Of a DNA stretch of 57,742 nt, positions 1 to 57,742 are shown piece by piece; position 1 is the first letter of the stretch; each line of letters opens with the position of its first letter. The notes beneath the pieces are model-generated. The model ran no database searches. It was not told the DNA's origin and saw nothing but the letters and a program-made list of their open reading frames with translations. Made by a program: the position numbers and the translations under genes. This DNA comes from an archaeon (GTDB lineage: Archaea; Nanobdellota; Nanobdellia; Woesearchaeales; ARS49), in contig JAGVQG010000057.1 of assembly GCA_020051845.1 (NCBI GenBank), forward strand, positions 1 to 57,742, read 5' to 3'.

Positions 1-169
1 CATGCAAAGTCTGGGCATACCAACGACTCAAACGCTACGGAGAAACATAAATCACATCACACAGTCAAAACTTCGAACGAGTTATGCAACACGGCAATTC
101 AGAATAGAGTTCTGATTGGATGGTGTCCGCGTCTGTCAAGTCTTCACTCATTTCATTTTCCAGGACTGT

Positions 170-1417
170 TCAGAGATTCAGTCCCTTCCTCTTCGCCCGT
201 TCGATGGAGGCTTTCTTGAAAGCTACGAATTCCTCGATGAACTTGGAATTTTTGTGGGCCTCTAGGGCGGCGTCGAGCGCGCTGAACTCGTTGTTTTTCT
301 TCTTGTTCTTCGGCCTACGTTTATCGCCGTCTTTTGCGCTCCTGCTTTCTATCAGCCGACGCAGGGTCAGCCGCGCTTCCATCTCCGGTTCCCTGTCGAA
401 GTCCGGATTGTTGTCGAAGAATCTCTTGATCCCTTTCCTGTTCAGTCCGAAGCGCAGGTCGCGCACTGTTCCTTTCATGTAGTCGGCTATCGTGAATGGC
501 GGCACGTCGCGCGCTATGCCCAGGTTTGCCACGACGTATGATAGCGTGCCTATTTCGACGAACCTGTCGACCTTGACGGCTCCTGCGAGAGCCGCGTAGG
601 GATGCATCACCACGTGTCCTGCGAGCTTGCTACCTGAGCCGACGTGCGCGTTGCGCATCAGATGGCAGTCGTGCGCTATGTGGGTGTGGTCCTGTATGTC
701 CACGTGATCATCGAGCGTGGTGGTGTGGTCTTTGGACTCTTTCTTGAGCGTGCCTCTCGAGATTCTGCATCCTTCTTTGACGATGCATTCCTTTCCGAGG
801 ATGGTGTATGTGGGGCCGACAGTGGTCTTCCCTTTCTCTTCAGGATTTTGTCGCAGGTATTCCCTGACTTTCCTCAGTTCGGCTTGCCAGGTGTTGTCCT
901 GTGGGTGGACGCCGATCTCGCAGTTGTACAGTTGCGTTCCGTCGCCTATTTGGGTCCAATAGAATATCGTGGTGTTAGGGCCGATGAATGCGTCGTAGCC
1001 GATCTTGATGTTGTTGCCCAGCGCCGCGTTTATGCCGAGCTGTGATTCATTCCCTATGGTGACCGGTCCGCTGTAGGGCAGGCCTTTCTGGCGCATGCAA
1101 TTGATCTTGGATTGCGCGTCTATGGTGACGTTCTCTCCGATGTCCACAGGGAAGCCGTCGGCACGGATGATGCATTGCGAGTCGATGCTGGTGCCTCGTC
1201 TGATGCGCAGTTCAGAATCAGCGCCCTCGCCGCCCCAGAGCTCGGTGTTGTGGCCGAGTATGACTCCTGCCTCGATGCGTATGTTGCCGCACAGGTAGAC
1301 CACGCCGTTGATGCGGACGTCTTTGTCAACGCCCGCGGGCAGGGGGTCGCCGGGATGGTAGGCCTTAAGCTGTCGTGTGCGGTCTATGTCAGAATCGTAA
1401 ACTCCGCTGGCAACCAT
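170..1417 (-). CDS. LpxA-like hexapeptide-repeat (left-handed beta-helix) acyltransferase
   Basis: 415 aa. Residues about 35-315 show repeated [LIV]-G-x(4) hexapeptides (for example IEAGVILGHN, IGYDAFIGPN, VHIQ-like turns around HTHIAHDCHL), the mark of the left-handed beta-helix acyltransferases. The segment after the helix (RDLRFGLNRKGIKRFF) resembles the start of the LpxA C-terminal helical domain, but a further 70 or so charged residues follow, making it much longer than LpxA (about 260 aa). The likely role is transfer of an acyl or acetyl group to a nucleotide sugar in surface glycan synthesis. Lipid A is not expected in an archaeon, so true LpxA activity is doubtful. An AT-rich TATA-like stretch near 1442-1452 would place transcription start close to the ATG. 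Confidence 0.75.
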   Translation of the reverse strand: MVASGVYDSDIDRTRQLKAYHPGDPLPAGVDKDVRINGVVYLCGNIRIEAGVILGHNTELWGGEGADSELRIRRGTSIDSQCIIRADGFPVDIGENVTIDAQSKINCMRQKGLPYSGPVTIGNESQLGINAALGNNIKIGYDAFIGPNTTIFYWTQIGDGTQLYNCEIGVHPQDNTWQAELRKVREYLRQNPEEKGKTTVGPTYTILGKECIVKEGCRISRGTLKKESKDHTTTLDDHVDIQDHTHIAHDCHLMRNAHVGSGSKLAGHVVMHPYAALAGAVKVDRFVEIGTLSYVVANLGIARDVPPFTIADYMKGTVRDLRFGLNRKGIKRFFDNNPDFDREPEMEARLTLRRLIESRSAKDGDKRRPKNKKKNNEFSALDAALEAHKNSKFIEEFVAFKKASIERAKRKGLNL

Positions 1418-1491
1418 AATACTACTGTGAAGTGATTAAGCGAATAATAACCTTTCGTATATGAGATGCATTTCAAGCTTAATGTCCATAA

Positions 1492-1503
1492 CCTTTAAAA
1501 AGG
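1492..1503 (+). promoter_or_regulatory. TATA box of the thermosome gene
   Basis: The sequence CCTTTAAAAAGG has its centre near 1498, which predicts a start of transcription near 1524. A GTG at 1516 would lie upstream of this, so the chaperonin start must be the ATG at 1546, which is preceded by a purine-rich GGGGGA at 1532-1537. Confidence 0.65.
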
Positions 1504-1545
1504 GACCGTCGGCTGGTGACTTTAGAGAAACAGGGGGAATTTCAC

Positions 1546-3177
1546 ATGGGAAACCAAGTCCAACCGATATTCATACTGCCCGAAGGCACGCAACGCACGA
1601 CAGGCAGGAACGCGCAGCGCAACAACATAATGGCGGCCAAGCTTGTCGCTGAGACCGTCCGCACCACTCTTGGTCCCAAGGGCATGGACAAGATGATCGT
1701 CGACTCGCTCGGCGACATCACGGTCACCAATGACGGCGTCACGATCCTGGAAGAGATGAAGATCGAGCATCCTGCTGCGAAGATGCTTGTCGAGATCGCC
1801 AAGACCCAGGAGAACGAGGTCGGCGACGGGACCACGACCGCTGTCGTCATCGCAGGCGAACTGCTCCGTCTCGCAGAGGAATTGCTCGACAAGGATGTCC
1901 ATCCGACAGTCATCGCGCGCGGTTATCGTCTCGCGGCAGAGAAGTCATTGCAGGTCCTCAACGCCATGGCCGAAGAAGTCACCGAGAAGGAAGAGATCGT
2001 CCTCAAGAAGATCGCGGGCACCGCGATCACAGGCAAGGGCGCCGAGATCGCCAAGGATCATCTTGCAGCCATAGCTGTCGAGGCCGTGCGCCGCGTGGCT
2101 GACCACGTGGACGGCGAGTGGCGCTTCGACAAGGAGAACATCAAGCTCGAGAAGAAGGTGGGCGGCTCTGTCGAGGACACGCAGCTGATCGACGGTCTCG
2201 TCATCGAGAAGGAGGCAGTCCATCCTTCGATGCCAAAGCACGTTCAAGACGCCAAGATCGCGCTCATCGACGCGGCCATTGAGATCAAGGACACCGAGAT
2301 CGACGCCAAGATAGAGATAACAGACCCGTCCCAGATGCAGGGCTTCCTCGACCAGGAAGAGCGCATGATCCGGACCATGGTCGACAAGATCATAAAGTCG
2401 GGCGCGAACGTCGTCTTCTGCCAGAAGGGCATTGACGACATCGCGCAGCACTTCCTCGCAAAGGCCGGCGTCTACGCTGCCCGTCGCGTTAAGAAGAGTG
2501 ACATGGAGGCTCTTGCACGTGCTACCGGCGCGACGATCGTCAGCAACCTCGATGACCTGACAGCCAAGGACCTTGGCAAGGCAGGCGCTGTCGAGGAGCG
2601 CAAGATCGGCAGTGACGAGCTGACCTATGTCACCGGCTGCAAGAATCCCAAGAGCATAACGATACTTGTGCGCGGTGGCACAGAGCATGTCGTGGCAGAA
2701 GCCAGGCGCGCCATGACCGACGCTGTCGGCGATGTCGCGGCGTCATTGCGCACCGGTAAGATAGTCGCCGGCGCAGGCGCCTGCGAGATAGAGCTTGCCA
2801 AGGAGCTGCGCAAGTTCAGCGAGTCTTTGGAAGGCCGCGAGCAGCTTGCCGTCATGTCGTTTGCCGAGGCCATGGAAGTGATTCCACGGACGCTCGCAGA
2901 GAACGCAGGACTCGATCCGATCGATTGCATCACTGAATTGAAAGCCGCCCACGACAAGAAGCAGAAGTGGGCAGGCATCAATGTCTTCACAGGAAAGGTC
3001 ATGGACGCATGGAAAGCGGGCGTGCTCGAGCCTTTGAAGATCAAGACCCAGGCCATAAGCAGCGCTGCCGAGGTCGCGCAGATGATCCTGCGAATCGACG
3101 ACGTCATCGCAGGCGGTTCTGCACGGGGCGGCATGCCTCCTGGTGGAATGGGCGGCATGCCTCCGATGGATATGTGA
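1546..3177 (+). CDS. ths: Thermosome (group II chaperonin) subunit
   Basis: 543 aa from the ATG at 1546. This is a subunit of the cytosolic double-ring ATP-dependent folding machine of archaea. Visible hallmarks are the N-terminal [11 protein letters not shown] segment, the NDGVTIL strand, the ATP-binding GDGTTT motif, the apical-domain region and the C-terminal Gly/Met-rich tail ([16 protein letters not shown]). The length matches the family (about 540-550 aa). The start is chosen from the TATA position and the GGGGGA purine tract 9 nt upstream. The next small gene begins 7 nt after the stop and may be cotranscribed. Only one chaperonin subunit gene is seen here. Confidence 0.97.
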
Positions 3178-3184
3178 TCGGGAT

Positions 3185-3529
3185 ATGTACGAGAATAAAT
3201 TCCCGTCCGCTCCGGACGAAGTTCCCACGGTCTTCGATGTCAATGACGACCGTCATGTCCACTATAACTACCACGATGGACCGAAAAAGTTCTATCTTTT
3301 CTTCAACAGGGAATCAGGCATATTAAGGATATCGTCGAGCTTGCATGCATTGGAGCAGTTGGCCGAGATCGAGAGCGGCGTCAAGAAGGATGGGATAGTC
3401 CGGTTGCTTCTTCCGCCTAACAACAAGGAGTTAAGCTTGGTCGACGTGAGAGAGATGAGATATCGCTCGACAGCGGAAACCAATCTGAAAGGCGGCGATT
3501 ATCGTTCATCCGGCGTCAATCCGGGTTAG
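3185..3529 (+). CDS. Conserved-looking small protein, unknown function
   Basis: 114 aa starting MYENKFPSAP, 7 nt after the thermosome stop, so probably cotranscribed. I do not recognise the family. It is soluble, with no signal peptide or membrane segment. A mixed alpha/beta stretch (KKFYLFFNRESGILRIS) is followed by an acidic helix and a hydrophobic strand (GIVRLLLPPN). The frame remains open further upstream inside the thermosome gene, but that extension is a shadow of the Gly/Met tail and is not used. Confidence 0.6.
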   Translation: MYENKFPSAPDEVPTVFDVNDDRHVHYNYHDGPKKFYLFFNRESGILRISSSLHALEQLAEIESGVKKDGIVRLLLPPNNKELSLVDVREMRYRSTAETNLKGGDYRSSGVNPG

Positions 3530-3557
3530 TCGTGTTTTGTTTGTCTGTCACCAAACC

Positions 3558-3600
3558 TTTATAAATCCCGCCGAGTTAGGCTCGCTATAGAAAAAGGGTG
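3558..3600 (+). promoter_or_regulatory. TATA box and Shine-Dalgarno of the 3606 gene
   Basis: A clear TTTATAAA at 3558-3565 lies 41-48 nt before the ATG at 3606. A GGGTG element at 3596-3600 sits just upstream of that ATG. This transcript therefore has a leader, unlike many others in the window. Confidence 0.65.
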
Positions 3601-3605
3601 ATGTT

Positions 3606-4163
3606 ATGGCCGATGATGATGCTCAATGGTCTGCTCCGCAGGAAGAATACGAACTTGTTCCTTACAAGGAGATCAACGAACTCAAGGATGAATTGCACAA
3701 GCTGAAGGATTATCCTATCCCTAGCAGCAAGAAGCTCCAGGTGACGATGGACGAGCTCGCTTTGAAGCTCGACCGCATGACTGCTATTCTTGAGGAAGCG
3801 AGCCATGAGTTGCACGCCGAGGAAGGCGGCATGACTTTCCAGGAGAAGATGAGGCCTCTTCTCGAGAAGATGAACAAGATCCTCGAGCAGAACAGCGAGA
3901 TCGCGAAGGGCATCGTTGCCGTGGCCGATCTTGTCGAGGAACTCAAGGGCCGCCTTGAATCGGGTTTCATGGTGAAGGAGAATGTCTCTCCAGGCTTTAT
4001 GCCGCAGGAGCAGAGCGTCGCGCAGATGGCGCCGCCGTCCATGCAGTCTATGCCTGAGATGGGTTCGATGGGACCTCCTATGGGTTCGCCCATGGGCCAG
4101 CAGCCGCAGCCGTTGCCTGGCGTGATGCCTCCGCCCCCTCCTAAGAAAAAAGGATTTTTCTGA
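3606..4163 (+). CDS. Coiled-coil protein with Met/Pro-rich tail
   Basis: 185 aa, cytoplasmic, no signal peptide. Residues about 20-125 form amphipathic helices with heptad character (KEINELKDELHKLKDY; FQEKMRPLLEKMNKILEQN). Residues 130-185 are a low-complexity Met/Pro/Gly/Gln tail ending in a polyproline run and KKKGFF. The next gene, also coiled-coil, starts 2 nt after the stop, so the two probably form one operon and perhaps one complex. Such paired coiled-coil proteins of unknown function are familiar in DPANN genomes (from memory, not searched). No enzymatic motif is visible. Confidence 0.75.
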   Translation: MADDDAQWSAPQEEYELVPYKEINELKDELHKLKDYPIPSSKKLQVTMDELALKLDRMTAILEEASHELHAEEGGMTFQEKMRPLLEKMNKILEQNSEIAKGIVAVADLVEELKGRLESGFMVKENVSPGFMPQEQSVAQMAPPSMQSMPEMGSMGPPMGSPMGQQPQPLPGVMPPPPPKKKGFF

Positions 4164-4165
4164 TC

Positions 4166-4684
4166 ATGGCAGTTGATCCGCAAAAGGCGTTGTTGTACAA
4201 ACGCTATCTGGCGAAGTCCGCCAAGCGCATGCTCGACAGGGACGTGGCGCGCGAGCGTCTGCAGGCGCAGATCGATGAGCTACGCAAGATAGACTCCAAA
4301 GGTATGCAGGCGAAGATCGATGAATTGGAGCGCCGCATCGCCGATGCCGTGAGCCGCGAGACCACTTTGCGCACGCACCACCAGATGGAGGACTTGTTCC
4401 ATCGCAAGCTGCGTGACCGCATGTCGGAATTGGAAGGCAGGATCGACAAGTATCTCAAGACACGCGAGAGCAGGTTGCAGCGCATCACAGAGCTTGAGGA
4501 GAAGATCGCAGGCCGGCTTTCGAACAAGAACGAGATGGTCGAGGCATTGCGGATCGAGATAGTCCAGCTCGAGAAGATGTCGCAGGAGCTCGAGGGCGAG
4601 CCGAAGTCGGCCAAGAAGCTGAATAAAATACAGGATAAAATCAAGTCATTGAAGAAAGACATCGAAGCGAAGGCCGCTTCCTGA
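4166..4684 (+). CDS. Long coiled-coil protein
   Basis: 172 aa, nearly all charged heptads (RERLQAQIDELRKID, MQAKIDELERRIADA, ITELEEKIAGRLSNKNE). It is Lys-rich at the C-terminus, with no signal peptide or membrane segment. It starts 2 nt after the preceding coiled-coil gene, so the two are cotranscribed and probably translationally linked. A structural or scaffolding role is likely. I see no catalytic motif, and no specific family can be named from composition alone because coiled coils resemble one another. Confidence 0.75.
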   Translation: MAVDPQKALLYKRYLAKSAKRMLDRDVARERLQAQIDELRKIDSKGMQAKIDELERRIADAVSRETTLRTHHQMEDLFHRKLRDRMSELEGRIDKYLKTRESRLQRITELEEKIAGRLSNKNEMVEALRIEIVQLEKMSQELEGEPKSAKKLNKIQDKIKSLKKDIEAKAAS

Positions 4685-4700
4685 GCGATGTCGATTATTC

Positions 4701-4862
4701 TTAGATGTCCTTCGCCATTATCGTGCGTCTGCCGTTGGCTTCTGCGCGCTTGACAGCGTCCTTCACCATCTGTTCTACCTTCTGGTCGAGCGCGTCCGCG
4801 AAGTCTCCACCGACATTGATCTCGCCCACGATTTCCTTGATCTTAGATTTCACGATGATCAT
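4701..4862 (-). CDS. Very short histone-fold protein (DUF1931-like)
   Basis: 53 aa, starting MIIVKSKIKEIVGE and ending GRRTIMAKDI. The pattern of a short first helix, the NVGGDFADAL loop, a long helix (LDQKVEQMVKDAVKRAEAN) and then GRRTIMAKDI matches the second half of a histone fold, as in the archaeal DUF1931/CBFD-NFYB-HMF group. A probable role is DNA binding or chromatin. The gene is easy to miss because of its size. The reverse strand has a Shine-Dalgarno-like GAGGTG just upstream of the ATG, and AT-rich TATA candidates at 4891-4903. It is convergent with the coiled-coil operon, with a 16-nt gap. Confidence 0.8.
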   Translation of the reverse strand: MIIVKSKIKEIVGEINVGGDFADALDQKVEQMVKDAVKRAEANGRRTIMAKDI

Positions 4863-4960
4863 TGGTGCACCTCTGGCCGTCTAAAGCGTCTATAATACTT
4901 AAAGGTTGCCTTTATGGGGGTTGTTAGCTGCGGTGTTATTGTTTGCTGAGAACGTCACGC

Positions 4961-6643
4961 TCACTTGTTCGTGAACCAGAAGTGGTGGGTGTCCTTTTCC
5001 ACGCGGTCGAGCCTGCAGAATCCGAAGCGTTCGAATTGTATCACGTCGTCAACCTTCAATTCCTTGGCTCCTGGTTCGACGACGCCGTGCAGTGTCGTCG
5101 CGTCAGGCATCATGATATCTGCCTTGAGGTTTCCTTCGGCCGGTAGCCAGTGCATTATGCCGCCGCTTTTCTTGCGGTAGCTTTCGACGTCTTTGCTGTC
5201 GAAGACCAGTTTCTGTCCTTCCTTCCTGAAGTTGAGGCATTCCATCATGCGATAGAGTCGTCCTTCCTCGAGTTTGTTGAAGTCGTCTTCTGGCAATAGG
5301 AATTCCGTGCCTGTCTTCATTATGCGCTGGCCGCGTTCAGGATGGTCAGGGTGTCTGTGCAGTTCGACTGTCTGGGATGGCGCTCCTTCTATGCGCACTG
5401 AGATAGGGTTGGGTAAGAAGAACAGCCTGTCCGTCTTTCCATCGACGAGTTTCCTGCTGATCGCGGCCACTATGCTGTAGTCGAGTCTGACCTGGCCCTT
5501 GTCCCAGCCTAATTCATAGATGAGTTCCTTGAGCGCTTCTGGTCTTATGCCCCTGCGTCTGAGCGCGGCGACAGTCACCAGTCTAGGGTCGTCCCAGCCA
5601 AGGTATTCTCCGCTCTGGACTTTCTCACGGATCTCCCTGCCTTGGGTTATGCTGCCTATGACGTTGATCCTGCCGAACTGCAACACTTCCTGCGTCCGCA
5701 GGTCGAGCTTCTGCTTGATGAGGTTCTGCAGGTCTATGCGCTGGTCGAATTCGGCAGAGCGGAAGATGTGCGTGACGCCGTTTATGTCCTCGGCGATCGG
5801 GCTTTCGAAGTCGTACATCGGCCAGACCTTGTATTTCGTTCCGTGCCTGAAGTGGGGCGCTTCCACGATGCGCATTATCACTGGATCGCGTAGCGTTCCA
5901 TTCGGGTTCTGCATGTCGCCGACGAAGCGAAGCACGCACTTGCCCTCTCTGTGGGTTCCGTCGATCATCTTGCGCCAGTTGTCCAGGTTCTGGTCGACGC
6001 TGGCGTCGCGGCAGGCGCAGGCGATGCTTTTGAATCGTAGATCCCTCATCGTGTCCTGGTCGCAGAAGCAGACGTAGGCGTCCTTTTGTTTGATGAGGCG
6101 TTCCGCTTTCTCGTAGTAGGCGTCCATGTAATCCGATGCGTAGACTTCTTTGTCAGCGACCATTCCGAGCCACTTGAAATCCTCGCGCATGAAGTCGAGC
6201 GTCTCCTGGGTGCTTTTCTCGGGGTTGGTCTCTTCCCAGCGAAGTATGAACTTGCCGTCGTGCTCCTTGGCTTCAAGATAGTTGAGGAGCGCCGCGCAGA
6301 CATGGCCGAGGTGCATCGTCTTGCTCGGTTCTGGCGGGAAGCGTGTCACGACCTTGCCTTTCTCCATGCCTTCGAGTCTTGGCAGTTCCCGTGTCTTCTC
6401 CTCCTTGGGTTTTGGAGCGAGCAGTTCTGGAGCTGTCTTCTGCAACTCGGCCAGTTGAGCGTCGGGCTTCATCGCGTTGACTTCTTTTATGACAGCTGCT
6501 ATCTCTTTTGATAGCGTCTTCATGTCGTTCTTGGCATCAGGATGGTTTGCGATGACTCCGCCCACCACAGCGCCAGGATTGGCCTTTCCGCCGTACTTTA
6601 CGGCGTTGGCAAGAGCGAGCTTGCGTATGAGGGACTTGTCCAT
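4961..6643 (-). CDS. gltX: Glutamyl-tRNA synthetase, archaeal type
   Basis: 560 aa, the usual length for the non-discriminating archaeal GluRS of the GlnRS-like subclass. It charges tRNA-Glu, and in archaea also tRNA-Gln before amidation. The class I HIGH-type signature is PEPSKTMHLGH (about residues 104-114). The KMSKS-equivalent region is ISRKLVDGK. An N-terminal helical extension (residues 1-95) and a C-terminal beta-barrel anticodon-binding half follow the archaeal pattern. A TATA box TTTTATATA on the minus strand (6667-6675) is centred about 28 nt from the ATG, so the transcript should be almost leaderless. Confidence 0.96.
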   Translation of the reverse strand: MDKSLIRKLALANAVKYGGKANPGAVVGGVIANHPDAKNDMKTLSKEIAAVIKEVNAMKPDAQLAELQKTAPELLAPKPKEEKTRELPRLEGMEKGKVVTRFPPEPSKTMHLGHVCAALLNYLEAKEHDGKFILRWEETNPEKSTQETLDFMREDFKWLGMVADKEVYASDYMDAYYEKAERLIKQKDAYVCFCDQDTMRDLRFKSIACACRDASVDQNLDNWRKMIDGTHREGKCVLRFVGDMQNPNGTLRDPVIMRIVEAPHFRHGTKYKVWPMYDFESPIAEDINGVTHIFRSAEFDQRIDLQNLIKQKLDLRTQEVLQFGRINVIGSITQGREIREKVQSGEYLGWDDPRLVTVAALRRRGIRPEALKELIYELGWDKGQVRLDYSIVAAISRKLVDGKTDRLFFLPNPISVRIEGAPSQTVELHRHPDHPERGQRIMKTGTEFLLPEDDFNKLEEGRLYRMMECLNFRKEGQKLVFDSKDVESYRKKSGGIMHWLPAEGNLKADIMMPDATTLHGVVEPGAKELKVDDVIQFERFGFCRLDRVEKDTHHFWFTNK

Positions 6644-6692
6644 GATGTATCCGAGCAGAATGTCGCTATATAAAACTTGTCCGTGTCCGAAG

Positions 6693-6701
6693 TTTTATAA
6701 A
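6693..6701 (+). promoter_or_regulatory. TATA box of the 6744 gene, divergent from gltX promoter
   Basis: TTTTATAAA at 6693-6701 faces right. The gltX TATA at 6667-6675 faces left, so two divergent promoters fit in about 100 bp. A GAGGT element at 6730-6734 precedes the ATG at 6744. Confidence 0.6.
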
Positions 6702-6743
6702 CCAGGGTTATCACTGGATTTCATCAAAAGAGGTAATGCAACA

Positions 6744-7379
6744 ATGGCGCGCAATCCCGGACATGTTTCAATATCGAGGACTTCGCTTTACGTTCTCGCG
6801 GTCATCGCTGTCGTGGCTGGTGTGGTCGGGACTTATCTTTCAATCCAGCACGTGCAAAGCATAACCGGTCTTTACACTGGTTTGTCCCAGGTCGGTTCCA
6901 TATCTTTCAACGAACAGGGAGTCATGTCATTGCGCTTGACAGATGCGTCTTCTTCGTTCGGAAACATAACTTCCAATAACAGCGGCGTGTGCGTCGTCAC
7001 GACAGAAGGGCCTGTGATGAGCGGTATTAATTGTTACAAGACAGGAGGTCCTGATCCGATGACCGTCAACAACGACGGCAACTTGAACATCACAGTCACC
7101 ATCAACGCGACAGGTTTCAGTCTAGGGACAGGCGGCGGCCAGGCTTTCAAGGCCACGGAAGGCGCGCCAGGCATCTGCGCCTTGTCTTTGGCATCTTCGT
7201 ATGTTTCGTTGCCGTCTTCCACGCCAGCTTTGGTCTGTGATCAGCTCAAATTCTCGGACGGTGTGGATGATCTGACCATCGACATCCGTCTCACTGTCGG
7301 TGAGGACTTGCAGCCTGGCAACCAGACAGAGAATGTCACGCTCTGGGCTTGCTTGGCTGGTTCAGGCAGTTGTCCTTGA
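6744..7379 (+). CDS. Secreted or membrane-anchored protein of unknown function
   Basis: 211 aa from the ATG at 6744, chosen because a GAGGT lies 9 nt upstream and the TATA box is at 6693-6701; the open frame further upstream is antisense to gltX. Residues about 14-34 (LYVLAVIAVVAGVVGTYLSI) are a hydrophobic signal anchor. The rest is Ser/Thr/Asn/Gly-rich with predicted beta strands and several N-x-S/T sequons (for example NNSG, NITV, NATG, NVTL), suggesting an extracellular domain. Cysteines (C-V-V, N-C-Y, I-C-A, V-C-D, A-C-L) could form disulphides. The triple thioredoxin-like protein encoded downstream may act in the same compartment. Confidence 0.7.
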   Translation: MARNPGHVSISRTSLYVLAVIAVVAGVVGTYLSIQHVQSITGLYTGLSQVGSISFNEQGVMSLRLTDASSSFGNITSNNSGVCVVTTEGPVMSGINCYKTGGPDPMTVNNDGNLNITVTINATGFSLGTGGGQAFKATEGAPGICALSLASSYVSLPSSTPALVCDQLKFSDGVDDLTIDIRLTVGEDLQPGNQTENVTLWACLAGSGSCP

Positions 7380-7457
7380 TCAGCTTGTTTTTCAACACTG
7401 GTCGGTTATCAATGCCCGTGCACAAACTTTATATACGACGATGGTGGCCGTCGGGAT

Positions 7458-7661
7458 ATGAAAAAGGAAATCGTGACTATGGTTCTGGTGGTGCTTGTCG
7501 TCATAGCTGTCGTGCAAGCGGTTCAGTTCAACACTCTCAAGGCTAAGGTCAGCGAGAAGTTCGCGACGCCTACCGCCGCGGTTGTGGCGCAGCCCACTGA
7601 TGGCGACGTCGACACAGCGCCAGAAGTTGTGCCTGAAGCCGTGCCTGAAGTCGCTGAGTGA
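7458..7661 (+). CDS. Small single-pass membrane protein
   Basis: 67 aa. Residues 4-23 form one transmembrane helix (IVTMVLVVLVVIAVVQAVQF), followed by a short charged part and an acidic Pro/Val/Ala/Glu tail (PEVVPEAVPEVAE). A TATA box TTTATATA at 7428-7435 is centred 26 nt before the ATG, so the mRNA should start at the ATG itself. The next gene, which has a similar membrane helix, begins 12 nt downstream after a strong GGAGGG, so the two form an operon. Function unknown; it may be a partner of the thioredoxin-like protein. Confidence 0.7.
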   Translation: MKKEIVTMVLVVLVVIAVVQAVQFNTLKAKVSEKFATPTAAVVAQPTDGDVDTAPEVVPEAVPEVAE

Positions 7662-7673
7662 GGAGGGATCACT

Positions 7674-8831
7674 ATGAACAAGCTCAACCTGAATTTCGTT
7701 AATATGTTGCTGGTCGCCGTCCTTGCGGTCGTTCTTTTGGTGAACGTCATATCGATCGCAGGCGTCAACACGCTCATCAAGTCGCCGCCGAACGTGACCG
7801 TTACTGCCGCGAGTCCTACCATCGAGGTCATAGCGATCAAGGAGGATTCCTGTGCTGACTGCGCCGATGTTCAGCAGATCATCGATTCACTCAAGCAATC
7901 AGGCCAGGTGACTGTCTCCAAGGACACGGTCCTGTCTTCGACTGACAAGGACGCGCAGGCGCTCATCACCAAGTACACGATCACAAGATTACCTGTTATA
8001 ATGATGAAGGGCGACATCGACAAGCTTCCGGAGAACCCGATGCTTGAGAAGTCGGGCGACGTCATGCTGCTGCGCCAGCTTCCTCCGCCTTACTTTGACA
8101 TCGCCACCAAGAAGGTCAAGGGCCTGGTCGACGTGACATATCTGACCGCTCCGCTGTGCCAGAAGTGCGCGGATATAACGCTGCTCTCCAAGCAGTTGGG
8201 AACAGCGGGTGTCGTCATGGGCAAGGAGACCAGTGTGGTCTACGATTCGGATGACGGCAAGGCTTTGGTCAAGAAGTACAACCTGACCGGCGTGCCTACG
8301 GCGATTTTCTCGCCCGATGCCAAGGAATACCAGATCTTCGAGCAGGCATGGCAGACAGCGGGCACAGTGGCCGACGATGGCTCCTACGTGCTGCGACAGC
8401 TTATGCCGCCGTATATCGACATCAAGACCGACAAGCTCAGGGGTTTCGTCGACGTGGTCTACCTGTCTGACAAGTCCTGCGCCGACTGCTACAACGCGTC
8501 CATGCACAAGACGATACTTGTCCAGAACTTCGGCCTCGCTGTCGACAAGGAGACGGACTATGATGTCGCGAGCGCCGACGGCGCCAAGCTTGTCAAGAGC
8601 TACAACATCACTTCTGTGCCTACGGTCATCCTGTCAGGGGACATCGGTGCATACCCGTCGCTGGGCCAGGCCTGGGAACAGGTGGGCACTGTCGAGAAGG
8701 ACGGTTCGCTCATCTTCCGCAATATAGCCCTGTTGCAGGTCGCCTACAAGGATCTTGCGACAGGAAAGGTAGTGCCAGCGTCAGCCGCTCCGGAAGTCGC
8801 GCCTGAAGACACCGTCGATACGACAGAGTGA
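7674..8831 (+). CDS. Membrane-anchored protein with three tandem thioredoxin-like CxxC domains
   Basis: 385 aa. Residues 11-31 are a transmembrane or signal-anchor helix. Three homologous units follow, each with a CxxC motif (C60-A-D-C63, C162-Q-K-C165, C269-A-D-C272) and, 40-50 residues later, a predicted cis-proline loop (TRLPVIMM near P107, TGVPTAIFS near P208, TSVPTVILS near P316). A conserved LPPPYFDI / MPPYIDI linker separates the units. The C-terminus is an acidic Pro/Ala tail. The architecture suggests an extracytoplasmic disulphide oxidoreductase or redox relay for secreted Cys-containing proteins, several of which occur in this window. The CADC dipeptide is unusual, so the redox potential cannot be guessed. 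Confidence 0.85.
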   Translation: MNKLNLNFVNMLLVAVLAVVLLVNVISIAGVNTLIKSPPNVTVTAASPTIEVIAIKEDSCADCADVQQIIDSLKQSGQVTVSKDTVLSSTDKDAQALITKYTITRLPVIMMKGDIDKLPENPMLEKSGDVMLLRQLPPPYFDIATKKVKGLVDVTYLTAPLCQKCADITLLSKQLGTAGVVMGKETSVVYDSDDGKALVKKYNLTGVPTAIFSPDAKEYQIFEQAWQTAGTVADDGSYVLRQLMPPYIDIKTDKLRGFVDVVYLSDKSCADCYNASMHKTILVQNFGLAVDKETDYDVASADGAKLVKSYNITSVPTVILSGDIGAYPSLGQAWEQVGTVEKDGSLIFRNIALLQVAYKDLATGKVVPASAAPEVAPEDTVDTTE

Positions 8832-8832
8832 T

Positions 8833-8862
8833 TGTTTTTTTGTTTTATTATATTTTTATTCT
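8833..8862 (+). terminator. T-rich terminator after the thioredoxin-like gene
   Basis: Directly after the TGA lies an interrupted run of thymines (TTTTTTTG, TTTTA, ATTTTTATT), the usual archaeal intrinsic terminator form. No gene is seen between here and 8957. Confidence 0.6.
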
Positions 8863-8956
8863 GCGTTCTTTAGGGTTTGGATTGAAGCTGATCAATGATT
8901 AGGTCTGATAGAAGAATGCTGAAAGGTCGTTATTTGATCCAGAACGATATTGTCCT

Positions 8957-9133
8957 TTATCTGCGGCCGGACATGCCGCGTTCCATCTCGTCGACTTCAC
9001 GGAGCAGGTCCTCTGCGGAGCTGCTTGTGTCTTCTGCGATGGTGGCTTTGCCGCAGAAGGGGCACAGGTTAGGTGCGACGCTGCGTGAGAACTTGTAACG
9101 GCACGAACTGCACCGAAGCGCTATCTTTGCCAT
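8957..9133 (-). CDS. Small zinc-ribbon protein
   Basis: 58 aa starting MAKIALRCSSC. Two knuckles, C-S-S-C (residues 8-11) and C-P-F-C (about 24-27), spaced by 12 residues, form a zinc ribbon. An acidic Ser-rich linker and a short helix (AEDLLREVDEMERG) follow. The start is the ATG at 9133, because a TATA box centred near 9159 puts transcription start on it. The frame extends further upstream but would run through the promoter. A role in nucleic-acid or protein binding is likely; no specific family can be named. Confidence 0.75.
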   Translation of the reverse strand: MAKIALRCSSCRYKFSRSVAPNLCPFCGKATIAEDTSSSAEDLLREVDEMERGMSGRR

Positions 9134-9150
9134 GTTTCCTTTGTTGGGGC

Positions 9151-9165
9151 GCAAATATTTAAGCT
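9151..9165. promoter_or_regulatory. Bidirectional TATA element serving two leaderless genes
   Basis: GCAAATATTTAAGC at 9151-9164 is nearly palindromic. Its centre (about 9158) lies 25-26 nt from the minus-strand ATG at 9133 and 27-28 nt from the plus-strand ATG at 9186, which is the archaeal TATA-to-start distance in both directions. Confidence 0.6.
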
Positions 9166-9185
9166 TTTGGGGATTGCTCTTCTGC

Positions 9186-9329
9186 ATGCGAATGAAACCC
9201 ATGAATGTTGTCATTATATTGCTGTTTCTTCTCGTTCTTGTGCTTATAATCGACCTCGCAATCAACGTATTCTTCCCTACGCCTTCGCCGATGGCTTTCG
9301 CCGGCGCTCTTGGGGTGCCTGGATCATGA
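9186..9329 (+). CDS. Very small membrane protein
   Basis: 47 aa (MRMKPMNVVIILLF...). One long hydrophobic helix covers residues 8-28, followed by VFFPTPSPMAFAGALGVPGS. Its TGA overlaps the ATG of the next gene (ATGA at 9326-9329), a translational-coupling arrangement that supports it being real. The TATA element at 9151-9165 suggests a leaderless start at 9186. Function unknown; it is probably a subunit or helper of the polytopic membrane protein downstream. Confidence 0.6.
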   Translation: MRMKPMNVVIILLFLLVLVLIIDLAINVFFPTPSPMAFAGALGVPGS

Positions 9330-10147
9330 GGTTGTTCTCGGATGCCCGGAATGCGTTGTTCATCTGGCTGAAGTCGCCTTCGTGGTTCATACTCAGCGTC
9401 ATTCTGGACCTTCTCTTCATGATCGTCTATGGTTTCGTCACTGCTCCGATAAAGGGCAAGATAGTGGAGCACGTCCTTGTCATCGGCGGCCTGATATCAC
9501 AGGCAGCGCAGGAGAGCGGCGAGGTGGCTGTCCAGAAGGGGCAGAGCATCATTGCGTTGATGCTTGAAAGGCCTGAAGTTTCTCCTTACTTCCACAGCCT
9601 GTTGCTTCTTTTCGTGATACTGGCAGTCGCGAGCTTTGTCACCTATATCCTGTTCCAGGCGTGCGTCTGGTTTCTGGCGCACCGCAGAGCATCGATGGAG
9701 ATGGATTTGCCCGAGTTCATCAGCAGGTTCGCCTCTTTGAACATCTGGTGGGGCATCCTGGTGATGTTATATAGCGCGGTCACGCTCATCGACTCGATCC
9801 GCATCGCCGTGACAAATTCACAGTCCGACCTGTTCAGCCAATCGCTGATGGTGTTGGCTGTCATAGTCGGCGTCGTCGCGTCATGGACATACGCGTTGCC
9901 CATGAGACAGTCTGGCTGGCGCGGTGCAATCGATGGTTCTGTTTCCGTTTTCAAGCGTTGGAAAGTGACCCTTCCAGCGACATTGCTGGTCATCGTGGGA
10001 TTTGTTCTCCTGAACTACGCGATAATGGGCATCGCGAATTTGTCGACGACAGCGGCGTTCATCGCAGGCATTGTCCTGCTTTTCCCGATAATGGCTTGGG
10101 CGCGCCTTTTCATGGTCGAGTCTGCGAGGCACCATGTGGACGCATGA
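9326..10147 (+). CDS. Polytopic membrane protein, unknown function
   Basis: 273 aa from the ATG at 9326, which overlaps the stop of the upstream mini-gene by 4 nt. About six hydrophobic segments are visible (residues about 20-37, 95-120, 140-160, 180-200, 225-245, 250-268) with short loops (FLAHRRASMEMDLPEF; MRQSGWRGAIDGSVSVFKRW). The general form, with a long loop and the phrase AIDGSVSVFKRWKVTLPATL, recalls DUF4013-like archaeal membrane proteins, but I am not certain. The last 14 nt overlap the start of lgt, so all three genes look like one operon. Confidence 0.7.
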   Translation: MRLFSDARNALFIWLKSPSWFILSVILDLLFMIVYGFVTAPIKGKIVEHVLVIGGLISQAAQESGEVAVQKGQSIIALMLERPEVSPYFHSLLLLFVILAVASFVTYILFQACVWFLAHRRASMEMDLPEFISRFASLNIWWGILVMLYSAVTLIDSIRIAVTNSQSDLFSQSLMVLAVIVGVVASWTYALPMRQSGWRGAIDGSVSVFKRWKVTLPATLLVIVGFVLLNYAIMGIANLSTTAAFIAGIVLLFPIMAWARLFMVESARHHVDA

Positions 10148-10916
10148 CTTGAATCCTATCGCGATATCGCTTGGCTCGCTTGAGATACGCTGGTACGGCA
10201 TAATGTACGTTCTCGCTTTCATCTTCACCTGGTTCTACATGCGCCGTCGCGCGAAGCTGGGAAAGATACCATTGTCTCTGGACGATGTCGAGAGCGCGAT
10301 GACCTGGCTCGTTGTAGGAGTCGTTGTCGGCGGCCGTCTTGGCCATGTGTTGTTCTACGAGCCTTTGTATTATTTGCAGCATCCTATTGAGATATTCGCG
10401 GTCTGGCAGGGCGGATTGTCGTTCCATGGCGGATTGCTGGCGTGCGTGGTTTTCTGCTACATATTCGCGAGGAAGAGGGGCATCGACTTCCTTGAGTTGG
10501 CTGACGCATTCGCCGTTCCTTTGGCGATCGACCAGACTTTCGGCAGGATGGGCAACTTCATCAACGGCGAGCTTTTCGGCCGCGTGACGACCGTTGCCTG
10601 GGCGATGATCTTCCCCGCGGCAGGCGATCTTCTGCCGCGTCACCCGTCCATGCTTTACGAGGCAGGGTACAACTTGATAATCGGCGGGATCCTGTTCTTG
10701 TTGCGCGATGGCAAGAGGAAGCCGGGATTCCTCATCGGCTTGTGGTTCATGTTATACGCCATCGCCCGAGGTATTGTCGAGTTCGTGCGCGTGCCTGACT
10801 ACATGGTCGGACCGCTGACGGCAGGACAGATGTTGAGCATCCCGATGTTCATCGTCGGATTGTGGCTTGTTCTAAGAAAAGACACTCGAAAAAAGGTCAG
10901 CGCGGCAAAGCTTTGA
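10134..10916 (+). CDS. lgt: Prolipoprotein diacylglyceryl transferase (Lgt)
   Basis: 260 aa, the length of bacterial Lgt, with seven hydrophobic segments. The family signature GRMGNFINGELFGR (about 137-150) is intact. The conserved GGLSFHGGL motif with the catalytic-region His (H98) and the late Arg-containing segment ARGIVEFVR are present. In bacteria Lgt attaches diacylglycerol from phosphatidylglycerol to the lipobox cysteine of prolipoproteins. Archaeal lipids differ, so the donor here would have to be an archaeal-type phospholipid (inference). The gene overlaps its upstream neighbour by 14 nt, and its end overlaps the convergent gene by 20 nt. Bacterial-type lgt is uncommon in archaea and was probably acquired by transfer. 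Confidence 0.93.
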   Translation: MWTHDLNPIAISLGSLEIRWYGIMYVLAFIFTWFYMRRRAKLGKIPLSLDDVESAMTWLVVGVVVGGRLGHVLFYEPLYYLQHPIEIFAVWQGGLSFHGGLLACVVFCYIFARKRGIDFLELADAFAVPLAIDQTFGRMGNFINGELFGRVTTVAWAMIFPAAGDLLPRHPSMLYEAGYNLIIGGILFLLRDGKRKPGFLIGLWFMLYAIARGIVEFVRVPDYMVGPLTAGQMLSIPMFIVGLWLVLRKDTRKKVSAAKL

Positions 10917-11262
10917 GCAATGCTTCGTGGTTAACTATCTGGTCGGCGATCAGGTTCTTCGCTTTTTCGATGATTACGACTAGTTTTGTCACCTCTCCGC
11001 CGACGCCTTTGTTCTTCTTCTCGATTGGCAGTCCCATTCTCTTGAAATAGACGACCTCTTGCGCTGCCCTGTCGATCTTGTTTGATAGGTCGACGAAGTC
11101 GGTCGTCAGTTTTAATCCGCAGGATTTTGACAAGATGTTTATGACTTCTATTCTGCGTTCTTTTGAGAGTACGTCCTTGCCGCTTAATGACACGAGGGCT
11201 TCCTTTAATCTGACTAGTTCTTCACCGACGTCCTTTCTGGTGAATACCTTCGTGTCAGACAT
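10897..11262 (-). CDS. Small helical protein, unknown function
   Basis: 121 aa from the ATG at 11262 (MSDTKVFTRK). A TATA-like TTTAATTAA (11285-11293) is centred about 26 nt upstream, which favours this ATG. An in-frame ATG at 11313, overlapping the flavin reductase stop by 4 nt, is the alternative and would add 17 residues. The sequence is mainly charged helices, with no signal peptide or membrane segment. Its 3' end overlaps the end of lgt by 20 nt. I do not recognise the family. Confidence 0.6.
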   Translation of the reverse strand: MSDTKVFTRKDVGEELVRLKEALVSLSGKDVLSKERRIEVINILSKSCGLKLTTDFVDLSNKIDRAAQEVVYFKRMGLPIEKKNKGVGGEVTKLVVIIEKAKNLIADQIVNHEALLKALPR

Positions 11263-11309
11263 ATTGCCTGCATGAGAATCCGCATTAATTAAAGTTGCGG
11301 TGATGGAAC

Positions 11310-11843
11310 TCATTGCGTCGTCGTGAACTTGTCACCTTCGACGTGGAAGAGTCTTTTTGCTTCCTTGTGGGGAAGGTCTGCGTGCAGTATCCTGCCGATG
11401 AAGATGATGTGGTCGTCTGTCTCGACGTCTCTGTTGAGTTCGCATTCTGCCCAGCCGACCGCTTCCATCACTCTTGGGCATGGCACCATGACTCCTTCTG
11501 CTTTTGTGAGTCCACTTGCCTTGAATGGGTCGTCGAATGCCATCTCGTGACTGGAGAGTTTGACGACAGCGTCCTCGAGTTCTTTTCCTAAGAAATTGAC
11601 TATGAACCTTCCTTCGTCGCGTATGACTGCGATCGCCTGCTCCTGGGATTTTGGTATTATCACGAGATACATCGCGGGTTCCTGGCAGCAGGGTGAGTGC
11701 CATGTCGTGGGCACCACATAATCCCTTTCCGCCATCCTGCCGACGATTATGGTCCTACCGCGGCAGCTGACGAGCACCATCTGCCGTGGATTGTAGAGAA
11801 GCACCATGTTAGAATTCTTCAGGTATGAACCGGTCTGCTTCAT
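11310..11843 (-). CDS. Flavin reductase-like (FMN-binding split-barrel) protein
   Basis: 177 aa. The pattern YNPRQMVLVSCRG, then VVPTTWHSPCCQEPAMYLVII, then FIVNFLGKEL and the later CPRVMEAVGWAECEL matches the flavin reductase-like domain: a split barrel that binds FMN and in some members reduces it with NAD(P)H. The length (about 180 aa) is typical. It is cytoplasmic. The electron-transfer partner is not evident here. An alternative start at MVLLYNPRQ would be 12 residues shorter. The AT-rich element near 11896-11905 could be its promoter. Confidence 0.8.
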   Translation of the reverse strand: MKQTGSYLKNSNMVLLYNPRQMVLVSCRGRTIIVGRMAERDYVVPTTWHSPCCQEPAMYLVIIPKSQEQAIAVIRDEGRFIVNFLGKELEDAVVKLSSHEMAFDDPFKASGLTKAEGVMVPCPRVMEAVGWAECELNRDVETDDHIIFIGRILHADLPHKEAKRLFHVEGDKFTTTQ

Positions 11844-12020
11844 ATTGTTGTATGGTGGATGTGTGGTTATCGGGCATGATGGTCATCACGTGTACATTAT
11901 ATTAAAATGTGACGTTCAGCCCCGTCGGGCATTATCTCTTGTTGATTGACGTCACCGATGTCTGTGCAGTATTGTGCGAGCCCGTTGCTCTGGCGGACAT
12001 GGTCGGTATTTGTGTAGAAA

Positions 12021-12031
12021 GGTTTAAATAG
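12021..12031 (+). promoter_or_regulatory. BRE/TATA of the MNT-HEPN operon
   Basis: AAAGGTTTAAATAG has a purine BRE followed by TTTAAATA (12023-12030). The ATG at 12063 lies about 36 nt downstream of the TATA centre, leaving a leader of about 10 nt. The rest of 11844-12020 holds only the divergent promoter of the flavin reductase gene as far as I can see. Confidence 0.55.
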
Positions 12032-12062
12032 ATATACCGATATATCAAAGAAATTGAACCGA

Positions 12063-12605
12063 ATGATAAAATTAGATGAACTTTTGGGACAACGGAAGGC
12101 ATGGAGGCTGCTGCTTGTGTTTCTGCGGCATCCTTCTAATGAGTTTTTGCAGCGAGAGCTGAGGAAAAAGACGGGTCTATCGAAGGCGACGCTCATCAAA
12201 TGGTTGGGTGTGCTTCACAAACATGATCTGCTTGGGTTGAAGAAGAAAGGAAATGTCCATCTGTATACGCTGCAGAAAGAGGATCCTGTCATAAGGCACC
12301 TCAAAGTCATGGACACGCTTATTCGTATACGTACGCTCAGGACGGTATGTGTGCATCACGGTTGCGAGGCATTCTTGTATGGGAGCGCCGCTCGTGGTGA
12401 GGATAGCGAGGATAGTGATATCGATATCTTGCTCATTGGTAAGATCTCCCGTCTGCAGATCATCGATGAGGTGGATGCGATTGCGCAGAAGATAGGTAAA
12501 CGGATTTCGCTGCAATTGTTTACCTCTATGGAGTGGGCGGCGATGGCTAAGAAAGACCCGGCGTTCTTCGAAAGGGTTGAACATGACAAGGTGAATGTGG
12601 CATGA
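12063..12605 (+). CDS. wHTH-MNT nucleotidyltransferase (antitoxin of HEPN pair)
   Basis: 180 aa. The N-terminal 75 residues form a winged helix (FLQRELRKKTGLSKATLIKW). They are followed by a minimal nucleotidyltransferase core, LYGSAARGEDSEDSDIDILL, with the G-S (107-108) and D-x-D (119/121) metal ligands. In MNT-HEPN systems the MNT partner adenylylates and silences the HEPN ribonuclease. Here the added DNA-binding domain suggests it also represses its own operon (inference). Its TGA overlaps the HEPN ATG (ATGA). The ATG at 12063 is preferred over the TTG at 12054. Confidence 0.88.
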   Translation: MIKLDELLGQRKAWRLLLVFLRHPSNEFLQRELRKKTGLSKATLIKWLGVLHKHDLLGLKKKGNVHLYTLQKEDPVIRHLKVMDTLIRIRTLRTVCVHHGCEAFLYGSAARGEDSEDSDIDILLIGKISRLQIIDEVDAIAQKIGKRISLQLFTSMEWAAMAKKDPAFFERVEHDKVNVA

Positions 12606-13030
12606 ATGTGAATGAGTGTGTGCAGAAGGGCTGGCTGGTGCGCATCGCGCCTGACCAAGAGCTTGTTCACAAGGAGTTGGTCGAGTCCGCGTATGACTTG
12701 GAGAAGGCAGGGAGCGCGCTGGACGATGAAGATTACAAGTGGGGCATCGTCAAGAGCTATTATGCGATGTTTCATGCCGCACGCGCGATTCTCTTCTCTC
12801 TTGGTTACCAGGAAAAGAGGCATGCTGCGGTGACGATAGTGCTTGAAGAGCTGCACAAACAGGGAAAGATCGAGTCGAAATTCGTGACGCAGTTCAAGGC
12901 GGCGATCTCGGCGAGGGAAGACGCGGATTATCATTACACGTACTCTGATGTTCTGGCACGACAGAGTCTTGATATGGCTGAGGAATTCACGCATAGGATG
13001 CAGAAACTTCTTAATCGCGCAGATAAGTGA
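12602..13030 (+). CDS. HEPN-domain protein (putative toxin RNase)
   Basis: 142 aa. Helical, with the typical first-half signature SYYAMFHAARAILFSLGY (52-69) and the R-x(4-6)-H active-site motif as R105-EDADY-H111, followed by tyrosines (HYTY). HEPN toxins are metal-independent ribonucleases. In studied systems the partner MNT modifies a Tyr next to this motif, and Y112/Y114 are candidates. It is translationally coupled to the MNT gene by a 4-nt overlap. A compact RtcB-like gene, a family that repairs 2',3'-cyclic-phosphate RNA ends, lies 600 nt downstream. Confidence 0.88.
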   Translation: MNVNECVQKGWLVRIAPDQELVHKELVESAYDLEKAGSALDDEDYKWGIVKSYYAMFHAARAILFSLGYQEKRHAAVTIVLEELHKQGKIESKFVTQFKAAISAREDADYHYTYSDVLARQSLDMAEEFTHRMQKLLNRADK

Positions 13031-13042
13031 GGTATTGACCGA

Positions 13043-13522
13043 TCATCGCGCATTGCAGATGAATATCTTGTCGTTGCGCTGGTCTATCGTCTCGACGACC
13101 TTGAATATCTTATTGATCATCTTCTCGATGTCTTTTGCTTTGGTGCTCCTTTTCTGCAGGGCTATCGCGACGTCGCGTACAGTCACTCGTTCAATCTCAG
13201 CCAACCCTTTCTCAGGGTCGTCGAAATTGTGGATTGCGCTGACGCAGACGCATACGTCGAATGACTTGTCTTTGAATGGGAGCTCCTCAGCTTTTCCGAT
13301 GAGTGTCTTGAACGGGCATTGTTTCGCGAGTTCCTTGCTTGGCTCTAGTCCTGTCTTCTTGCCTTTGAGATATTGGCTTCCAAGCCCGCTTCCGCAGCCG
13401 ACATCCAGGATGGTGTCGGTCTCGCTTGTCTGAAGATGCTGGCTGATTATGAGTGCTTTCTCGGCCTGTTCGCTGCCATGCAATTCGTTGTAGGACGCCG
13501 CGATGTCGTCGTAGGAGGGCAT
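13043..13522 (-). CDS. Class I SAM-dependent methyltransferase
   Basis: 159 aa. Motif I is TILDVGCGSGLGSQYL (about 37-52), the acidic strand II is GLEPSKEL, and motif IV-like SFDVCVCVSAIHNFDDPEKGL is followed by a short C-terminal domain. It is of the Methyltransf_11 type and small for the family. The substrate is unknown. A TATA-like CTTAAAAACC on the minus strand (13541-13552) is about 25 nt from the ATG, consistent with a leaderless mRNA. It is convergent with the HEPN gene, 12 nt apart. Confidence 0.85.
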   Translation of the reverse strand: MPSYDDIAASYNELHGSEQAEKALIISQHLQTSETDTILDVGCGSGLGSQYLKGKKTGLEPSKELAKQCPFKTLIGKAEELPFKDKSFDVCVCVSAIHNFDDPEKGLAEIERVTVRDVAIALQKRSTKAKDIEKMINKIFKVVETIDQRNDKIFICNAR

Positions 13523-13578
13523 TGGGTGTGTATTCTGCAGGGGTTTTTAAGCTGATTTATGGTTTGTTGTCCTTTAAT

Positions 13579-13609
13579 AGTAGTTAAAAAATGGTAAGAT
13601 TTATAAAGG
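13579..13609 (+). promoter_or_regulatory. Shared-box promoter 1 (RtcB-like gene)
   Basis: The upstream box AGTAGTTAAAAAATGG at 13579 is followed, 21 nt from its first base, by TTTATAAAGG at 13600. The same arrangement occurs at 18576, 42346 and 43582. The TATA centre is 26 nt before the ATG at 13630, so the mRNA would be leaderless. An in-frame ATG at 13591 would lie on the promoter itself and is rejected. Confidence 0.6.
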
Positions 13610-13629
13610 GGTGTTACTTAGCGCCTATC

Positions 13630-14517
13630 ATGGTCCATATCACAAAATTCACTGATGATTATATCCGGGTTCCTATGTTCCGCGGCCTTGAGGAAGTTGT
13701 AATATTCCCTGGTTCTGAGAATAGGAAATCAATCCCTAACAGCACGGTTTGGGTCTTCAATAAAGAAGGGCATTCGTATAAATCAGAGATATTGCATAAT
13801 GATGTTGGTTGCGGCGTAGCCGGTTTTATCATTTCACAGGTGGATGTTCGTGGATCGGCGGATAAGATATATGATCTGCTCGCGGGAAAGAATATCCTCG
13901 GAAGGGGCAATCATTTTGTGGACGTGTGCGGACCTTTTGATTATTCTGTTCAGGGAATCAATGAACCTCCACATAATCTTCTTTTAATACATTGTGATGG
14001 TAAGACTGTCGATTCTGCCGTTCCGCGTTCGATCGAGGATGCATTGAAAGTGCAGTTGCGCGCGGAACGGTTTAGGCTGGACTTGGGTGAGAGGATCATC
14101 AGTTCTATTGGTGCCAAGGGGAAACTGCTTGGTAACTGGACCCACAATAGTGTGGAGGTTGGTGATTCTGTGATTTATCGTAGGGGCGTTATTAAGGTTC
14201 AAAGTCGCAAGGTTCATCCTTTTCTACGGAGCGTAGGAAGACCGATCGAGTTCTACTCATTCGATGCTGTTTTGCCTGTTTATGACTCGATGCCTCATGG
14301 AGTGGGACGTAAAGGTCCGCTTGGTGAGACTAAGGTGTCATTGCAGGATGCTGCTGCTTTTAGGGCGCGGGTATATGTTCCTGCGGGCATAGCTGACACT
14401 TCATTGAGAAGCGAGCATCCTGATTGTTATAGGACAGGTAGTGATGTTAACAGAATATGTAAGGATATTTTGTGGTTGGGTAAAACTGACGTTCTTGCGT
14501 ATGTTGGAAAGGTTTGA
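13630..14517 (+). CDS. Compact RtcB-like RNA ligase homologue
   Basis: 295 aa from the ATG at 13630, against about 480 for canonical RtcB. RtcB-type motifs appear in order: HNDVGCG (metal-binding C61), GRGNHFVDV (H95), LLLIHCDGK (H121, in place of the HSGSRG motif), THNSVE (H172), YRRGVIKV, and MPHGVGRKG (H223, the position of the guanylylated His in CHGAGR of RtcB). RtcB joins 2',3'-cyclic-phosphate or 3'-phosphate RNA ends to 5'-OH ends using GTP and Mn. The missing segments mean that the activity, possibly RNA repair rather than tRNA splicing, is inference. Base composition is more AT-rich than in its neighbours. Confidence 0.8.
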   Translation: MVHITKFTDDYIRVPMFRGLEEVVIFPGSENRKSIPNSTVWVFNKEGHSYKSEILHNDVGCGVAGFIISQVDVRGSADKIYDLLAGKNILGRGNHFVDVCGPFDYSVQGINEPPHNLLLIHCDGKTVDSAVPRSIEDALKVQLRAERFRLDLGERIISSIGAKGKLLGNWTHNSVEVGDSVIYRRGVIKVQSRKVHPFLRSVGRPIEFYSFDAVLPVYDSMPHGVGRKGPLGETKVSLQDAAAFRARVYVPAGIADTSLRSEHPDCYRTGSDVNRICKDILWLGKTDVLAYVGKV

Positions 14518-14543
14518 GTCCTCCAATCGGTTCTTTTAGGTAT

Positions 14544-17500
14544 TCAATTGTTCACAACTAGATGTATGCTCTTAGATGGCAATCCAGGTAGTTTTATTTC
14601 GACATTCACGTGTGGCTCTTTGAGCGGTGTTCCAAGATCTATCTCGGGCGTTTGGTGGATCCTCCAGAATCTCCTGAAAGTCACATATACATTAGGATCG
14701 ACATAATTGATCTCGTCCGAATATGATATCAGTTGGGCGAGATCGGTCTTGCTTATTCTTGTCACGAGCAAGTCTGTTCCTTCGAGTTTCTCCGCGTTTT
14801 GATATGCTTCTTTGATTATGGGGCTGATTTCACTGGATATTATGTTTCTTTTCAAGGATGTCTGTGATTTTGCTTTCAGGAAATAGTCGGCCGCCTCTTT
14901 CGCTATCGTCCGGAGTGTGCCATCGAGCAGCAGTATCCTGTCCTTGTCTGTTGTCATTGTTTCGTATTTTTCGAGAGTCGAATCTATGATGGCCATGTTT
15001 TTCTCTGATAGGATTGTGTCCCTGAATTTTTCCAGGGAATTCATCTCGGATATCGATGCAACTCGGTTGGTGCCGGGTTCACCAAGTATCCTGTTATCCG
15101 CTTTGTTAACGAATGTATCCAAGCTAGGTAATAAGTGGTCATCTATTATCTCGGTCTTTTCAATTGCTAGGGAGTAACTTGCTATATTTGGGTCATATTG
15201 TCTCAATTCCTCGCGTGTATTGATCAATGCCTTCAATTGTTCGTTCATTTTTCTTAGTGTTTTGCTCATTTTTAACGCGCGGTTGTCGGTGTCTGTGATT
15301 AGTGATTCCCATTCAGGGTCGTTCGAAGGTCTTTTTTGATCTTGCGTTCTTATTATATCGCCAATCATTCCGTTTCGGATCTCGTGAGGGACAAAATCTA
15401 TTTCAGGAGTCCATCCATCTTTTATGGACGCCATAAGTTCAGGAGTGAACATCACGCCTTCCACGTTCCTGAATAGATCACCTTTGCCATTTCTTTCGAG
15501 TGCCAGGAGCAGATTGTTGAAATCTCCATTCTTCACATCAATGCTCAGGATATCTCTTGATGTGGGGTCTAGTGCCAAGCGCACTGTTTTTGACAGTTCG
15601 CTCAGGCGCTCGCTTTGCTCTTGCATCAGTGGTATTCCCGCGTTTTGTCGTGAGAGCAGGGACACGAATTCTTCCTCGATTGATCTCAATGACTCGCGTG
15701 CTTTTGCGGATGTGATCAGTCCATGGTACATTTCGTGCAGGTATAGATAGTTCGTAGCTTGTTCGTCTTTTATGCCAGGTATCTCTTTTTTCAGCTCGGT
15801 TTTGGCCGTTTTGAAATCATATAAGCTGTATGGTTTTCCGTCCGAAAGTGTGAATTCAGCCCCCACCACTTTCTTACCTACGCGCATGAATCTCGGCGTC
15901 TCCTTGGATTCTATCTCCTCTACGAGCTGCTGCTCGACGGCTTTTCCTTCCACGAGCCTGTTCCAGGTGCGCACCGCGGCCTCGCTGATCTGTGCAGGAC
16001 TCAACCAATTGAACTTATCGCCTTTGGCGCTGACCATGTCTCGCGCCGTCCTTGCGGTCTCTGCTATTGTTCCTATGATGTTTATTGCTGGGTTCGTGAG
16101 TATCGACAGAACAGCCGCTGCTCTTCCCGTCCTTGCCGCGACTCCTGCCGGAGTTGTTTCAGGCACGAGCGAAGGGCCTGTCGTTCCTGCGGGTGCCGGT
16201 GATTCTACGCTTTCGAAGAATTCAGCGTATCTTTCCCTTCTTGCAAGGGATCTTTGAAGGTCTGCCGCGAGGAATCGGGGGTTGGCGCTGGACCATTTGT
16301 CAGCCTCGACCTGCATATCCTCTATCACGAGTTGTGTCTTGCGATATTGGGATTCCTGCAGGTTTCCGTACCTTAATTTGGCAGTCAGGTCTATTAGGGC
16401 ACTGTCTTCGCCTCGCATGTAGTCGTCCATCATGCGTCTTAGCTCGTTGTCCGTGATCTCGTTCTTTGATCGCGCTATTAGCGCGTTCTGGAGCAATCGT
16501 TCGCGTGCGCGCATCGCGGTCATCTCTTGGGTTGATGAGAATCGTGTCAGGAAATCGTCAGTAGGCGCGCCCTCTATCTTTGAGAGCATTTCATCGATCC
16601 TTTTGCTTGTGGTTTCGGTGTTGTCTCTTATCGTCAGCGCTAGCTCTCGTCCGCGCACTTGCTTGTATAAACTTGAGTCGTGGTTGGCCATCTGGACGTT
16701 CATATCTGCGCCGAGTTTGGCTTCAGGGTATACTGCCCAATAATCGAGCTGCTGCTTGATCATCTCTTTTGTCGGTCTAGTGTATCCTTGGTGTATGAGT
16801 GTTGCTGTGGCAAGCTCTGAGTCTTTTGCCCGTATTTGAGAATCAGTCAGTCCTCCAAGCCGGTTCTGTTCATTCGCTTTGTTTACGGTCTTGATTATAA
16901 GGTCGGGCACCAAGGATAGTTCGCCAGCTTGAAGTGGTACGTCGAATGCGTTGGCCTGTTCATGCAATTCGACGATCTTCAGCATTGTGTTCTCATTTAG
17001 TGTGGCTCTGACTGATGTGGCCATCAGTTCTGGCGCGCTCATCCCTGCGTCCTTGAATATCTGCTCGAGTTTCCCTGGTTCGAGCAATCCTGTGGCTTTC
17101 GCTTTCTCTACGAGCGCGAGTCCTGTGCGGGCCATCTCTGCCACGTCGAACTTTCCATCCGCTTTCATGAAGGCGTTCGGTGGAGTGTATGCTGGGATGT
17201 ATGACGCGTCCCCTATTCCGTCGACAGAAAGTCCTTTCTCGGTCTGGAACGCGGCTCCGCGATCAACTGGCTCTATGTTGATCACGGGTTTTCCATCGCG
17301 TGTTATGGGCTCTCCTTTTGAGTTGCGCGCTTCTGTGTATGCGAAATTGGTGCCCATGTCTACGTGGTGTGTTGCGAGCATCCTGGTCCAGGCAAGCATC
17401 ATATCGATGTCAGGGCTGGTGAGTCTTGCCAATCCGCTTTGTATTGCGCTGTGTGCCAGGTTTTGGTCTATGGCGTTCTCGAGCAGAGGCACAAGGAGTA

Positions 17501-18359
17501 CTGTTGTCTCTTTGCCGTTGACTTCGACGGTGAGCCTGCGTGATTCTTGCAGGTTCGTTCCTAATAGTAGATTGGTGATTCTTGTCTCTGCTATGTCGCG
17601 GGCGGCGTTCTCCCTGTTTCCTGTTATTATTATGTCGCTCCTTCCGTTCTCGATGACATTTTTTAATGGTACTTTCGTGTTCTTGTTCTCTCTGACGAAA
17701 TTTGCGTCGACAGAAGGGATTGCCACCCACTTGCTTTCGACGGTTCCTGAAGGCGTCTGTTCTTTGAGCGTCACTCTGTAAACGCTGGGCATCACACCGA
17801 ACTGTGTCAGCATGGCTATATTGAATCGGTCGAGCGTAGGGTCCTTTCCGAACGCTGATTGCGCGTAAAGGATTTGGGAGTTAAGTCCTCCGGTGCTTCC
17901 TTCCTTGAAGGTCAACACGCTTAGTCCGTCGCGAGATTTGTATTGTGGTTCTTGGACCTGTTCTGGCGTTTCAAACGATCTGAGTCCTTCTTTTGGATTC
18001 TTGTTCGCAGCAAGTCTGTCGTGACGGACCATCCTTTGTTCATTGGATAGTTCGTTCACAGGTTTTTCCGCAACGATCGACTCTATGTTGTGGATGCGCT
18101 CTGCTTCTTGTATGGCTCCGACACTGTCTATTGTGGTCGGCGGTGTAGTTATCTCGTAAAGGACTTGTCGTATCTCGCCTTTGTATGTAGGATCCGATTC
18201 AGAATTGAGTCTTATCTTCAGGAATTTCACGATCTGTTCTTGCGTTGTTCCTTTCTCGCGCATTCTCGCGATAGTTTCGTATAGTTCTGCGCAGCTAGCG
18301 AATGTCGATTGCGCGAGTATCAATATGAGAAGCAGGGCTATGGCATGTCTGAACTTCAT
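14544..18359 (-). CDS. 1,271-aa exported protein, putative lipoprotein, with HEXXH motif
   Basis: The N-terminus MKFRHAIALLLILILAQS ends in TFAS-C23, which fits the classical lipobox pattern, and lgt is present in this window. Residues about 140-375 contain a region with D-x(3)-NF and VDRGAAF (about 335-372), recalling the catalytic and metal-binding loops of PI3/4K- or HipA-like kinases (weak). Residues 875-879 are HEMYH, a zincin-type HEXXH, with glutamates at 895-897 placed to be a third ligand. The rest is long helical or coiled-coil sequence. A 45-aa gene whose stop overlaps its ATG precedes it. Function unknown; it is probably cell-surface, next to the giant gene. Confidence 0.8.
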   Translation of the reverse strand: MKFRHAIALLLILILAQSTFASCAELYETIARMREKGTTQEQIVKFLKIRLNSESDPTYKGEIRQVLYEITTPPTTIDSVGAIQEAERIHNIESIVAEKPVNELSNEQRMVRHDRLAANKNPKEGLRSFETPEQVQEPQYKSRDGLSVLTFKEGSTGGLNSQILYAQSAFGKDPTLDRFNIAMLTQFGVMPSVYRVTLKEQTPSGTVESKWVAIPSVDANFVRENKNTKVPLKNVIENGRSDIIITGNRENAARDIAETRITNLLLGTNLQESRRLTVEVNGKETTVLLVPLLENAIDQNLAHSAIQSGLARLTSPDIDMMLAWTRMLATHHVDMGTNFAYTEARNSKGEPITRDGKPVINIEPVDRGAAFQTEKGLSVDGIGDASYIPAYTPPNAFMKADGKFDVAEMARTGLALVEKAKATGLLEPGKLEQIFKDAGMSAPELMATSVRATLNENTMLKIVELHEQANAFDVPLQAGELSLVPDLIIKTVNKANEQNRLGGLTDSQIRAKDSELATATLIHQGYTRPTKEMIKQQLDYWAVYPEAKLGADMNVQMANHDSSLYKQVRGRELALTIRDNTETTSKRIDEMLSKIEGAPTDDFLTRFSSTQEMTAMRARERLLQNALIARSKNEITDNELRRMMDDYMRGEDSALIDLTAKLRYGNLQESQYRKTQLVIEDMQVEADKWSSANPRFLAADLQRSLARRERYAEFFESVESPAPAGTTGPSLVPETTPAGVAARTGRAAAVLSILTNPAINIIGTIAETARTARDMVSAKGDKFNWLSPAQISEAAVRTWNRLVEGKAVEQQLVEEIESKETPRFMRVGKKVVGAEFTLSDGKPYSLYDFKTAKTELKKEIPGIKDEQATNYLYLHEMYHGLITSAKARESLRSIEEEFVSLLSRQNAGIPLMQEQSERLSELSKTVRLALDPTSRDILSIDVKNGDFNNLLLALERNGKGDLFRNVEGVMFTPELMASIKDGWTPEIDFVPHEIRNGMIGDIIRTQDQKRPSNDPEWESLITDTDNRALKMSKTLRKMNEQLKALINTREELRQYDPNIASYSLAIEKTEIIDDHLLPSLDTFVNKADNRILGEPGTNRVASISEMNSLEKFRDTILSEKNMAIIDSTLEKYETMTTDKDRILLLDGTLRTIAKEAADYFLKAKSQTSLKRNIISSEISPIIKEAYQNAEKLEGTDLLVTRISKTDLAQLISYSDEINYVDPNVYVTFRRFWRIHQTPEIDLGTPLKEPHVNVEIKLPGLPSKSIHLVVNN

Positions 18360-18493
18360 TTCTGCTCTCCCTCCAGCGCGTCAAGGGCGAGTCCGATTAT
18401 GTAGTCGTTAGGCTCGTATCCGCTCTTCTTGAGTTTCTGTATACGTTCGAAATTGCGTTGTGATATCTTGGTTATTTTTGTAAGTACTGCCAC
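18356..18493 (-). CDS. 45-aa protein upstream of and coupled to the 1,271-aa gene
   Basis: It begins with GTG (reading MAVLTKITKISQRN) and ends GLALDALEGEQK. Its TGA overlaps the ATG of the next gene (ATGA). A TATA box TTTTATATA on the minus strand near 18516-18524 is centred 26-28 nt before the GTG, so the message would be leaderless with a GTG start. A second GTG at 18499 is an alternative. The basic helix followed by SGYEPNDYIIGLALDAL looks like a small helical DNA- or RNA-binding or leader peptide. Function unknown. Confidence 0.55.
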   Translation of the reverse strand: MAVLTKITKISQRNFERIQKLKKSGYEPNDYIIGLALDALEGEQK

Positions 18494-18575
18494 AAGCACT
18501 TCTGGTATACTGGAGTATATAAAAGTTGTCTAAAGATTACTGTGGTTAACCATTTATATATATTAATCACTGATA

Positions 18576-18605
18576 AGTAATAAAAACTAGAAACATTTAT
18601 AAAGG
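18576..18605 (+). promoter_or_regulatory. Shared-box promoter 2 (TraB-like gene A)
   Basis: The box AGTAATAAAAACTAG at 18576 is followed, 20 nt from its first base, by TTTATAAAGG at 18596. A purine-rich GGGGGTGAAG precedes the ATG at 18634. Confidence 0.55.
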
Positions 18606-18633
18606 TCGCGGATATAGGGGGTGAAGAACGGAC

Positions 18634-19530
18634 ATGGTAGATATTGAACTACGTGACATTATTGATGGCTTCAAGGATCCTGAATACGCGATATCTCGTA
18701 TGAAAAAGGATATTCCTACTGATGCTACTGTTCTTGAGGGTAGGATTCGTGATGCGGGTCTAAGGTTGGTCGGCGCCTCGCAAGGGCATCCTGCAAGACA
18801 TCTGGTGACCGCTATCGGCACTTTTCACGACGACCCTGAGCAGGACGCGGCTGTTGTTAGCTACATCTCTTCTTTCAAGAAGGTTTACAGGACACTATAT
18901 TTGTCAGAGGGAGATAAAGGGACTTATGATGTTCCGCTCTCACTTCGCATTAATGGAGAGTTGGCCCGTCTAGGCTGTATAGGTCCTGATGGTCGTCTTG
19001 TGCTTGGTGAGCTTGGATTCTTGGATAAACAGATGGCTGCATTGTCCGATGAACTTGTCAAGGACAAGCGTCTTATTATGGTGCTTAGGAATGAGGGTCG
19101 CGTCAAGGTCAGGAAGATAAAGTCCGATTCTGTCGAGGCCAAATTGGCGCCGTTCTGGTTCGAACACAAAAGTGAGGTGCGTTTCACCGAGGATATTGAT
19201 GCATATGCCGATCAGAATGCGGCCAATGCGCGCTATATCGAGACTATGAACGGTAAGCAGATCCCTGTCCCAGGAACGAAGGAATATGATGCTTGGGAAT
19301 CATTGTTCGCAGGAGTGGTTCATGGAATGGCTTCACGCGACGATCATTTTATTTTCGACGCGACCACTGAATCTCGCTCGCGTCCTGTGATATTGAGGGT
19401 CGGAGCAGGCCACATCATAGGTGGTACTTTGGGTAAGTTCATGGAATATCAAGAAGTGCCTAGTATTCTGTTGTTGCCTGATAAGCCATTCAAGTCTTTT
19501 TTCGGCCAAACATCAAGAATAGGGTCTTAG
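18634..19530 (+). CDS. TraB/ChaN-like protein A
   Basis: 298 aa, soluble, no signal peptide. Two blocks match the TraB/PrgY/ChaN-like superfamily and its paralogue at 42396. The first is TAIGTFHDDPEQDAAVVSYI followed by YLSEG (G-x(2)-H ... E). The second is SRDDHF followed by VILRVGAGHIIGGTLGKF (RD ... VG-x(2)-H-x(2)-GG-x-L). These blocks form the predicted metal or active-site cluster of the fold. Members are linked to peptide-pheromone shutdown, haem-iron uptake or esterase-like chemistry, so no exact substrate can be given. It is convergent with the Cys-rich gene, overlapping it by 18 nt. Its promoter is shared with three other genes here. Confidence 0.6.
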   Translation: MVDIELRDIIDGFKDPEYAISRMKKDIPTDATVLEGRIRDAGLRLVGASQGHPARHLVTAIGTFHDDPEQDAAVVSYISSFKKVYRTLYLSEGDKGTYDVPLSLRINGELARLGCIGPDGRLVLGELGFLDKQMAALSDELVKDKRLIMVLRNEGRVKVRKIKSDSVEAKLAPFWFEHKSEVRFTEDIDAYADQNAANARYIETMNGKQIPVPGTKEYDAWESLFAGVVHGMASRDDHFIFDATTESRSRPVILRVGAGHIIGGTLGKFMEYQEVPSILLLPDKPFKSFFGQTSRIGS

Positions 19531-19908
19531 TTCTATCAACCTGTCCGCCAGGTCGCCTTCACATATATCTGTGCCGCTTGTTATGCTTGTTGTGATGGAC
19601 GCAGGCAGCAGTCCTGCTTCGTACGAACAGGTCATCTCGCTGCCTTCCAGATATTCAGCCATCCTTGGCGTTGCGTTCTGTATCGAGATCATCCTTTTTC
19701 TCAGCACACATCCATTCTCGGTGATCCGCGCGCTTCCACGATCATCTATGACTGTCATACTGGCTTCTTCGCAGGCGTTCGCTTTCTTCTCGAAGCAGGC
19801 AGCGTTTGTTCCGCAATCAGTGGTCGGCCAGGACAGCCATATCGTCATCCCGACAAGCGCGATCATCAGGATTGCCGTTATTATCATCCATCTCTTTTGG
19901 GTTTCCAT
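19513..19908 (-). CDS. Cys-rich single-pass membrane protein A
   Basis: 131 aa. One N-terminal transmembrane helix (residues 7-26) is followed by an extracytoplasmic domain with six cysteines in the pattern DCG-x(4)-CF-x(3)-A-x(2)-C-x(2)-A-x-MT ... C-V ... M-x-C ... C-x-G-x-L-x-D-x-L. The protein at 43125 has the same pattern, so the two are paralogues. The ATG follows the stop of the giant gene by 1 nt (TGATATG), so it is the last gene of the giant-protein operon. The cysteines probably form disulphides. The family is not recognised. Confidence 0.75.
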   Translation of the reverse strand: METQKRWMIITAILMIALVGMTIWLSWPTTDCGTNAACFEKKANACEEASMTVIDDRGSARITENGCVLRKRMISIQNATPRMAEYLEGSEMTCSYEAGLLPASITTSITSGTDICEGDLADRLIELRPYS

Positions 19909-19909
19909 A

Positions 19910-22900
19910 TCAGGTTCTGCAGGCTAGTTTCGCTGCCTCGATATCTCTTAGCGCTTCTGTGATCTTTACGATGGGTTCTGTCGACCTTGTCGTCACGTCG
20001 CGTGTCAGGTCGGCGTCCTTTGGCGAAGCCTTTGACTTTGATGCGGATAGCGACGCTTTCTGCGCTTGTTCGGCTATCGTGCTCTCTTGGGCTGCGGCAG
20101 GGGGTTGTGCGTTTCCTGGTCTTTCCAGTCTCACGAATGCGAGGCTCATGTCATCGTTGTATATGCGCTTGATGCTTCCGTCTTCTATGGTCTTGTATTC
20201 GGAAAGCAATTCCGCGCTTTGGCGTCTTGCTGCGCTACCTATGAATGTGTTATCAATCCATCTTATCGCGCTATCTACCGCTGCTTTTGTCGATTCCCAA
20301 GACTTAGTGAGTATGTTGTTGGCTTTTTTTGGCAGGTATGCTTCTTCTGTGACTATCTTGTTGAACTGTTCACGCATGGCTTCGACTTCGGTGTAGTCGT
20401 TCGAGACTTTTTTGCCTAGTTCAATCATCTCTTTCGCTGAAGGCACCGCTCCCTTATCTAGTACTTCCTGCAGGCGCGCGTCGAATGACTTGAGTTTTTC
20501 TGGTAGTTGGCGTTGTATGAAGTCATTGATTTTCGCGATGTCTGATTGCGATGCGCCCGCGCGTTCCATCCTCGCTCGGACTTTTCTCGCTAGTTCTACT
20601 ATCTCAGGGGATCCTGGTTGCATCGCTTTTTCGGTGAGCGCGTTCAATTCTGATATTTTTATTTGTATTTCTGATTGTAATGTCTTCTGCACCTCTGCAG
20701 GTGTTCTCAGATCCATTGTCTTGAACATCTTTGTTCTTGTCAGGTCTGTGCTCTCAGCTATTCCGTCATTGCGCAGCACCACTGCTTCGAGTCCGTTTGT
20801 CGGTAGTTCGACGCTCTTGACATTTCCGACCACTCCTACCACAGTGCCTCCTTTTGCGGCTGATGGGTTGAATAATAGTTTTCCGTTCACTCTGCTTATC
20901 GTGCTGATGTCGTATCCGAACATGTGCGCTGTCGCGCTCTGGCTGTTCACGTCAAGCACGACTCCGCTCATGAAATGTCCTGGTAGGCTCTTCATGTTCG
21001 CTTTTGAGACGATTGTTGCCATCTGTTTCAACAATTCATTGCGGCCCATCACTGGTGATAGTGCAATCTCCAATTCCGCGTATGTCGCGCTTGTTATTGG
21101 CTTGCCGAGCGTGTTCTCTACAGTGGTTCTCTTCTGCGCTTCGAGTTTGAGCGCTAGGTCCTGCAGCGCGTATCTGCGCATCCTTGAGGTGTAGGCTCTT
21201 AGCGCAGCCGCTTCTGTGCCGTGGTTCTTCTGGTCGCTGAACTCAAAACTGATGGTGTCCTGTCCATTCACGTCTTTGAATGTCCTTGCGCTTACAGTGT
21301 CGCCTCCGAATGTCTGCAGTTGTTGCAGCCACAGGCCCACGTCTTTGACTCCGATGGCTTTTGCCACTGCTTGCACGTCGGCAGGGAGGTCCTCTAACCG
21401 TGATGCTTCCATGCTCTTGGCTTGCGCGAGCTCTTCATAGGTTATCCTTCCGCCAGGCAGTGTCGCCGGGTCTTTCTTTGTGGCTTCTGTGACGAGTGAG
21501 TTCGCGAAGTCGGATACTGCCCTCTTTGCTATTTCGACACTTGTCTGCACAGCTGAATCTTGTGTGGTGGAGAATGTCTCTATGTGTCTTGTTAGCGCCT
21601 CCACCATTATGTCTGCTTCTACCAGTTCAGGTTCACCTCGCAGTTTCTCGAGCCTCTTCACTGCGTCATTGAGGGTCAATGTCTTTCTTTGGCCCCCGAT
21701 GACGATGTTTATCTCTTCGGTCTCTTTTGCCGCGGGTACTAGTGTCTCTCTTATGAACACGGTGGGTGTCCTTGTCTCTTCGCCCATTATGGTCTCAAGA
21801 CGCATCTGAACCTGCTCTGTGAGAAGTGCGGATTTGGTGTGGTCTTGCGCGGTGTAATCCGTAGACTCTATCCTTGTCTGCAGTTCTTGCAGTATGCCTT
21901 GCTTTCCTTGCAGCACTTCTTCTCTTGTGGTGATTCGCAGTTCGTTGACTATGTTTCGTATCGCGGCTTTTTGTTGTTCTCCGCGCAGTGCGGTCGTCGC
22001 ATGTAGCGCGTCAGGTGCTGTGAGTGGGTTGTTCACCCATTCCGCAATCCGTTGTCGGGTTATGATCTCTGTCGCCGCGAGAACCGCGCGTTCGTACGCG
22101 TTGCCCGAGACGAATTCCCTTGTCGCGGCCGTGTTCTCGACGACGGTTTTCTCGATTCCGGCTGGGAATGCCTGTCTTTGCGCAGCAGCTATCACGTCTT
22201 GCGGTGTGTTTGGTGAGTTTTCGTATAGTTCGGGATTTGTCGCTCGTTCCAGCTCCTGCCTGACTCTCCACGCCTCGCGCAGCACAGTCCGGTCTGTCGG
22301 GGGTATTGTCGATATGAAGTCGGCCTCTGCCAACAAGCCTATCTCATGCGCTCGTGTGGGTGAGAAGCCGTGGTTTAGCGCGGCCGCTTCAGATAGTTCG
22401 TGCGTCAGTATCATCTTTTCCAGTTGTGCTTTCTGGGCAGGGTTTGCCGCTACCCTGTCTGTTATCATCGTGGTGAACGCGTCGATGTTCTCCCTGATTA
22501 TGACTACTTCGTAGATCGGCCTTCCCGTGATCGTGTTTATCCCGATCTCCCTTCTTGTCGCGGGGTCTAGTACAGGGTCGCCGGCAGTTCTTGTGGATTG
22601 GACGCTGATCTTAACTTCTGCCGCTATCGCAGGATCTTGCAGTCCACGCACTGGCAGTTTAGGTAGTTCGATTGTGTTGACCGCGGATAGGACTTTCGGG
22701 ATCACTTCAGATGCTTCTTTGTTTGTCTCTGCTGTTGATTCGACGCTTTCCTTGCCGACTGCGCGTTCGATGACTTCCAACGATCCCAAGTATGCTCCTT
22801 TGTTGCCGTATTCGGCGCTGATGAATTCTTTGCTTCCGATCTTGAGGCCTTGTAGCTGGCTGGGTTTGAGGTTGACCTCTTTTGTTGGTTGTATATTTTG

Positions 22901-25900
22901 GCTGCCTACTTCGATGGAGTTCGTGCCGACGTTCTTTATCTTGACCAGTCCATTTTGGAATACTATCTCAAGCTGGTCCCTTGAGATTTTTAGCTGTCCT
23001 TCGTTGGCGATTTGTAGTCGTTTAGGATCCCCTGCTTCAGACCGCCTTCCAAGTATTATCTTTTCTCCTTCATTGAGTGATAGTTGTTTTCCATCGTTCA
23101 CACGTATCACGACGCCGCCTTTTGGCTTGGCGGCTGGCGCGGATATCTCGGCGCCCAGGGATATCACGACATTCTTTGCGAATCCTATCTGTGTGTCTGT
23201 GGTTAGTGGTGCTGCTTTGAATCCGATGTTCTGTCCATTAACGCGGACTCCGTTCTTGCTGCCTATGTCTTGGATCATAACAACGCCGTTCTCTATGAAT
23301 ACCTCTGCGTGTCTTCCCGAGACTGTCATGTCACCTATGATGAAGTTGTTCGGATTTTCGGTCTCTAGTGCTTTGTCACGTCCTATGACTAGCCTTTCCC
23401 CGGGCCTTAGGATGACTGTCTTTCCTGCGATGGTTATCTTTCGCGCGGTTTCAACTGCGGGGCCAGCGACTATCTGCACTGGTGGTTCGGCGACAGCGGG
23501 CTGTGCAGCGGGTCCTCCGAATATGTTTCCTATCGGCAGTTCTTTCACTTCGACAATCGTCTTCTCTCCTCCTTCTCTCGGGGTCACTTCGATTCGGTCA
23601 GCGACGACCCTGTTCTGGCCGTCGGTTTCCACTATCCTGACGATCTTATTGTTGCCGATTATTCTCTCATCTCCAAGCACGGTCTTGGTTTTTACCGGGC
23701 CTTCTTGTACGATGTTCATCCTTTCAAGGCGTTGGAAGCCGTACATGTCTCCGAAACCTTCGATCTTTCCTTCGTATGTCTTTATCCAGACTATTCCGTC
23801 TAAGTCGACTGCCACGGAATCGAATCTCTTGCCTTGCTTGAGTCCGGAATCAAGTGATTGTGCGAGTCTGTCTTTTGCTGTGAGCGGCACCTTGACCGCA
23901 GGAACCACTGATTCGGGTGCGGCGGGTTTTTGAGCTTTTGATTCTGCCAGTTCGATGGTTTTTGGTATGTCTCCTTGTCCTGTGATGAACTCATCATAGG
24001 TGACTATTCTTCTTGAGATTGAGTCGGCGTTCGGTTTGTCTATCAATCCGGCTGTCTGCGCTTTGTTGAGCATCTCGCGCAGCGCGATTCTGTCTATTGC
24101 TTCGGGTACGACGTATGCTTTGTGGTTTGCAATATCAGATGGATTTCCCTTCACAGGGTTTGTGTCGACAACAATGTAGAATGGGCCGTGCGGACCTGCG
24201 GTTGTTGTTGTATCGCCATTCGCAAGTTGACCGAATTGTCCCTGTATGATTTCTCCTTCAATCATTATTCTAATGATATTGCTTAGACCGCCTTTTTCGA
24301 TTTCTGTTCCCTGGGCCCATAGATTTTTGTCTGCCCCAATGTCCAATACTTCTAGTCGCTGTTTCTCTAGCTTGTCGGAATTTTTTCTATCGGTTATCTT
24401 TTGATTGACTTCTGGGTTGTTCTTCACTGCATCTGAGAATGCCTTTTGTTCGTAAATGAATAAGTATGCGTCAAGGGTTTTCTTAGCGCCAGCGCTTAGT
24501 TGTGATTGGACTTGTGCTCTTATTTCAGGGGCAAGATTAGAGTATATGATGTGTCCCATTATGCCTTTTGATTCAATCATATTTACTACGTTCTGGAGTG
24601 TGTATTCCTGGTCTAAATCTCTCGCGATTATCTCGTTCTGGGCGACTGGCAATTTCACTGCGGGTGCTGGTGTCTGTGCCGCGGGTTTTGGCGATTGTTG
24701 TGCGATATCTTGCGCTGTTTGTATGGTCTCTCTATCTATTATGGCCAGTCGTGTGTTCTGTTTTCCGAACAATTGTGCAAGTCTTGTGCTTCCAAAGCTT
24801 GTCGCGTCGCGTTCGAAGTACAGATTATCTCCTTCGTATCGCATCGTTATGTCTGTGTTGGCTATTCTTCTTGTGTATCCTAATCCTGAAACAAGGTAGT
24901 ACGTGTCAGTTCCTCCTTCGCGTGCGATGTCGACCTTTGCGACTGTGTCTACTGCTGATTCGAACATCGTTATTGATTTTACTCCTTCGCCTGCGGGTAA
25001 TCGTATCTGGTTGGCAAGTTCTTTGTTGACTGTGTCGATTGTCGTCCTGACTTTTGTAGTGGGTGCGGCGGGTGTCACGACTGGTTGCGGTCTTGGTTGT
25101 GCTTCAGGTTGTGCAATAGGCTCGGGCACGACTGGTTTTGCTTCTACTGGTGCAGGTTTTGCGGTGGCTGGCGCTTCGGGTTTAACGACAGGTTCAGGCA
25201 CTTTCACGACTGGTGCGGGCGTTACTGATTCTGGCGGCGTTATTGCGGGTTTCTCGGCTACGGGTTTCGCAATCGCTTCAGCCGCTGCTCTCGCTTTTGT
25301 CAGGTCGATCGGAGTGCCGACTTTATTGCCGCGGTCGCTGCTTCTTAGGGAGCTCAGCTCGACCCAGTCTGATGGTGTGTATTTGACAAGCTGGTTTATT
25401 CCTGTGTAGATTCGTTTCAATGGGACTAGGTTCAGGAAGGCTAATGGAGTGAGCATCCCTGTTGCAGTCACTGTTGCAGCGGTTATGGCTATGTCTGTCG
25501 GTATTCCTAGTTTTGTCAAGTATCTAGGATAGAATGGCATTATTTGCGCTTGTGTTGATTGACCTATGATCTCTCCGTTTTCATCTTTTATGTTCACCTT
25601 TTCTACCCTTAGCACCTTTCCGTCCGAGAGTCTCATCACGTCTCCGACAGCCATCGTGCGTTGGGTTTCTATGCTCTTTCCGAGCAATCCTAGGCTGAAT
25701 ATCCTTGGCAGTATTCCTCTGGGTTGGGTTGTCTTGACTAGCAATGTTCCTTGGTCTGTCGTTCTTAGGGATACTGTCACAGGGGTGGTGATTGTTCCTT
25801 TGCTGTCTTTGATATGCATTGACTCTTGCATTTTGCTGCCGAATATGCCGCCCTCGACAGTGCTTGTTGGTTTCACGACTGCATCGTTTAATTGGAGTTT

Positions 25901-28900
25901 TCCGTCCACAACGCTCAGTGTGCGTCCGTTCTCTAGGGTGTATACTCTGTTGGTGTCGAGTGTTAAGGTTTTGGACGTCCTTGATCCTAGCAGGCTACTC
26001 TGTTCAAGCTGCACGATTGTTTCACCTGTTGGAAGAACGGTGATATCTGTGATGCTTGTGCGTGGTGGTAGGTACTGTCGTAGGTTTGCGGCTTCTTCTG
26101 CTGTCGGTGTGACTTTGTTCGTAGTCTCGGGCGCAACGGGCGCTTGTTGCGCAGGTGCTACAGGTTTGCCCGTTTCTATAGGTGCGGCTTGCGGAGCCGC
26201 TGGCGCGCCTGCTTTTGTGGCTTCAATGAATGTTTGTGCGAGTACTGATTCGTCGACTTTGCCATTGGTCGTTGATTGTCCGACCATATTTGCATATTCT
26301 TGTGATGTCGGTATCTTGTTGTTGAGGGCTTCAGATAGGGTGAGTTTGCCTTCCATCACACCCTGGAGCGCTGTGCTGAGCCTGTCATTGTCGACTTTTC
26401 CGTTCTCAGTGAATCTCTCACGCAGTTTCACGAGGTTGTCGCCTGCGAATATTTCCTTTAGATTCAATTCAAGGTTGCGCTGTATCGATGGGCCTTTTGG
26501 ATCGAAGCCGCTCTTATCTAGATATTTGTAAAGGCCCATCTCGGTCATCATTCTGTCTGCTATCTCTGGATGCAGGGTGTCTGTTGCCAACTTCAGGAGC
26601 TGTTTGACAGTCACTGCGCGATCTGTCGGGAAAGTTGATCCGATCCTATCGAGGTCTTTGTTTCCTTTTATCGCATCCATAGCTGCTTTGTAGTCTGCTT
26701 CTACTGGTTTGTATCCCTCGATTGTTGTCACGCTACGGACGAATCTTAGTGGGAACTCGTGGCGCTGCGGCAGGTTTGTTTCAGGTATCACGAACCTGTT
26801 CTGTTGGGCATCGCTCACGAAAGAATCAGGTGTTGATATTCGTCCATCTGAACCGATGAGGTTCCTTGTCCTTGACAGTCCTTGTATGAATGCGATGTCT
26901 GGTGAATACTTGCCATCGACAGCTACTACGTCGAGGCGCACGCCAGATCCGCCCGCGTCGAGGATCATCTGCATGTTGGCTAGAAGTTTTTCTTGTTGTG
27001 GTCCGAGATTCCTTCCTAGCCGTGCCTGCTCGGCCAGCATCTGTTTGGCGCTTTCGGTGAGAGGCGCGTCTTGCAGCTTCACTACTGCGAGCGCCGCCTC
27101 GCTCGGTATGCCTATGTCCAGATCGCGGCCTTCGCCTGCTGTCGGTTTGGCTCCGCGCAAAGCTTTCTCTGCGTTGCCTCCTGCTATCTGTACGTTTATG
27201 CCTAGTTTGTTGGCGTAGTCAAAGACGCTCGATACTGCTTCGTCGACTTTTATCGTGACTGCTCTTCCGCTTTCGGATACTATGGATTGTTCGTTCCTTG
27301 TCTGTTCAGTGAATGGCTTTGCAGGTAGTGATAGTGCTTCTGCTTGTGCAGGCGCTTCTCTGCGTACCTGGGCTGTTGTGTCATCGAACATGATTTTTTC
27401 TGTTATTACGCTTCCATCTGCGTTTCGCAGGTATGACCCGTCTGTGTTCCTCAATCTTACATTAATCCCTGTGGCATCGACGCTTATGAACTCTGCTTGT
27501 TGAGCATCCTTTCCTTGGCGTCGGACTTCGAGCGCGCTGCCTTCGGTCATTTCTCTTGCGGCGATACGTAATGCCTCTCCGGATCGGGGTTCACCGAATA
27601 GAGGCACTATCTTTGGAGGTGCGGGTGTTACTTCGACGGGTGTTGGTCGTACTGCAGGTTGCGCGACTGCAGGTGTTGCTGGAGCGGCGGGTACTGCTGC
27701 GGGTTGAGCGGCTGCTTCTACTGCTTTGGCTGATTCTGCCAGGTTGCTTCTCACTATCGCTTGCGCCGCGAGGTTCTCGCCGACGATGCTTGCGACGGTA
27801 GCGACTTGGGCCTGACCCGCGCTTTGCACGTAGTCGAATGCTGCTTTCTTTACTTCTGCGCTGTCGCGGCTTATCTCTAGACGGAGTTCGTTCATAAGTT
27901 CTGCCGGCAGAGTCTCTCCTGCCGCGAGCCGTCTCGCGACCTCTGCGTTCACTCCAGCATCACGGAATGGTTTGCCTCCTGCAAGTACTTGGGCAAATCT
28001 GTTGTTGAGTTCCTGCTCGACCATCGCGCGTTTGTAGAGTTCATACTTCTGGACCTGTTCAGTGGTCATGGTCTTGATTTTGAGATCAGTGGGTGGAGTG
28101 TTACTCTGCTGTTCCTGGTATTCTTGTTGTGCTTTCACGAATTCAGGGTCGCCAGTGAAACGGATGAGCTCTGCGGTTGCGGGCTTCGCTGTCTCAGATC
28201 TTGCTTTTGTTGTCGCGTCCTGTAGTATCTGCGCGGCGGTTTCTGCCCTTGCGTATGGCTCGAGATTTACGTCTCCGTTATTCTTGATAGACGCCACTAC
28301 TGCGTTGGCGACCTGTTGAGCGTCTGCTGCGCTCTCGGCGTCAAGCGGGGTTGCCGAGGCTGCTGCTTGCTGTCTCTGTAGTTCTTGTACGAGCGGCGCT
28401 ATCTTGGATTGGTCGTTTATTCCCTCCTTCTGCTGTCTTTCGACTTCTTTGGCGAGTTTTCCGAGGGCTTCGTAATATGTCTTGGTTCGGCTCAGCGCGC
28501 CTCCCTCGGCGTTTGCCATAGATTCAGAAAATGATCCCAATGCCGCGGTCAAATCAGAGGCTGCTTTCTCTCTTATGGTTTTTGCTGCTTCAGGCAGTAG
28601 TGTCGCTTTGTTCGTCTCTATGAATTGTGCCGCGTGTATCGCATTCTGCGCTTTTGGTATCACTTCGCTTACTGCTCGGTCTATGACGCCGCCTGTTTCT
28701 GCTATTGAGCGAACCATTGACTCGGCAGTGCCTGTGGTGATCATTCCGAGCCGCCGTTGCTGGTCAACGACTTCAATGGCTGCTTGGGTGTGTTTTAGGT
28801 TCGCTAGCTTGAACGCTGTTGCGTCCAGGCCGGGTGATTTCATTCCTGCCTTGACCTCTTCAGGTGTAAGCACGCCCGTCGCTTTTGCGCGTTCAGCAGC

Positions 28901-31900
28901 GGCTTCGTTCATTCGTTGCACGGCAGAGATGAGATTATCATTACCTTGGACTTTGTCAAGGGCGGCATTGATGGTTTTCTGCGTCTTACCTTCACCGACC
29001 ACTTCAGCCAATACATTTGCTCTTGCTTTGGTCTCCGCAGCCGCGTATTGTGCGTTTATCTCGGATTCCGCTTGGTTCTTGGTTCCTGCAGTAAGTGATC
29101 CTAGTTTCTTTATCGCGGCGTCTCTTTGAGCGGTCAAAGGTTCGAGCGCATCCTTCACCTTTGCTTCGTACGCAATTTTTTGTGGTTCTGCTAGTCTTCT
29201 TTCCACGGCCTGCGTCGCGAATGTGGCGTCCTGCAACGCGGTCGCTCTTTCTTGTGATGCTCGTTGTGTGATCTCAGGAACGGTCCTACCCAGGATTCTT
29301 CCGGTGGTGCGCGCTGCTGCTGCTTCCATTCCACGCGTGCCGATGGCGAAGGTTACGCCGCCGACCAGGGCATGTCCTGCTATGCTTTCTATGTCGATCT
29401 TTTCTCCTTTCAACCACGCAGAAGTTACTTCTGGAACGACCGCGGGCACTAGCATTGCTGTTTGTGTTATTGCCTCTTTTCCTACGAACTCCGCGAGCTT
29501 ACCGATGGTCTGGCCGCTGTTTAGGGAACCTTGCACGAATGAACGCACGCCATTACCGAAACTCGCCGCCGCGCTGTGCGATATCGATCCTGCACCGAAG
29601 AAGGCAAGTGACGTCGAGTACGCGTTTGCGGCGGCTATGCTCGTGCCCAGGACTCCGCGCTCGCTCAGCGTAGTTATTCCAAGATTGTCCTTCCAGGATT
29701 GTGCGTTTGTGATCTTGCCGTTGTAGGCCATGTCCATCGTGTTTATGGCAAGTCCGCCGCCGTATTGTGCGGCTTGATTCACTCCTTCGAAGATGGCCGT
29801 TCTGGCCAAGAATTGCACGGCAGGTCTTGCGCCAGCCCGCACTCCTGTGGAAAGCCAATTGATTGCTTGTACTGCTTTGGCCCCTCCCATGACGGATGTT
29901 CCAAGTCCCATGGTCGCCAGACTGAGTACTAAAGTTTGGTCTCCTAGATATGTGTCCATCCAATTTTCCTTTAGTCCATATTCGATGTTTGCATCGACGT
30001 GGACAGCCGCGTTCTTGATGTATTCCCGGTTTATGCTGAGCGTTCCAGCTTTTTTGTCTTCAGTGATGACGCCTTGTTTGATGGCATTCTGCTTGAGTCC
30101 TTCATCGAGATTGTTGATGCCTTGTGCCGCGACAAGGCTCATGACGAGACCGCGCGCAACGTTCGTTTTCGCCGTTGCCAGGGAGCTGTCGGTGTACTCG
30201 TTGAAATTTCCATTGACTGCTTGTGTTACGAGTCTGTTGCTCTTTGAGAGGTATGATCCTTCGAGGCGGTGTTCGACAAGATATCTGGCGTAGTTGCCCT
30301 CAAGGTCTGTGGCTGCCGCGCCTGCGTTGAGCGCCATGATGTCGTTCGTGTTTCTGTTGCCTATTATCGAGTCGAGTTGTTTCTTGTAAGCTGCGACTGA
30401 ATTCACGTAGTTTTCTTGCGGCATGGTTTTCTGCTGGGTTTGCAGTCTGTCCATGCCGGTCTTTATCTCAGCCAGAATTTTACTTTGTTGGACGAACGCG
30501 AAATCCGAATCCCTTGTGGTCGTTGTGCCGTCGCTCAGGTATGCGTTCATTAGATCCTGCCCCGATCGTGCGGTCGCCATTCTTTTTCCTGTGAGCTCGT
30601 TGAGGGATTTGACGTCGTTGTCGTTTTGAAGCGCTTTTGTCATTGCTTTTGCGGCGTCATCATAGCGTGTTCCCTTGTCCATGAGGTCGCGCATGCCTTT
30701 CGCGATATTTTCATCTATGCTTGTCTCTAATTGTTGTTTGATCTCGACTTGCGCCCTGTTGAACGCGTAATCCTGCAGGTTCGTGCCTGCCATGTTCTGT
30801 GACTGCATCGAGAAGCTCGGGTGTTTCTGCACGAACTGTGCCATCTGAGATTCGAGAAGCTCGCCTGTCGCTCCGTTCTTTATGGCGCGGTAGCTCTCCA
30901 TGTTTGCGGCTTTCTTGAAGTCGGTCTCAAGAACCTGGTCTGCGGCGTTGCGGACTGTCGCTACCCACTCTTGTGTGTGTTGGTTGTCATAATCTGATTT
31001 CAGTGCCGTTCCGTACTTCCTCTGGTTGTAGGCTTGGTCTTGTGCGAAAGCGAGCGCGAGTGAGGGGTCTCCGTTCATGATGATCTTGGCGCGCAAGGCC
31101 ATCAATTGCATGTCTTTGCTGTTCTCGGCTTGTTTGTCGACGTAGTCTTTTGTTGACATGCTTGGCGCTTGGTCGACCCAGGTCTTCAGTCGTGAATCCG
31201 TGTCAATCATTAGTGCGGAGAAGCTCGAGACTATTGCTCGTTTGTTCTCAGTCTTTACAGTGTCGAGATCATTGACTGCTGTCTTGATTAGGTCTGGTAC
31301 GTTGGCATTCTGGCCAAGTTTTCCTCGTTCTGCCAAGGATAGACCACTGAGCAGCCTGATTCGTTCCTCCTGCGCCCGTATGTCCAGATTGTCAGAACCC
31401 TTCCTGCCTTGTATGTCAGCGAGTGCGGTGGTTGTGGCTTTGACTATGTTCTCTTGGTTTGTGATTTGCTGCTCTAGGGTCTTTTGGTAATCTGTGAATT
31501 GTCCAGAATCAGCTTTGAGCTTGTCTATTCGTTCACTCAGGAATATCTTCTCGTTGGCGTCTGTTGTTCTGCTTAGTCTGTCCTGCAAGGTCTTGATTCT
31601 TGTGTCGATTGCTTCGTTCCCAGTCTGGATCGCGTACTTTGCGCTTTTCAGAAGGTCTTGCTGTCCTGCCCTTATTTTGAGGAGCCTGTCAAGTTCGGTC
31701 GCAGTGGTGCTTGGCCGGCCCAGGCCAATTCTTGTGGCTTCGACCTGGTTGTATTGCGCTTCGGCCATCTTGTCCTTGCGTCCGGCCAGTGCGACATTGT
31801 CGATTGATAGCGACCGCAGGTCGCTTATCTGTTCCAGAAGATCGATGCTTTCGGGTTTGACTCCTTGTCGTGTCAGGAATGATTTGTCGTTTTCAGTCAG

Positions 31901-34900
31901 CGTGTTTGCCTTTGCGCGGGCGTAGACATCGGTCCACTGTTGGTTTTCGTTGAGGCGCTGTGTGAATTCGTGGTCTGCCAGTCCCCAGGCAATCATGTTA
32001 TTATATTGTGTGTTGGCCTGGTAATTTGTTTCACGCGAGTTTTGCAGGCTCTTTATGAGATCGCCGTTCTTCTTCACGACATCGCTGTCGATGTATGCCG
32101 CATCTTTCTGGAGTTGTTTCGCCCTTGTGATGTCTTCATTCAGTTTGGGGTTTGCTTTGAGGTATTCTGGATCGTTGATGCGTGATAGGTCTATTCTCAT
32201 CGCTGCCAGTTCTGCCTTTGCTGCGACGGCTTTATCGTACTTCTGCAGGTCGATTTTCGCGATCTCTGCATTGGTCATGGCGTTCGTGACTGCTTGGTCT
32301 GACGCGGTGGCGGCCGATTTTGTGCTGTCGATGGCGTTGCCGCGTTGAGCGTATGCGTTCGCCATCGTTGTGCTTAGTTGCAATGACTTGATTGTGTTTT
32401 GCACTATCTCGTCGAGCTGTTCTTTGGTGTATGCGCTCTTGTAATTATCACGTATCAGGCTATCGACCGCGTTCTCCATAGCTTTCGTGTCGCCGGTATT
32501 GTCGAATTCTTTGGCGAGCACCAATAGTGCGGTCTTGTGTTCGTCATCCTTGTCTGATAGGACTTGCATGACGAGCGAAGCGTAGAGATTGTTGACTGCC
32601 TGCTGTCCGGCGTTTCCTTTTGCAAGGTCGGCGATTTCTTTCTTCTCGGAATAAGTATTCAATGTGTTGAATGCTTGTTCGTAGCTTCGGTCAAGAGATG
32701 CCTTGATGTCATTTTTGCGTTGGTCGATGGCCTTCTTTTCGTTGTCGTCTTTTGGCTTTGTTGAGTCAAGTTCTGTGATTGCTGCTAATGTGTCATAGGT
32801 GATGATTGTGAGTATGCCTTTTGTATTGGTGGCGTCCTGTCGCGCGGCGGCGTCTTGAAGCATTGTCTGCAAGGCGCCGATGTTCTGGTCGAGCAGGTGT
32901 TGGCGTTCCTCTGTCTTGAGCGCGTTCCATGCAGGGGTGTTCCTGACATTCTCGACGTTCTTCGTTATTGAGCTGGCTGCAGTCGCCGCGTTTGCTAGAT
33001 CTCCGATTCGCACATATGCATCTTTGATCTGTCCGAGCATTGTGTTCTGGTTCTGCTTACCTGCGCTCGCGTCGAAGATGAATGGCAGGGCGGTCTTTGC
33101 GCGGGTTATCAGATCGTTGCTGGCGGTATTGATCTCTCGCTGGGCAGCATCGATTGCGGCCTTGGCGTTGGATGCTTCCTGGGTGTTTTTCGCCGTGGCT
33201 AGTTGTTTCGTCGCTGCATTAAATTGGTTTATCGCGGTGGATGTCTTTGCTTCGTCTATGCGCAATCCGAGGCTTGCCAGGTCATAATTCTTCAGAGCGA
33301 AAGAATAATAGTCGAATCCTTTGAGCGGATCGAAGTCCTTGGCGACTGCCTGGTCTCTGTTCGCCGCCTGCGCTTTGGCCGCGGCTTCAGCAGCCGCGCC
33401 GGTATTTCCTTGTGCCAGGTATATTTGGGCCAGGGTTTCGTAGATGTCTGTTGGCGTTTGCCGTCCTTGTTGTTTGGCGATGAAATCCCTCAGTCCTTGG
33501 CCTGCGTTTTCGAGCATTTCCTTTGCGCGGGCCTGGTCTGCGGGGTTTGTCGAGCGTGAAAGGATGAATGCTTGTTGTGCCAAGTCGTTTGACTTGCGTT
33601 GTATGTCCCTCAGGGTCATCTCGAGCTTGGCGTCGTCGCTCAATTTTGCCCAGACATCTGGATTTTGCGCCTTCATTTCGTCAGCAGTGGCTCCTAGTCG
33701 AAGCATGAGATCATTCTTGTCTTGATCCGAAAGCGTAGCGCTTGTCGCGGATGATATGGCGACTGCTAGTGCATCTTTGTAAGCCTGCTCATTGCGCTTC
33801 GGGTCGTTGGCTATGGCACTTGCTGCCTCCACCAGGTATTGTGCACGGGCTCGCAAGAAATCAGGGTCAGTGTCGGATTGCACTTTGAGTTTTGATGCAA
33901 TGTTTTGGTACATGTCGGCGCGCGTCTTGGAATCGAGAGTGTTCTGCGCTTCGGCCGCGTCTATGGACGCCTCAATCAGACTGTAGACTGGTTGGTCTGA
34001 CTTCGGGAGCGCTGCTTTCGCTGCTTTGAAATCTTTGGCTTCAATGTACGTGCTGACAACGCCTTGAAGCGCTCGTTTGCTGTCCCCTCCTTTTGAGGCG
34101 TATTCATTGAATGCATTCACTGCATCGGCATATTTCCCTTCGGCACGGGCAGTGAGCGCGTTATAGAGCGACACTCTTGCGTCAGCCGGATCTTTGATCA
34201 TCTTCAGGAAGTCCTCGCCCAGGAAGCCCGTCGTCTGGCCTTGGGTGAGCACGCGTCCATAGATTGACGGTGTCTCTATGTTGCCTAACTGTGCGGCGGT
34301 TTGTTCCTTGGCTTTTGTGTATACTACCACACCAAATGCTTTTTGCAGCTCATCTTTAGTTGGTTCGCGATTTAGTTTTGCTTTTATTTCGTCGTATGCT
34401 TGTTGGGTGTATTCCGTCTTCTGGTGTTCTGTGAGCTTGCCCATGTAGTATGCTGTGAGCTCATCTGAGAGCTCTTTTGCTACGCGTTCGCCCTTGCTCC
34501 ATCCCTTCTCAAGGTCCTTGAGGACGTTGACGTTCGCTTCACCGTTCGTGTACTGGGTCTTGTAGAAATCGCCAAGCTTGCCGCTCTGTCCTGCTCCGAA
34601 CAACAGTACGTTCTCGCCTGTTATGCGCAGCACTTTACCGTCGCCATGGAAGACCTTGATGCTGTTGTCCATGGCCTTGGCAAGGTCGCGGCTGAAGGTG
34701 TAGTCTGAAGCGAGCAATCCCGTCTTGTCGTTGAGGACGCTCTGTAGCACTATATCATCGGTGCGCATTCTGGCTGTGTTCTTTTCGACGCCGTTCTCTG
34801 TGGTCTTGCTGAAGGTCTCTGTTGTGCTCAGTGCTTTTGCATTGGTGATCATTGATTTGTCTTGCGCGTTATTCGGGTCTAGTTGCTTTCCACTTGAGTC

Positions 34901-36991
34901 GTAATAGATGCCGTCTTTTAGGAATATTAGTGCGGGCTTGCCATTTACTGTTACTCCAAGCACTTGGCGTCCGTTCTTGTCCTGTATATCGAATTGCTGG
35001 TTGAATGTCAGATAATCTTGGTCATCTGCCGCTGAGCTGCCGACCAGGAAGTATCTTGTCGGATCCCGTGTCTTTTCTTTGGAGTCCGGTGGCGTGCTTC
35101 TGTATGCGAAATTGGCGCCTTTGCTCACGGAATCGACTTTCAATCCATCAGCAGTGAGTATGTGGCTGGGGCCGCTTCCCGCGATGTCTCCGTTGAGCCA
35201 GCCTCTTTCAGGATGGTAGAATCTTGACAAGAATATCTCGGGCTTGCTTGTGAGGTCCTGTTCCAGGCCGTTGAGTGTTTTCTTGTCGAGTTTTGTGTTG
35301 AACAGTTGCTGCAGGGTCATTCCTCCGCAGTTGATTGTGTCTCCTTGGGCAGAACAATCGTAACTCTTCGAGGTGATTGTGCCATCCGCCGCTCGTTCTG
35401 GTACTGTCACTTTTGATTTCTTGCCGTTCTTCAAATCCTCCTCGAGGCGATTTTGCACTGCCTGTAATCCTTCTTTTGCCGCTCGCACTGCTGCCAGGGC
35501 GTTTGCCTTGGCGTCGAGAAGCTCCCTGCCGTTCCCGGTCTGGAGATGATAGGTTACGGCTATTGGTCTGTTTTCCTTGTCTGCCGCTCCTGTGATTAGT
35601 TTGTATCCTGCGATGATCGCGTTGGCTCCTGTCCCGGTGAGCGTGAAATCGGTCATTTCCTGTGCGTTGTTCTTTATCTGCGTCACGAACGACCAGCTGT
35701 TTTCTTTGGTTGAATGGAAGCGGTCATCTGTCGGATGCTCTCCTGATCCTTTTACGACTGCGTCCACGTAGTCCTTTCCGGAGTAACTGAAGCCGGTCGC
35801 GGTCTGGGCTATTGATAGCGTTCCGTCAAAGATCTTGAATTGGTTGTCTCTGTGTGTGACAAGTATTGGTTTGTTGGCGTTTTCCGCCGTGCTCTTCACA
35901 TCGATGGCATCCCCTTCAAGGGTCTTTCGTCGGTAGATGTCGATGGAGCCGGCACCTTCTATTATTACCTTGTCGGTTCCGATATTTGCTTCGATTTTCC
36001 CGTTCTGCAGGTGTGTGATTGACACTACTCCTTGGTCTGTGAGTTCTTTTATCTCGTGGACCGTTCCTTTGAACAGCGACGAGCAGATTGTGCCGGAACA
36101 ATAGTTGATGTTTCCATTCGCATCCATTGCCATGCTGTTGAAGACCTCATTGCCGAAGATGTAGATTGGGGGGTGGCCTTCGCGCAATATCACAAATCCT
36201 TGTTCCTTGCCTTCGAAATTTCCGACCACGTCCTTTCCAACAGGTTGTAGCAGGCGCACTTTATTGAGTCCTGTCATCTCAAGCCCTTGTGGTGGAGTCG
36301 CGCCTTTTGAGCAGTCGTTGAAGGCGGCATTGCACAGGTATGCCTTGCCGTCTGGAGTTGTGAGGAACACTATGTCGGTCGAACCGATCAGGTTCACATC
36401 GGTGTTCGCGAGGTTTGGGAATATCTTCTTCAATGCAGCGTTCGCGGCAGCAGGATCAAGACCTGAGAGTCCGGGTTTCTCGCCCGCGATCGCGTTGAGG
36501 ACTGCGGCGTTGCCGAGCTGATCGACAGTCATCAATTTCTTCATTTCTTGCGGTAGTTTGGAAAGAGTTTCTGGGCTTGTCGTAGCCAGGTGTTGTATTT
36601 GTTCAGCCGTGACTTGCTTCACTAGCGTCGGGTCACCTTCCATGATTTTCATCACTTCGACGAGCTGTTGTGTGTTCGGTCTGCCTTGGTACATCCCTAA
36701 TTGTGCGATTATCTTCGGGTTTGATTTAGCAAGGGCCTGTATATCGGAGAGTTTCATGGATTTGATCTGGTCAGCAGTGACCGATATTTTGTCTATTACT
36801 CCCTTGTAGGCTAGAGGTTGGTCAGGGCAGAAAGTGCTGGCGCAGTCTTTTACGGGCTGTGCGGACGGTTGTGCTGGTTGTGATCCGGTGCTGCCTGTTG
36901 ATGGGTTTTGCGCGAACGCAACAGGGAAGCTGCTGATGATAAGCATGATCGTTAGGACGATGCTTGCCAGTCCGCGTGTTGTCTCGTTCAT
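19910..36991 (-). CDS. 5,693-aa giant exported multidomain protein
   Basis: One uninterrupted 17-kb frame. Signal peptide 1-27 (cleavage VAFA-Q). Residues about 30-930 are beta-rich with scattered cysteines. About 940-2330 is a long TPR-like/coiled-coil solenoid. About 2345-2545 is a hydrophobic Gly/Ala-rich block. About 2550-3130 is helical, followed by a Pro/Ala linker. About 3238-3440 is a nucleotidyltransferase-like fold (D3290, D3292, D3354). Then come beta modules, a second hydrophobic patch (about 3825) and a Pro/Ala/Lys linker. Two FHA domains follow (about 4516-4612 and 4620-4727), then HELSEA (4864) and a helical C-terminus. The start overlaps the stop of the pilin-like gene. It is probably a surface or host-contact protein; its function is unknown. 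Confidence 0.9.
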   Translation of the reverse strand: MNETTRGLASIVLTIMLIISSFPVAFAQNPSTGSTGSQPAQPSAQPVKDCASTFCPDQPLAYKGVIDKISVTADQIKSMKLSDIQALAKSNPKIIAQLGMYQGRPNTQQLVEVMKIMEGDPTLVKQVTAEQIQHLATTSPETLSKLPQEMKKLMTVDQLGNAAVLNAIAGEKPGLSGLDPAAANAALKKIFPNLANTDVNLIGSTDIVFLTTPDGKAYLCNAAFNDCSKGATPPQGLEMTGLNKVRLLQPVGKDVVGNFEGKEQGFVILREGHPPIYIFGNEVFNSMAMDANGNINYCSGTICSSLFKGTVHEIKELTDQGVVSITHLQNGKIEANIGTDKVIIEGAGSIDIYRRKTLEGDAIDVKSTAENANKPILVTHRDNQFKIFDGTLSIAQTATGFSYSGKDYVDAVVKGSGEHPTDDRFHSTKENSWSFVTQIKNNAQEMTDFTLTGTGANAIIAGYKLITGAADKENRPIAVTYHLQTGNGRELLDAKANALAAVRAAKEGLQAVQNRLEEDLKNGKKSKVTVPERAADGTITSKSYDCSAQGDTINCGGMTLQQLFNTKLDKKTLNGLEQDLTSKPEIFLSRFYHPERGWLNGDIAGSGPSHILTADGLKVDSVSKGANFAYRSTPPDSKEKTRDPTRYFLVGSSAADDQDYLTFNQQFDIQDKNGRQVLGVTVNGKPALIFLKDGIYYDSSGKQLDPNNAQDKSMITNAKALSTTETFSKTTENGVEKNTARMRTDDIVLQSVLNDKTGLLASDYTFSRDLAKAMDNSIKVFHGDGKVLRITGENVLLFGAGQSGKLGDFYKTQYTNGEANVNVLKDLEKGWSKGERVAKELSDELTAYYMGKLTEHQKTEYTQQAYDEIKAKLNREPTKDELQKAFGVVVYTKAKEQTAAQLGNIETPSIYGRVLTQGQTTGFLGEDFLKMIKDPADARVSLYNALTARAEGKYADAVNAFNEYASKGGDSKRALQGVVSTYIEAKDFKAAKAALPKSDQPVYSLIEASIDAAEAQNTLDSKTRADMYQNIASKLKVQSDTDPDFLRARAQYLVEAASAIANDPKRNEQAYKDALAVAISSATSATLSDQDKNDLMLRLGATADEMKAQNPDVWAKLSDDAKLEMTLRDIQRKSNDLAQQAFILSRSTNPADQARAKEMLENAGQGLRDFIAKQQGRQTPTDIYETLAQIYLAQGNTGAAAEAAAKAQAANRDQAVAKDFDPLKGFDYYSFALKNYDLASLGLRIDEAKTSTAINQFNAATKQLATAKNTQEASNAKAAIDAAQREINTASNDLITRAKTALPFIFDASAGKQNQNTMLGQIKDAYVRIGDLANAATAASSITKNVENVRNTPAWNALKTEERQHLLDQNIGALQTMLQDAAARQDATNTKGILTIITYDTLAAITELDSTKPKDDNEKKAIDQRKNDIKASLDRSYEQAFNTLNTYSEKKEIADLAKGNAGQQAVNNLYASLVMQVLSDKDDEHKTALLVLAKEFDNTGDTKAMENAVDSLIRDNYKSAYTKEQLDEIVQNTIKSLQLSTTMANAYAQRGNAIDSTKSAATASDQAVTNAMTNAEIAKIDLQKYDKAVAAKAELAAMRIDLSRINDPEYLKANPKLNEDITRAKQLQKDAAYIDSDVVKKNGDLIKSLQNSRETNYQANTQYNNMIAWGLADHEFTQRLNENQQWTDVYARAKANTLTENDKSFLTRQGVKPESIDLLEQISDLRSLSIDNVALAGRKDKMAEAQYNQVEATRIGLGRPSTTATELDRLLKIRAGQQDLLKSAKYAIQTGNEAIDTRIKTLQDRLSRTTDANEKIFLSERIDKLKADSGQFTDYQKTLEQQITNQENIVKATTTALADIQGRKGSDNLDIRAQEERIRLLSGLSLAERGKLGQNANVPDLIKTAVNDLDTVKTENKRAIVSSFSALMIDTDSRLKTWVDQAPSMSTKDYVDKQAENSKDMQLMALRAKIIMNGDPSLALAFAQDQAYNQRKYGTALKSDYDNQHTQEWVATVRNAADQVLETDFKKAANMESYRAIKNGATGELLESQMAQFVQKHPSFSMQSQNMAGTNLQDYAFNRAQVEIKQQLETSIDENIAKGMRDLMDKGTRYDDAAKAMTKALQNDNDVKSLNELTGKRMATARSGQDLMNAYLSDGTTTTRDSDFAFVQQSKILAEIKTGMDRLQTQQKTMPQENYVNSVAAYKKQLDSIIGNRNTNDIMALNAGAAATDLEGNYARYLVEHRLEGSYLSKSNRLVTQAVNGNFNEYTDSSLATAKTNVARGLVMSLVAAQGINNLDEGLKQNAIKQGVITEDKKAGTLSINREYIKNAAVHVDANIEYGLKENWMDTYLGDQTLVLSLATMGLGTSVMGGAKAVQAINWLSTGVRAGARPAVQFLARTAIFEGVNQAAQYGGGLAINTMDMAYNGKITNAQSWKDNLGITTLSERGVLGTSIAAANAYSTSLAFFGAGSISHSAAASFGNGVRSFVQGSLNSGQTIGKLAEFVGKEAITQTAMLVPAVVPEVTSAWLKGEKIDIESIAGHALVGGVTFAIGTRGMEAAAARTTGRILGRTVPEITQRASQERATALQDATFATQAVERRLAEPQKIAYEAKVKDALEPLTAQRDAAIKKLGSLTAGTKNQAESEINAQYAAAETKARANVLAEVVGEGKTQKTINAALDKVQGNDNLISAVQRMNEAAAERAKATGVLTPEEVKAGMKSPGLDATAFKLANLKHTQAAIEVVDQQRRLGMITTGTAESMVRSIAETGGVIDRAVSEVIPKAQNAIHAAQFIETNKATLLPEAAKTIREKAASDLTAALGSFSESMANAEGGALSRTKTYYEALGKLAKEVERQQKEGINDQSKIAPLVQELQRQQAAASATPLDAESAADAQQVANAVVASIKNNGDVNLEPYARAETAAQILQDATTKARSETAKPATAELIRFTGDPEFVKAQQEYQEQQSNTPPTDLKIKTMTTEQVQKYELYKRAMVEQELNNRFAQVLAGGKPFRDAGVNAEVARRLAAGETLPAELMNELRLEISRDSAEVKKAAFDYVQSAGQAQVATVASIVGENLAAQAIVRSNLAESAKAVEAAAQPAAVPAAPATPAVAQPAVRPTPVEVTPAPPKIVPLFGEPRSGEALRIAAREMTEGSALEVRRQGKDAQQAEFISVDATGINVRLRNTDGSYLRNADGSVITEKIMFDDTTAQVRREAPAQAEALSLPAKPFTEQTRNEQSIVSESGRAVTIKVDEAVSSVFDYANKLGINVQIAGGNAEKALRGAKPTAGEGRDLDIGIPSEAALAVVKLQDAPLTESAKQMLAEQARLGRNLGPQQEKLLANMQMILDAGGSGVRLDVVAVDGKYSPDIAFIQGLSRTRNLIGSDGRISTPDSFVSDAQQNRFVIPETNLPQRHEFPLRFVRSVTTIEGYKPVEADYKAAMDAIKGNKDLDRIGSTFPTDRAVTVKQLLKLATDTLHPEIADRMMTEMGLYKYLDKSGFDPKGPSIQRNLELNLKEIFAGDNLVKLRERFTENGKVDNDRLSTALQGVMEGKLTLSEALNNKIPTSQEYANMVGQSTTNGKVDESVLAQTFIEATKAGAPAAPQAAPIETGKPVAPAQQAPVAPETTNKVTPTAEEAANLRQYLPPRTSITDITVLPTGETIVQLEQSSLLGSRTSKTLTLDTNRVYTLENGRTLSVVDGKLQLNDAVVKPTSTVEGGIFGSKMQESMHIKDSKGTITTPVTVSLRTTDQGTLLVKTTQPRGILPRIFSLGLLGKSIETQRTMAVGDVMRLSDGKVLRVEKVNIKDENGEIIGQSTQAQIMPFYPRYLTKLGIPTDIAITAATVTATGMLTPLAFLNLVPLKRIYTGINQLVKYTPSDWVELSSLRSSDRGNKVGTPIDLTKARAAAEAIAKPVAEKPAITPPESVTPAPVVKVPEPVVKPEAPATAKPAPVEAKPVVPEPIAQPEAQPRPQPVVTPAAPTTKVRTTIDTVNKELANQIRLPAGEGVKSITMFESAVDTVAKVDIAREGGTDTYYLVSGLGYTRRIANTDITMRYEGDNLYFERDATSFGSTRLAQLFGKQNTRLAIIDRETIQTAQDIAQQSPKPAAQTPAPAVKLPVAQNEIIARDLDQEYTLQNVVNMIESKGIMGHIIYSNLAPEIRAQVQSQLSAGAKKTLDAYLFIYEQKAFSDAVKNNPEVNQKITDRKNSDKLEKQRLEVLDIGADKNLWAQGTEIEKGGLSNIIRIMIEGEIIQGQFGQLANGDTTTTAGPHGPFYIVVDTNPVKGNPSDIANHKAYVVPEAIDRIALREMLNKAQTAGLIDKPNADSISRRIVTYDEFITGQGDIPKTIELAESKAQKPAAPESVVPAVKVPLTAKDRLAQSLDSGLKQGKRFDSVAVDLDGIVWIKTYEGKIEGFGDMYGFQRLERMNIVQEGPVKTKTVLGDERIIGNNKIVRIVETDGQNRVVADRIEVTPREGGEKTIVEVKELPIGNIFGGPAAQPAVAEPPVQIVAGPAVETARKITIAGKTVILRPGERLVIGRDKALETENPNNFIIGDMTVSGRHAEVFIENGVVMIQDIGSKNGVRVNGQNIGFKAAPLTTDTQIGFAKNVVISLGAEISAPAAKPKGGVVIRVNDGKQLSLNEGEKIILGRRSEAGDPKRLQIANEGQLKISRDQLEIVFQNGLVKIKNVGTNSIEVGSQNIQPTKEVNLKPSQLQGLKIGSKEFISAEYGNKGAYLGSLEVIERAVGKESVESTAETNKEASEVIPKVLSAVNTIELPKLPVRGLQDPAIAAEVKISVQSTRTAGDPVLDPATRREIGINTITGRPIYEVVIIRENIDAFTTMITDRVAANPAQKAQLEKMILTHELSEAAALNHGFSPTRAHEIGLLAEADFISTIPPTDRTVLREAWRVRQELERATNPELYENSPNTPQDVIAAAQRQAFPAGIEKTVVENTAATREFVSGNAYERAVLAATEIITRQRIAEWVNNPLTAPDALHATTALRGEQQKAAIRNIVNELRITTREEVLQGKQGILQELQTRIESTDYTAQDHTKSALLTEQVQMRLETIMGEETRTPTVFIRETLVPAAKETEEINIVIGGQRKTLTLNDAVKRLEKLRGEPELVEADIMVEALTRHIETFSTTQDSAVQTSVEIAKRAVSDFANSLVTEATKKDPATLPGGRITYEELAQAKSMEASRLEDLPADVQAVAKAIGVKDVGLWLQQLQTFGGDTVSARTFKDVNGQDTISFEFSDQKNHGTEAAALRAYTSRMRRYALQDLALKLEAQKRTTVENTLGKPITSATYAELEIALSPVMGRNELLKQMATIVSKANMKSLPGHFMSGVVLDVNSQSATAHMFGYDISTISRVNGKLLFNPSAAKGGTVVGVVGNVKSVELPTNGLEAVVLRNDGIAESTDLTRTKMFKTMDLRTPAEVQKTLQSEIQIKISELNALTEKAMQPGSPEIVELARKVRARMERAGASQSDIAKINDFIQRQLPEKLKSFDARLQEVLDKGAVPSAKEMIELGKKVSNDYTEVEAMREQFNKIVTEEAYLPKKANNILTKSWESTKAAVDSAIRWIDNTFIGSAARRQSAELLSEYKTIEDGSIKRIYNDDMSLAFVRLERPGNAQPPAAAQESTIAEQAQKASLSASKSKASPKDADLTRDVTTRSTEPIVKITEALRDIEAAKLACRT
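22811..23446 (-). other. Tandem FHA domains inside the giant protein
   Basis: FHA1 shows GERLVIGRD (R4538), SGRHAEV (R4560, H4561) and DIGSKNGVRVNG, the three conserved phosphothreonine-pocket blocks. FHA2 keeps EKIILGRR and ISRDQLEI but has VGTNSIEVG in place of the GS-x-NG block, so it may not bind phosphopeptides. FHA domains normally act in the cytoplasm; here they follow a Sec signal peptide. Confidence 0.8.
26672..27280 (-). other. Nucleotidyltransferase-like fold inside the giant protein
   Basis: The sequence IAGGNAEKALRGAKP, then GRDLDIGIP with D3290/D3292, and later VRLDVVAVDG with D3354, reproduces the GG...DxD...D arrangement of the polymerase-beta-like nucleotidyltransferase fold. 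A helical region resembling the CCA-enzyme/polyA-polymerase head follows. Whether it has NTP-transfer activity is unknown. Confidence 0.6.
29357..29959 (-). other. Hydrophobic Gly/Ala-rich block of the giant protein
   Basis: Residues about 2345-2545 contain several weak hydrophobic helices (LVLSLATMGLGTSVMGG, AIFEGVNQAAQYGGG, TAMLVPAVVPEV, HALVGGVTFAIG) without strong transmembrane charge boundaries. This resembles the membrane-passage or pretoxin segments of polymorphic toxins. It could insert into its own membrane or a partner's membrane (inference). Confidence 0.4.
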
Positions 36992-37944
36992 GTTATTTGT
37001 ATTGGGATATTAATCTTCCAGGTCGCTTCTTTGTTGTCTGTTATAGTGACGATTGCTTCATATGTTCCTTCGGAAGCAGCGGTTACGGTCAGTGTGCCGT
37101 CTTGCTCTATCGTCGAGAACGGGCTGTCGACGGAGTAGGTTATCGGGTCGCCGTCAGGATCGCTACCTTCGATTTTCACGGTCCTTCTGTCGTCCGTGTG
37201 CATCACGAGGCTTACGGGTGATGGTGCATATGGTGGATTATTAGGGGTCAATATTACAGCGAAGGCGAAGGTCGCGGATCCTCTGTTGAGTCTGAAGAGG
37301 ATGGTGCCAGGACCTTGTGTCAGATATGTGATATTCGAGCCAAGAGATTCATGCATTCCTAGGTCTATGGCGTCATCGGTTATTGATGCAGCTACTGTCG
37401 CGGCATCGTCCCTTAGTTCGAGAAGTGGGAAGTTGTCCGCCGCGGTCATTTGTGTTATCTGCTGTGTGAAGTTGCCTTTCGATATCGTCATGTCCCATGT
37501 GAGGGTCGCCGTTACTTTGCCTGGTTTTGCGTCGACCGTGACTTGAGGCGAGTCTCGTCTTTCGACGTTGAATCCAAGTGCCTGTATTTTTTGGGGGTCT
37601 GCGCAGATCGTCAATAGTTTGACCGTGAGTCCTGCGATGTCTGGAGTTATTGAGTCAATTGGTGGGACAGAATCTCCTTGGGCGTCTCGTTCAATCACGA
37701 CAAACTCTGTTCCTATGTCGATCGCGTTGGTGGGCCTTACGGCATATCCGCCAGTGCCTGCGACGAACGTGATTGCGTCGTGTAGTGATGTCTCGAGGCA
37801 GGATTGTATGAGGCTTCTCGCCATTCCTGTGTCAACAACCACCGGTTTTGGCGCGCTAGTCTGAAGCATTAACACGAACGCGACCGTTATCACCACAAGC
37901 AGTCCGATTATCATGAATATCGTGAGTTGCGCGCGTCGTTTCAT
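36988..37944 (-). CDS. Pilin-like protein with Ig/cadherin-like C-terminus (paralogue 2)
   Basis: 318 aa. It starts MKRRAQLTIFMIIGLLVV, a short basic segment and hydrophobic helix like class III (type IV pilin) signal peptides. Next comes an SCLETSLHDAITFVAGTGGY motif, then a beta-rich body. A C-terminal domain (about 230-318) contains GSDPDGDPITYSV and GTYEAIVTITDN, typical of cadherin/Ig-like repeats. It is a paralogue of the 338-aa protein at 41258. It overlaps the genes on both sides by 4 nt (wHTH upstream, giant downstream). Likely a pilus-like or surface subunit functioning with the giant protein. Confidence 0.75.
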   Translation of the reverse strand: MKRRAQLTIFMIIGLLVVITVAFVLMLQTSAPKPVVVDTGMARSLIQSCLETSLHDAITFVAGTGGYAVRPTNAIDIGTEFVVIERDAQGDSVPPIDSITPDIAGLTVKLLTICADPQKIQALGFNVERRDSPQVTVDAKPGKVTATLTWDMTISKGNFTQQITQMTAADNFPLLELRDDAATVAASITDDAIDLGMHESLGSNITYLTQGPGTILFRLNRGSATFAFAVILTPNNPPYAPSPVSLVMHTDDRRTVKIEGSDPDGDPITYSVDSPFSTIEQDGTLTVTAASEGTYEAIVTITDNKEATWKINIPIQIT

Positions 37945-38426
37945 GGTTGGCTCCTGTGGGTGTAGAAGTATTCCGCTCCTCGCAGCGGTATGGCGTCGCT
38001 CATCGAGGGTGTTATTGCTGTTGTGAGATGCACTTCGACCCCACGTACAGTCATTGTCCCCTCGTAATGAGTTATCGCTGTGAGATTTCCGTCTTTGTAC
38101 AGTATCGTTTGCGCGCTGGCAAGATGGGCGTCAGTGGCCAATTCGTTCATTTGTTTGATTAAAGGGTCCGCGGCGCGTTCAGACGCCACGACGCATAAAA
38201 GTGCTACGCAGAGATTGTTCTTGAGGTTTGGGGTTACGGTTATGCTTGGTCCTATGTGCTCGGTCAATAGCACACCTTTCTTTGCGAGATCGTGGACGTG
38301 CTTGTTGGTCCACCCGTAACTGAGGTTTATTTTTGCGGAGAGCTGTCGTATGGTTATGGGTCTGGGTAGATGTTCGAAATGGCGTATTATGGGATAGCCG
38401 CTAAGGGGTCCCTCTTTTATGCGCAT
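37941..38426 (-). CDS. Winged-helix regulator heading the giant-protein operon
   Basis: 161 aa. Residues about 8-60 are a MarR/ArsR-like winged helix (PIIRHFEHLPRPITIRQL, then LSYGWTNKHVHDLAKKGVL). The C-terminal half is a possible sensing domain. It is the first gene of the operon and overlaps the pilin-like gene by 4 nt. A minus-strand TATA (ATATATATAC near 38450-38460) puts transcription start at or near the ATG. A TGATAACA site sits between TATA and ATG, and further palindromes lie upstream, so autoregulation is likely (inference). Confidence 0.75.
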   Translation of the reverse strand: MRIKEGPLSGYPIIRHFEHLPRPITIRQLSAKINLSYGWTNKHVHDLAKKGVLLTEHIGPSITVTPNLKNNLCVALLCVVASERAADPLIKQMNELATDAHLASAQTILYKDGNLTAITHYEGTMTVRGVEVHLTTAITPSMSDAIPLRGAEYFYTHRSQP

Positions 38427-38433
38427 AGTTGAT

Positions 38434-38537
38434 TGTTATCAAATTATTAGTATATATATCTTTGCATTAGACTTATATTAATCTATATTATGATAACATA
38501 ATCAAAAAAATATTAGCATTATCATATTTTTGATAAT
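38434..38537. promoter_or_regulatory. Palindromic TGATAA/TTATCA operator-like sites
   Basis: Three sites: TGTTATCA at 38434-38441; ATTATG-ATAA-CATAAT at 38487-38502, which contains TGATAACA; and ATTATCA-tatttt-TGATAAT at 38518-38537. All contain the half-site TGATAA. The first lies between the TATA box and the start of the wHTH gene, where repressors usually act. No gene is seen in 38427-38574. Confidence 0.55.
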
Positions 38538-38574
38538 AACATGGTGTTTATGACCCTGCTTTTCTGCGGGTTCT

Positions 38575-39174
38575 TCACTCTATATTGCGGGTGTCAACGT
38601 AGCTCAGAAGTGTCATAACCGTCACGATTCCCCATAGGTTGAAGAAAGTGGCCACAAAATATGTCACAGGGGCTTCTGCGATAACAGCCAACAATGTGAG
38701 TGTGAAGAACATGAGGTTAATGATCACCGCCATCAACCAGCGTGTCGCGTATTCTTTTTTGAGACCGATAGATATCACTTTCCGAGGGTTCAATGCAGAG
38801 CGCGCTTTTTGGGCTCTGCTAAGGATGAGGAATGCTGCTGGCACGAAATATGCTGCGCATAAGAATATAATTCCGATTAGCAGCATTGGCATCCGCATTG
38901 CGAGTAGCGAGTCTGCAAAAAAGGTGTATGCTGCAACAAGCACCAAGAAAGGTATCGCGAACCACTCAACAAGTATCATCAACGCGAACAAGGTGTGCAA
39001 AAGTAGTCTTCTGATTGGGGTGCGTGGTATTCCTGCATCTGCTTCAGTCATGCAGGATATGCCCAAACCCAGGAGAAGCGGGCTCAAAAGGGGGATGCTC
39101 GAGACTAGCCACCACAGTAGCAGGCGCAGCGGCCTGCGGAAAGGACGCGTCAATGCGGTTAGTAGGGATATCAT
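38575..39174 (-). CDS. Polytopic membrane protein
   Basis: 199 aa with about five hydrophobic segments (residues about 17-40, 60-85, 92-118, 145-165, 168-190) and a basic loop (SRAQKARSALNPRKV). It overlaps the upstream repeat-protein gene by 4 nt (ATGA), so it closes the operon that starts with the 338-aa pilin-like gene. It is a candidate membrane platform or export helper for that set, but no specific family is recognised. Confidence 0.65.
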   Translation of the reverse strand: MISLLTALTRPFRRPLRLLLWWLVSSIPLLSPLLLGLGISCMTEADAGIPRTPIRRLLLHTLFALMILVEWFAIPFLVLVAAYTFFADSLLAMRMPMLLIGIIFLCAAYFVPAAFLILSRAQKARSALNPRKVISIGLKKEYATRWLMAVIINLMFFTLTLLAVIAEAPVTYFVATFFNLWGIVTVMTLLSYVDTRNIE

Positions 39175-41261
39175 TTCTTTGTCTCAGGTTGCTTGACTTT
39201 CTGCACGGCATTCCATGCTTGGTTGTAGGATTCGGAATTCTCGAAGACGTATGGTTTGCCTCCGACGGTAATTGTTTTTGTGGTGGGGTTTCCGCTGACA
39301 TCTGCTGTCTTGGCGGCATCGATGATGCTTGTTATCCTCATGTTGAATTCAGTCGCGCTTATCAAATAAGGATTGGGAGTCGGCATCTCCTTTACATCCT
39401 TGTTCACTTCCACCTTCTTGTCGGCATCGGCAGGTGTTTTTGCGGGTGTCGCCGGAGTCGACGCCACTGTCGTCTCCCCTGGTTCCGCCACGAGCGTGTA
39501 CTTCTTCCCGTCCGATCCTGTGGCTGTGAATTCCGCGCCGATCGGTTGCGTCTTTGTCGTGGGTTTCTGTCCTTCTGCGCCTTTTGATTCTGCCTCGTCG
39601 ATTAGTCGCACAGGTCCTGTCTTGGCCGCGTTCGGGTTCTTTGGATCGTTGACGAGCGTGTATGTCTTGCCGTCATTGTTGACTGTGACAGTGCCTATCT
39701 GGCCGGTAGGTGCGTCTTTCGGAACATTGACGTTGACCGCGGATTTCTCCTTCTGTCCGAAGTCTTCTGTTGTTCTGAGCCGTGGATCGACTGTCGCGCT
39801 GACTGCCTTGGTCGGATCTAATGTTGTCTTGCCATCGCCGCCGTTGAGTTTGACGCTCACAGGGTTGCCGTCGACGTTCACGCCTCCGATGGCGCTGCCT
39901 GATATGCCGACAGTCCCTTTTTCTCCGAAGATGCCTCCGCCAGCTATCTTGATGTTCTTGTCAAGACCCAAATTGTTCGAAGCGACCTCTGTCTGCGCGA
40001 GTGTGACCAAGGCAGACATGGCTTTCGGGGATAGGTCGCTGCCAGAGAATTGCACTGCTGTCGGGCCCAGACCGCGTATCCTTCGCATCCCCTCGGTCAA
40101 GGGTCCGAGCGCGTCGCTTCCGTCTTTTGCGGGAGGATTGGTGAAGACTCCGATTTCAAAGCCTTTGGTGCCGGCTATGAGTAGGGCGGGGTGTTCATCG
40201 ACATCCACAAATATTTCTGACCCGTCTTGGGTTTGCAATTTGCCTTCTGCTCGGGTCACTGATGCGCGTGGGGCTCCTTTGGTATAATCGACTTTTAATG
40301 ATCCGGGTGTTTCGGAATTGGATTCAAGGAAGCTTTCTGAGAATTCGGAGTGGTAGAGTCCGAGGGCTAGATCTATGTCGTTGACTCTCCAACTCTTGCC
40401 TTCTATGCCTGCTAGCTGTCCCTTATCGTTGAAGTTGATCGCGGCATTCCCACCGCTCCAGATATCATATGATTCCTTCGTGTAGCCGTTGATTGAATGG
40501 ACTATGTTGGTGCTGCCTCCGATGACAGAGACGCTGTTGGGGGTGAAAGTGGTCGTGGCAGATTGAACACCTTTGCAGGTGAACCTGCCGGAGGGTGTAT
40601 CAACGGCGTATGCCGCCGTGGCGCCACGTATGGCCATTCCGTCCGCGGTGGCCAGGATAGTCGCGTCCTTCAGTCCCTTCTGCGAGATGTCGAGCGTCGT
40701 GGTCTTTCCGCCAGTTGGGCCTATGGTCATCTTGTTGCCGTTGAAGCCGACGTCGGCCGCTCCATCGACGCCGCAATTTGCGCCTGCGGTCGCCGCACAG
40801 TACTTGGATGCTATTATCTTGTCGTTCTTGTCAGCGACCGCCTTCTTCGGGTCTTTGCTGCTGAGATATTTGTTGAGGTATTCACCGGCCGCTTTTTTCG
40901 CGACAGGGTCTGTCTGGAAGTTGGCCTTTTGGTCATTCGCCATGTAATCCTTGAAGGCTTCCTTGCTCTTGTCACGGAAAGATGTGTAATCGCTATTGGA
41001 TGGTTTGCTTAGTTTCTTGAAATCGGCTGTCGTTGGACTTGCCAGCTTCTGGAAGTCTGCCGATGTAGGATTTGAGAGTTTTTGGTAGTCCGCCGATGTC
41101 GGGTTGGATAGTTTCTGGTAGTCGGCGGATGTGGGGGTTGATAACTTCTGGTAGTTTGCGGATGTTGGATTCTTCTCGAATTCCTTGCGCGGGTCTGCCG
41201 CGACGACTGCTGTCGACACTATGATTGTGACGATCATAAGTGCGACTAGGAGCTTTCTCAT
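39171..41261 (-). CDS. Secreted protein with N-terminal 11-residue repeats
   Basis: 696 aa. The signal peptide has likely cleavage after TAVVAA (about residue 22). Six 11-residue repeats of the form NPTSADYQKLS cover residues 31-96. Next comes a charged helical part (100-150), then a long beta-rich region with repeated GGxT/NGNKMTIG-like strands resembling LEA-like or bactofilin-like beta solenoids. Pro/Lys/Thr linkers follow, with two similar modules (GKTYTLVNDP and GKKYTLVAEP; later GKPYVFENS). It overlaps both neighbours by 4 nt. It is probably a surface or scaffold protein; function unknown. Confidence 0.75.
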   Translation of the reverse strand: MRKLLVALMIVTIIVSTAVVAADPRKEFEKNPTSANYQKLSTPTSADYQKLSNPTSADYQKLSNPTSADFQKLASPTTADFKKLSKPSNSDYTSFRDKSKEAFKDYMANDQKANFQTDPVAKKAAGEYLNKYLSSKDPKKAVADKNDKIIASKYCAATAGANCGVDGAADVGFNGNKMTIGPTGGKTTTLDISQKGLKDATILATADGMAIRGATAAYAVDTPSGRFTCKGVQSATTTFTPNSVSVIGGSTNIVHSINGYTKESYDIWSGGNAAINFNDKGQLAGIEGKSWRVNDIDLALGLYHSEFSESFLESNSETPGSLKVDYTKGAPRASVTRAEGKLQTQDGSEIFVDVDEHPALLIAGTKGFEIGVFTNPPAKDGSDALGPLTEGMRRIRGLGPTAVQFSGSDLSPKAMSALVTLAQTEVASNNLGLDKNIKIAGGGIFGEKGTVGISGSAIGGVNVDGNPVSVKLNGGDGKTTLDPTKAVSATVDPRLRTTEDFGQKEKSAVNVNVPKDAPTGQIGTVTVNNDGKTYTLVNDPKNPNAAKTGPVRLIDEAESKGAEGQKPTTKTQPIGAEFTATGSDGKKYTLVAEPGETTVASTPATPAKTPADADKKVEVNKDVKEMPTPNPYLISATEFNMRITSIIDAAKTADVSGNPTTKTITVGGKPYVFENSESYNQAWNAVQKVKQPETKK
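40974..41171 (-). repeat. Six tandem 33-bp repeats encoding an 11-residue unit
   Basis: The encoded units are NPTSANYQKLS, TPTSADYQKLS, NPTSADYQKLS, NPTSADFQKLA, SPTTADFKKLS and the degenerate KPSNSDYTSFR. The near-identical first units point to recent unit duplication. Confidence 0.8.
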
Positions 41262-42274
41262 TCAGTGTCGACCTCGATTGTCGTGTATTCCTTGAGGCCT
41301 TGCTGATCAGTGACCTTCACCATCGCGGTGTTCTTGCCTGGTCTGAGGCCTTGCGTCGTGATCAGGCCGTTCTGGTCGATGGTCATGATTGAGGAGATTA
41401 TGCTGTATTGTATTCTCCCTCCTTCAGGATCATAGGCATTCACTTGGATGGTCGTGCTCTGGCCGAGTCCTAATTTGACCGGCGCGACCGGTTCTATGAC
41501 TGGCGGCAGGTTGACCTGTGGCTCTGCCATGCGCACAGCGAAGGCGAAGTCGTAGACAGGTGGCGTCATCTTCTGCGCTTCCGAGCGCATCAGCACTATC
41601 TTTTCGAGCCGTGAGACGTTGTAGATCGTGTTCGTGCTCGGCATACTTAGTTGCAGCGAGAGGTCGATTCCTGTCTTGTCTTCTGCGAGCTGGTCTGTTA
41701 TGCGTTGCGCGTCGGTCAAAGACGTTCCCAAATCAGCGTCTAGGTCGATCTGGAATTCGTCTATCGTCGCCTTGGTGTCGCCGTATGTCACGGTGACCGG
41801 CATGATGACCGTCGTGAGTATGTGTTCATCGGCTATGCGTACGTCTGCTCTTGCGGTCTTTGGCTCTGCGAAGCTGAATCCTGGCACGTCGAGTCTGGTG
41901 CAGGTCTTGGCGTCTGCGGCGATCCTCTCGCCCAGGCGTTTCTCTGCTTCTTGTCTTGTTATGATCTTCCCGTTCTCTGGTGTGTACCAGTATGGTACTG
42001 AGATGTTGTTGACATTGATGCTTTGTACGTCGATGTTGATGTAGCCGCCTTGGATCCCGATGAGTCTTGTGGCTGCTTCCAGGCGTTGGTGTATGCAGTC
42101 TTCGAGCGCCTGCTGCGCCGGCCTGAACTGTTCTGGCAATGAGAGTCGCGCAGGCGCCTGCATCTCGGGCTTGTTGCCGACATACAGTATGAGCGCCGCT
42201 GCTATCAGCATAACCGCGCCTAGCATTATGATTACTGAGAGTTGACCCCTTTTAGACAACCGCATGGGCTTCAT
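41258..42274 (-). CDS. Pilin-like protein with Ig/cadherin-like C-terminus (paralogue 1)
   Basis: 338 aa. The N-terminus LSKRGQLSVIIMLGAVMLIA has the K-R-G-Q plus hydrophobic-helix layout of class III signal peptides. It shares the C-x(3)-L-x(2)-A-x(6)-G-x-x-GGY segment and the C-terminal DPEGGRIQYS / GLITTQGL / VKVTDQQG Ig-like domain with the 318-aa protein at 36988. An ATG at 42265 (MRLSKRGQ) is a good alternative start, since the TATA-like TATTAAAA (42288-42295) is 26 nt from it. It is first in an operon with the repeat protein and the membrane protein. Likely an extracellular filament or adhesin subunit. Confidence 0.75.
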   Translation of the reverse strand: MKPMRLSKRGQLSVIIMLGAVMLIAAALILYVGNKPEMQAPARLSLPEQFRPAQQALEDCIHQRLEAATRLIGIQGGYINIDVQSINVNNISVPYWYTPENGKIITRQEAEKRLGERIAADAKTCTRLDVPGFSFAEPKTARADVRIADEHILTTVIMPVTVTYGDTKATIDEFQIDLDADLGTSLTDAQRITDQLAEDKTGIDLSLQLSMPSTNTIYNVSRLEKIVLMRSEAQKMTPPVYDFAFAVRMAEPQVNLPPVIEPVAPVKLGLGQSTTIQVNAYDPEGGRIQYSIISSIMTIDQNGLITTQGLRPGKNTAMVKVTDQQGLKEYTTIEVDTE

Positions 42275-42345
42275 GTTGTTGAGGCCCTTTTAATATGTAA
42301 CTGTGGGTGGTCTGACCAACCACCTGCTTATTGTAACTACCAACA

Positions 42346-42375
42346 AGTAGTGATAAATAGGAAGGTTTATAAAGG
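42346..42375 (+). promoter_or_regulatory. Shared-box promoter 3 (TraB-like gene B)
   Basis: The box AGTAGTGATAAATAGG at 42346 is followed by TTTATAAAGG at 42366. The box is part of an inverted repeat, ACTAC-caacaa-GTAGT (42336-42351). The TATA centre is 26 nt before the ATG at 42396. Confidence 0.6.
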
Positions 42376-42395
42376 GCAAATGAGTATGTGCCTTG

Positions 42396-43115
42396 ATGGC
42401 GCTATTCGATCCACAGCTCTACTTGAGGCGACTCCATGACCCGATGGCTCATTTCGGACGTGGTTCTGCGCTTGAGGAAGGGCTTGCAAAGGATACCGGA
42501 ATGCGTTTCTATGATAGTCATGCTTCTAAATGCAGAAAAATCGTTCTTTTGGGCGATTTGCACAACGTAGAGCCTGTCCAGAAATCTATCTTTGATTTCG
42601 TGAAAAATAACCACGTTGATGGTATGCAGTATCTTTGCGAGTCTGCGACCGGTGAGTATGATTTCACTCGTTCAGCGCGTGAACCTGACGATGAAAAAGG
42701 TCTCAAACCTATTGTGATGACAGATGGTAAGGGAGTTGTCGTGAACAAGGTCTACGTTCCTTCTTGCAACTATATCGTCGCTTTGCGTGATTTTTGGCAG
42801 TCGAAGAACTGCAAGGTCAGGGCGGTCCAGGATATGGGTTTGTGTTTCGAGGATATGAGGTGGGAGTATGTCGCGAGGAAGCGGTTGGCTGTCGGCGATC
42901 TTGCAGGCGCGGCTGACGCTGGCGAGAAGATGGCTGAAGCATTGATAGAACGCGACAAATATTTCGCGGACAACGTGGAGAGGATTGGATCCGATGGTAT
43001 GCTGATCGTCGGAACTATTCATGTTATGGGTGGCGCTTTGCAAGAATTCCTAAGACAGAAAGGCATCGGTTATGTCTCGTTCGTGCACGACAGGGAATAT
43101 CGGCCGTTTGTCTGA
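42396..43115 (+). CDS. TraB/ChaN-like protein B
   Basis: 239 aa from the ATG at 42396 (a TTG at 42393 is an alternative). The first block is KIVLLGDLHNVEPVQKSIFDF then YLCESA; the second is ERDKYFADNVERIG then MLIVGTIHVMGGALQEF. Both align with the paralogue at 18634 (G-x(2)-H-x(3)-P-x-Q ... YL-x-E; RD-x(2)-F ... VG-x(2)-H-x(2)-GG-x-L-x(2)-F) and with the TraB/ChaN-like superfamily. No signal peptide. The next gene, 9 nt away and convergent, is a Cys-rich membrane protein, the same arrangement as at the other end of the giant locus. Leaderless start predicted. Confidence 0.65.
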   Translation: MALFDPQLYLRRLHDPMAHFGRGSALEEGLAKDTGMRFYDSHASKCRKIVLLGDLHNVEPVQKSIFDFVKNNHVDGMQYLCESATGEYDFTRSAREPDDEKGLKPIVMTDGKGVVVNKVYVPSCNYIVALRDFWQSKNCKVRAVQDMGLCFEDMRWEYVARKRLAVGDLAGAADAGEKMAEALIERDKYFADNVERIGSDGMLIVGTIHVMGGALQEFLRQKGIGYVSFVHDREYRPFV

Positions 43116-43124
43116 TTGTCGTCG

Positions 43125-43532
43125 TTAGTATTTCTCGGCATTCGCGGCTTCAACCAACAATTGATGCAACGCGTCCTTCAAATTTCCTGTGCAGGTATTG
43201 CTGCCGAAGATGTCGATGATGGAAGGGTCGAATTCTCCCTTTGCGTGGGTGCATTGCATTGACTTGTATTGTAATGCGTCTGTTATTTGGGTCGTTTCGG
43301 CTGTGCTGAAAGATCCAAATCGCACATTCACTACGCAGTCTTTTGAATCGAATATTATCACACTGCCTGTCTCGAGCGTTTGTGTCATCGTCGCTCTGTT
43401 GCATTCCTTTGCCAGGGCGATGAAGCATTCTTTGTCCTCTCCGCAATCCTGTGGCGTTATGATGACGGCCGCGGTTATCGCCATTGTCATGAACACTGCC
43501 AATACGGAGATCACTATCCAGATTGTGCGCAT
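43125..43532 (-). CDS. Cys-rich single-pass membrane protein B
   Basis: 135 aa. One N-terminal transmembrane helix (residues 4-25) is followed by DCGEDKECFIALAKECNRAT, then DCVV, MQC and NTCTGNLKDAL, the six-cysteine pattern of its paralogue at 19513. A minus-strand ATAATATAAG near 43557-43566 could be its promoter. Unlike the other copy it is not in an operon with a giant gene. Disulphide-bonded extracytoplasmic domain; family not recognised. Confidence 0.7.
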   Translation of the reverse strand: MRTIWIVISVLAVFMTMAITAAVIITPQDCGEDKECFIALAKECNRATMTQTLETGSVIIFDSKDCVVNVRFGSFSTAETTQITDALQYKSMQCTHAKGEFDPSIIDIFGSNTCTGNLKDALHQLLVEAANAEKY

Positions 43533-43581
43533 GGGTGTGTTTGTTTCATCTTTGTTTCTTATATTATCTTAGTAACTAACG

Positions 43582-43612
43582 AGTGGTAACAAATGGAAAG
43601 ATTTATAAAGGT
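43582..43612 (+). promoter_or_regulatory. Shared-box promoter 4 (metallophosphoesterase gene)
   Basis: The box AGTGGTAACAAATGG at 43582 is followed, 20 nt from its first base, by TTTATAAAGG at 43602. The TATA position rules out the in-frame ATG at 43593 as the start. Confidence 0.6.
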
Positions 43613-43640
43613 GAGTGGGGTGTGGTTCACTGATTCCACT

Positions 43641-44480
43641 ATGGTAATGGGTAATATCGCAGTGTTCACTTCCGACCTGCACGGCAATGATGATCAGTAC
43701 CAGAAGCTGCTGCGCTATGCGTCCACCCAGGCCATTGATACGGTCATTCTTGGCGGTGACCTTCTTCCGAAGAACGGGCCTCCGAACGCTTATGTACAAA
43801 TGCAACGCGACTTCCTTGAACACCTTATTGATGAATTGAAGGAGTTCAAGCTGAAAAAACCAAAGACTGTTGTGTATCTTATGCCTGGAAATGATGATGC
43901 TGCGTCCCTTCAGGGTGATTGGGATAAGTATGATGGTGAACTTTACAATAACATCCATCGAAAACGATTCCCGCTTTCAGGCACTCCGTATGATATTATT
44001 GGTTACTCTTTCGTTCCACTCACGAAATATCTGCTCAAGGATTGGGAGATGCCTGATGTCGCGGGCGGATTCAACGAATCATCGCTTAAAGGGGTTAGGA
44101 GCGAGGGTTTGCGTCTTGTTTCTGCTGTTGTCAATCCGAAGATAACGATTGAGTCTGATCTGGACTCCAAATATATGTACTTCAATAGCCGCAAGACAAT
44201 CCATGTTTTCCACGCTCCTCCGGTCGACACCGATCTAGATGTGGCGAAGGATGGAAGCCACATCGGCAGCAAGGCGATAAGGGATTTTATCCACTCGCAC
44301 ACTCCGTATTTCTCTCTCCATGGGCACGTTCATGGCACTGTGGCGCGCTCAGGAAAGTTCATGACGCCAGTGTCTGATTCCTGTGCTATAGCTGCGGGTA
44401 ATGATGATTGCAGTGATAAGCTGGCGATCATCACCCTGGACTTGTATGATCCTGGGTTGATGAGAAGGAAAGTGTTCTGA
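43641..44480 (+). CDS. Calcineurin-like metallophosphoesterase
   Basis: 279 aa. The five metal-binding blocks of the family are present: TSDLHGND (D12, H14), LGGDLLP (D40), MPGNDDA (an N-D variant of the GNHD block), IHVFHAPP, and SLHGHVHG. A dinuclear metal phosphodiesterase or phosphatase is expected; the substrate could be a nucleotide, RNA end or protein. The start is the ATG at 43641 (or 43647) because the TATA box occupies 43602-43609. Its promoter box is shared with the RtcB-like and TraB-like genes. It is convergent with EndoQ, 6 nt apart. Confidence 0.88.
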   Translation: MVMGNIAVFTSDLHGNDDQYQKLLRYASTQAIDTVILGGDLLPKNGPPNAYVQMQRDFLEHLIDELKEFKLKKPKTVVYLMPGNDDAASLQGDWDKYDGELYNNIHRKRFPLSGTPYDIIGYSFVPLTKYLLKDWEMPDVAGGFNESSLKGVRSEGLRLVSAVVNPKITIESDLDSKYMYFNSRKTIHVFHAPPVDTDLDVAKDGSHIGSKAIRDFIHSHTPYFSLHGHVHGTVARSGKFMTPVSDSCAIAAGNDDCSDKLAIITLDLYDPGLMRRKVF

Positions 44481-44486
44481 TTTTGT

Positions 44487-45728
44487 TCAATCATCCGTAT
44501 GCTGCTCTTTCATCCCTTCCAATCCATATGATGACAAATCCGGCGTCCCGAACACGCCGTCATATCCTGGTTTGAATGGTATCCTCTCATTCCTGTTCGC
44601 GAGTATTATCTCTGTCATTTTCTCGTCGACGATCTTCGCGAGAGCTTCTTTGTCCGCTTTCAGCAGCACATTGAACTCGTCCCCGAACGCCTTGATCAGA
44701 TTGAAGTGCGTCGCGAAGACTTTCTTCGTCGCCACAGCGCATCCTTCTCGCGCCGCGATCAATTCGGATAGTGGAATCAGGTGCTGGAACGGTTTCGCGT
44801 TCGGTGACTTTACTCCTTCCGCTCTTTCTGCGAGTTGTTCGACGCGGTGCATGACTCCGATCGTCAATTCCTTTCCGCATTTCGGGCAGATGTTGTGGAG
44901 TTTGAGCGCGTCGCTTGGTTTCAGGCACACGTCGCAGGCGCGGTGGCCGTCGTAGTGGTATTTTCCTTCTTCAGGGAAGAATTCCAAAGTGCTTGACAAT
45001 CCATCGCCGGTGCGAATCGCCGAGATGATATCTTTGTAAGTCATTTTCGTCTCGAAGAGCGTCGCTTCCCGTCCGAGCTTCCAAGGCCAGTGTGAATGCG
45101 CATCGGAGAATGACACTATCTGCAGTTTGTCCAACTGCTTGATTCGCCAGTTCATCGCAGGATCCGATGACAGTCCTGTCTCGATAGCATGCACGTGCTT
45201 CGACTGGTCGCCGAAGCATTCTGTGAAAGAGTCGAAGCCAGATGCAGAGCCGAACATCGAGAACCAGGGCGTCCAGATGTGCGCAGGTATTATCTCGATC
45301 TCGGTCGATATCGAGCGGAAATTCTCGACGGCTTCCTCGCATGTCATCTTGAAGATTGGTCTACCGTCGTAGTCTATGCGGCCGCGCTTGAGCAGCATCT
45401 CCTGTACTTGTCTGACGACGTCGATCGAAGGGAACAATCCGACAAGGTGCACGCGCCGTCCTTTGCCGCCTTGTGTGTAGACGAAAGCGATCTCTGTCTG
45501 GAGTATGAATGGAAAATCTGTTTTCGTGCGCCAGATTCCATCGCCATCGTCGTCATTGAGCGCTGCTTTGCACTCTTCGAACCATTTCGGGTGCTGCGCA
45601 TCACCTGTCCCGAGCACCGAAATCCCCTTGACGCGAGCCCACTTCTCCATGTTAGGGATTGTGAGTTGGTTGCTTGTCGCGCGTGCGTAATGCGAGTGCA
45701 CGTGCAGGTCGGCGATGATCGGTTGCAT
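44487..45728 (-). CDS. EndoQ-like PHP-domain DNA repair endonuclease
   Basis: 413 aa, the length of the family. The N-terminal PHP metal site is ADLHVHSHYARATS (D7, H9, H11), followed by GTGDAQHP, IIPAHIWTPWFS and FSDAHSHWPWKLGRE. A four-Cys zinc finger is C265-DV-C268 ... C281-PK-C284. The C-terminus is helical. This is the architecture of archaeal endonuclease Q, which nicks DNA 5' of deaminated bases (uracil, hypoxanthine, xanthine) and AP sites. A minus-strand TATA (45751-45758) is 26 nt from the ATG, so the message is probably leaderless. Confidence 0.9.
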   Translation of the reverse strand: MQPIIADLHVHSHYARATSNQLTIPNMEKWARVKGISVLGTGDAQHPKWFEECKAALNDDDGDGIWRTKTDFPFILQTEIAFVYTQGGKGRRVHLVGLFPSIDVVRQVQEMLLKRGRIDYDGRPIFKMTCEEAVENFRSISTEIEIIPAHIWTPWFSMFGSASGFDSFTECFGDQSKHVHAIETGLSSDPAMNWRIKQLDKLQIVSFSDAHSHWPWKLGREATLFETKMTYKDIISAIRTGDGLSSTLEFFPEEGKYHYDGHRACDVCLKPSDALKLHNICPKCGKELTIGVMHRVEQLAERAEGVKSPNAKPFQHLIPLSELIAAREGCAVATKKVFATHFNLIKAFGDEFNVLLKADKEALAKIVDEKMTEIILANRNERIPFKPGYDGVFGTPDLSSYGLEGMKEQHTDD

Positions 45729-45783
45729 TCTCTTCTGGGAATAAGCCCACTATAAAATTGTTGGCGCCTTTCAGACCGCAAAC

Positions 45784-45820
45784 ATTAAATATGTGATGTC
45801 ACATATGTCACATAGGTGAC
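45784..45820 (+). promoter_or_regulatory. vapBC promoter with overlapping palindromic operators
   Basis: The TATA ATTAAATATG (45784-45793) is overlapped by TATGTGA-TG-TCACATA (45790-45805). A second inverted repeat, GTCAC-ATAG-GTGAC (45807-45820), lies over the expected transcription start. The VapB antitoxin at 45824 probably binds here to repress the operon. Confidence 0.65.
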
Positions 45821-45823
45821 CAG

Positions 45824-46087
45824 ATGCCGAACATGACGCTTTCAATCCCTGAGGAAACACACAAGCTTCTGAAGAAGCACTCCGAGATCCGCTGGAGCGA
45901 GGTCGCAAGACGCGCCTTGATAGAAAAAGCGGAGAGTCTCGAAATAATGGATAAAATCGCGTCGAAGAGCAAATTGACTCCGGAAATCATACAGGAAATC
46001 GACAAGAAGCTAAAAGAAGGGATACATCGACGTTTGATGGATGATATTGGTCGTCGACGCGAACATAATTCTCGCAGCTCTTCTTAG
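45824..46087 (+). CDS. vapB: VapB-type antitoxin (ribbon-helix-helix-like)
   Basis: 87 aa. The N-terminus MPNMTLSIPEETHKLLKKH, then RWSEVARRALIEKAE, matches a short beta strand plus two helices as in RHH antitoxins of archaea. The charged C-terminal tail (LKEGIHRRLMDDIGRRREH) would wrap the toxin. It overlaps the PIN toxin by 47 nt in another frame, so the operon is tightly coupled. The two palindromes in front are probable operators. Confidence 0.8.
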   Translation: MPNMTLSIPEETHKLLKKHSEIRWSEVARRALIEKAESLEIMDKIASKSKLTPEIIQEIDKKLKEGIHRRLMDDIGRRREHNSRSSS

Positions 46088-46460
46088 GGATTCGACAGCG
46101 AGAGCATTGATCTGTTCTGGTTTGTTGAGGCTGTTATCTCCACACTATGTTCTGTCCGAAATCAAGAAGCACAAGCAGTATGTTATTGATGAGTCCGGAT
46201 TCAGCGAAGAGGGGTTTGAGTTGATTCTTAGTCGTTTGTTGGAGAATATCGTCTTGGTTCCTACGGTTGACTTTGAGCAGTATGTCGGTGTCGCGCTCTA
46301 TGAGATGAGAGACATCGATGAATTCGACACCGCATTCGTGGCCTGCACTTTGGCCACCGATGCGGACGGCATCTGGAGCGACGACAAACATCTGTCGCAG
46401 CAAACTTTGGTGAGGACGTTCACGACGAGAGAATTGGTGGCTTGCTTCATCCAAAAATAG
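46041..46460 (+). CDS. vapC: VapC-type PIN-domain ribonuclease toxin
   Basis: 139 aa. The PIN acidic residues are visible: D6 in MILVVDANI, E40 in VLSEIKKH, D93/D96 in RDIDEFDTAFVACTL, and D114/D115 in IWSDDKHL. This fits the Mg-dependent RNase family that cleaves tRNA or rRNA. It begins inside the antitoxin gene. The downstream kinase gene is convergent, 9 nt apart. A single-copy VapBC pair, otherwise ordinary. Confidence 0.88.
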   Translation: MILVVDANIILAALLRDSTARALICSGLLRLLSPHYVLSEIKKHKQYVIDESGFSEEGFELILSRLLENIVLVPTVDFEQYVGVALYEMRDIDEFDTAFVACTLATDADGIWSDDKHLSQQTLVRTFTTRELVACFIQK

Positions 46461-46469
46461 TTCAAGGCT

Positions 46470-47288
46470 CTAGAACCTTGCCTGTCCGAAATTCCGCAGT
46501 TCGTGGATGAGCGGGTCCATTCCAGGCCGCTTCTTCGGGTTCTCGTGCAGGTTCAGCGTGACCGCTCCTTTCAATCCGCCGCGCACTTCGTCCTTGAGGA
46601 TCTCTTGGACTGAGTACGCGAGGGAATAAGCGTCTTCTGCCGGGCGCGATGTCAGTTGCAGTCGGTTTAGGCGCGCCCGCGTGCGTTCTGGTGATTCGTA
46701 GTCATCGGTGTAGAAGTTCGGGACTCTTTTGGTTCCTATCTCCTGTGCCGGTTCGAAATCGATGAGTTTGCCTTCGAGTCTTTCAGTGTCGCTGTTTTTC
46801 GCGACGATGATGTTGTGCGGCTTCACGTCGGTGTGGATCATGCCTGCATAGTGCAGGTCCTTGAGTCCTTGTGCCGCGTCTGCAAGGATGCTTGCGAGTA
46901 TTTGCGGTCCTAGTTCGCCTTTTGCCGCCGCATGGCTGAGGTCGCTGCCGTGGTATTCGGTCACGACACAAGGCAGCGGTCTGCCTTCGTACCATAATGG
47001 GATGTCGACCAGAGGCAGCACGTGTGTCGATGCTTGCTGCGCTTTTCTGTGCAGTTCTTGTTCTCGCTGTACAAGGTGCTTGCCTATATCGTCGAACGCG
47101 ACTTTGATGAAGATGTGCTTTTCTGTTTTCTCATTCCACCAGGTGGCTATGTAGTGCTTGTTGTGCCGGGTCTCGGTGTCCTTGTAACACCAGTAGAGAG
47201 GGATCTCGATGTTCTGCAGCCTGCCGATACGGCAGTGCTCGGTAGAAAGGTCTATCTCTTCGACGGGCGTGTTTGATTTCATCTTCAC
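46470..47288 (-). CDS. Eukaryotic-like Ser/Thr protein kinase
   Basis: 272 aa, cytoplasmic. Kinase landmarks: catalytic Lys K62 in HIFIKVAFD, Glu near 76-78, the catalytic loop MIHTDVKPHNI (152-160, with HTD replacing HRD, D154 and N159), DFE in place of DFG (177-179), and SPE in YESPERTRARL. The non-canonical HTD and DFE may alter activity but keep the catalytic Asp and metal Asp. It is a candidate writer for the phosphothreonine-binding FHA domains in the giant protein, though the giant protein is exported. A minus-strand TATA at 47315-47324 gives a leader of about 5 nt. Confidence 0.85.
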   Translation of the reverse strand: MKMKSNTPVEEIDLSTEHCRIGRLQNIEIPLYWCYKDTETRHNKHYIATWWNEKTEKHIFIKVAFDDIGKHLVQREQELHRKAQQASTHVLPLVDIPLWYEGRPLPCVVTEYHGSDLSHAAAKGELGPQILASILADAAQGLKDLHYAGMIHTDVKPHNIIVAKNSDTERLEGKLIDFEPAQEIGTKRVPNFYTDDYESPERTRARLNRLQLTSRPAEDAYSLAYSVQEILKDEVRGGLKGAVTLNLHENPKKRPGMDPLIHELRNFGQARF

Positions 47289-47471
47289 TCACTAGTGTTG
47301 CTACTCTAAAGTGACTATATAAAGCTTTCCGTTATTCGTATGTGTGCTTCTGAATCCTTTCCGCGCCGCTGGCCGTTTTATTAATTTATTGGAATTTTCA
47401 CGGTTTCACTAGGGGTCTTGCTTTGCCGCCCCCTGAAAAGCTTTATAAGTCCGGGCGTCTGGTGCCGTGTT

Positions 47472-48002
47472 ATGGAAAGAGGTAGCAAAGGATTTCTCGA
47501 GAAGTTGCTCGACCACGTCATATGGCGCGTCATCATAAGCGTTCTATACATAACTGGCCTTACTCTGCTTATCCCCTTCGTCTTCCTCTTTGTCTTCCCG
47601 CAGGAGTATGATATAGTGTCGCCGGCGACATCGCCTGTACTGATCTGGTCCGCGATGTTCATGATCCTTGTCAGCATCTTCGTGACAGTGATGTACAAGA
47701 AGTCTCTTGGAGCGGCGTTCAAGTCTTTGGGTCGCGTGACTTTCATCCCAGGATTCATCGGATTGATATTCTCGATTTTCGGGCGCGATGTCGTCCTGCT
47801 CTATCTCGCAGGGACGATCCCTGCTTTCCAGAAGGTGCAGTCATTGTTGACGCTCTATGTCGATGCTGCCGTTCCTCGCGTCAGGTACTTGACGCTTGGC
47901 TTCTTCGTTCTTGGAGTCGTGCTTTGGCTGATGGGCGACAAGCTCGAGACCGACGCGGCGATATCCAAGGCGCGTTACTCGTTCACGAAGTTCGGAAGAT
48001 GA
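47472..48002 (+). CDS. Four-helix membrane protein, unknown function
   Basis: 176 aa from the ATG at 47472. The TATA CTTTATAAG (47441-47449) is centred 26 nt upstream, which excludes the upstream in-frame ATG at 47418. Hydrophobic helices cover residues about 15-38, 45-65, 80-100 and 130-150. The loops are short and basic (YKKSLGAAFKSLGR), and the C-terminus (DKLETDAAISKARYSF) is charged. No family recognised. A T-run follows the stop. Confidence 0.7.
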   Translation: MERGSKGFLEKLLDHVIWRVIISVLYITGLTLLIPFVFLFVFPQEYDIVSPATSPVLIWSAMFMILVSIFVTVMYKKSLGAAFKSLGRVTFIPGFIGLIFSIFGRDVVLLYLAGTIPAFQKVQSLLTLYVDAAVPRVRYLTLGFFVLGVVLWLMGDKLETDAAISKARYSFTKFGR

Positions 48003-48005
48003 TAG

Positions 48006-48016
48006 TATTTTTTTAA
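48006..48016 (+). terminator. Short T-run terminator after the 47472 gene
   Basis: Seven T residues (48008-48014) lie immediately after the stop codon, an archaeal poly-T terminator, just before the convergent NOG1 gene ends. Confidence 0.5.
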
Positions 48017-48020
48017 ATGT

Positions 48021-49016
48021 CTAGAACAATCGCTTAAGCGCTTTCCTGACGTCTTCAATGCCTTCCTTGCTCTTGGCCGAGATCGCTATCGGTTTGAGGT
48101 CTGCCACAGCGTCTTTCTCCTCTTTCGTCGCTACGTCTGACTTGTTTATGATTATGATGAACGGTACTTTGAACTGTTTTCTTGTGTCGGTGAGCAGCCT
48201 GCGTTGCTCTTCCAATGGGAATCCTGATTGCAGCGTCGGGTCGATGATGAAGATGATCGCGTTGGCGACGTGCGTCATCGCTAACGCAGCCCTTACTTCG
48301 ACTGCGTTGCGCTTGTGCAATGGCCTGTCCAGGATTCCAGGCGTGTCGACGAATTGCACTTCGTTGTCGTCGATTTTGGAGTAGCCTAGCATCAGATGTT
48401 TTGTGGTGAACGGGTATGGTTTGATCTCGGGCTTCGCGCCGGTGATGGCGTGCAGTAAAGTGCTTTTTCCCACGTTCGGCACGCCGGCGATGACGACCGT
48501 GAATATCGATGTCTTCAATGTCGGCAGGTCCTTGAACGCCTTCCTGCATCTTTCTAGTTCTGCAAGATTCTTGTCTATCTGCTTCAAAGTGCTCGCGCAC
48601 CTTCCGTAGAACGCTCTTCGCATCGCGTTGATCTTGTCGAGTTCCTTGCATCGTTCTATCTGGTTGGCATAGGTCTGTGTGAGTGTGTCCACTCTCTCGG
48701 CAGCCCATTTGACTGCTCCTAGTGAATTCCTCAGCGTGTCCATGTCGACTACAGTGCTTATCAGCTCCTGATAGAATGGCGCGAGGTGGTTGAAGCTCGG
48801 AAAGTTGTCGTGTATCGCCATCAATTGCCTTCGTAGCGATTTGCCTGCTCCGAAGACCCTTTGTTTCTCCGCTCTTATGCTCTTGTCAAGCCGTCCGATG
48901 TCCTTCCTTCCGATGATGTCTTTATGGGCGAAATCCCTTCTTTCTCTTGCGGATCGGAAGGCAAGGTCCAGCATGATGCTGCTGTCGGCGATCTTGCTTA
49001 GCGTGACGAATGTCAT
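48021..49016 (-). CDS. NOG1-family ribosome-biogenesis GTPase
   Basis: 331 aa from the ATG at 49016. An N-terminal helical NOG1 domain (about 1-165) is followed by a GTPase domain with G1 GVPNVGKSTLL, switch/G2 PFTTKHLMLGY, G3 DTPGILD, G4 NKSD and G5 ISAKS. NOG1 proteins act in large-subunit maturation. The C-terminal eukaryotic extension is absent, as in other archaea. A TATA TATATAAAG (49039-49047) is centred 26 nt from 49016, so this ATG is used; the in-frame ATG at 49028 would lie upstream of the transcript start. Confidence 0.93.
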   Translation of the reverse strand: MTFVTLSKIADSSIMLDLAFRSARERRDFAHKDIIGRKDIGRLDKSIRAEKQRVFGAGKSLRRQLMAIHDNFPSFNHLAPFYQELISTVVDMDTLRNSLGAVKWAAERVDTLTQTYANQIERCKELDKINAMRRAFYGRCASTLKQIDKNLAELERCRKAFKDLPTLKTSIFTVVIAGVPNVGKSTLLHAITGAKPEIKPYPFTTKHLMLGYSKIDDNEVQFVDTPGILDRPLHKRNAVEVRAALAMTHVANAIIFIIDPTLQSGFPLEEQRRLLTDTRKQFKVPFIIIINKSDVATKEEKDAVADLKPIAISAKSKEGIEDVRKALKRLF

Positions 49017-49037
49017 GGTGCGATTCATTGAGCGGCA

Positions 49038-49103
49038 CTATATAAAGGAGAAGGGTGGAATGCCGTGTTGATATCTATTGAATGTCATGGTAATGTTTAT
49101 ATA
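49038..49103. promoter_or_regulatory. Divergent promoters of NOG1 and the tail-fibre operon
   Basis: The minus-strand TATA for NOG1 (49039-49047) and the plus-strand TTTATATA (49096-49103) for the gene at 49153 are back to back. The tail-fibre message has a leader of about 27 nt with AGAGGT (49141-49146) as Shine-Dalgarno. Confidence 0.6.
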
Positions 49104-49152
49104 TGAAGAGTGGTGATGTTCACACATAAAATTTCATCAAAGAGGTTGTGTC

Positions 49153-50781
49153 ATGAAAAGAAGTGTTGTGATATTGCTTGCTCTAATCATAGTTCCTTGC
49201 GCTTTCGCTGCAGTCGGTCATGATGCACCAGCGATAAGGCCAGGCACTTTCGCGACAGGCAATTACATCTTCCCGCAGAACATTAGCGTGACAGGAAACG
49301 TCGGCATAGGCACGTCGAGTCCTGCGTATAAGTTGTCGCTTTCAGGTCTTGGGACGTCTGATGGTATATTGTTCAATGGTTCGACAAAAGTTGCTTTAAC
49401 GACCACGACTGATTCTGGAACGGACAGTCTTTACTATAAAGGATTGACCAACGGGAGGCACACTGCATTATACATTCAACCGTATGCCTATAGTGGAGGC
49501 AGGGATGCGGCATTGGGATTGTATGACGGAGATACTGGTGGCGTTGAGGGTATGTACATATACAAGAAAGCGTCATCATACGGTGCGATCGATATGTCCG
49601 ACAGTCAGCACCTCATCTTACAATCTTCAGGCGGCAACGTCGGCATCGGGACGACTAGCCCTAACAGTGTTCTTGAAGTGAGAGAAACAAGCATAGGAAC
49701 AAAAAGATTGGCGCAACTCGGAGAAGGCATTGTCTTCACTTCAACAAATGATGGACAATCCTGGATGGGATCTAATCATTGGGGCTACAATGGAAGCTGG
49801 TCAAGAACTGCAGGTTCAACAGCCGCGATATGGGGAACCGAAAACGCCGGTGACTTCGCCGTATGGACTGCTGCCTCGGGCGATTCGCAAACAACTGCGC
49901 CATCAGACACAAATAAACGATTAGTGGTCAAAAACGGCGGTAACGTCGGCATCGGCACGACGAGTCCGGGATACAAGTTACACGTGTCAAATGCAGGGCC
50001 GGTAGAAGCAAGAATATCAGATTCACGAGCGACTAGCGGTGATGGTGCTAAGTTGTCGATAGTTTCAGGTTATGCTTGGCAGTTGATCGCAAACCCTACG
50101 GCGGGCACATCAAACAATTATGGTCTTGATATTTATGATGCTAGCAACGCAGCTACCAGGGTGTCAATCTCGAGTACGGGTAGAGTTGGCATCGGGATGA
50201 CTCCGGTGTATCATCTGGATGTCAATGGATTAATCAGGTCAAGTACTGGTTTTATCGGCCCTTATGGTAGTGGTGGTGCTGGCGCAGGACTTTACACAGC
50301 TGCAGGAAACATGATCCTCTATTTCGATAACAGCGGTAATTCGCACAGGTGGGATACTGATGCAGTCGTCAAGACATTCGTCATCAACCATCCTTTGGAC
50401 AGTTCGAAATATCTCGTGCACGGCACGTTGGAAGGTCCTGAAGGCGCGGTGTATTACAGAGGCACTGCGAAATTGGTCGACGGCAAAGTCGAGATCACAT
50501 TGCCATCATACTTCGAGGCTTTGACAAGGAAAGAAGGGCGTACAGTCCTCTTGTCTAACGTCGATGGCTTTGACAAGCTTGCGGTCAAGAAGACTGCCGG
50601 TCAGCAGATTGTCGACGGCAAGTTCATTGTTTATTCCGACAACGTCGGTTCTATCCAGGAATTCAACTGGGAAGTCAAGGCAGTTAGGGCGGATGTCGCT
50701 CAACTTGTCGTTGAACCGGACAAGAAGGACATCTCTGTCCACGGAGATGGACCATACACGTACGCGATACCAAACAAGTGA
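49153..50781 (+). CDS. Secreted tail-fibre-like protein 1
   Basis: 542 aa. Signal peptide 1-19 (LIIVPCAFA-A). The N-terminal block VGHDAPAIRPGTFATGNYIF is shared with the protein at 56480. Four NVGIGT-type motifs, the repeated N-[VY]-GIGTTSP-x-L-x-V signature of phage tail-fibre and long-fibre domains, are spread over residues 50-390. Near 410-460 a segment FVINHPLDSSKYLVHGTLEG, then GAVYYRG, recalls the conserved C-terminal domain of tail fibres and related secreted proteins. No S74 domain, unlike its neighbour. Probably a trimeric surface adhesin. Confidence 0.8.
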   Translation: MKRSVVILLALIIVPCAFAAVGHDAPAIRPGTFATGNYIFPQNISVTGNVGIGTSSPAYKLSLSGLGTSDGILFNGSTKVALTTTTDSGTDSLYYKGLTNGRHTALYIQPYAYSGGRDAALGLYDGDTGGVEGMYIYKKASSYGAIDMSDSQHLILQSSGGNVGIGTTSPNSVLEVRETSIGTKRLAQLGEGIVFTSTNDGQSWMGSNHWGYNGSWSRTAGSTAAIWGTENAGDFAVWTAASGDSQTTAPSDTNKRLVVKNGGNVGIGTTSPGYKLHVSNAGPVEARISDSRATSGDGAKLSIVSGYAWQLIANPTAGTSNNYGLDIYDASNAATRVSISSTGRVGIGMTPVYHLDVNGLIRSSTGFIGPYGSGGAGAGLYTAAGNMILYFDNSGNSHRWDTDAVVKTFVINHPLDSSKYLVHGTLEGPEGAVYYRGTAKLVDGKVEITLPSYFEALTRKEGRTVLLSNVDGFDKLAVKKTAGQQIVDGKFIVYSDNVGSIQEFNWEVKAVRADVAQLVVEPDKKDISVHGDGPYTYAIPNK

Positions 50782-50796
50782 TGTGAGACTACTACA

Positions 50797-52326
50797 ATGA
50801 AATTATCCACGATATTATTGGCGGCCGTCCTGGCCACGACAGTAACGCTAGCTGCAGTCAGTCACACTGCGACCCAGATAACTCCTGGTCAGTTCGCGAA
50901 CGGGAGTTATTCTTTCCAGCAGAATGTGGGCATCGGGACGTCTACGCCTGGTGCGCGTCTTGGTGTTTTGGGCGCGAAGACATCTGATGCGAGTATGTCG
51001 TATGAGATGACTGTTTGGGATAGCACTGCGTATAATTCGAATCCTGTCGCAGGCATCTTGTTCTTGACGAAGGTGGATAGCGTACCTAATTATGCGGGCA
51101 TGGGTGGTATTTCCGTTGGGAAGTCCAGTACTGGTGCTGATACGGCATCATACTTGGCATTACACACTCGCGCCGCGGGCGGTAATGTCGCTGAGCGTCT
51201 TAGGGTGGACTCGAGCGGCAACGTCGGTATCGGCGCAACGACTCTTGGAGGGAGGTTGGTTGTCAACAATTCTGCCGCAAGTCAGGTCGGGATTGTGATC
51301 AATCGCAACAGCAATTCGAACGGTTATGCCAACATCCGATTCGACACTGGTGGGGATTCCAAGTTTTATGTCGGATTGGACAAAGACTTGACGCCCAATT
51401 CGGACAAGCTTTCATTTTATGAAGTTGCATCCGGCTTGACGATAATGACGATTGTCGACGGCAAGGTCGGCATCGGCACCGTGAGTCCTGGAAATAAGAT
51501 GTCTTTCGGTGCAGGAATAGCCTCGAATCTTTCGATGAAGGACCAGGGTAGTTTCAATTTCTACATTGATCCTTCTGTTCCATATCAGAGGGACTTTGAC
51601 ATGATTGCGCAAGGCGATACTGATTTGAACAATTATGGTGGTGCGCAGATCAGGTTCTTCACGACGCCAGGAGATTATCCTAATGTGGCGGCGATACAAA
51701 GGATGGTCATTGACAGGAACGGCTACGTCGGCATCGGGACGACGAGTCCTAATGCCCCACTTGAAGTCAAAGGTTCAGACCACATTCTTAGGTTGACGGG
51801 TGGTTCTACAGGCGCTTCGAATGTTGCATACATGACATTTTATGACAGCGGCGGAACGCGCAAAGGTTACATTGGCGATGCTTCCGCGGGTGATTCAAAT
51901 ATGTATCTGATTGCTGACGCGGGCGCGATAGTCATCGGCAATCTGAATTTGGGCTACGTGTGCTCTAGTTCTGCAGGCGTTTTGTCATATGGTTCATCGT
52001 GCACTACATCCTCGATCAGATACAAGAAGAACATCAGGAACCTCGAACTTGATTCAAGCAAAGTATTCCAGCTCAAGCCAGTGTCATTCGATTGGAAAGA
52101 GACCAACAAGACTGACTTTGGCTTGATTGCTGAAGATGTCGAGAGAATATATCCACAACTAATCTCTTATAACAAGGATGGCCAGCCCGAAGCGATGAGG
52201 TATGATGTCATGTCTGTCTTGTTGCTAGAACAGATGAGACTGCTCAAGTCCCAGAACGACGCTCTAACAACAGAGAACGTTCAGATCAAGCAGCGTCTTG
52301 ACGCTCTTGAGGCTAAGGTCAAGTAA
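50797..52326 (+). CDS. Secreted tail-fibre-like protein 2 with S74 intramolecular chaperone
   Basis: 509 aa. Signal peptide 1-19. Four VGIG motifs (NVGIGTSTP, NVGIGATTL, KVGIGTVSP, YVGIGTTSP) in a beta-rich body. The C-terminal 110 residues match the peptidase S74 intramolecular chaperone: TTSSIRYKKNIRNLE with the likely Ser-Lys catalytic pair near residues 405-412, then PVSFDWKETNKTDFGLIAE and DVMSVLLLEQMRLLKSQ with a terminal coiled coil. In phages this domain trimerises the fibre and cuts itself off. It starts 15 nt after its neighbour's stop, so the two share an operon. A T-rich terminator follows. Confidence 0.88.
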   Translation: MKLSTILLAAVLATTVTLAAVSHTATQITPGQFANGSYSFQQNVGIGTSTPGARLGVLGAKTSDASMSYEMTVWDSTAYNSNPVAGILFLTKVDSVPNYAGMGGISVGKSSTGADTASYLALHTRAAGGNVAERLRVDSSGNVGIGATTLGGRLVVNNSAASQVGIVINRNSNSNGYANIRFDTGGDSKFYVGLDKDLTPNSDKLSFYEVASGLTIMTIVDGKVGIGTVSPGNKMSFGAGIASNLSMKDQGSFNFYIDPSVPYQRDFDMIAQGDTDLNNYGGAQIRFFTTPGDYPNVAAIQRMVIDRNGYVGIGTTSPNAPLEVKGSDHILRLTGGSTGASNVAYMTFYDSGGTRKGYIGDASAGDSNMYLIADAGAIVIGNLNLGYVCSSSAGVLSYGSSCTTSSIRYKKNIRNLELDSSKVFQLKPVSFDWKETNKTDFGLIAEDVERIYPQLISYNKDGQPEAMRYDVMSVLLLEQMRLLKSQNDALTTENVQIKQRLDALEAKVK

Positions 52327-52329
52327 TTT

Positions 52330-52440
52330 CGGTTTTTGATTGTTTTGTTTTTTTGTTTAATTTTCATTTTCTCATTTCTCAACTTGTTTTCTATCGTTTT
52401 CTCTTGTTGATTTCTCGTTTTCATTTTCTTCCCTGTTCTT
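52330..52440 (+). terminator. Long T-rich terminator region
   Basis: Repeated T runs (TTTTTG, TTTTGTTTTTTTG, ATTTTC, CGTTTTC) follow the S74 gene. The 221-nt gap to 52548 holds this and a TATA box, AACCTTTTATAGG (52511-52524), for the next gene. No other gene seen. Confidence 0.55.
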
Positions 52441-52547
52441 CTTCCAGATTTTTCCCGTTATTCCTCCGTCTGATGCCTAGCTATTTTCCCGTCCTATCCC
52501 CATCCCCATAAACCTTTTATAGGAGTCCCTACTCGCGGGAAGTTAAC

Positions 52548-53729
52548 ATGAGTCGTTTTTCCTATAGCCTTGATGTGGGCGAGGAACTCGCGCGTGAAAA
52601 AGAGGTCAAGCGCAAGATTGCCGCCAAGGGAGAAGAAGAGGAGACTGTCCGTCTAGACCCCAAGTTCGAGCAGGAGATACTCCAGCTCGCCGAGGAGAAG
52701 CAAGTCACCTACGAAGAGGATGATTCTATCGTTATCACTCCTAAGATCAAGCCTGCCAAGGAGGCTCCAAAGCCCACTAAGGTCATGAAGTCCAAGCCTG
52801 AGGCAAGGCCTGAAGCTAAGACGTCTAAGCCTGAAGCCAAGGAGTCGAAACCTGAGCTGAAGGAAGTCAAGAAGAAGGAAGTTAAGCCTAAGAAGGAAGA
52901 GAAGAAGGCTGAACCAGTGCCTTTGAAGGTTGCTCCGAAATCGTTCAAGATCGAGGCAACGCCAATGACTCCCACTCCTGATCCTGCTCCGTTGCATACA
53001 GAGCCTAGGACTCCTGGCGATGGCAGCGGAAGATTGGTTCTTGCGTTGCTGCTCATATCGGTCATAGCGATAATCCTTATCTATAGCGGCCTGGCGTCCC
53101 AGGACGTCTCGCAGAAGCCGGCTGTTCCTTGTTCGGTGCAGTTCGCCGATAACAACAACCTGACGCTGGTCTCACTTTCCAACCTGACTGGTCCACAGCA
53201 GTACTGGTTCAAGAAAGCGCTCCTCGCGGACAACGAGGCAGAGGCTTCGGCGATCATGCGCATGGTGCTTTGCACTGATGATTCGTTGGTTCTTTCTGAA
53301 GACAGCAACCCGATGAATTTCAGCTATTGCGACTATGGAAGCAATGTTATCTCGATCTCAGAATCCGACATGCAGTCCCTTGTCGGTCTTTCGAACTCTT
53401 CCAAGTGTGACTCTTTGGACGATGTCATAATCTGCGACAACGATTATTCTGTCGAGGGCATCATGGCCTACAAGGATGATGAGCGTCCTCAATATTTCAT
53501 CGCAAAGGCCGGCGGAAAGTACACGGTCATAGAGTCCACGGGTTTGCCTATCGCGCTTGCGGTGATGTCCGACAAGAGCGACAAATTCGTCGCCTACACC
53601 CTGCCTGTCGAGAGCCGCAACAAGATGGCGATGAAGCTCTTCGTGGGTGATGACTTCTCGAATTTCAAGCGCGTCTACCTCGACCACAAGTCAGGCAACG
53701 ACAGGGTCGTCGTCTACAAGTTGATCTGA
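52548..53729 (+). CDS. Single-pass membrane protein with KPE-rich cytoplasmic domain
   Basis: 393 aa. Residues 1-70 are charged helices. About 70-125 is a KPEAK/KPE-rich low-complexity segment. About 160-183 is one transmembrane helix (RLVLALLLISVIAIILIYSG). The C-terminal 205 residues are extracellular, Cys-containing (PCSV, LCTD, YCDY, KCDS, ICDN) with many Ser/Asp. The TATA at 52515-52522 is close to 26 nt from the ATG, so nearly leaderless. Function unknown; the charged repeats suggest membrane-tethered scaffolding. Confidence 0.75.
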   Translation: MSRFSYSLDVGEELAREKEVKRKIAAKGEEEETVRLDPKFEQEILQLAEEKQVTYEEDDSIVITPKIKPAKEAPKPTKVMKSKPEARPEAKTSKPEAKESKPELKEVKKKEVKPKKEEKKAEPVPLKVAPKSFKIEATPMTPTPDPAPLHTEPRTPGDGSGRLVLALLLISVIAIILIYSGLASQDVSQKPAVPCSVQFADNNNLTLVSLSNLTGPQQYWFKKALLADNEAEASAIMRMVLCTDDSLVLSEDSNPMNFSYCDYGSNVISISESDMQSLVGLSNSSKCDSLDDVIICDNDYSVEGIMAYKDDERPQYFIAKAGGKYTVIESTGLPIALAVMSDKSDKFVAYTLPVESRNKMAMKLFVGDDFSNFKRVYLDHKSGNDRVVVYKLI

Positions 53730-53748
53730 ATCAGAATTATCTCTCTTT

Positions 53749-54363
53749 TCAGAATTTTGGTCTTAGAAGATAGTTCAGGAATGTTTTCTTCCCTGCCTGT
53801 GTGGGTTCGAAATGTTCGATCGTGAAATCTCGTTCTAATTGCGGACGCAGTTCTTCGTCTGTGTACAAAGAGAACCATCGTCTGGTGTCGGGATATCTAG
53901 GATCGTCGCCGACCCATCCTTCTGTCGTGCCTTCTTTCATTCCGAGGAACAATGTGCCTTTTGGCGTCAAAAGGTCGTGCATCGCTTGCAACGGTTGGTA
54001 GAACCGGGTCTTTGGCAGGTGCAAAAGCGAGGTCCATGAAAGTATGCCGTCGAAAGAGTGCGGCAGGAATCCGTTCAAACCCTCCAGATCCATCTGTTCC
54101 GCTCTGAGCCCGCGTTTGCGGCACATCTCGACCATCTTCGCCGAAAGGTCGATGCACAGCACATCCAGACCGCGCTCCGCAAGGTACGCCGCTTTGTGCC
54201 CTGGTCCTGCACCGACATCGAGCACCTGTCCTTGAGGCGGTAGGTTGGCGATGAATCTGTCCATCACTTCACGCACTTTGAGCTTGCTCCAGTCCTCGAA
54301 TTTCTTGTCATATGCTTCAGGGAAAGTGTCGTAGCTCTTGATGGTCTCGGTCTTGTAACTCAT
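53749..54363 (-). CDS. Class I SAM-dependent methyltransferase
   Basis: 204 aa from the ATG at 54363 (MSYKTETIKSYDTF). Motif I is VLDVGAGPGHKAAYLAERG, motif II VLCIDLSAKMVEMC, then FDGILSWTSLLHLPKTRF and a C-terminal strand pair. It fits the Methyltransf_11/25 group. Substrate unknown. A TATA-like TTTTATTG (54387-54394) is 26 nt before the ATG, favouring 54363 over the in-frame ATG at 54378. Confidence 0.88.
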   Translation of the reverse strand: MSYKTETIKSYDTFPEAYDKKFEDWSKLKVREVMDRFIANLPPQGQVLDVGAGPGHKAAYLAERGLDVLCIDLSAKMVEMCRKRGLRAEQMDLEGLNGFLPHSFDGILSWTSLLHLPKTRFYQPLQAMHDLLTPKGTLFLGMKEGTTEGWVGDDPRYPDTRRWFSLYTDEELRPQLERDFTIEHFEPTQAGKKTFLNYLLRPKF

Positions 54364-54439
54364 TCTTTCTGTCAGCAAATGAAAGCAATAAAAGACTTGT
54401 GGACCAGTCAGGCATCGTCGGATATTGCCGCTTTCTAGT

Positions 54440-55453
54440 CTATCCTATCGCCACCCTGTTCGTCTCCGACGCTGCCTGGTCGCGCGCTTGTTTGCGTTCT
54501 ACTTCGCGTTGCTGTTGCGTCTGGCACGCTTTTGAATAGGCGGCTTCGAGCTCGCTGTCAGGCATCGTGGTGAATCGAGCGGCGTCGTGCTCGAGCCTGC
54601 TGTATTCCCTGTTGAGTTCGTTGACGCGTTTCAGGGCGAAGTCGCACTCGTCTATCTTCTGCTTCAGCAGTATGACGTGGCTGCTGCTTATGCCTCGCTC
54701 CCATTCTGACAACACCTGGTCCAGATGCGTGCCTTTCTGCCTGAGTATCGCGCACATGTCGGCGACGCGCTGGTACCTGTCCTCCATCGATGAGTACATG
54801 ACGGTGAAGACTTTCGCCGTCCTGTTGTGCTCTTTCATCGATATCTCGAAGTCGTCAAGGGCGGTGTGGGCTTCGTCGAGGTCGGTCTTGTATTCGTTGA
54901 TGAGCTTTCCGCATATCACGCGGCTGGTGTGATCTTTCACTTCAGGTATGTGCAATCTCATCCCATGGATGCTGCTGTTGAGTTCTGTCACCAGATCCTC
55001 GAGATCCATCGCTTTGGACCTGTCCTCTATCGCGGCCTGTCCGTGTCCTGCGCGTTGTGTGGAGTACTCGCCCAGCTTGTTCCTGCAGTAGGCTTGCATC
55101 TCCGTCGCTTGCTGCAGGCGTCCACCGAACTCTGCCCTGTATGACTTTATCCTGTCTGTGAGTATCCTGCACTCCACATGGTTCTGCGTGCTTTGCCCTG
55201 CGCCTTTGTACTTGCCGAACTTGCCGGGAAGTCCGGATAGTTGTTCCAGTTTAGACGCCCACCATATCTTGAGGTGGTCCTGCGTCGTGTATGCCGTCTT
55301 TATGTCCTGGCCGCTTGACACGGCTGAGTAGATGCTTCCGCGGTAGCGTTGCGCAAGGTCGTTCGAGTTCACGGGCGCGTGTATTATCGCCGTGTTCCTT
55401 TCTTTCGCCTCGTGTATGAAGGCGTAGGCAGGATGTTGTGGTTTTTCATCCAT
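54440..55453 (-). CDS. Coiled-coil protein, unknown function
   Basis: 337 aa from the ATG at 55453, with GAGGTGAG just upstream on the minus strand. The N-terminal 80 residues look globular (AYAFIHEAKERNTAII, AVSSGQDIKTAYTTQDH). The rest is mostly coiled coil with Gln/Glu/Arg heptads. No signal peptide. It follows the small membrane protein by 5 nt, so the two are an operon. The upstream in-frame extension to 55747 overlaps that gene in another frame and is not used. No known family. Confidence 0.65.
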   Translation of the reverse strand: MDEKPQHPAYAFIHEAKERNTAIIHAPVNSNDLAQRYRGSIYSAVSSGQDIKTAYTTQDHLKIWWASKLEQLSGLPGKFGKYKGAGQSTQNHVECRILTDRIKSYRAEFGGRLQQATEMQAYCRNKLGEYSTQRAGHGQAAIEDRSKAMDLEDLVTELNSSIHGMRLHIPEVKDHTSRVICGKLINEYKTDLDEAHTALDDFEISMKEHNRTAKVFTVMYSSMEDRYQRVADMCAILRQKGTHLDQVLSEWERGISSSHVILLKQKIDECDFALKRVNELNREYSRLEHDAARFTTMPDSELEAAYSKACQTQQQREVERKQARDQAASETNRVAIG

Positions 55454-55458
55454 TTTTC

Positions 55459-55752
55459 TCACCTCGGTTGGTAGTGCTTGTGGAAGTTCTTGAGCATCGT
55501 CTGCTCCACGAATGAAGGGTTGTCCTTCATCTCTTTGAACATCCCGTCCACGCGGTAGTCTATGTCGCCTAGCTGGAAGTTCTTGTCCAGCGGCTGCGTG
55601 ACGCTGTTCTTCTTGTCCACCACTACATACTGGCCGCCTTGTTGTTGTATCTCGTAGGGCAGGCGTTCGAATTCCGAGCGCCCCCACTTGTAGCCGCCGT
55701 ACATCGTTCCTGTGAGCACGGCGATTCCGCACAATCCTCTTAGCCATCCCAT
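55459..55752 (-). CDS. Small membrane-anchored protein
   Basis: 97 aa from the ATG at 55752 (MGWLRGLCGIAVLTG). The minus strand has a perfect Shine-Dalgarno GGAGGTG 6 nt upstream, so this ATG is preferred over the one at 55767. One N-terminal hydrophobic segment (residues 3-20) is followed by a charged domain (QYVVVDKKNSVTQPL, DKNFQLGDIDYRVDGM). It sits between the Lrp-like gene and the coiled-coil gene. Function unknown. Confidence 0.6.
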   Translation of the reverse strand: MGWLRGLCGIAVLTGTMYGGYKWGRSEFERLPYEIQQQGGQYVVVDKKNSVTQPLDKNFQLGDIDYRVDGMFKEMKDNPSFVEQTMLKNFHKHYQPR

Positions 55753-55837
55753 ATCGAACACCTCCATGTTCTTGTGTTTGATAGGATGGTTTCTTTAATG
55801 GGAATATCGACGAGAAGACCGGATGTCTGACTGGTCC

Positions 55838-56332
55838 CTACGGAAGTGGTTGTGTGCTGTCCGGAGCTGTTCCGGCTTCAGTTGCCGGCTTCGGAAGATA
55901 TTCGGGGCTTTCGAGGAAGTGTTCTTGGCAGATAGTCTCAAGGACGGGGTGGCTGCCGAGGATTTTCGCGCCGTTCGTCAGCTCGCTCTCCAAGATCGCC
56001 TCTTCCTGCCGGGTCTTGGTTATGGTCTCTATGAAGAAATCGCCCGAGTGCAGGCTGCAGATGGTGTTGATCGCTGATAACTTTGTTATTCTCAATTCCC
56101 AGGATGTTTTCTTCTTTGCGTCAGGACGGACGATCCAGAGGACCCTGGAATAGCCGAGTGTTTGCAGATTGAGCAGCGCGACTGATTTTAGCACGTACTC
56201 GTTTATGCAATTCAGCACGCGTTCGTGGGTCGTGGAGATGGGCCAATCCATCTTTCTTGCCAGGGCGCTGTGCTTCATCCTTCCGTTGTTCCTCAAGTGA
56301 TGCAGTACTATCAGGTCTTTTGGGTGTATCAT
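55838..56332 (-). CDS. Lrp/AsnC-like winged-helix regulator
   Basis: 164 aa. The N-terminal HTH (VLHHLRNNGRMKHSALARKM, then ISTTHERVLNCI) has the spacing of the Lrp/AsnC family. The middle (SRVLWIVRPDAKKKTSWELR, then AINTICSLHSGDFFIETITKT) resembles the RAM alpha/beta domain. A Pro/Ala/Thr-rich tail follows. It may regulate the two small genes downstream on the same strand (70 nt on) or itself. The ligand is unknown. Confidence 0.75.
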   Translation of the reverse strand: MIHPKDLIVLHHLRNNGRMKHSALARKMDWPISTTHERVLNCINEYVLKSVALLNLQTLGYSRVLWIVRPDAKKKTSWELRITKLSAINTICSLHSGDFFIETITKTRQEEAILESELTNGAKILGSHPVLETICQEHFLESPEYLPKPATEAGTAPDSTQPLP

Positions 56333-56433
56333 TCAATTATCAGTGTTTTTTCCCTTCTTAAGGCTTTTTTGAGAAACTCCGGCAGAATTTCGGACAGGAA
56401 ATCGTGAAAACACGTGAAAACCGTATCATAATC

Positions 56434-56474
56434 TTTATATAGTGTGAGAGAAGTGGTTTACCTAGTAAAGAGGG
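56434..56474 (+). promoter_or_regulatory. TATA and Shine-Dalgarno of tail-fibre-like gene 3
   Basis: TTTATATA at 56434-56441 and AGAGGG at 56469-56474, like the AGAGGT leader of tail-fibre-like gene 1. The start is the ATG at 56480, since the frame's earlier ATG at 56444 lies at the TATA box. Confidence 0.6.
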
Positions 56475-56479
56475 TTGTG

Positions 56480-57598
56480 ATGAGATGTGTTGTGTTGTTC
56501 ACTGTTCTAGTCTTGTTGGCAGCGCCAGCAGTGTTCGCCATAGTAGGTCATGATGCGCCTTCGATAAGGCCAGGGACGTTCGCGACTGGCAATTATGTCT
56601 TCCCGCAGAACGTGACGGTGACAAACAACGCGATTATCAACGGCAACGTAGGGATAGGGACGGCGAACCCGGTTTCAGGTCTTGACGTCGGCAGCTTCAT
56701 CCACATCGGCAATCTTGTCGCATCAGGAGCCGGCGCGTATCTGTATAATGCCGGCCCGTCCTATGGGATTGCAATGATTGCCTACAATTTCAGTGGTGGT
56801 TATGCGATGCCTATTGCTTTCACCTCCAAGAACTTGACGCTGTCGACTTACTATTCAATGAATGGAGTGCCTGCAATCTATATCGGCGAAGCGCCAAGCG
56901 CGTCAGTGAGCGGCAACGTCGGCATCGGTACAGCGATCCCCGCGAATAAGTTGAATGTGGAATATGGCTCATCTGCTCCTACAGGAACGATTGCCGATGC
57001 TTCTGATTTGGCGGGATATGCGACGATATTATCTGCCACGGGCAGTGCTATCAACAGTAAAACCGGTTTGATTGCCGCATTTGGATCCGGTGTTGGTGTC
57101 CCGGCAGGCATCGTCTTCGGACGTGAAGGATCATCTTGGGGAACGTATATCAGCTTCCACAATCATCCAGATGACGCGGTGAATATCGATGCATTGACAG
57201 AAAGTATGAGGATAACCGCGGCAGGCAACGTAGGCATAGGAATGACACCTGCCTCAAGTTGGAAGCTGGAAGTCAATGGACCGTTTGCGGCTTTGGGCAA
57301 AGTAACAAGCTCAGGTTTCATCAACGGAGATGGCACAACCAAATCGTTGGGCCTTCCCGTTGACGCAAGCAATGGCGGGGGAACATACCTGCTGCTCATG
57401 AGCAGACAATGGTCCAATGGCGCGAACACGGACTCATCTATGTATCTGATAAGGTGCAACTATGATGGGAATGGTTATACTGCCACGTTCGTCGCTGGAA
57501 CCGACGGATGGACATTCAGCCAATCAGGCGGCACACTGTACGCCGCGGGTTGCGGATACAACTGGAATTGCAGGTACGCGGTCTTTGCAAACTTCTGA
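56480..57598 (+). CDS. Secreted tail-fibre-like protein 3
   Basis: 372 aa from the ATG at 56480. Signal peptide 1-19 (LLAAPAVFA-I). The block VGHDAPSIRPGTFATGNYVF is nearly identical to protein 1 (49153). Three VGIG motifs (NVGIGTANP, NVGIGTAIP, NVGIGMTPA) lie along a beta-rich body. The C-terminal about 100 residues (SRQWSNGANTDSSMYLIR, NGYTATFVAGTDGWTFS) look like a compact lectin-like tip, unlike those of proteins 1 and 2. Probably an adhesin of the same family with a different tip. Confidence 0.8.
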   Translation: MRCVVLFTVLVLLAAPAVFAIVGHDAPSIRPGTFATGNYVFPQNVTVTNNAIINGNVGIGTANPVSGLDVGSFIHIGNLVASGAGAYLYNAGPSYGIAMIAYNFSGGYAMPIAFTSKNLTLSTYYSMNGVPAIYIGEAPSASVSGNVGIGTAIPANKLNVEYGSSAPTGTIADASDLAGYATILSATGSAINSKTGLIAAFGSGVGVPAGIVFGREGSSWGTYISFHNHPDDAVNIDALTESMRITAAGNVGIGMTPASSWKLEVNGPFAALGKVTSSGFINGDGTTKSLGLPVDASNGGGTYLLLMSRQWSNGANTDSSMYLIRCNYDGNGYTATFVAGTDGWTFSQSGGTLYAAGCGYNWNCRYAVFANF

Positions 57599-57623
57599 TT
57601 AACAGCGGTCCATAGAGAAACCC

Positions 57624-57635
57624 TTAAAAACCCCG
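57624..57635 (+). promoter_or_regulatory. TATA element of tRNA-Lys
   Basis: CCTTAAAAACCCC, with its centre about 29 nt before the first base of the tRNA at 57657, fits an archaeal tRNA promoter. Confidence 0.5.
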
Positions 57636-57656
57636 TCTTTTGTTTGCTAGTTCATT

Positions 57657-57731
57657 GGGTCATTAGCTCAGCCTGGCTAGAGCAACCGGCTCTTAACCGG
57701 TAGGTCAAGGGTTCAACTCCCTTATGACCCG
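57657..57731 (+). tRNA. tRNA-Lys (anticodon CUU)
   Basis: Acceptor strands GGGTCAT and ATGACCC pair perfectly with discriminator G. The anticodon arm ACCGG-CTCTTAA-CCGGT carries anticodon CTT. The T arm AAGGG-TTCAACT-CCCTT is regular. No intron, and CCA is not encoded. Confidence 0.95.
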
Positions 57732-57742
57732 TTTATGAAAAA

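Follow-up and report, generated by a model that had tools for sequence, protein, structure and literature searches.

An apparent chimera of an exported, probably zinc-peptidase-like protein and the partner of a compact RtcB-like RNA ligase in an archaeon of the order Woesearchaeales

Background

A 1,271-aa protein with a signal peptide, encoded next to a compact RtcB-like RNA ligase gene in an archaeal genome, raises the question of what kind of protein it is and how an exported protein came to stand beside an RNA ligase. The window analyzed here, a stretch of 57,742 nucleotides, spans one entire contig; the genome, 1.33 Mb in size, is assembled into 68 contigs. Its archaeal origin is supported by a thermosome chaperonin (NF041083, 824 bits), by a glutamyl-tRNA synthetase of the archaeal type and by an excess of TTTATATA boxes over expectation; the order is made up of many families. 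The initial annotation of this locus described a surface lipoprotein enzyme with a protease part and a part resembling HipA or PI-kinases. The 1,271-aa reading frame, the signal peptide, Cys23 and the D-x3-N and VDRG strings were all found where that annotation had placed them (Table 1). However, it overlooked that the last 274 residues are separately conserved, and this changes what the protein is. Below, the first 997 residues are referred to as the N-part and residues 998-1271 as the C-part.

Table 1. Positions in the window of the features discussed in the text
Feature	Position	Strand	Basis or remark
lgt, prolipoprotein diacylglyceryl transferase	10134..10916	+	PF01790 E=1.6e-76; TIGR00544 220 bits, cutoff 118.9
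Compact RtcB-like RNA ligase	13591..14517	+	convergent with the 1,271-aa gene; ~310-aa family
1,271-aa ORF, from ATG	14544..18359	-	exported orphan N-part (1-997) and RtcB-partner-like C-part (998-1271)
C-part, residues 998-1271, diverged from a helical protein of ~280 aa that elsewhere stands alone	14547..15368	-	A1 profile, 269 bits (window sequence included in profile)
Candidate third ligand among E895-E897	15669-15677	-	helix after the HEXXH helix in the model
HEMYH, residues 875-879, zinc-peptidase signature	15723..15737	-	PS00142 match
Second hydrophobic segment, residues 748-766, borderline transmembrane	16062..16118	-	Kyte-Doolittle 1.59
Residues 130-390, proposed kinase-like region, unsupported	17190..17972	-	no Pfam, NCBIfam or PDB match
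Signal peptide, residues 1-22, lipobox-like TFAS preceding Cys23	18294..18359	-	hydropathy, single Cys
45-aa leaderless ORF, GTG start	18356..18493	-	ATGA overlap with the 1,271-aa gene
Archaeal TATA box TTTATATA	18516..18523	-	3' end 23 nt before GTG 18493

Results and discussion

The C-part and its stand-alone homologues

When the whole protein was searched against the genomes of the order, the strong matches covered residues 1023-1269 and no other part, and they lay in frames of 275-297 aa. Single-sequence matches to the C-part, which are independent of the A1 profile built for this family, go down to E 2.6e-25, and the A1 profile itself, which includes the window sequence as one row, aligns with the window from position 4 to position 275 of its 276 positions. 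The start codons of the homologues fall at M998, and the alignment spans the entire partner protein. Ten further genomes of the order encode a stand-alone homologue; the fused form was found only in the window, with a frame of 1278 aa versus 275-297 aa for the others. By these comparisons the 1,271-aa protein appears to be a chimera, whose fused C-part is homologous to the stand-alone protein. The C-part is the most diverged copy, with a mean identity of 24% versus 28-37% among the others, and the neighboring RtcB-like protein lies within the range of its own family (44% identity). We discarded a match to Cse2 (E 0.015-0.15), which was weak and helical.

The RtcB-like ligase and its helical partner

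PF01139 was matched by 10 of the 11 members of the RtcB-like family (best 2.5e-9), the window copy falling below the threshold of that model. Six residues, D71, C74, H108, H134, H185 and H236, are invariant in the 11 sequences, and we take them to be the metal-binding Asp, Cys and His residues and the nucleophile His of RtcB. The RtcB-like and partner genes stand tail-to-tail, about 8-53 nt apart, in all 11 genomes that carry them (the window and loci L002-L011). Separate profiles for the RtcB-like protein (E<1e-130) and for the partner (E<1e-79) retrieved the same 11 of 352 genomes; since the carriers coincide in separate searches, this is strong evidence that ligase and helical partner form a functional pair. 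In four further genomes the RtcB-like protein is more distantly related (E about 1e-46 to 1e-50), and no match to the partner profile was found in these four. Ligases of the RtcB type depend on GTP and manganese; the one encoded here is presumably cytosolic.

The arrangement is reminiscent of RtcB-associated repair pairs such as RtcB2-PrfH (PMC9223846): a compact RtcB-like gene carrying the RtcB-type catalytic residues is always accompanied by a second gene, the homologue of which forms the C-part here. In contrast to such pairs, the partner described here is helical, matches no named family and is neither PrfH nor archease. The ligase falls about 100 residues short of the 426-position Pfam model of RtcB, and only in the window genome has the partner become part of an exported protein. 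A different overlapping gene pair in the window (12054-13030, + strand), encoding a winged-helix/nucleotidyltransferase and a helical protein, matches the PADLOC candidates PDC-M05A (5e-27) and PDC-M05B (2e-8) and is similar to MNT/HEPN toxin-antitoxin or defence pairs.

Export of the N-part and the lipoprotein enzymes of the order

A strongly hydrophobic stretch (residues 6-24, Kyte-Doolittle 2.16) lies just before Cys23, which is the sole Cys of the protein, and export is well supported. The lipobox TFAS-C23 proposed in the initial annotation was confirmed by eye, as MKFRHAIALLLILILAQSTFAS-C23 fits PROSITE PS51257; F at -3 is atypical, and ASCA|E would suit signal peptidase I too. Lipidation at Cys23 is plausible, and the N-part is probably membrane-anchored.

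The nearby lgt gene mentioned in the same annotation is real by both PF01790 and TIGR00544, and it is located 3.6 kb from the stop of the 1,271-aa gene. Bacterial-type Lgt was identified in 33 of 37 genomes of the order and bacterial-type LspA in 31 of 37; in the host genome (96.6% complete) LspA was not found, whereas Lgt is present. A RefSeq study of 2026 reported Lgt to be absent from archaea (PMC13251419), and a review of 2025 states that archaeal homologues of the bacterial components of lipoprotein biogenesis have not been identified (PMC12186497). The widespread occurrence of Lgt in this archaeal order stands against the published absence. Among the lgt loci of the order other than that of the window (L041-L048), lgt adjoins archaeal-type genes in L045, including an Asp/Asn-tRNA synthetase-like ORF (by eye), and is located beside ORFs with lipobox-like starts in L047, while the membrane-protein gene 5' of lgt also recurs in L047 and L048. 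The window also encodes a protein with a Peptidase_S74 (endosialidase chaperone) domain (50797-52326, + strand), and a similar-looking C-terminal stretch occurs near lgt elsewhere in the order (L046:3139-3723, - strand).

A probable zinc-peptidase-like site in the N-part

The HEMYH motif with downstream glutamates (E889 and E895-897), on which the protease claim had been based, is part of a full PS00142 signature, LYLHEMYHGL, at residues 872-881. This signature arises in 0.1% of shuffles of the 1,271-aa protein, and bare HEXXH in 1.4%. In a predicted model of residues 770-1271, for which aligned relatives covered the C-part only, HEMYH lies in a helix (865-881) and E895-897 in the next one (885-906), and three low-confidence strands precede them; pLDDT is about 53-80 over residues 849-929, about 53-77 across the HEXXH and Glu helices, and about 73-77 in the helix with E895-897. 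Strands followed by the HEXXH helix and then by the Glu helix are the order typical of gluzincins. Because the signature is rarer than expected by chance and the predicted helix order fits, a zinc-peptidase-like part is probable. We consider a gluzincin-like site and zinc binding likely, with proteolysis having a somewhat weaker claim than zinc binding.

The protein would share with gluzincins, including minigluzincins (projannalysin, 4jix), the full PS00142 HEXXH and a Glu on the following helix, and 4jix gave a weak phmmer match over the HEXXH motif (E=0.97). It differs from them in that no significant sequence or fold match to gluzincins was obtained. No profile of a zincin family matched the 1,271-aa protein, and the matches listed by Foldseek and VIA-align for residues 770-1271 were taken up by the C-part, with no zincin among them; the best fold match (Z 8.8, IncA) is to the helical bundle of the C-part and within the range expected for bundles.

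No credible homologue of the N-part was found in 352 genomes of the order and 371 of the phylum, in two genome-contig scans, or in viral contigs or phages, and no curated family matched it. Secretion-ATPase-like matches to residues 378-465 (E 0.006-0.07) are weak and look like chance, and a match to residues 860-937 in genome G114 is a phosphatase-like ORF without HEXXH; both were rejected. The N-part shares no domains with the 5693-aa protein encoded next to it. This exported giant protein (19910-36991, - strand) has FHA-like and nucleotidyltransferase-like stretches (by eye) and a HELSEA string, and the neighbors of its gene at 36988-42274 encode exported or pilin-like proteins.

The leaderless upstream gene

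A GTG-initiated gene upstream, starting at the transcription start and with its stop overlapping the start of the 1,271-aa gene, had also been predicted, and both the ATGA overlap and the TATA box agree with it. The TTTATATA motif occurs 8 times in the window versus 0.39 expected, and the box of gltX ends at 6667, 24 nt short of the gltX start codon at 6643. The position of the TATA box supports the leaderless 45-aa reading over a 47-aa start at 18499, and a leaderless 45-aa gene at this position is well supported. By eye only, its product resembles ribbon-helix-helix proteins, with a strand followed by two helices; no family match was found, and no clear relative among 57 genomes. A 298-aa orphan (18634-19530, + strand), divergent from the leaderless promoter region, has weak Csx1 similarity (E 0.012).

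Origin of the fusion

Among 26 genomes of the family, the partner occurs in the window genome alone. The GC content is 0.42 in the C-part and 0.45 in the RtcB-like gene, as against 0.50 in the N-part and 0.51 in the giant gene. These features can be accommodated by a scenario in which the RtcB-like ligase and its partner, arranged tail-to-tail as a two-gene cassette, were inserted at the 3' end of a gene for an exported protein, and the entire partner was joined in frame to the exported N-part and then diverged. Acquisition of the cassette, in-frame fusion and divergence would together explain the family distribution, the GC contrast and the faster evolution of the C-part. The cassette looks as if acquired horizontally, and the chimera is probably recent. 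In this scenario, the first ~997 residues would form a surface peptidase-like protein, exported and probably anchored in the membrane, with a likely gluzincin-type site (HEMYH at 875-879 and a Glu near 895-897). The C-part would either be a passenger whose former role is being lost or also be made separately, from M998 or by cleavage, for the cytosolic ligase. We favor, with some reserve, this reading of the protein as a chimera of an exported zinc-peptidase-like N-part and an entire RtcB-partner-like protein arising from cassette insertion.

The signal peptide should export the C-part, which conflicts with the presumably cytosolic location of the ligase that it would serve. The conflict would disappear if the C-part were made separately from M998 or released by cleavage, if residues 748-766 crossed the membrane, or if the old role had been lost. 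Two proteins could be made from one ORF, a full-length exported one and a cytosolic partner of the RtcB-like ligase initiated at M998, where the homologues begin; the RtcB-like gene retains its catalytic residues, so the partner should still be needed. However, no clear Shine-Dalgarno sequence or TTTATATA box precedes M998 and the C-part evolves faster than its homologues, and we regard this alternative as somewhat unlikely.

The fusion is known from the assembly of one genome, in which a misassembly or a frame error is possible, and the N-part and the partner might be separate genes in the cell. An assembly or base-call artefact would fit the occurrence of the fusion in one of 11 genomes, the MAG-like assembly of 68 contigs and the difference in composition across the junction. 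Against it, the frame is continuous over 3.8 kb, GC declines gradually from about residue 850 and not at the junction alone, and the junction DNA is present in a single copy in the genome, so that a repeat-driven misjoin is unlikely, although another error is possible. Taken together, an artefact appears unlikely.

The topology conflict would also be solved by two membrane crossings, with the signal peptide serving as an anchor and residues 748-766 as a second segment, so that the peptidase-like part and the C-part are both cytosolic and the RtcB-like ligase is held at the membrane. The hydropathy of this segment is in favor of such an arrangement, but it contains N and P and its score on a Hessa-like scale is unfavorable (3.6), which makes this topology decidedly unlikely. 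In its full form, this reading has a membrane-anchored zinc peptidase tether a compact RtcB-like ligase to the membrane through a cytosolic C-terminal domain, in a DPANN-like archaeon; we consider it very improbable.

The proposed kinase-like region

The loops that had been likened to those of HipA and PI-kinases are DMGTNF (residues 334-339) and VDRGAAF, with Asp at 366. As in HipA and PI3/4-kinase-like folds, Asp, Asn and DxG follow in the same order, but nothing else was confirmed. The usual loop of kinases, PI-kinases and HipA is D-x4-N, whereas DMGTN is D-x3-N, one residue short, and the D-x3-N...DxG pattern arises in 27% of shuffles of the 1,271-aa protein. No kinase was matched at E up to 10 in searches of profiles, NCBIfam and PDB sequences, and a single-sequence AF2 model of residues 125-480 is uninformative (pLDDT 34). 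With short spacing, frequent chance occurrence and neither a profile match nor an informative model, the kinase claim is unsupported rather than disproved. A surface lipoprotein enzyme that joins a protease to a kinase of the HipA or PI-kinase type is thus very improbable in spite of the zinc signature and of the modeled strand/helix order before DMGTNF, which bears a loose resemblance to a kinase C-lobe; ATP is also expected to be missing for an exported kinase. Of the enzyme originally proposed, export stands and a zinc-peptidase-like part is probable, while the kinase part is unsupported. Elsewhere in the window, a protein-kinase-domain gene (46470-47288, - strand; PF00069, 1e-13) with an HTDVKPHN loop is present in this archaeal genome.

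Conclusions

If the lipoprotein reading holds, an archaeal Lgt of the bacterial type would have a candidate substrate in the 1,271-aa protein. Were the membrane-held RtcB-like ligase true, an envelope event would be coupled to RNA repair. The RtcB-like ligase and its helical partner constitute a testable two-gene family, unnamed by the tools and sporadic in the order, and the present case illustrates how a gene pair associated with an RNA ligase can become linked to an exported protein.

Follow-up and report, generated by a model that had tools for sequence, protein, structure and literature searches.

Most genes of DPANN archaea are without a function, and it is an open question by what means these archaea act on their partner cells. 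The window studied here, a stretch of 57,742 nucleotides of archaeal DNA, raises this question in the form of a 17-kb gene for a protein of 5,693 residues: is the gene real, does it stand alone, and where would its product work? The window is contig C12 of a genome of 1.33 Mb in 68 contigs (G000; the other G-numbers used below are genomes of relatives that were compared, and L-numbers are loci fetched from them). Thermosome, GluRS and NOG1 genes, which mark the organism as archaeal, share the contig with the giant, and the named relatives of a neighbouring winged-helix (wHTH) gene, obtained in a scan with a three-sequence alignment, belong to Candidatus Woesearchaeota. The DPANN origin suggested in an earlier sequence-only reading was supported, the organism being a Woesearchaeota-type archaeon, tiny and probably host-dependent. 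The following genes and parts are considered first:

37941-38426, minus strand: winged-helix (wHTH) protein, 161 aa, first of a coupled trio, with a weak HTH_24 match
36988-37944, minus strand: membrane-anchor protein, 318 aa, with one N-terminal TM (KRRAQLTIFMIIGL) and a Big_9 match (E=2.8e-5)
19910-36991, minus strand: giant exported protein (protein A), 5,693 aa in one intact frame
36911-36991, minus strand: signal peptide of the giant, residues 1-27, read from the sequence, with an AFA-Q cleavage site and KD 2.33
19513-19908, minus strand: membrane-anchored protein, 131 aa with six Cys, beginning right after the giant
41258-42274, minus strand: anchor gene of a second, smaller cassette, a paralogue of the one at 36988-37944
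39171-41261, minus strand: exported partner of the second cassette, 696 aa, ATGA-coupled to its anchor gene

Read on the minus strand from 19910 to 36991, the giant's frame starts with ATG and runs for 5,693 codons with zero internal stops, and the chance of so long a stop-free run in random sequence of the same composition is about 10^-104. Its codon usage scores better than that of every reverse-strand frame over the entire 17-kb gene. Between residues ~2500 and 4000, one shifted same-strand frame matches the giant's frame in this score, so that the codon-usage statistic alone is not decisive for that part. The sequence-only reading had described an intact gene without stops, whose start codon overlaps the upstream stop and whose product carries a signal peptide, and each of these points held: the frame is open throughout, the giant and the anchor gene share an ATGA, and the N-terminus reads MNETTRGLASIVLTIMLIISSFPVAFA followed by Q, a cleavable-looking signal peptide. 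Similar xxA-Q sites were found in G015, G071, G108 and L062.

The wHTH gene and the anchor gene overlap in the same way (ATGA) as the anchor gene and the giant. Members of the wHTH family occur in 167 of 353 genomes from the order; eight close relatives each lie upstream of an anchor gene, and more distant ones stand before large proteins of other types. Downstream of each of the eight anchors that have a wHTH relative upstream lies a giant or a frame crossing a contig end, so that the order wHTH, Ig-bearing anchor, giant is found in eight genomes including that of the window. The giants measure 5,693 (window), 6,464 (G015), 4,967 (G071), 7,989 (G108) and at least 6,059 aa (G334), and in the three other genomes the downstream frame leaves the contig early. 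The expected synteny of pilin-like and wHTH neighbours was therefore recovered in seven other genomes, but the "pilin-like" gene is better called a membrane anchor. Glu5 is the mark of class III pilins; the 318-aa protein lacks it and has one TM and a C-terminal Ig/PKD-like domain, for which reason we prefer the latter name. Two of its Cys are invariant in the family alignment.

The anchor family itself (profile A1) has matches in 218 of 241 genomes from the order. Among 62 anchor genes with a downstream partner in the fetched loci, partner lengths extended from the hundreds to above 6,000 aa with a median of 778 aa, 23 partners having at least 1,000 aa and 9 at least 3,000 aa (contig ends shorten several of them). 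The overlap between anchor and partner was exactly 4 nt in 26 of 56 pairs and 1 nt in two. The N-terminus of the 696-aa partner in the window matched a second subfamily profile (E=7.7e-6). It also contains PTSADYQKLSN repeats encoded by a 33-bp tandem repeat at 41044-41165, and close to this second cassette, at 43125-43532, lies a paralogue of the 131-aa protein, both being small membrane proteins that have several Cys. Two further anchor partners, of 589 and 609 aa (L019:12806-14575 and L020:4781-6610), have C-terminal halves that look beta-barrel-like by eye, which is odd in an archaeon.

Within the giant, the following parts were distinguished, all on the minus strand:

35903-36616, minus strand: stretch of the N-terminal module that defines the family, residues 126-363 (hmmsearch E=3.8e-8)
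34007-34147, minus strand: TPR-like repeat, residues 949-995, start of a long helical region (TPR_19 E=0.0018)
29330-29935, minus strand: weakly hydrophobic Gly/Ala-rich block, residues 2353-2554, by composition and hydropathy
26717-27244, minus strand: class-II CCA-adding-like nucleotidyltransferase (NTase) core, residues 3250-3425, with AGGNAEKALRG...DLD and PLRFVR
25424-25492, minus strand: most hydrophobic internal segment, residues 3834-3856, a possible TM (KD 1.53)
23180-23389, minus strand: FHA domain 1, residues 4535-4604 (Pfam FHA E=2.3e-15)
22892-23059, minus strand: degenerate FHA-like domain 2, residues 4645-4700 or thereabouts (FHA_2 E=0.058)

A profile of the N-terminal module was made from residues 41-1350 of nine relatives with their signal peptides removed. 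In hmmsearch it matched residues 126-363 of the window giant (E=3.8e-8), while decoys (reversed, shuffled and unrelated exported proteins) all gave E above 0.1; hhalign returned a probability of 82%, against ~0.1% for reversed and shuffled controls. The structure model of the module was poor (mean pLDDT 39.9). Cysteines of the giant occur in close pairs (50/55, 220/227, 298/303 and 546/555), the next being found only at residue 5691. As judged from these profile comparisons, the window giant is a member of a large, fast-diverging family of Woesearchaeota giants and not a lone curiosity. Since the N-module is common to the giants and their cargo differs, the export module is kept and the cargo exchanged.

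One piece of cargo is the NTase domain. A 313-residue query had one other match in 279 genomes, lying within a frame of 5,913 aa in G186 (E=4.9e-11); with the resulting profile an 839-aa open frame in G239 was also recovered, and a 1,734-aa exported protein of G015 gave a weak match. In the alignment of these four, the DxD is invariant and an LR-x-x-R motif is present, the signature in G186 being partly degenerate (GG to AS). An AlphaFold2 model built with the four aligned sequences had a core with pLDDT 75-89, and its first 19 Foldseek hits in the PDB were all nucleotidyltransferases that add CCA or process tRNA. The best E was 9.5e-4, and TM-scores were low (~0.3) because the overall model was only moderate. 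Homologues, alignment and structural hits agree with the nucleotidyltransferase-like fold proposed beforehand, and by motif and model the domain has the GG...DxD head and the fold of class II CCA/poly(A) nucleotidyltransferases. It resembles class II CCA-adding enzymes (PDB 5hc9, 3h39, 1vfg) in fold and in its GG...DxD and PLRxxR-like motifs, and differs from them in being embedded in an exported giant. A CCA enzyme of the archaeal class I is encoded elsewhere in the genome, on contig C8, so the giant's domain is not the housekeeping enzyme. The G015 protein (L164:8173-13377) combines kinase-like, class-II NTase-like and, by eye, HD-like segments, and its only mature Cys is at position 28.

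Two FHA domains had been expected; the first is strong (E=2.3e-15), but the second is degenerate and has lost its SxxH motif. FHA 1 keeps the motifs GR, SxxH and N, from which phosphothreonine binding is predicted, and its PDB matches were GarA and OdhI, which it resembles in sequence and binding residues; those proteins are small cytosolic regulators, unlike the giant. The NCBIfam scan of the giant returned FHA proteins and one weak sub-cutoff match, nothing more. Across the order, eight FHA matches lie in frames of more than 2,000 aa, one of which has 12,045 aa. A Ser/Thr protein kinase gene at 46470-47288 shares its contig with the giant and its FHA domains.

Other regions of the giant bore out the sequence-only reading in part. 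The long helical solenoid is weakly suggested by the TPR-like repeat, the only named part of this region, and by helices in a model of low confidence. The hydrophobic blocks exist but are weak, no internal 19-mer exceeding 1.53 on the Kyte-Doolittle scale, and the segment at 3834-3856 is also Gly/Ala-rich. Two of the Pro/Ala linkers clear a simple threshold (starting at residues 3084 and 3938). The letters HELSEA at residue 4864 form a candidate metallopeptidase motif. An ADP-ribosyltransferase-like look of residues ~4150-4440 gained no support and was dropped.

In the relatives, the cargo is of other kinds. The G015 giant carries PP2C and PPDK/PEP-utilizer domains and, by motif only, a SecA-like helicase, for which a PDB search returned no match; that of G108 has DEAD, SpoIIE and HEAT domains and two metallophosphatase (calcineurin-type) stretches; and that of G062 has FHA, PP2C, HAD and HEAT domains and a beta-lactamase-like end. 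Kinase-like and, by motif only, JAMM-like and peptidase-like segments were seen in relatives. Searches with the whole giant against 57 relatives gave no match; as long queries hide domain matches, domains were searched one by one. Cargo queries against genome contigs and viral contigs found no relative, and sequence homologues of the giant's cargo are almost absent beyond a few giants. Giants from other families are equally huge and keep the gene order with other domain equipment. The domain set had been held to be undescribed, and in the sequence, domain and relatives searches no known characterised giant was similar over the full length. No description of the family was found in the searchable open literature, and a survey of huge proteins, in which the archaeal ones are mostly laminin-G proteins, does not mention Woesearchaeota (PMC11573180).

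The largest protein reported in cultivated archaea has 9,409 residues (PMC10266531). In G003, a genome from the family to which the window genome also belongs, a frame of 7,532 aa that begins with a signal peptide is followed by a 10-N gap and a 12,045-aa open frame with an FHA domain and the ending QCAA (G003:C21, 1799-60518; L168-L170, L180). The two may together make up a single gene of over 19,500 codons, which would exceed that length. In G062 (L074/L077) and G164 (L065/L076), giants of ~9,000 codons are each split by a single frameshift, which may be a sequencing error. Another type of wHTH-linked giant, of 4,311 to more than 6,445 aa (L136, L138, L142, L143, L147), has no anchor gene, is rich in paired cysteines and in several cases ends in ..Y(T/V)EI(K/P/I).

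Our preferred reading, in which confidence and doubt are about evenly balanced, is that the window giant is a surface-anchored multi-enzyme protein of host contact, from an undescribed Woesearchaeota family with a shared N-module for export and surface attachment and with swappable enzymatic cargo. The wHTH protein would regulate the trio, and translational coupling, visible as the overlap, would cause anchor and giant to be made in step. Exported by Sec, with its signal peptide cleaved, the giant would attach to the surface through its N-terminal module and the Ig-bearing anchor; the long helical region may form a stalk, weakly hydrophobic hairpins may engage a membrane, and the FHA, NTase and other domains would act in, or be presented to, the partner cell. 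Action inside that cell is suggested because NTP-using domains (helicase, PPDK, NTase) make little sense outside a cytoplasm. As few cargo homologues exist outside some giants, enzymatic activity is a prediction. Pfam and NCBIfam scans of the giant found no adhesin domain. The giants may thus be an undescribed family of surface machines acting on the partner cell, and the cassette together with the definable N-module offers a handle to find such proteins, to predict their cargo and to choose single domains.

The cytosol, however, is the usual workplace of FHA and NTP-using domains, and the giant could instead be a transmembrane receptor or scaffold with residues 1 to ~3830 outside, a TM at 3834-3856 and the FHA-bearing C-terminal third in its own cytoplasm, relaying contact to phosphothreonine signalling with a topology as described for SPEARE proteins. 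The segment at 3834, which could place the FHA domains inside, is the most hydrophobic internal stretch and has K/R after it, and the kinase gene at 46470-47288 would fit. We nevertheless regard this as unlikely: a KD of 1.53 is under the usual TM threshold, the NTase lies ahead of the segment, and the C-terminal 5,100 residues are Cys-free save the last one, as expected of an exported stretch. Many TM-like segments occur in G062, G164 and G108, so that cargo could face their own cytoplasm, and its return to the producer's cytosol is credible for these sequences; it is less so for G071, which has no such segment after the signal peptide. SPEARE giants, the nearest known parallel, are those of Nanohaloarchaeota (PMC6642349; reinterpreted in PMC10266531), and are alike in DPANN origin, in having thousands of mostly extracytoplasmic residues and in their proposed host contact. 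They possess adhesion domains of the laminin-G/Ig type, a TM close to the C-terminus with a cytosolic tail, and an ATPase resembling VirB4/TraG, whereas in the window giant, accompanied by a wHTH and an anchor gene, laminin-G/Ig-like adhesion domains are absent over the whole length and neither a VirB4/TraG-like ATPase nor a type III helicase-like tail had a match (Pfam and NCBIfam scans), its best internal segment being that at residue 3834. By the sequence features tested, the giant does not belong to the SPEAREs.

A purely structural role as coat or adhesin, with the enzymatic folds as relics used as bulk or binding modules, seems less probable still. Formation of a coat was proposed for giants of Omnitrophota (PMC10066038), which share ultra-small host-associated cells, few annotated domains and poor conservation with the present case and are set apart by description as bacterial, with ORFs above 20 kb and often many TM helices. 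Poorly conserved cargo, the degenerate FHA 2 and the altered NTase signature of G186 would suit a coat, but FHA 1 retains the residues for binding phosphothreonine, all four aligned NTase proteins keep the DxD, and the giant showed no laminin-G or Ig repeats in the scans. Least probable is a conflict weapon against rival or host cells instead of a symbiosis device, for although a conserved N-module with variable C-terminal domains, among them the kinase-, JAMM- and peptidase-like ones of relatives, recalls the constant N-terminal part and variable cargo of polymorphic toxin systems (PMC3482391), the giant is far above their usual size, has no recognised toxin domain, and no candidate immunity gene was recognised beside it (19513-19908 and 18634-19530 are without Pfam match).

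To return to the giant as a surface-anchored host-contact protein, its last cysteine may have a partner:

19919-19921, minus strand: lone C-terminal Cys, residue 5691 (ending ACRT), with no other Cys past residue 555
14544-18359, minus strand: exported protein, 1,271 aa, candidate protein B, whose only Cys is residue 23, just past the signal peptide

A Cys within the last three residues is found in the giants of the window (ACRT), G015 (VCS), G071 (ACT), G040 (QCTG) and G003 (QCAA), and likewise in a second G015 protein (KVC) and the smaller L062 protein (PCG). It is absent in G108, G105, G062, G164, G114 and G186 and hence not universal. The background is 22 of 442 complete ORFs, and for the Cys-poor giants the expectation from composition is well under 1%. 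Where downstream sequence is at hand (window, G015 twice, G071, G040), an exported protein comes next or a few genes on, and about four residues at most separate a Cys from its predicted mature start; this is the only mature Cys in the B proteins of the window and G071 (sequenced part) and in the 1,734-aa G015 protein. An early lone Cys was found in five of 224 exported-like ORFs of at least 300 aa, namely two B proteins and three ordinary lipoproteins, in an automatic scan that for technical reasons did not pick up the G015 and G040 B proteins. In the B proteins of G015 and G071, T, V or N precedes the early Cys, and a lipobox was therefore rejected; for the window (FASC) and G040 (GAAC) it is possible.

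Tentatively, and with more doubt than confidence, we suggest that the Cys of the ACRT end is disulfide-joined, tail to head, to the early Cys of the 14544-18359 protein, the two forming a still larger machine at the surface. Pairs of this kind are also predicted for G015 (two loci), G071 and G040. The pairing is put forward as a hypothesis because the pattern was noticed before it was counted; if true, it would be a new way of building giant extracellular assemblies. Elsewhere in the window (49153-52326 and 56444-57598), three exported proteins carry "NVGIGT" tail-fibre-like repeats, one of them with a Peptidase_S74 chaperone end.
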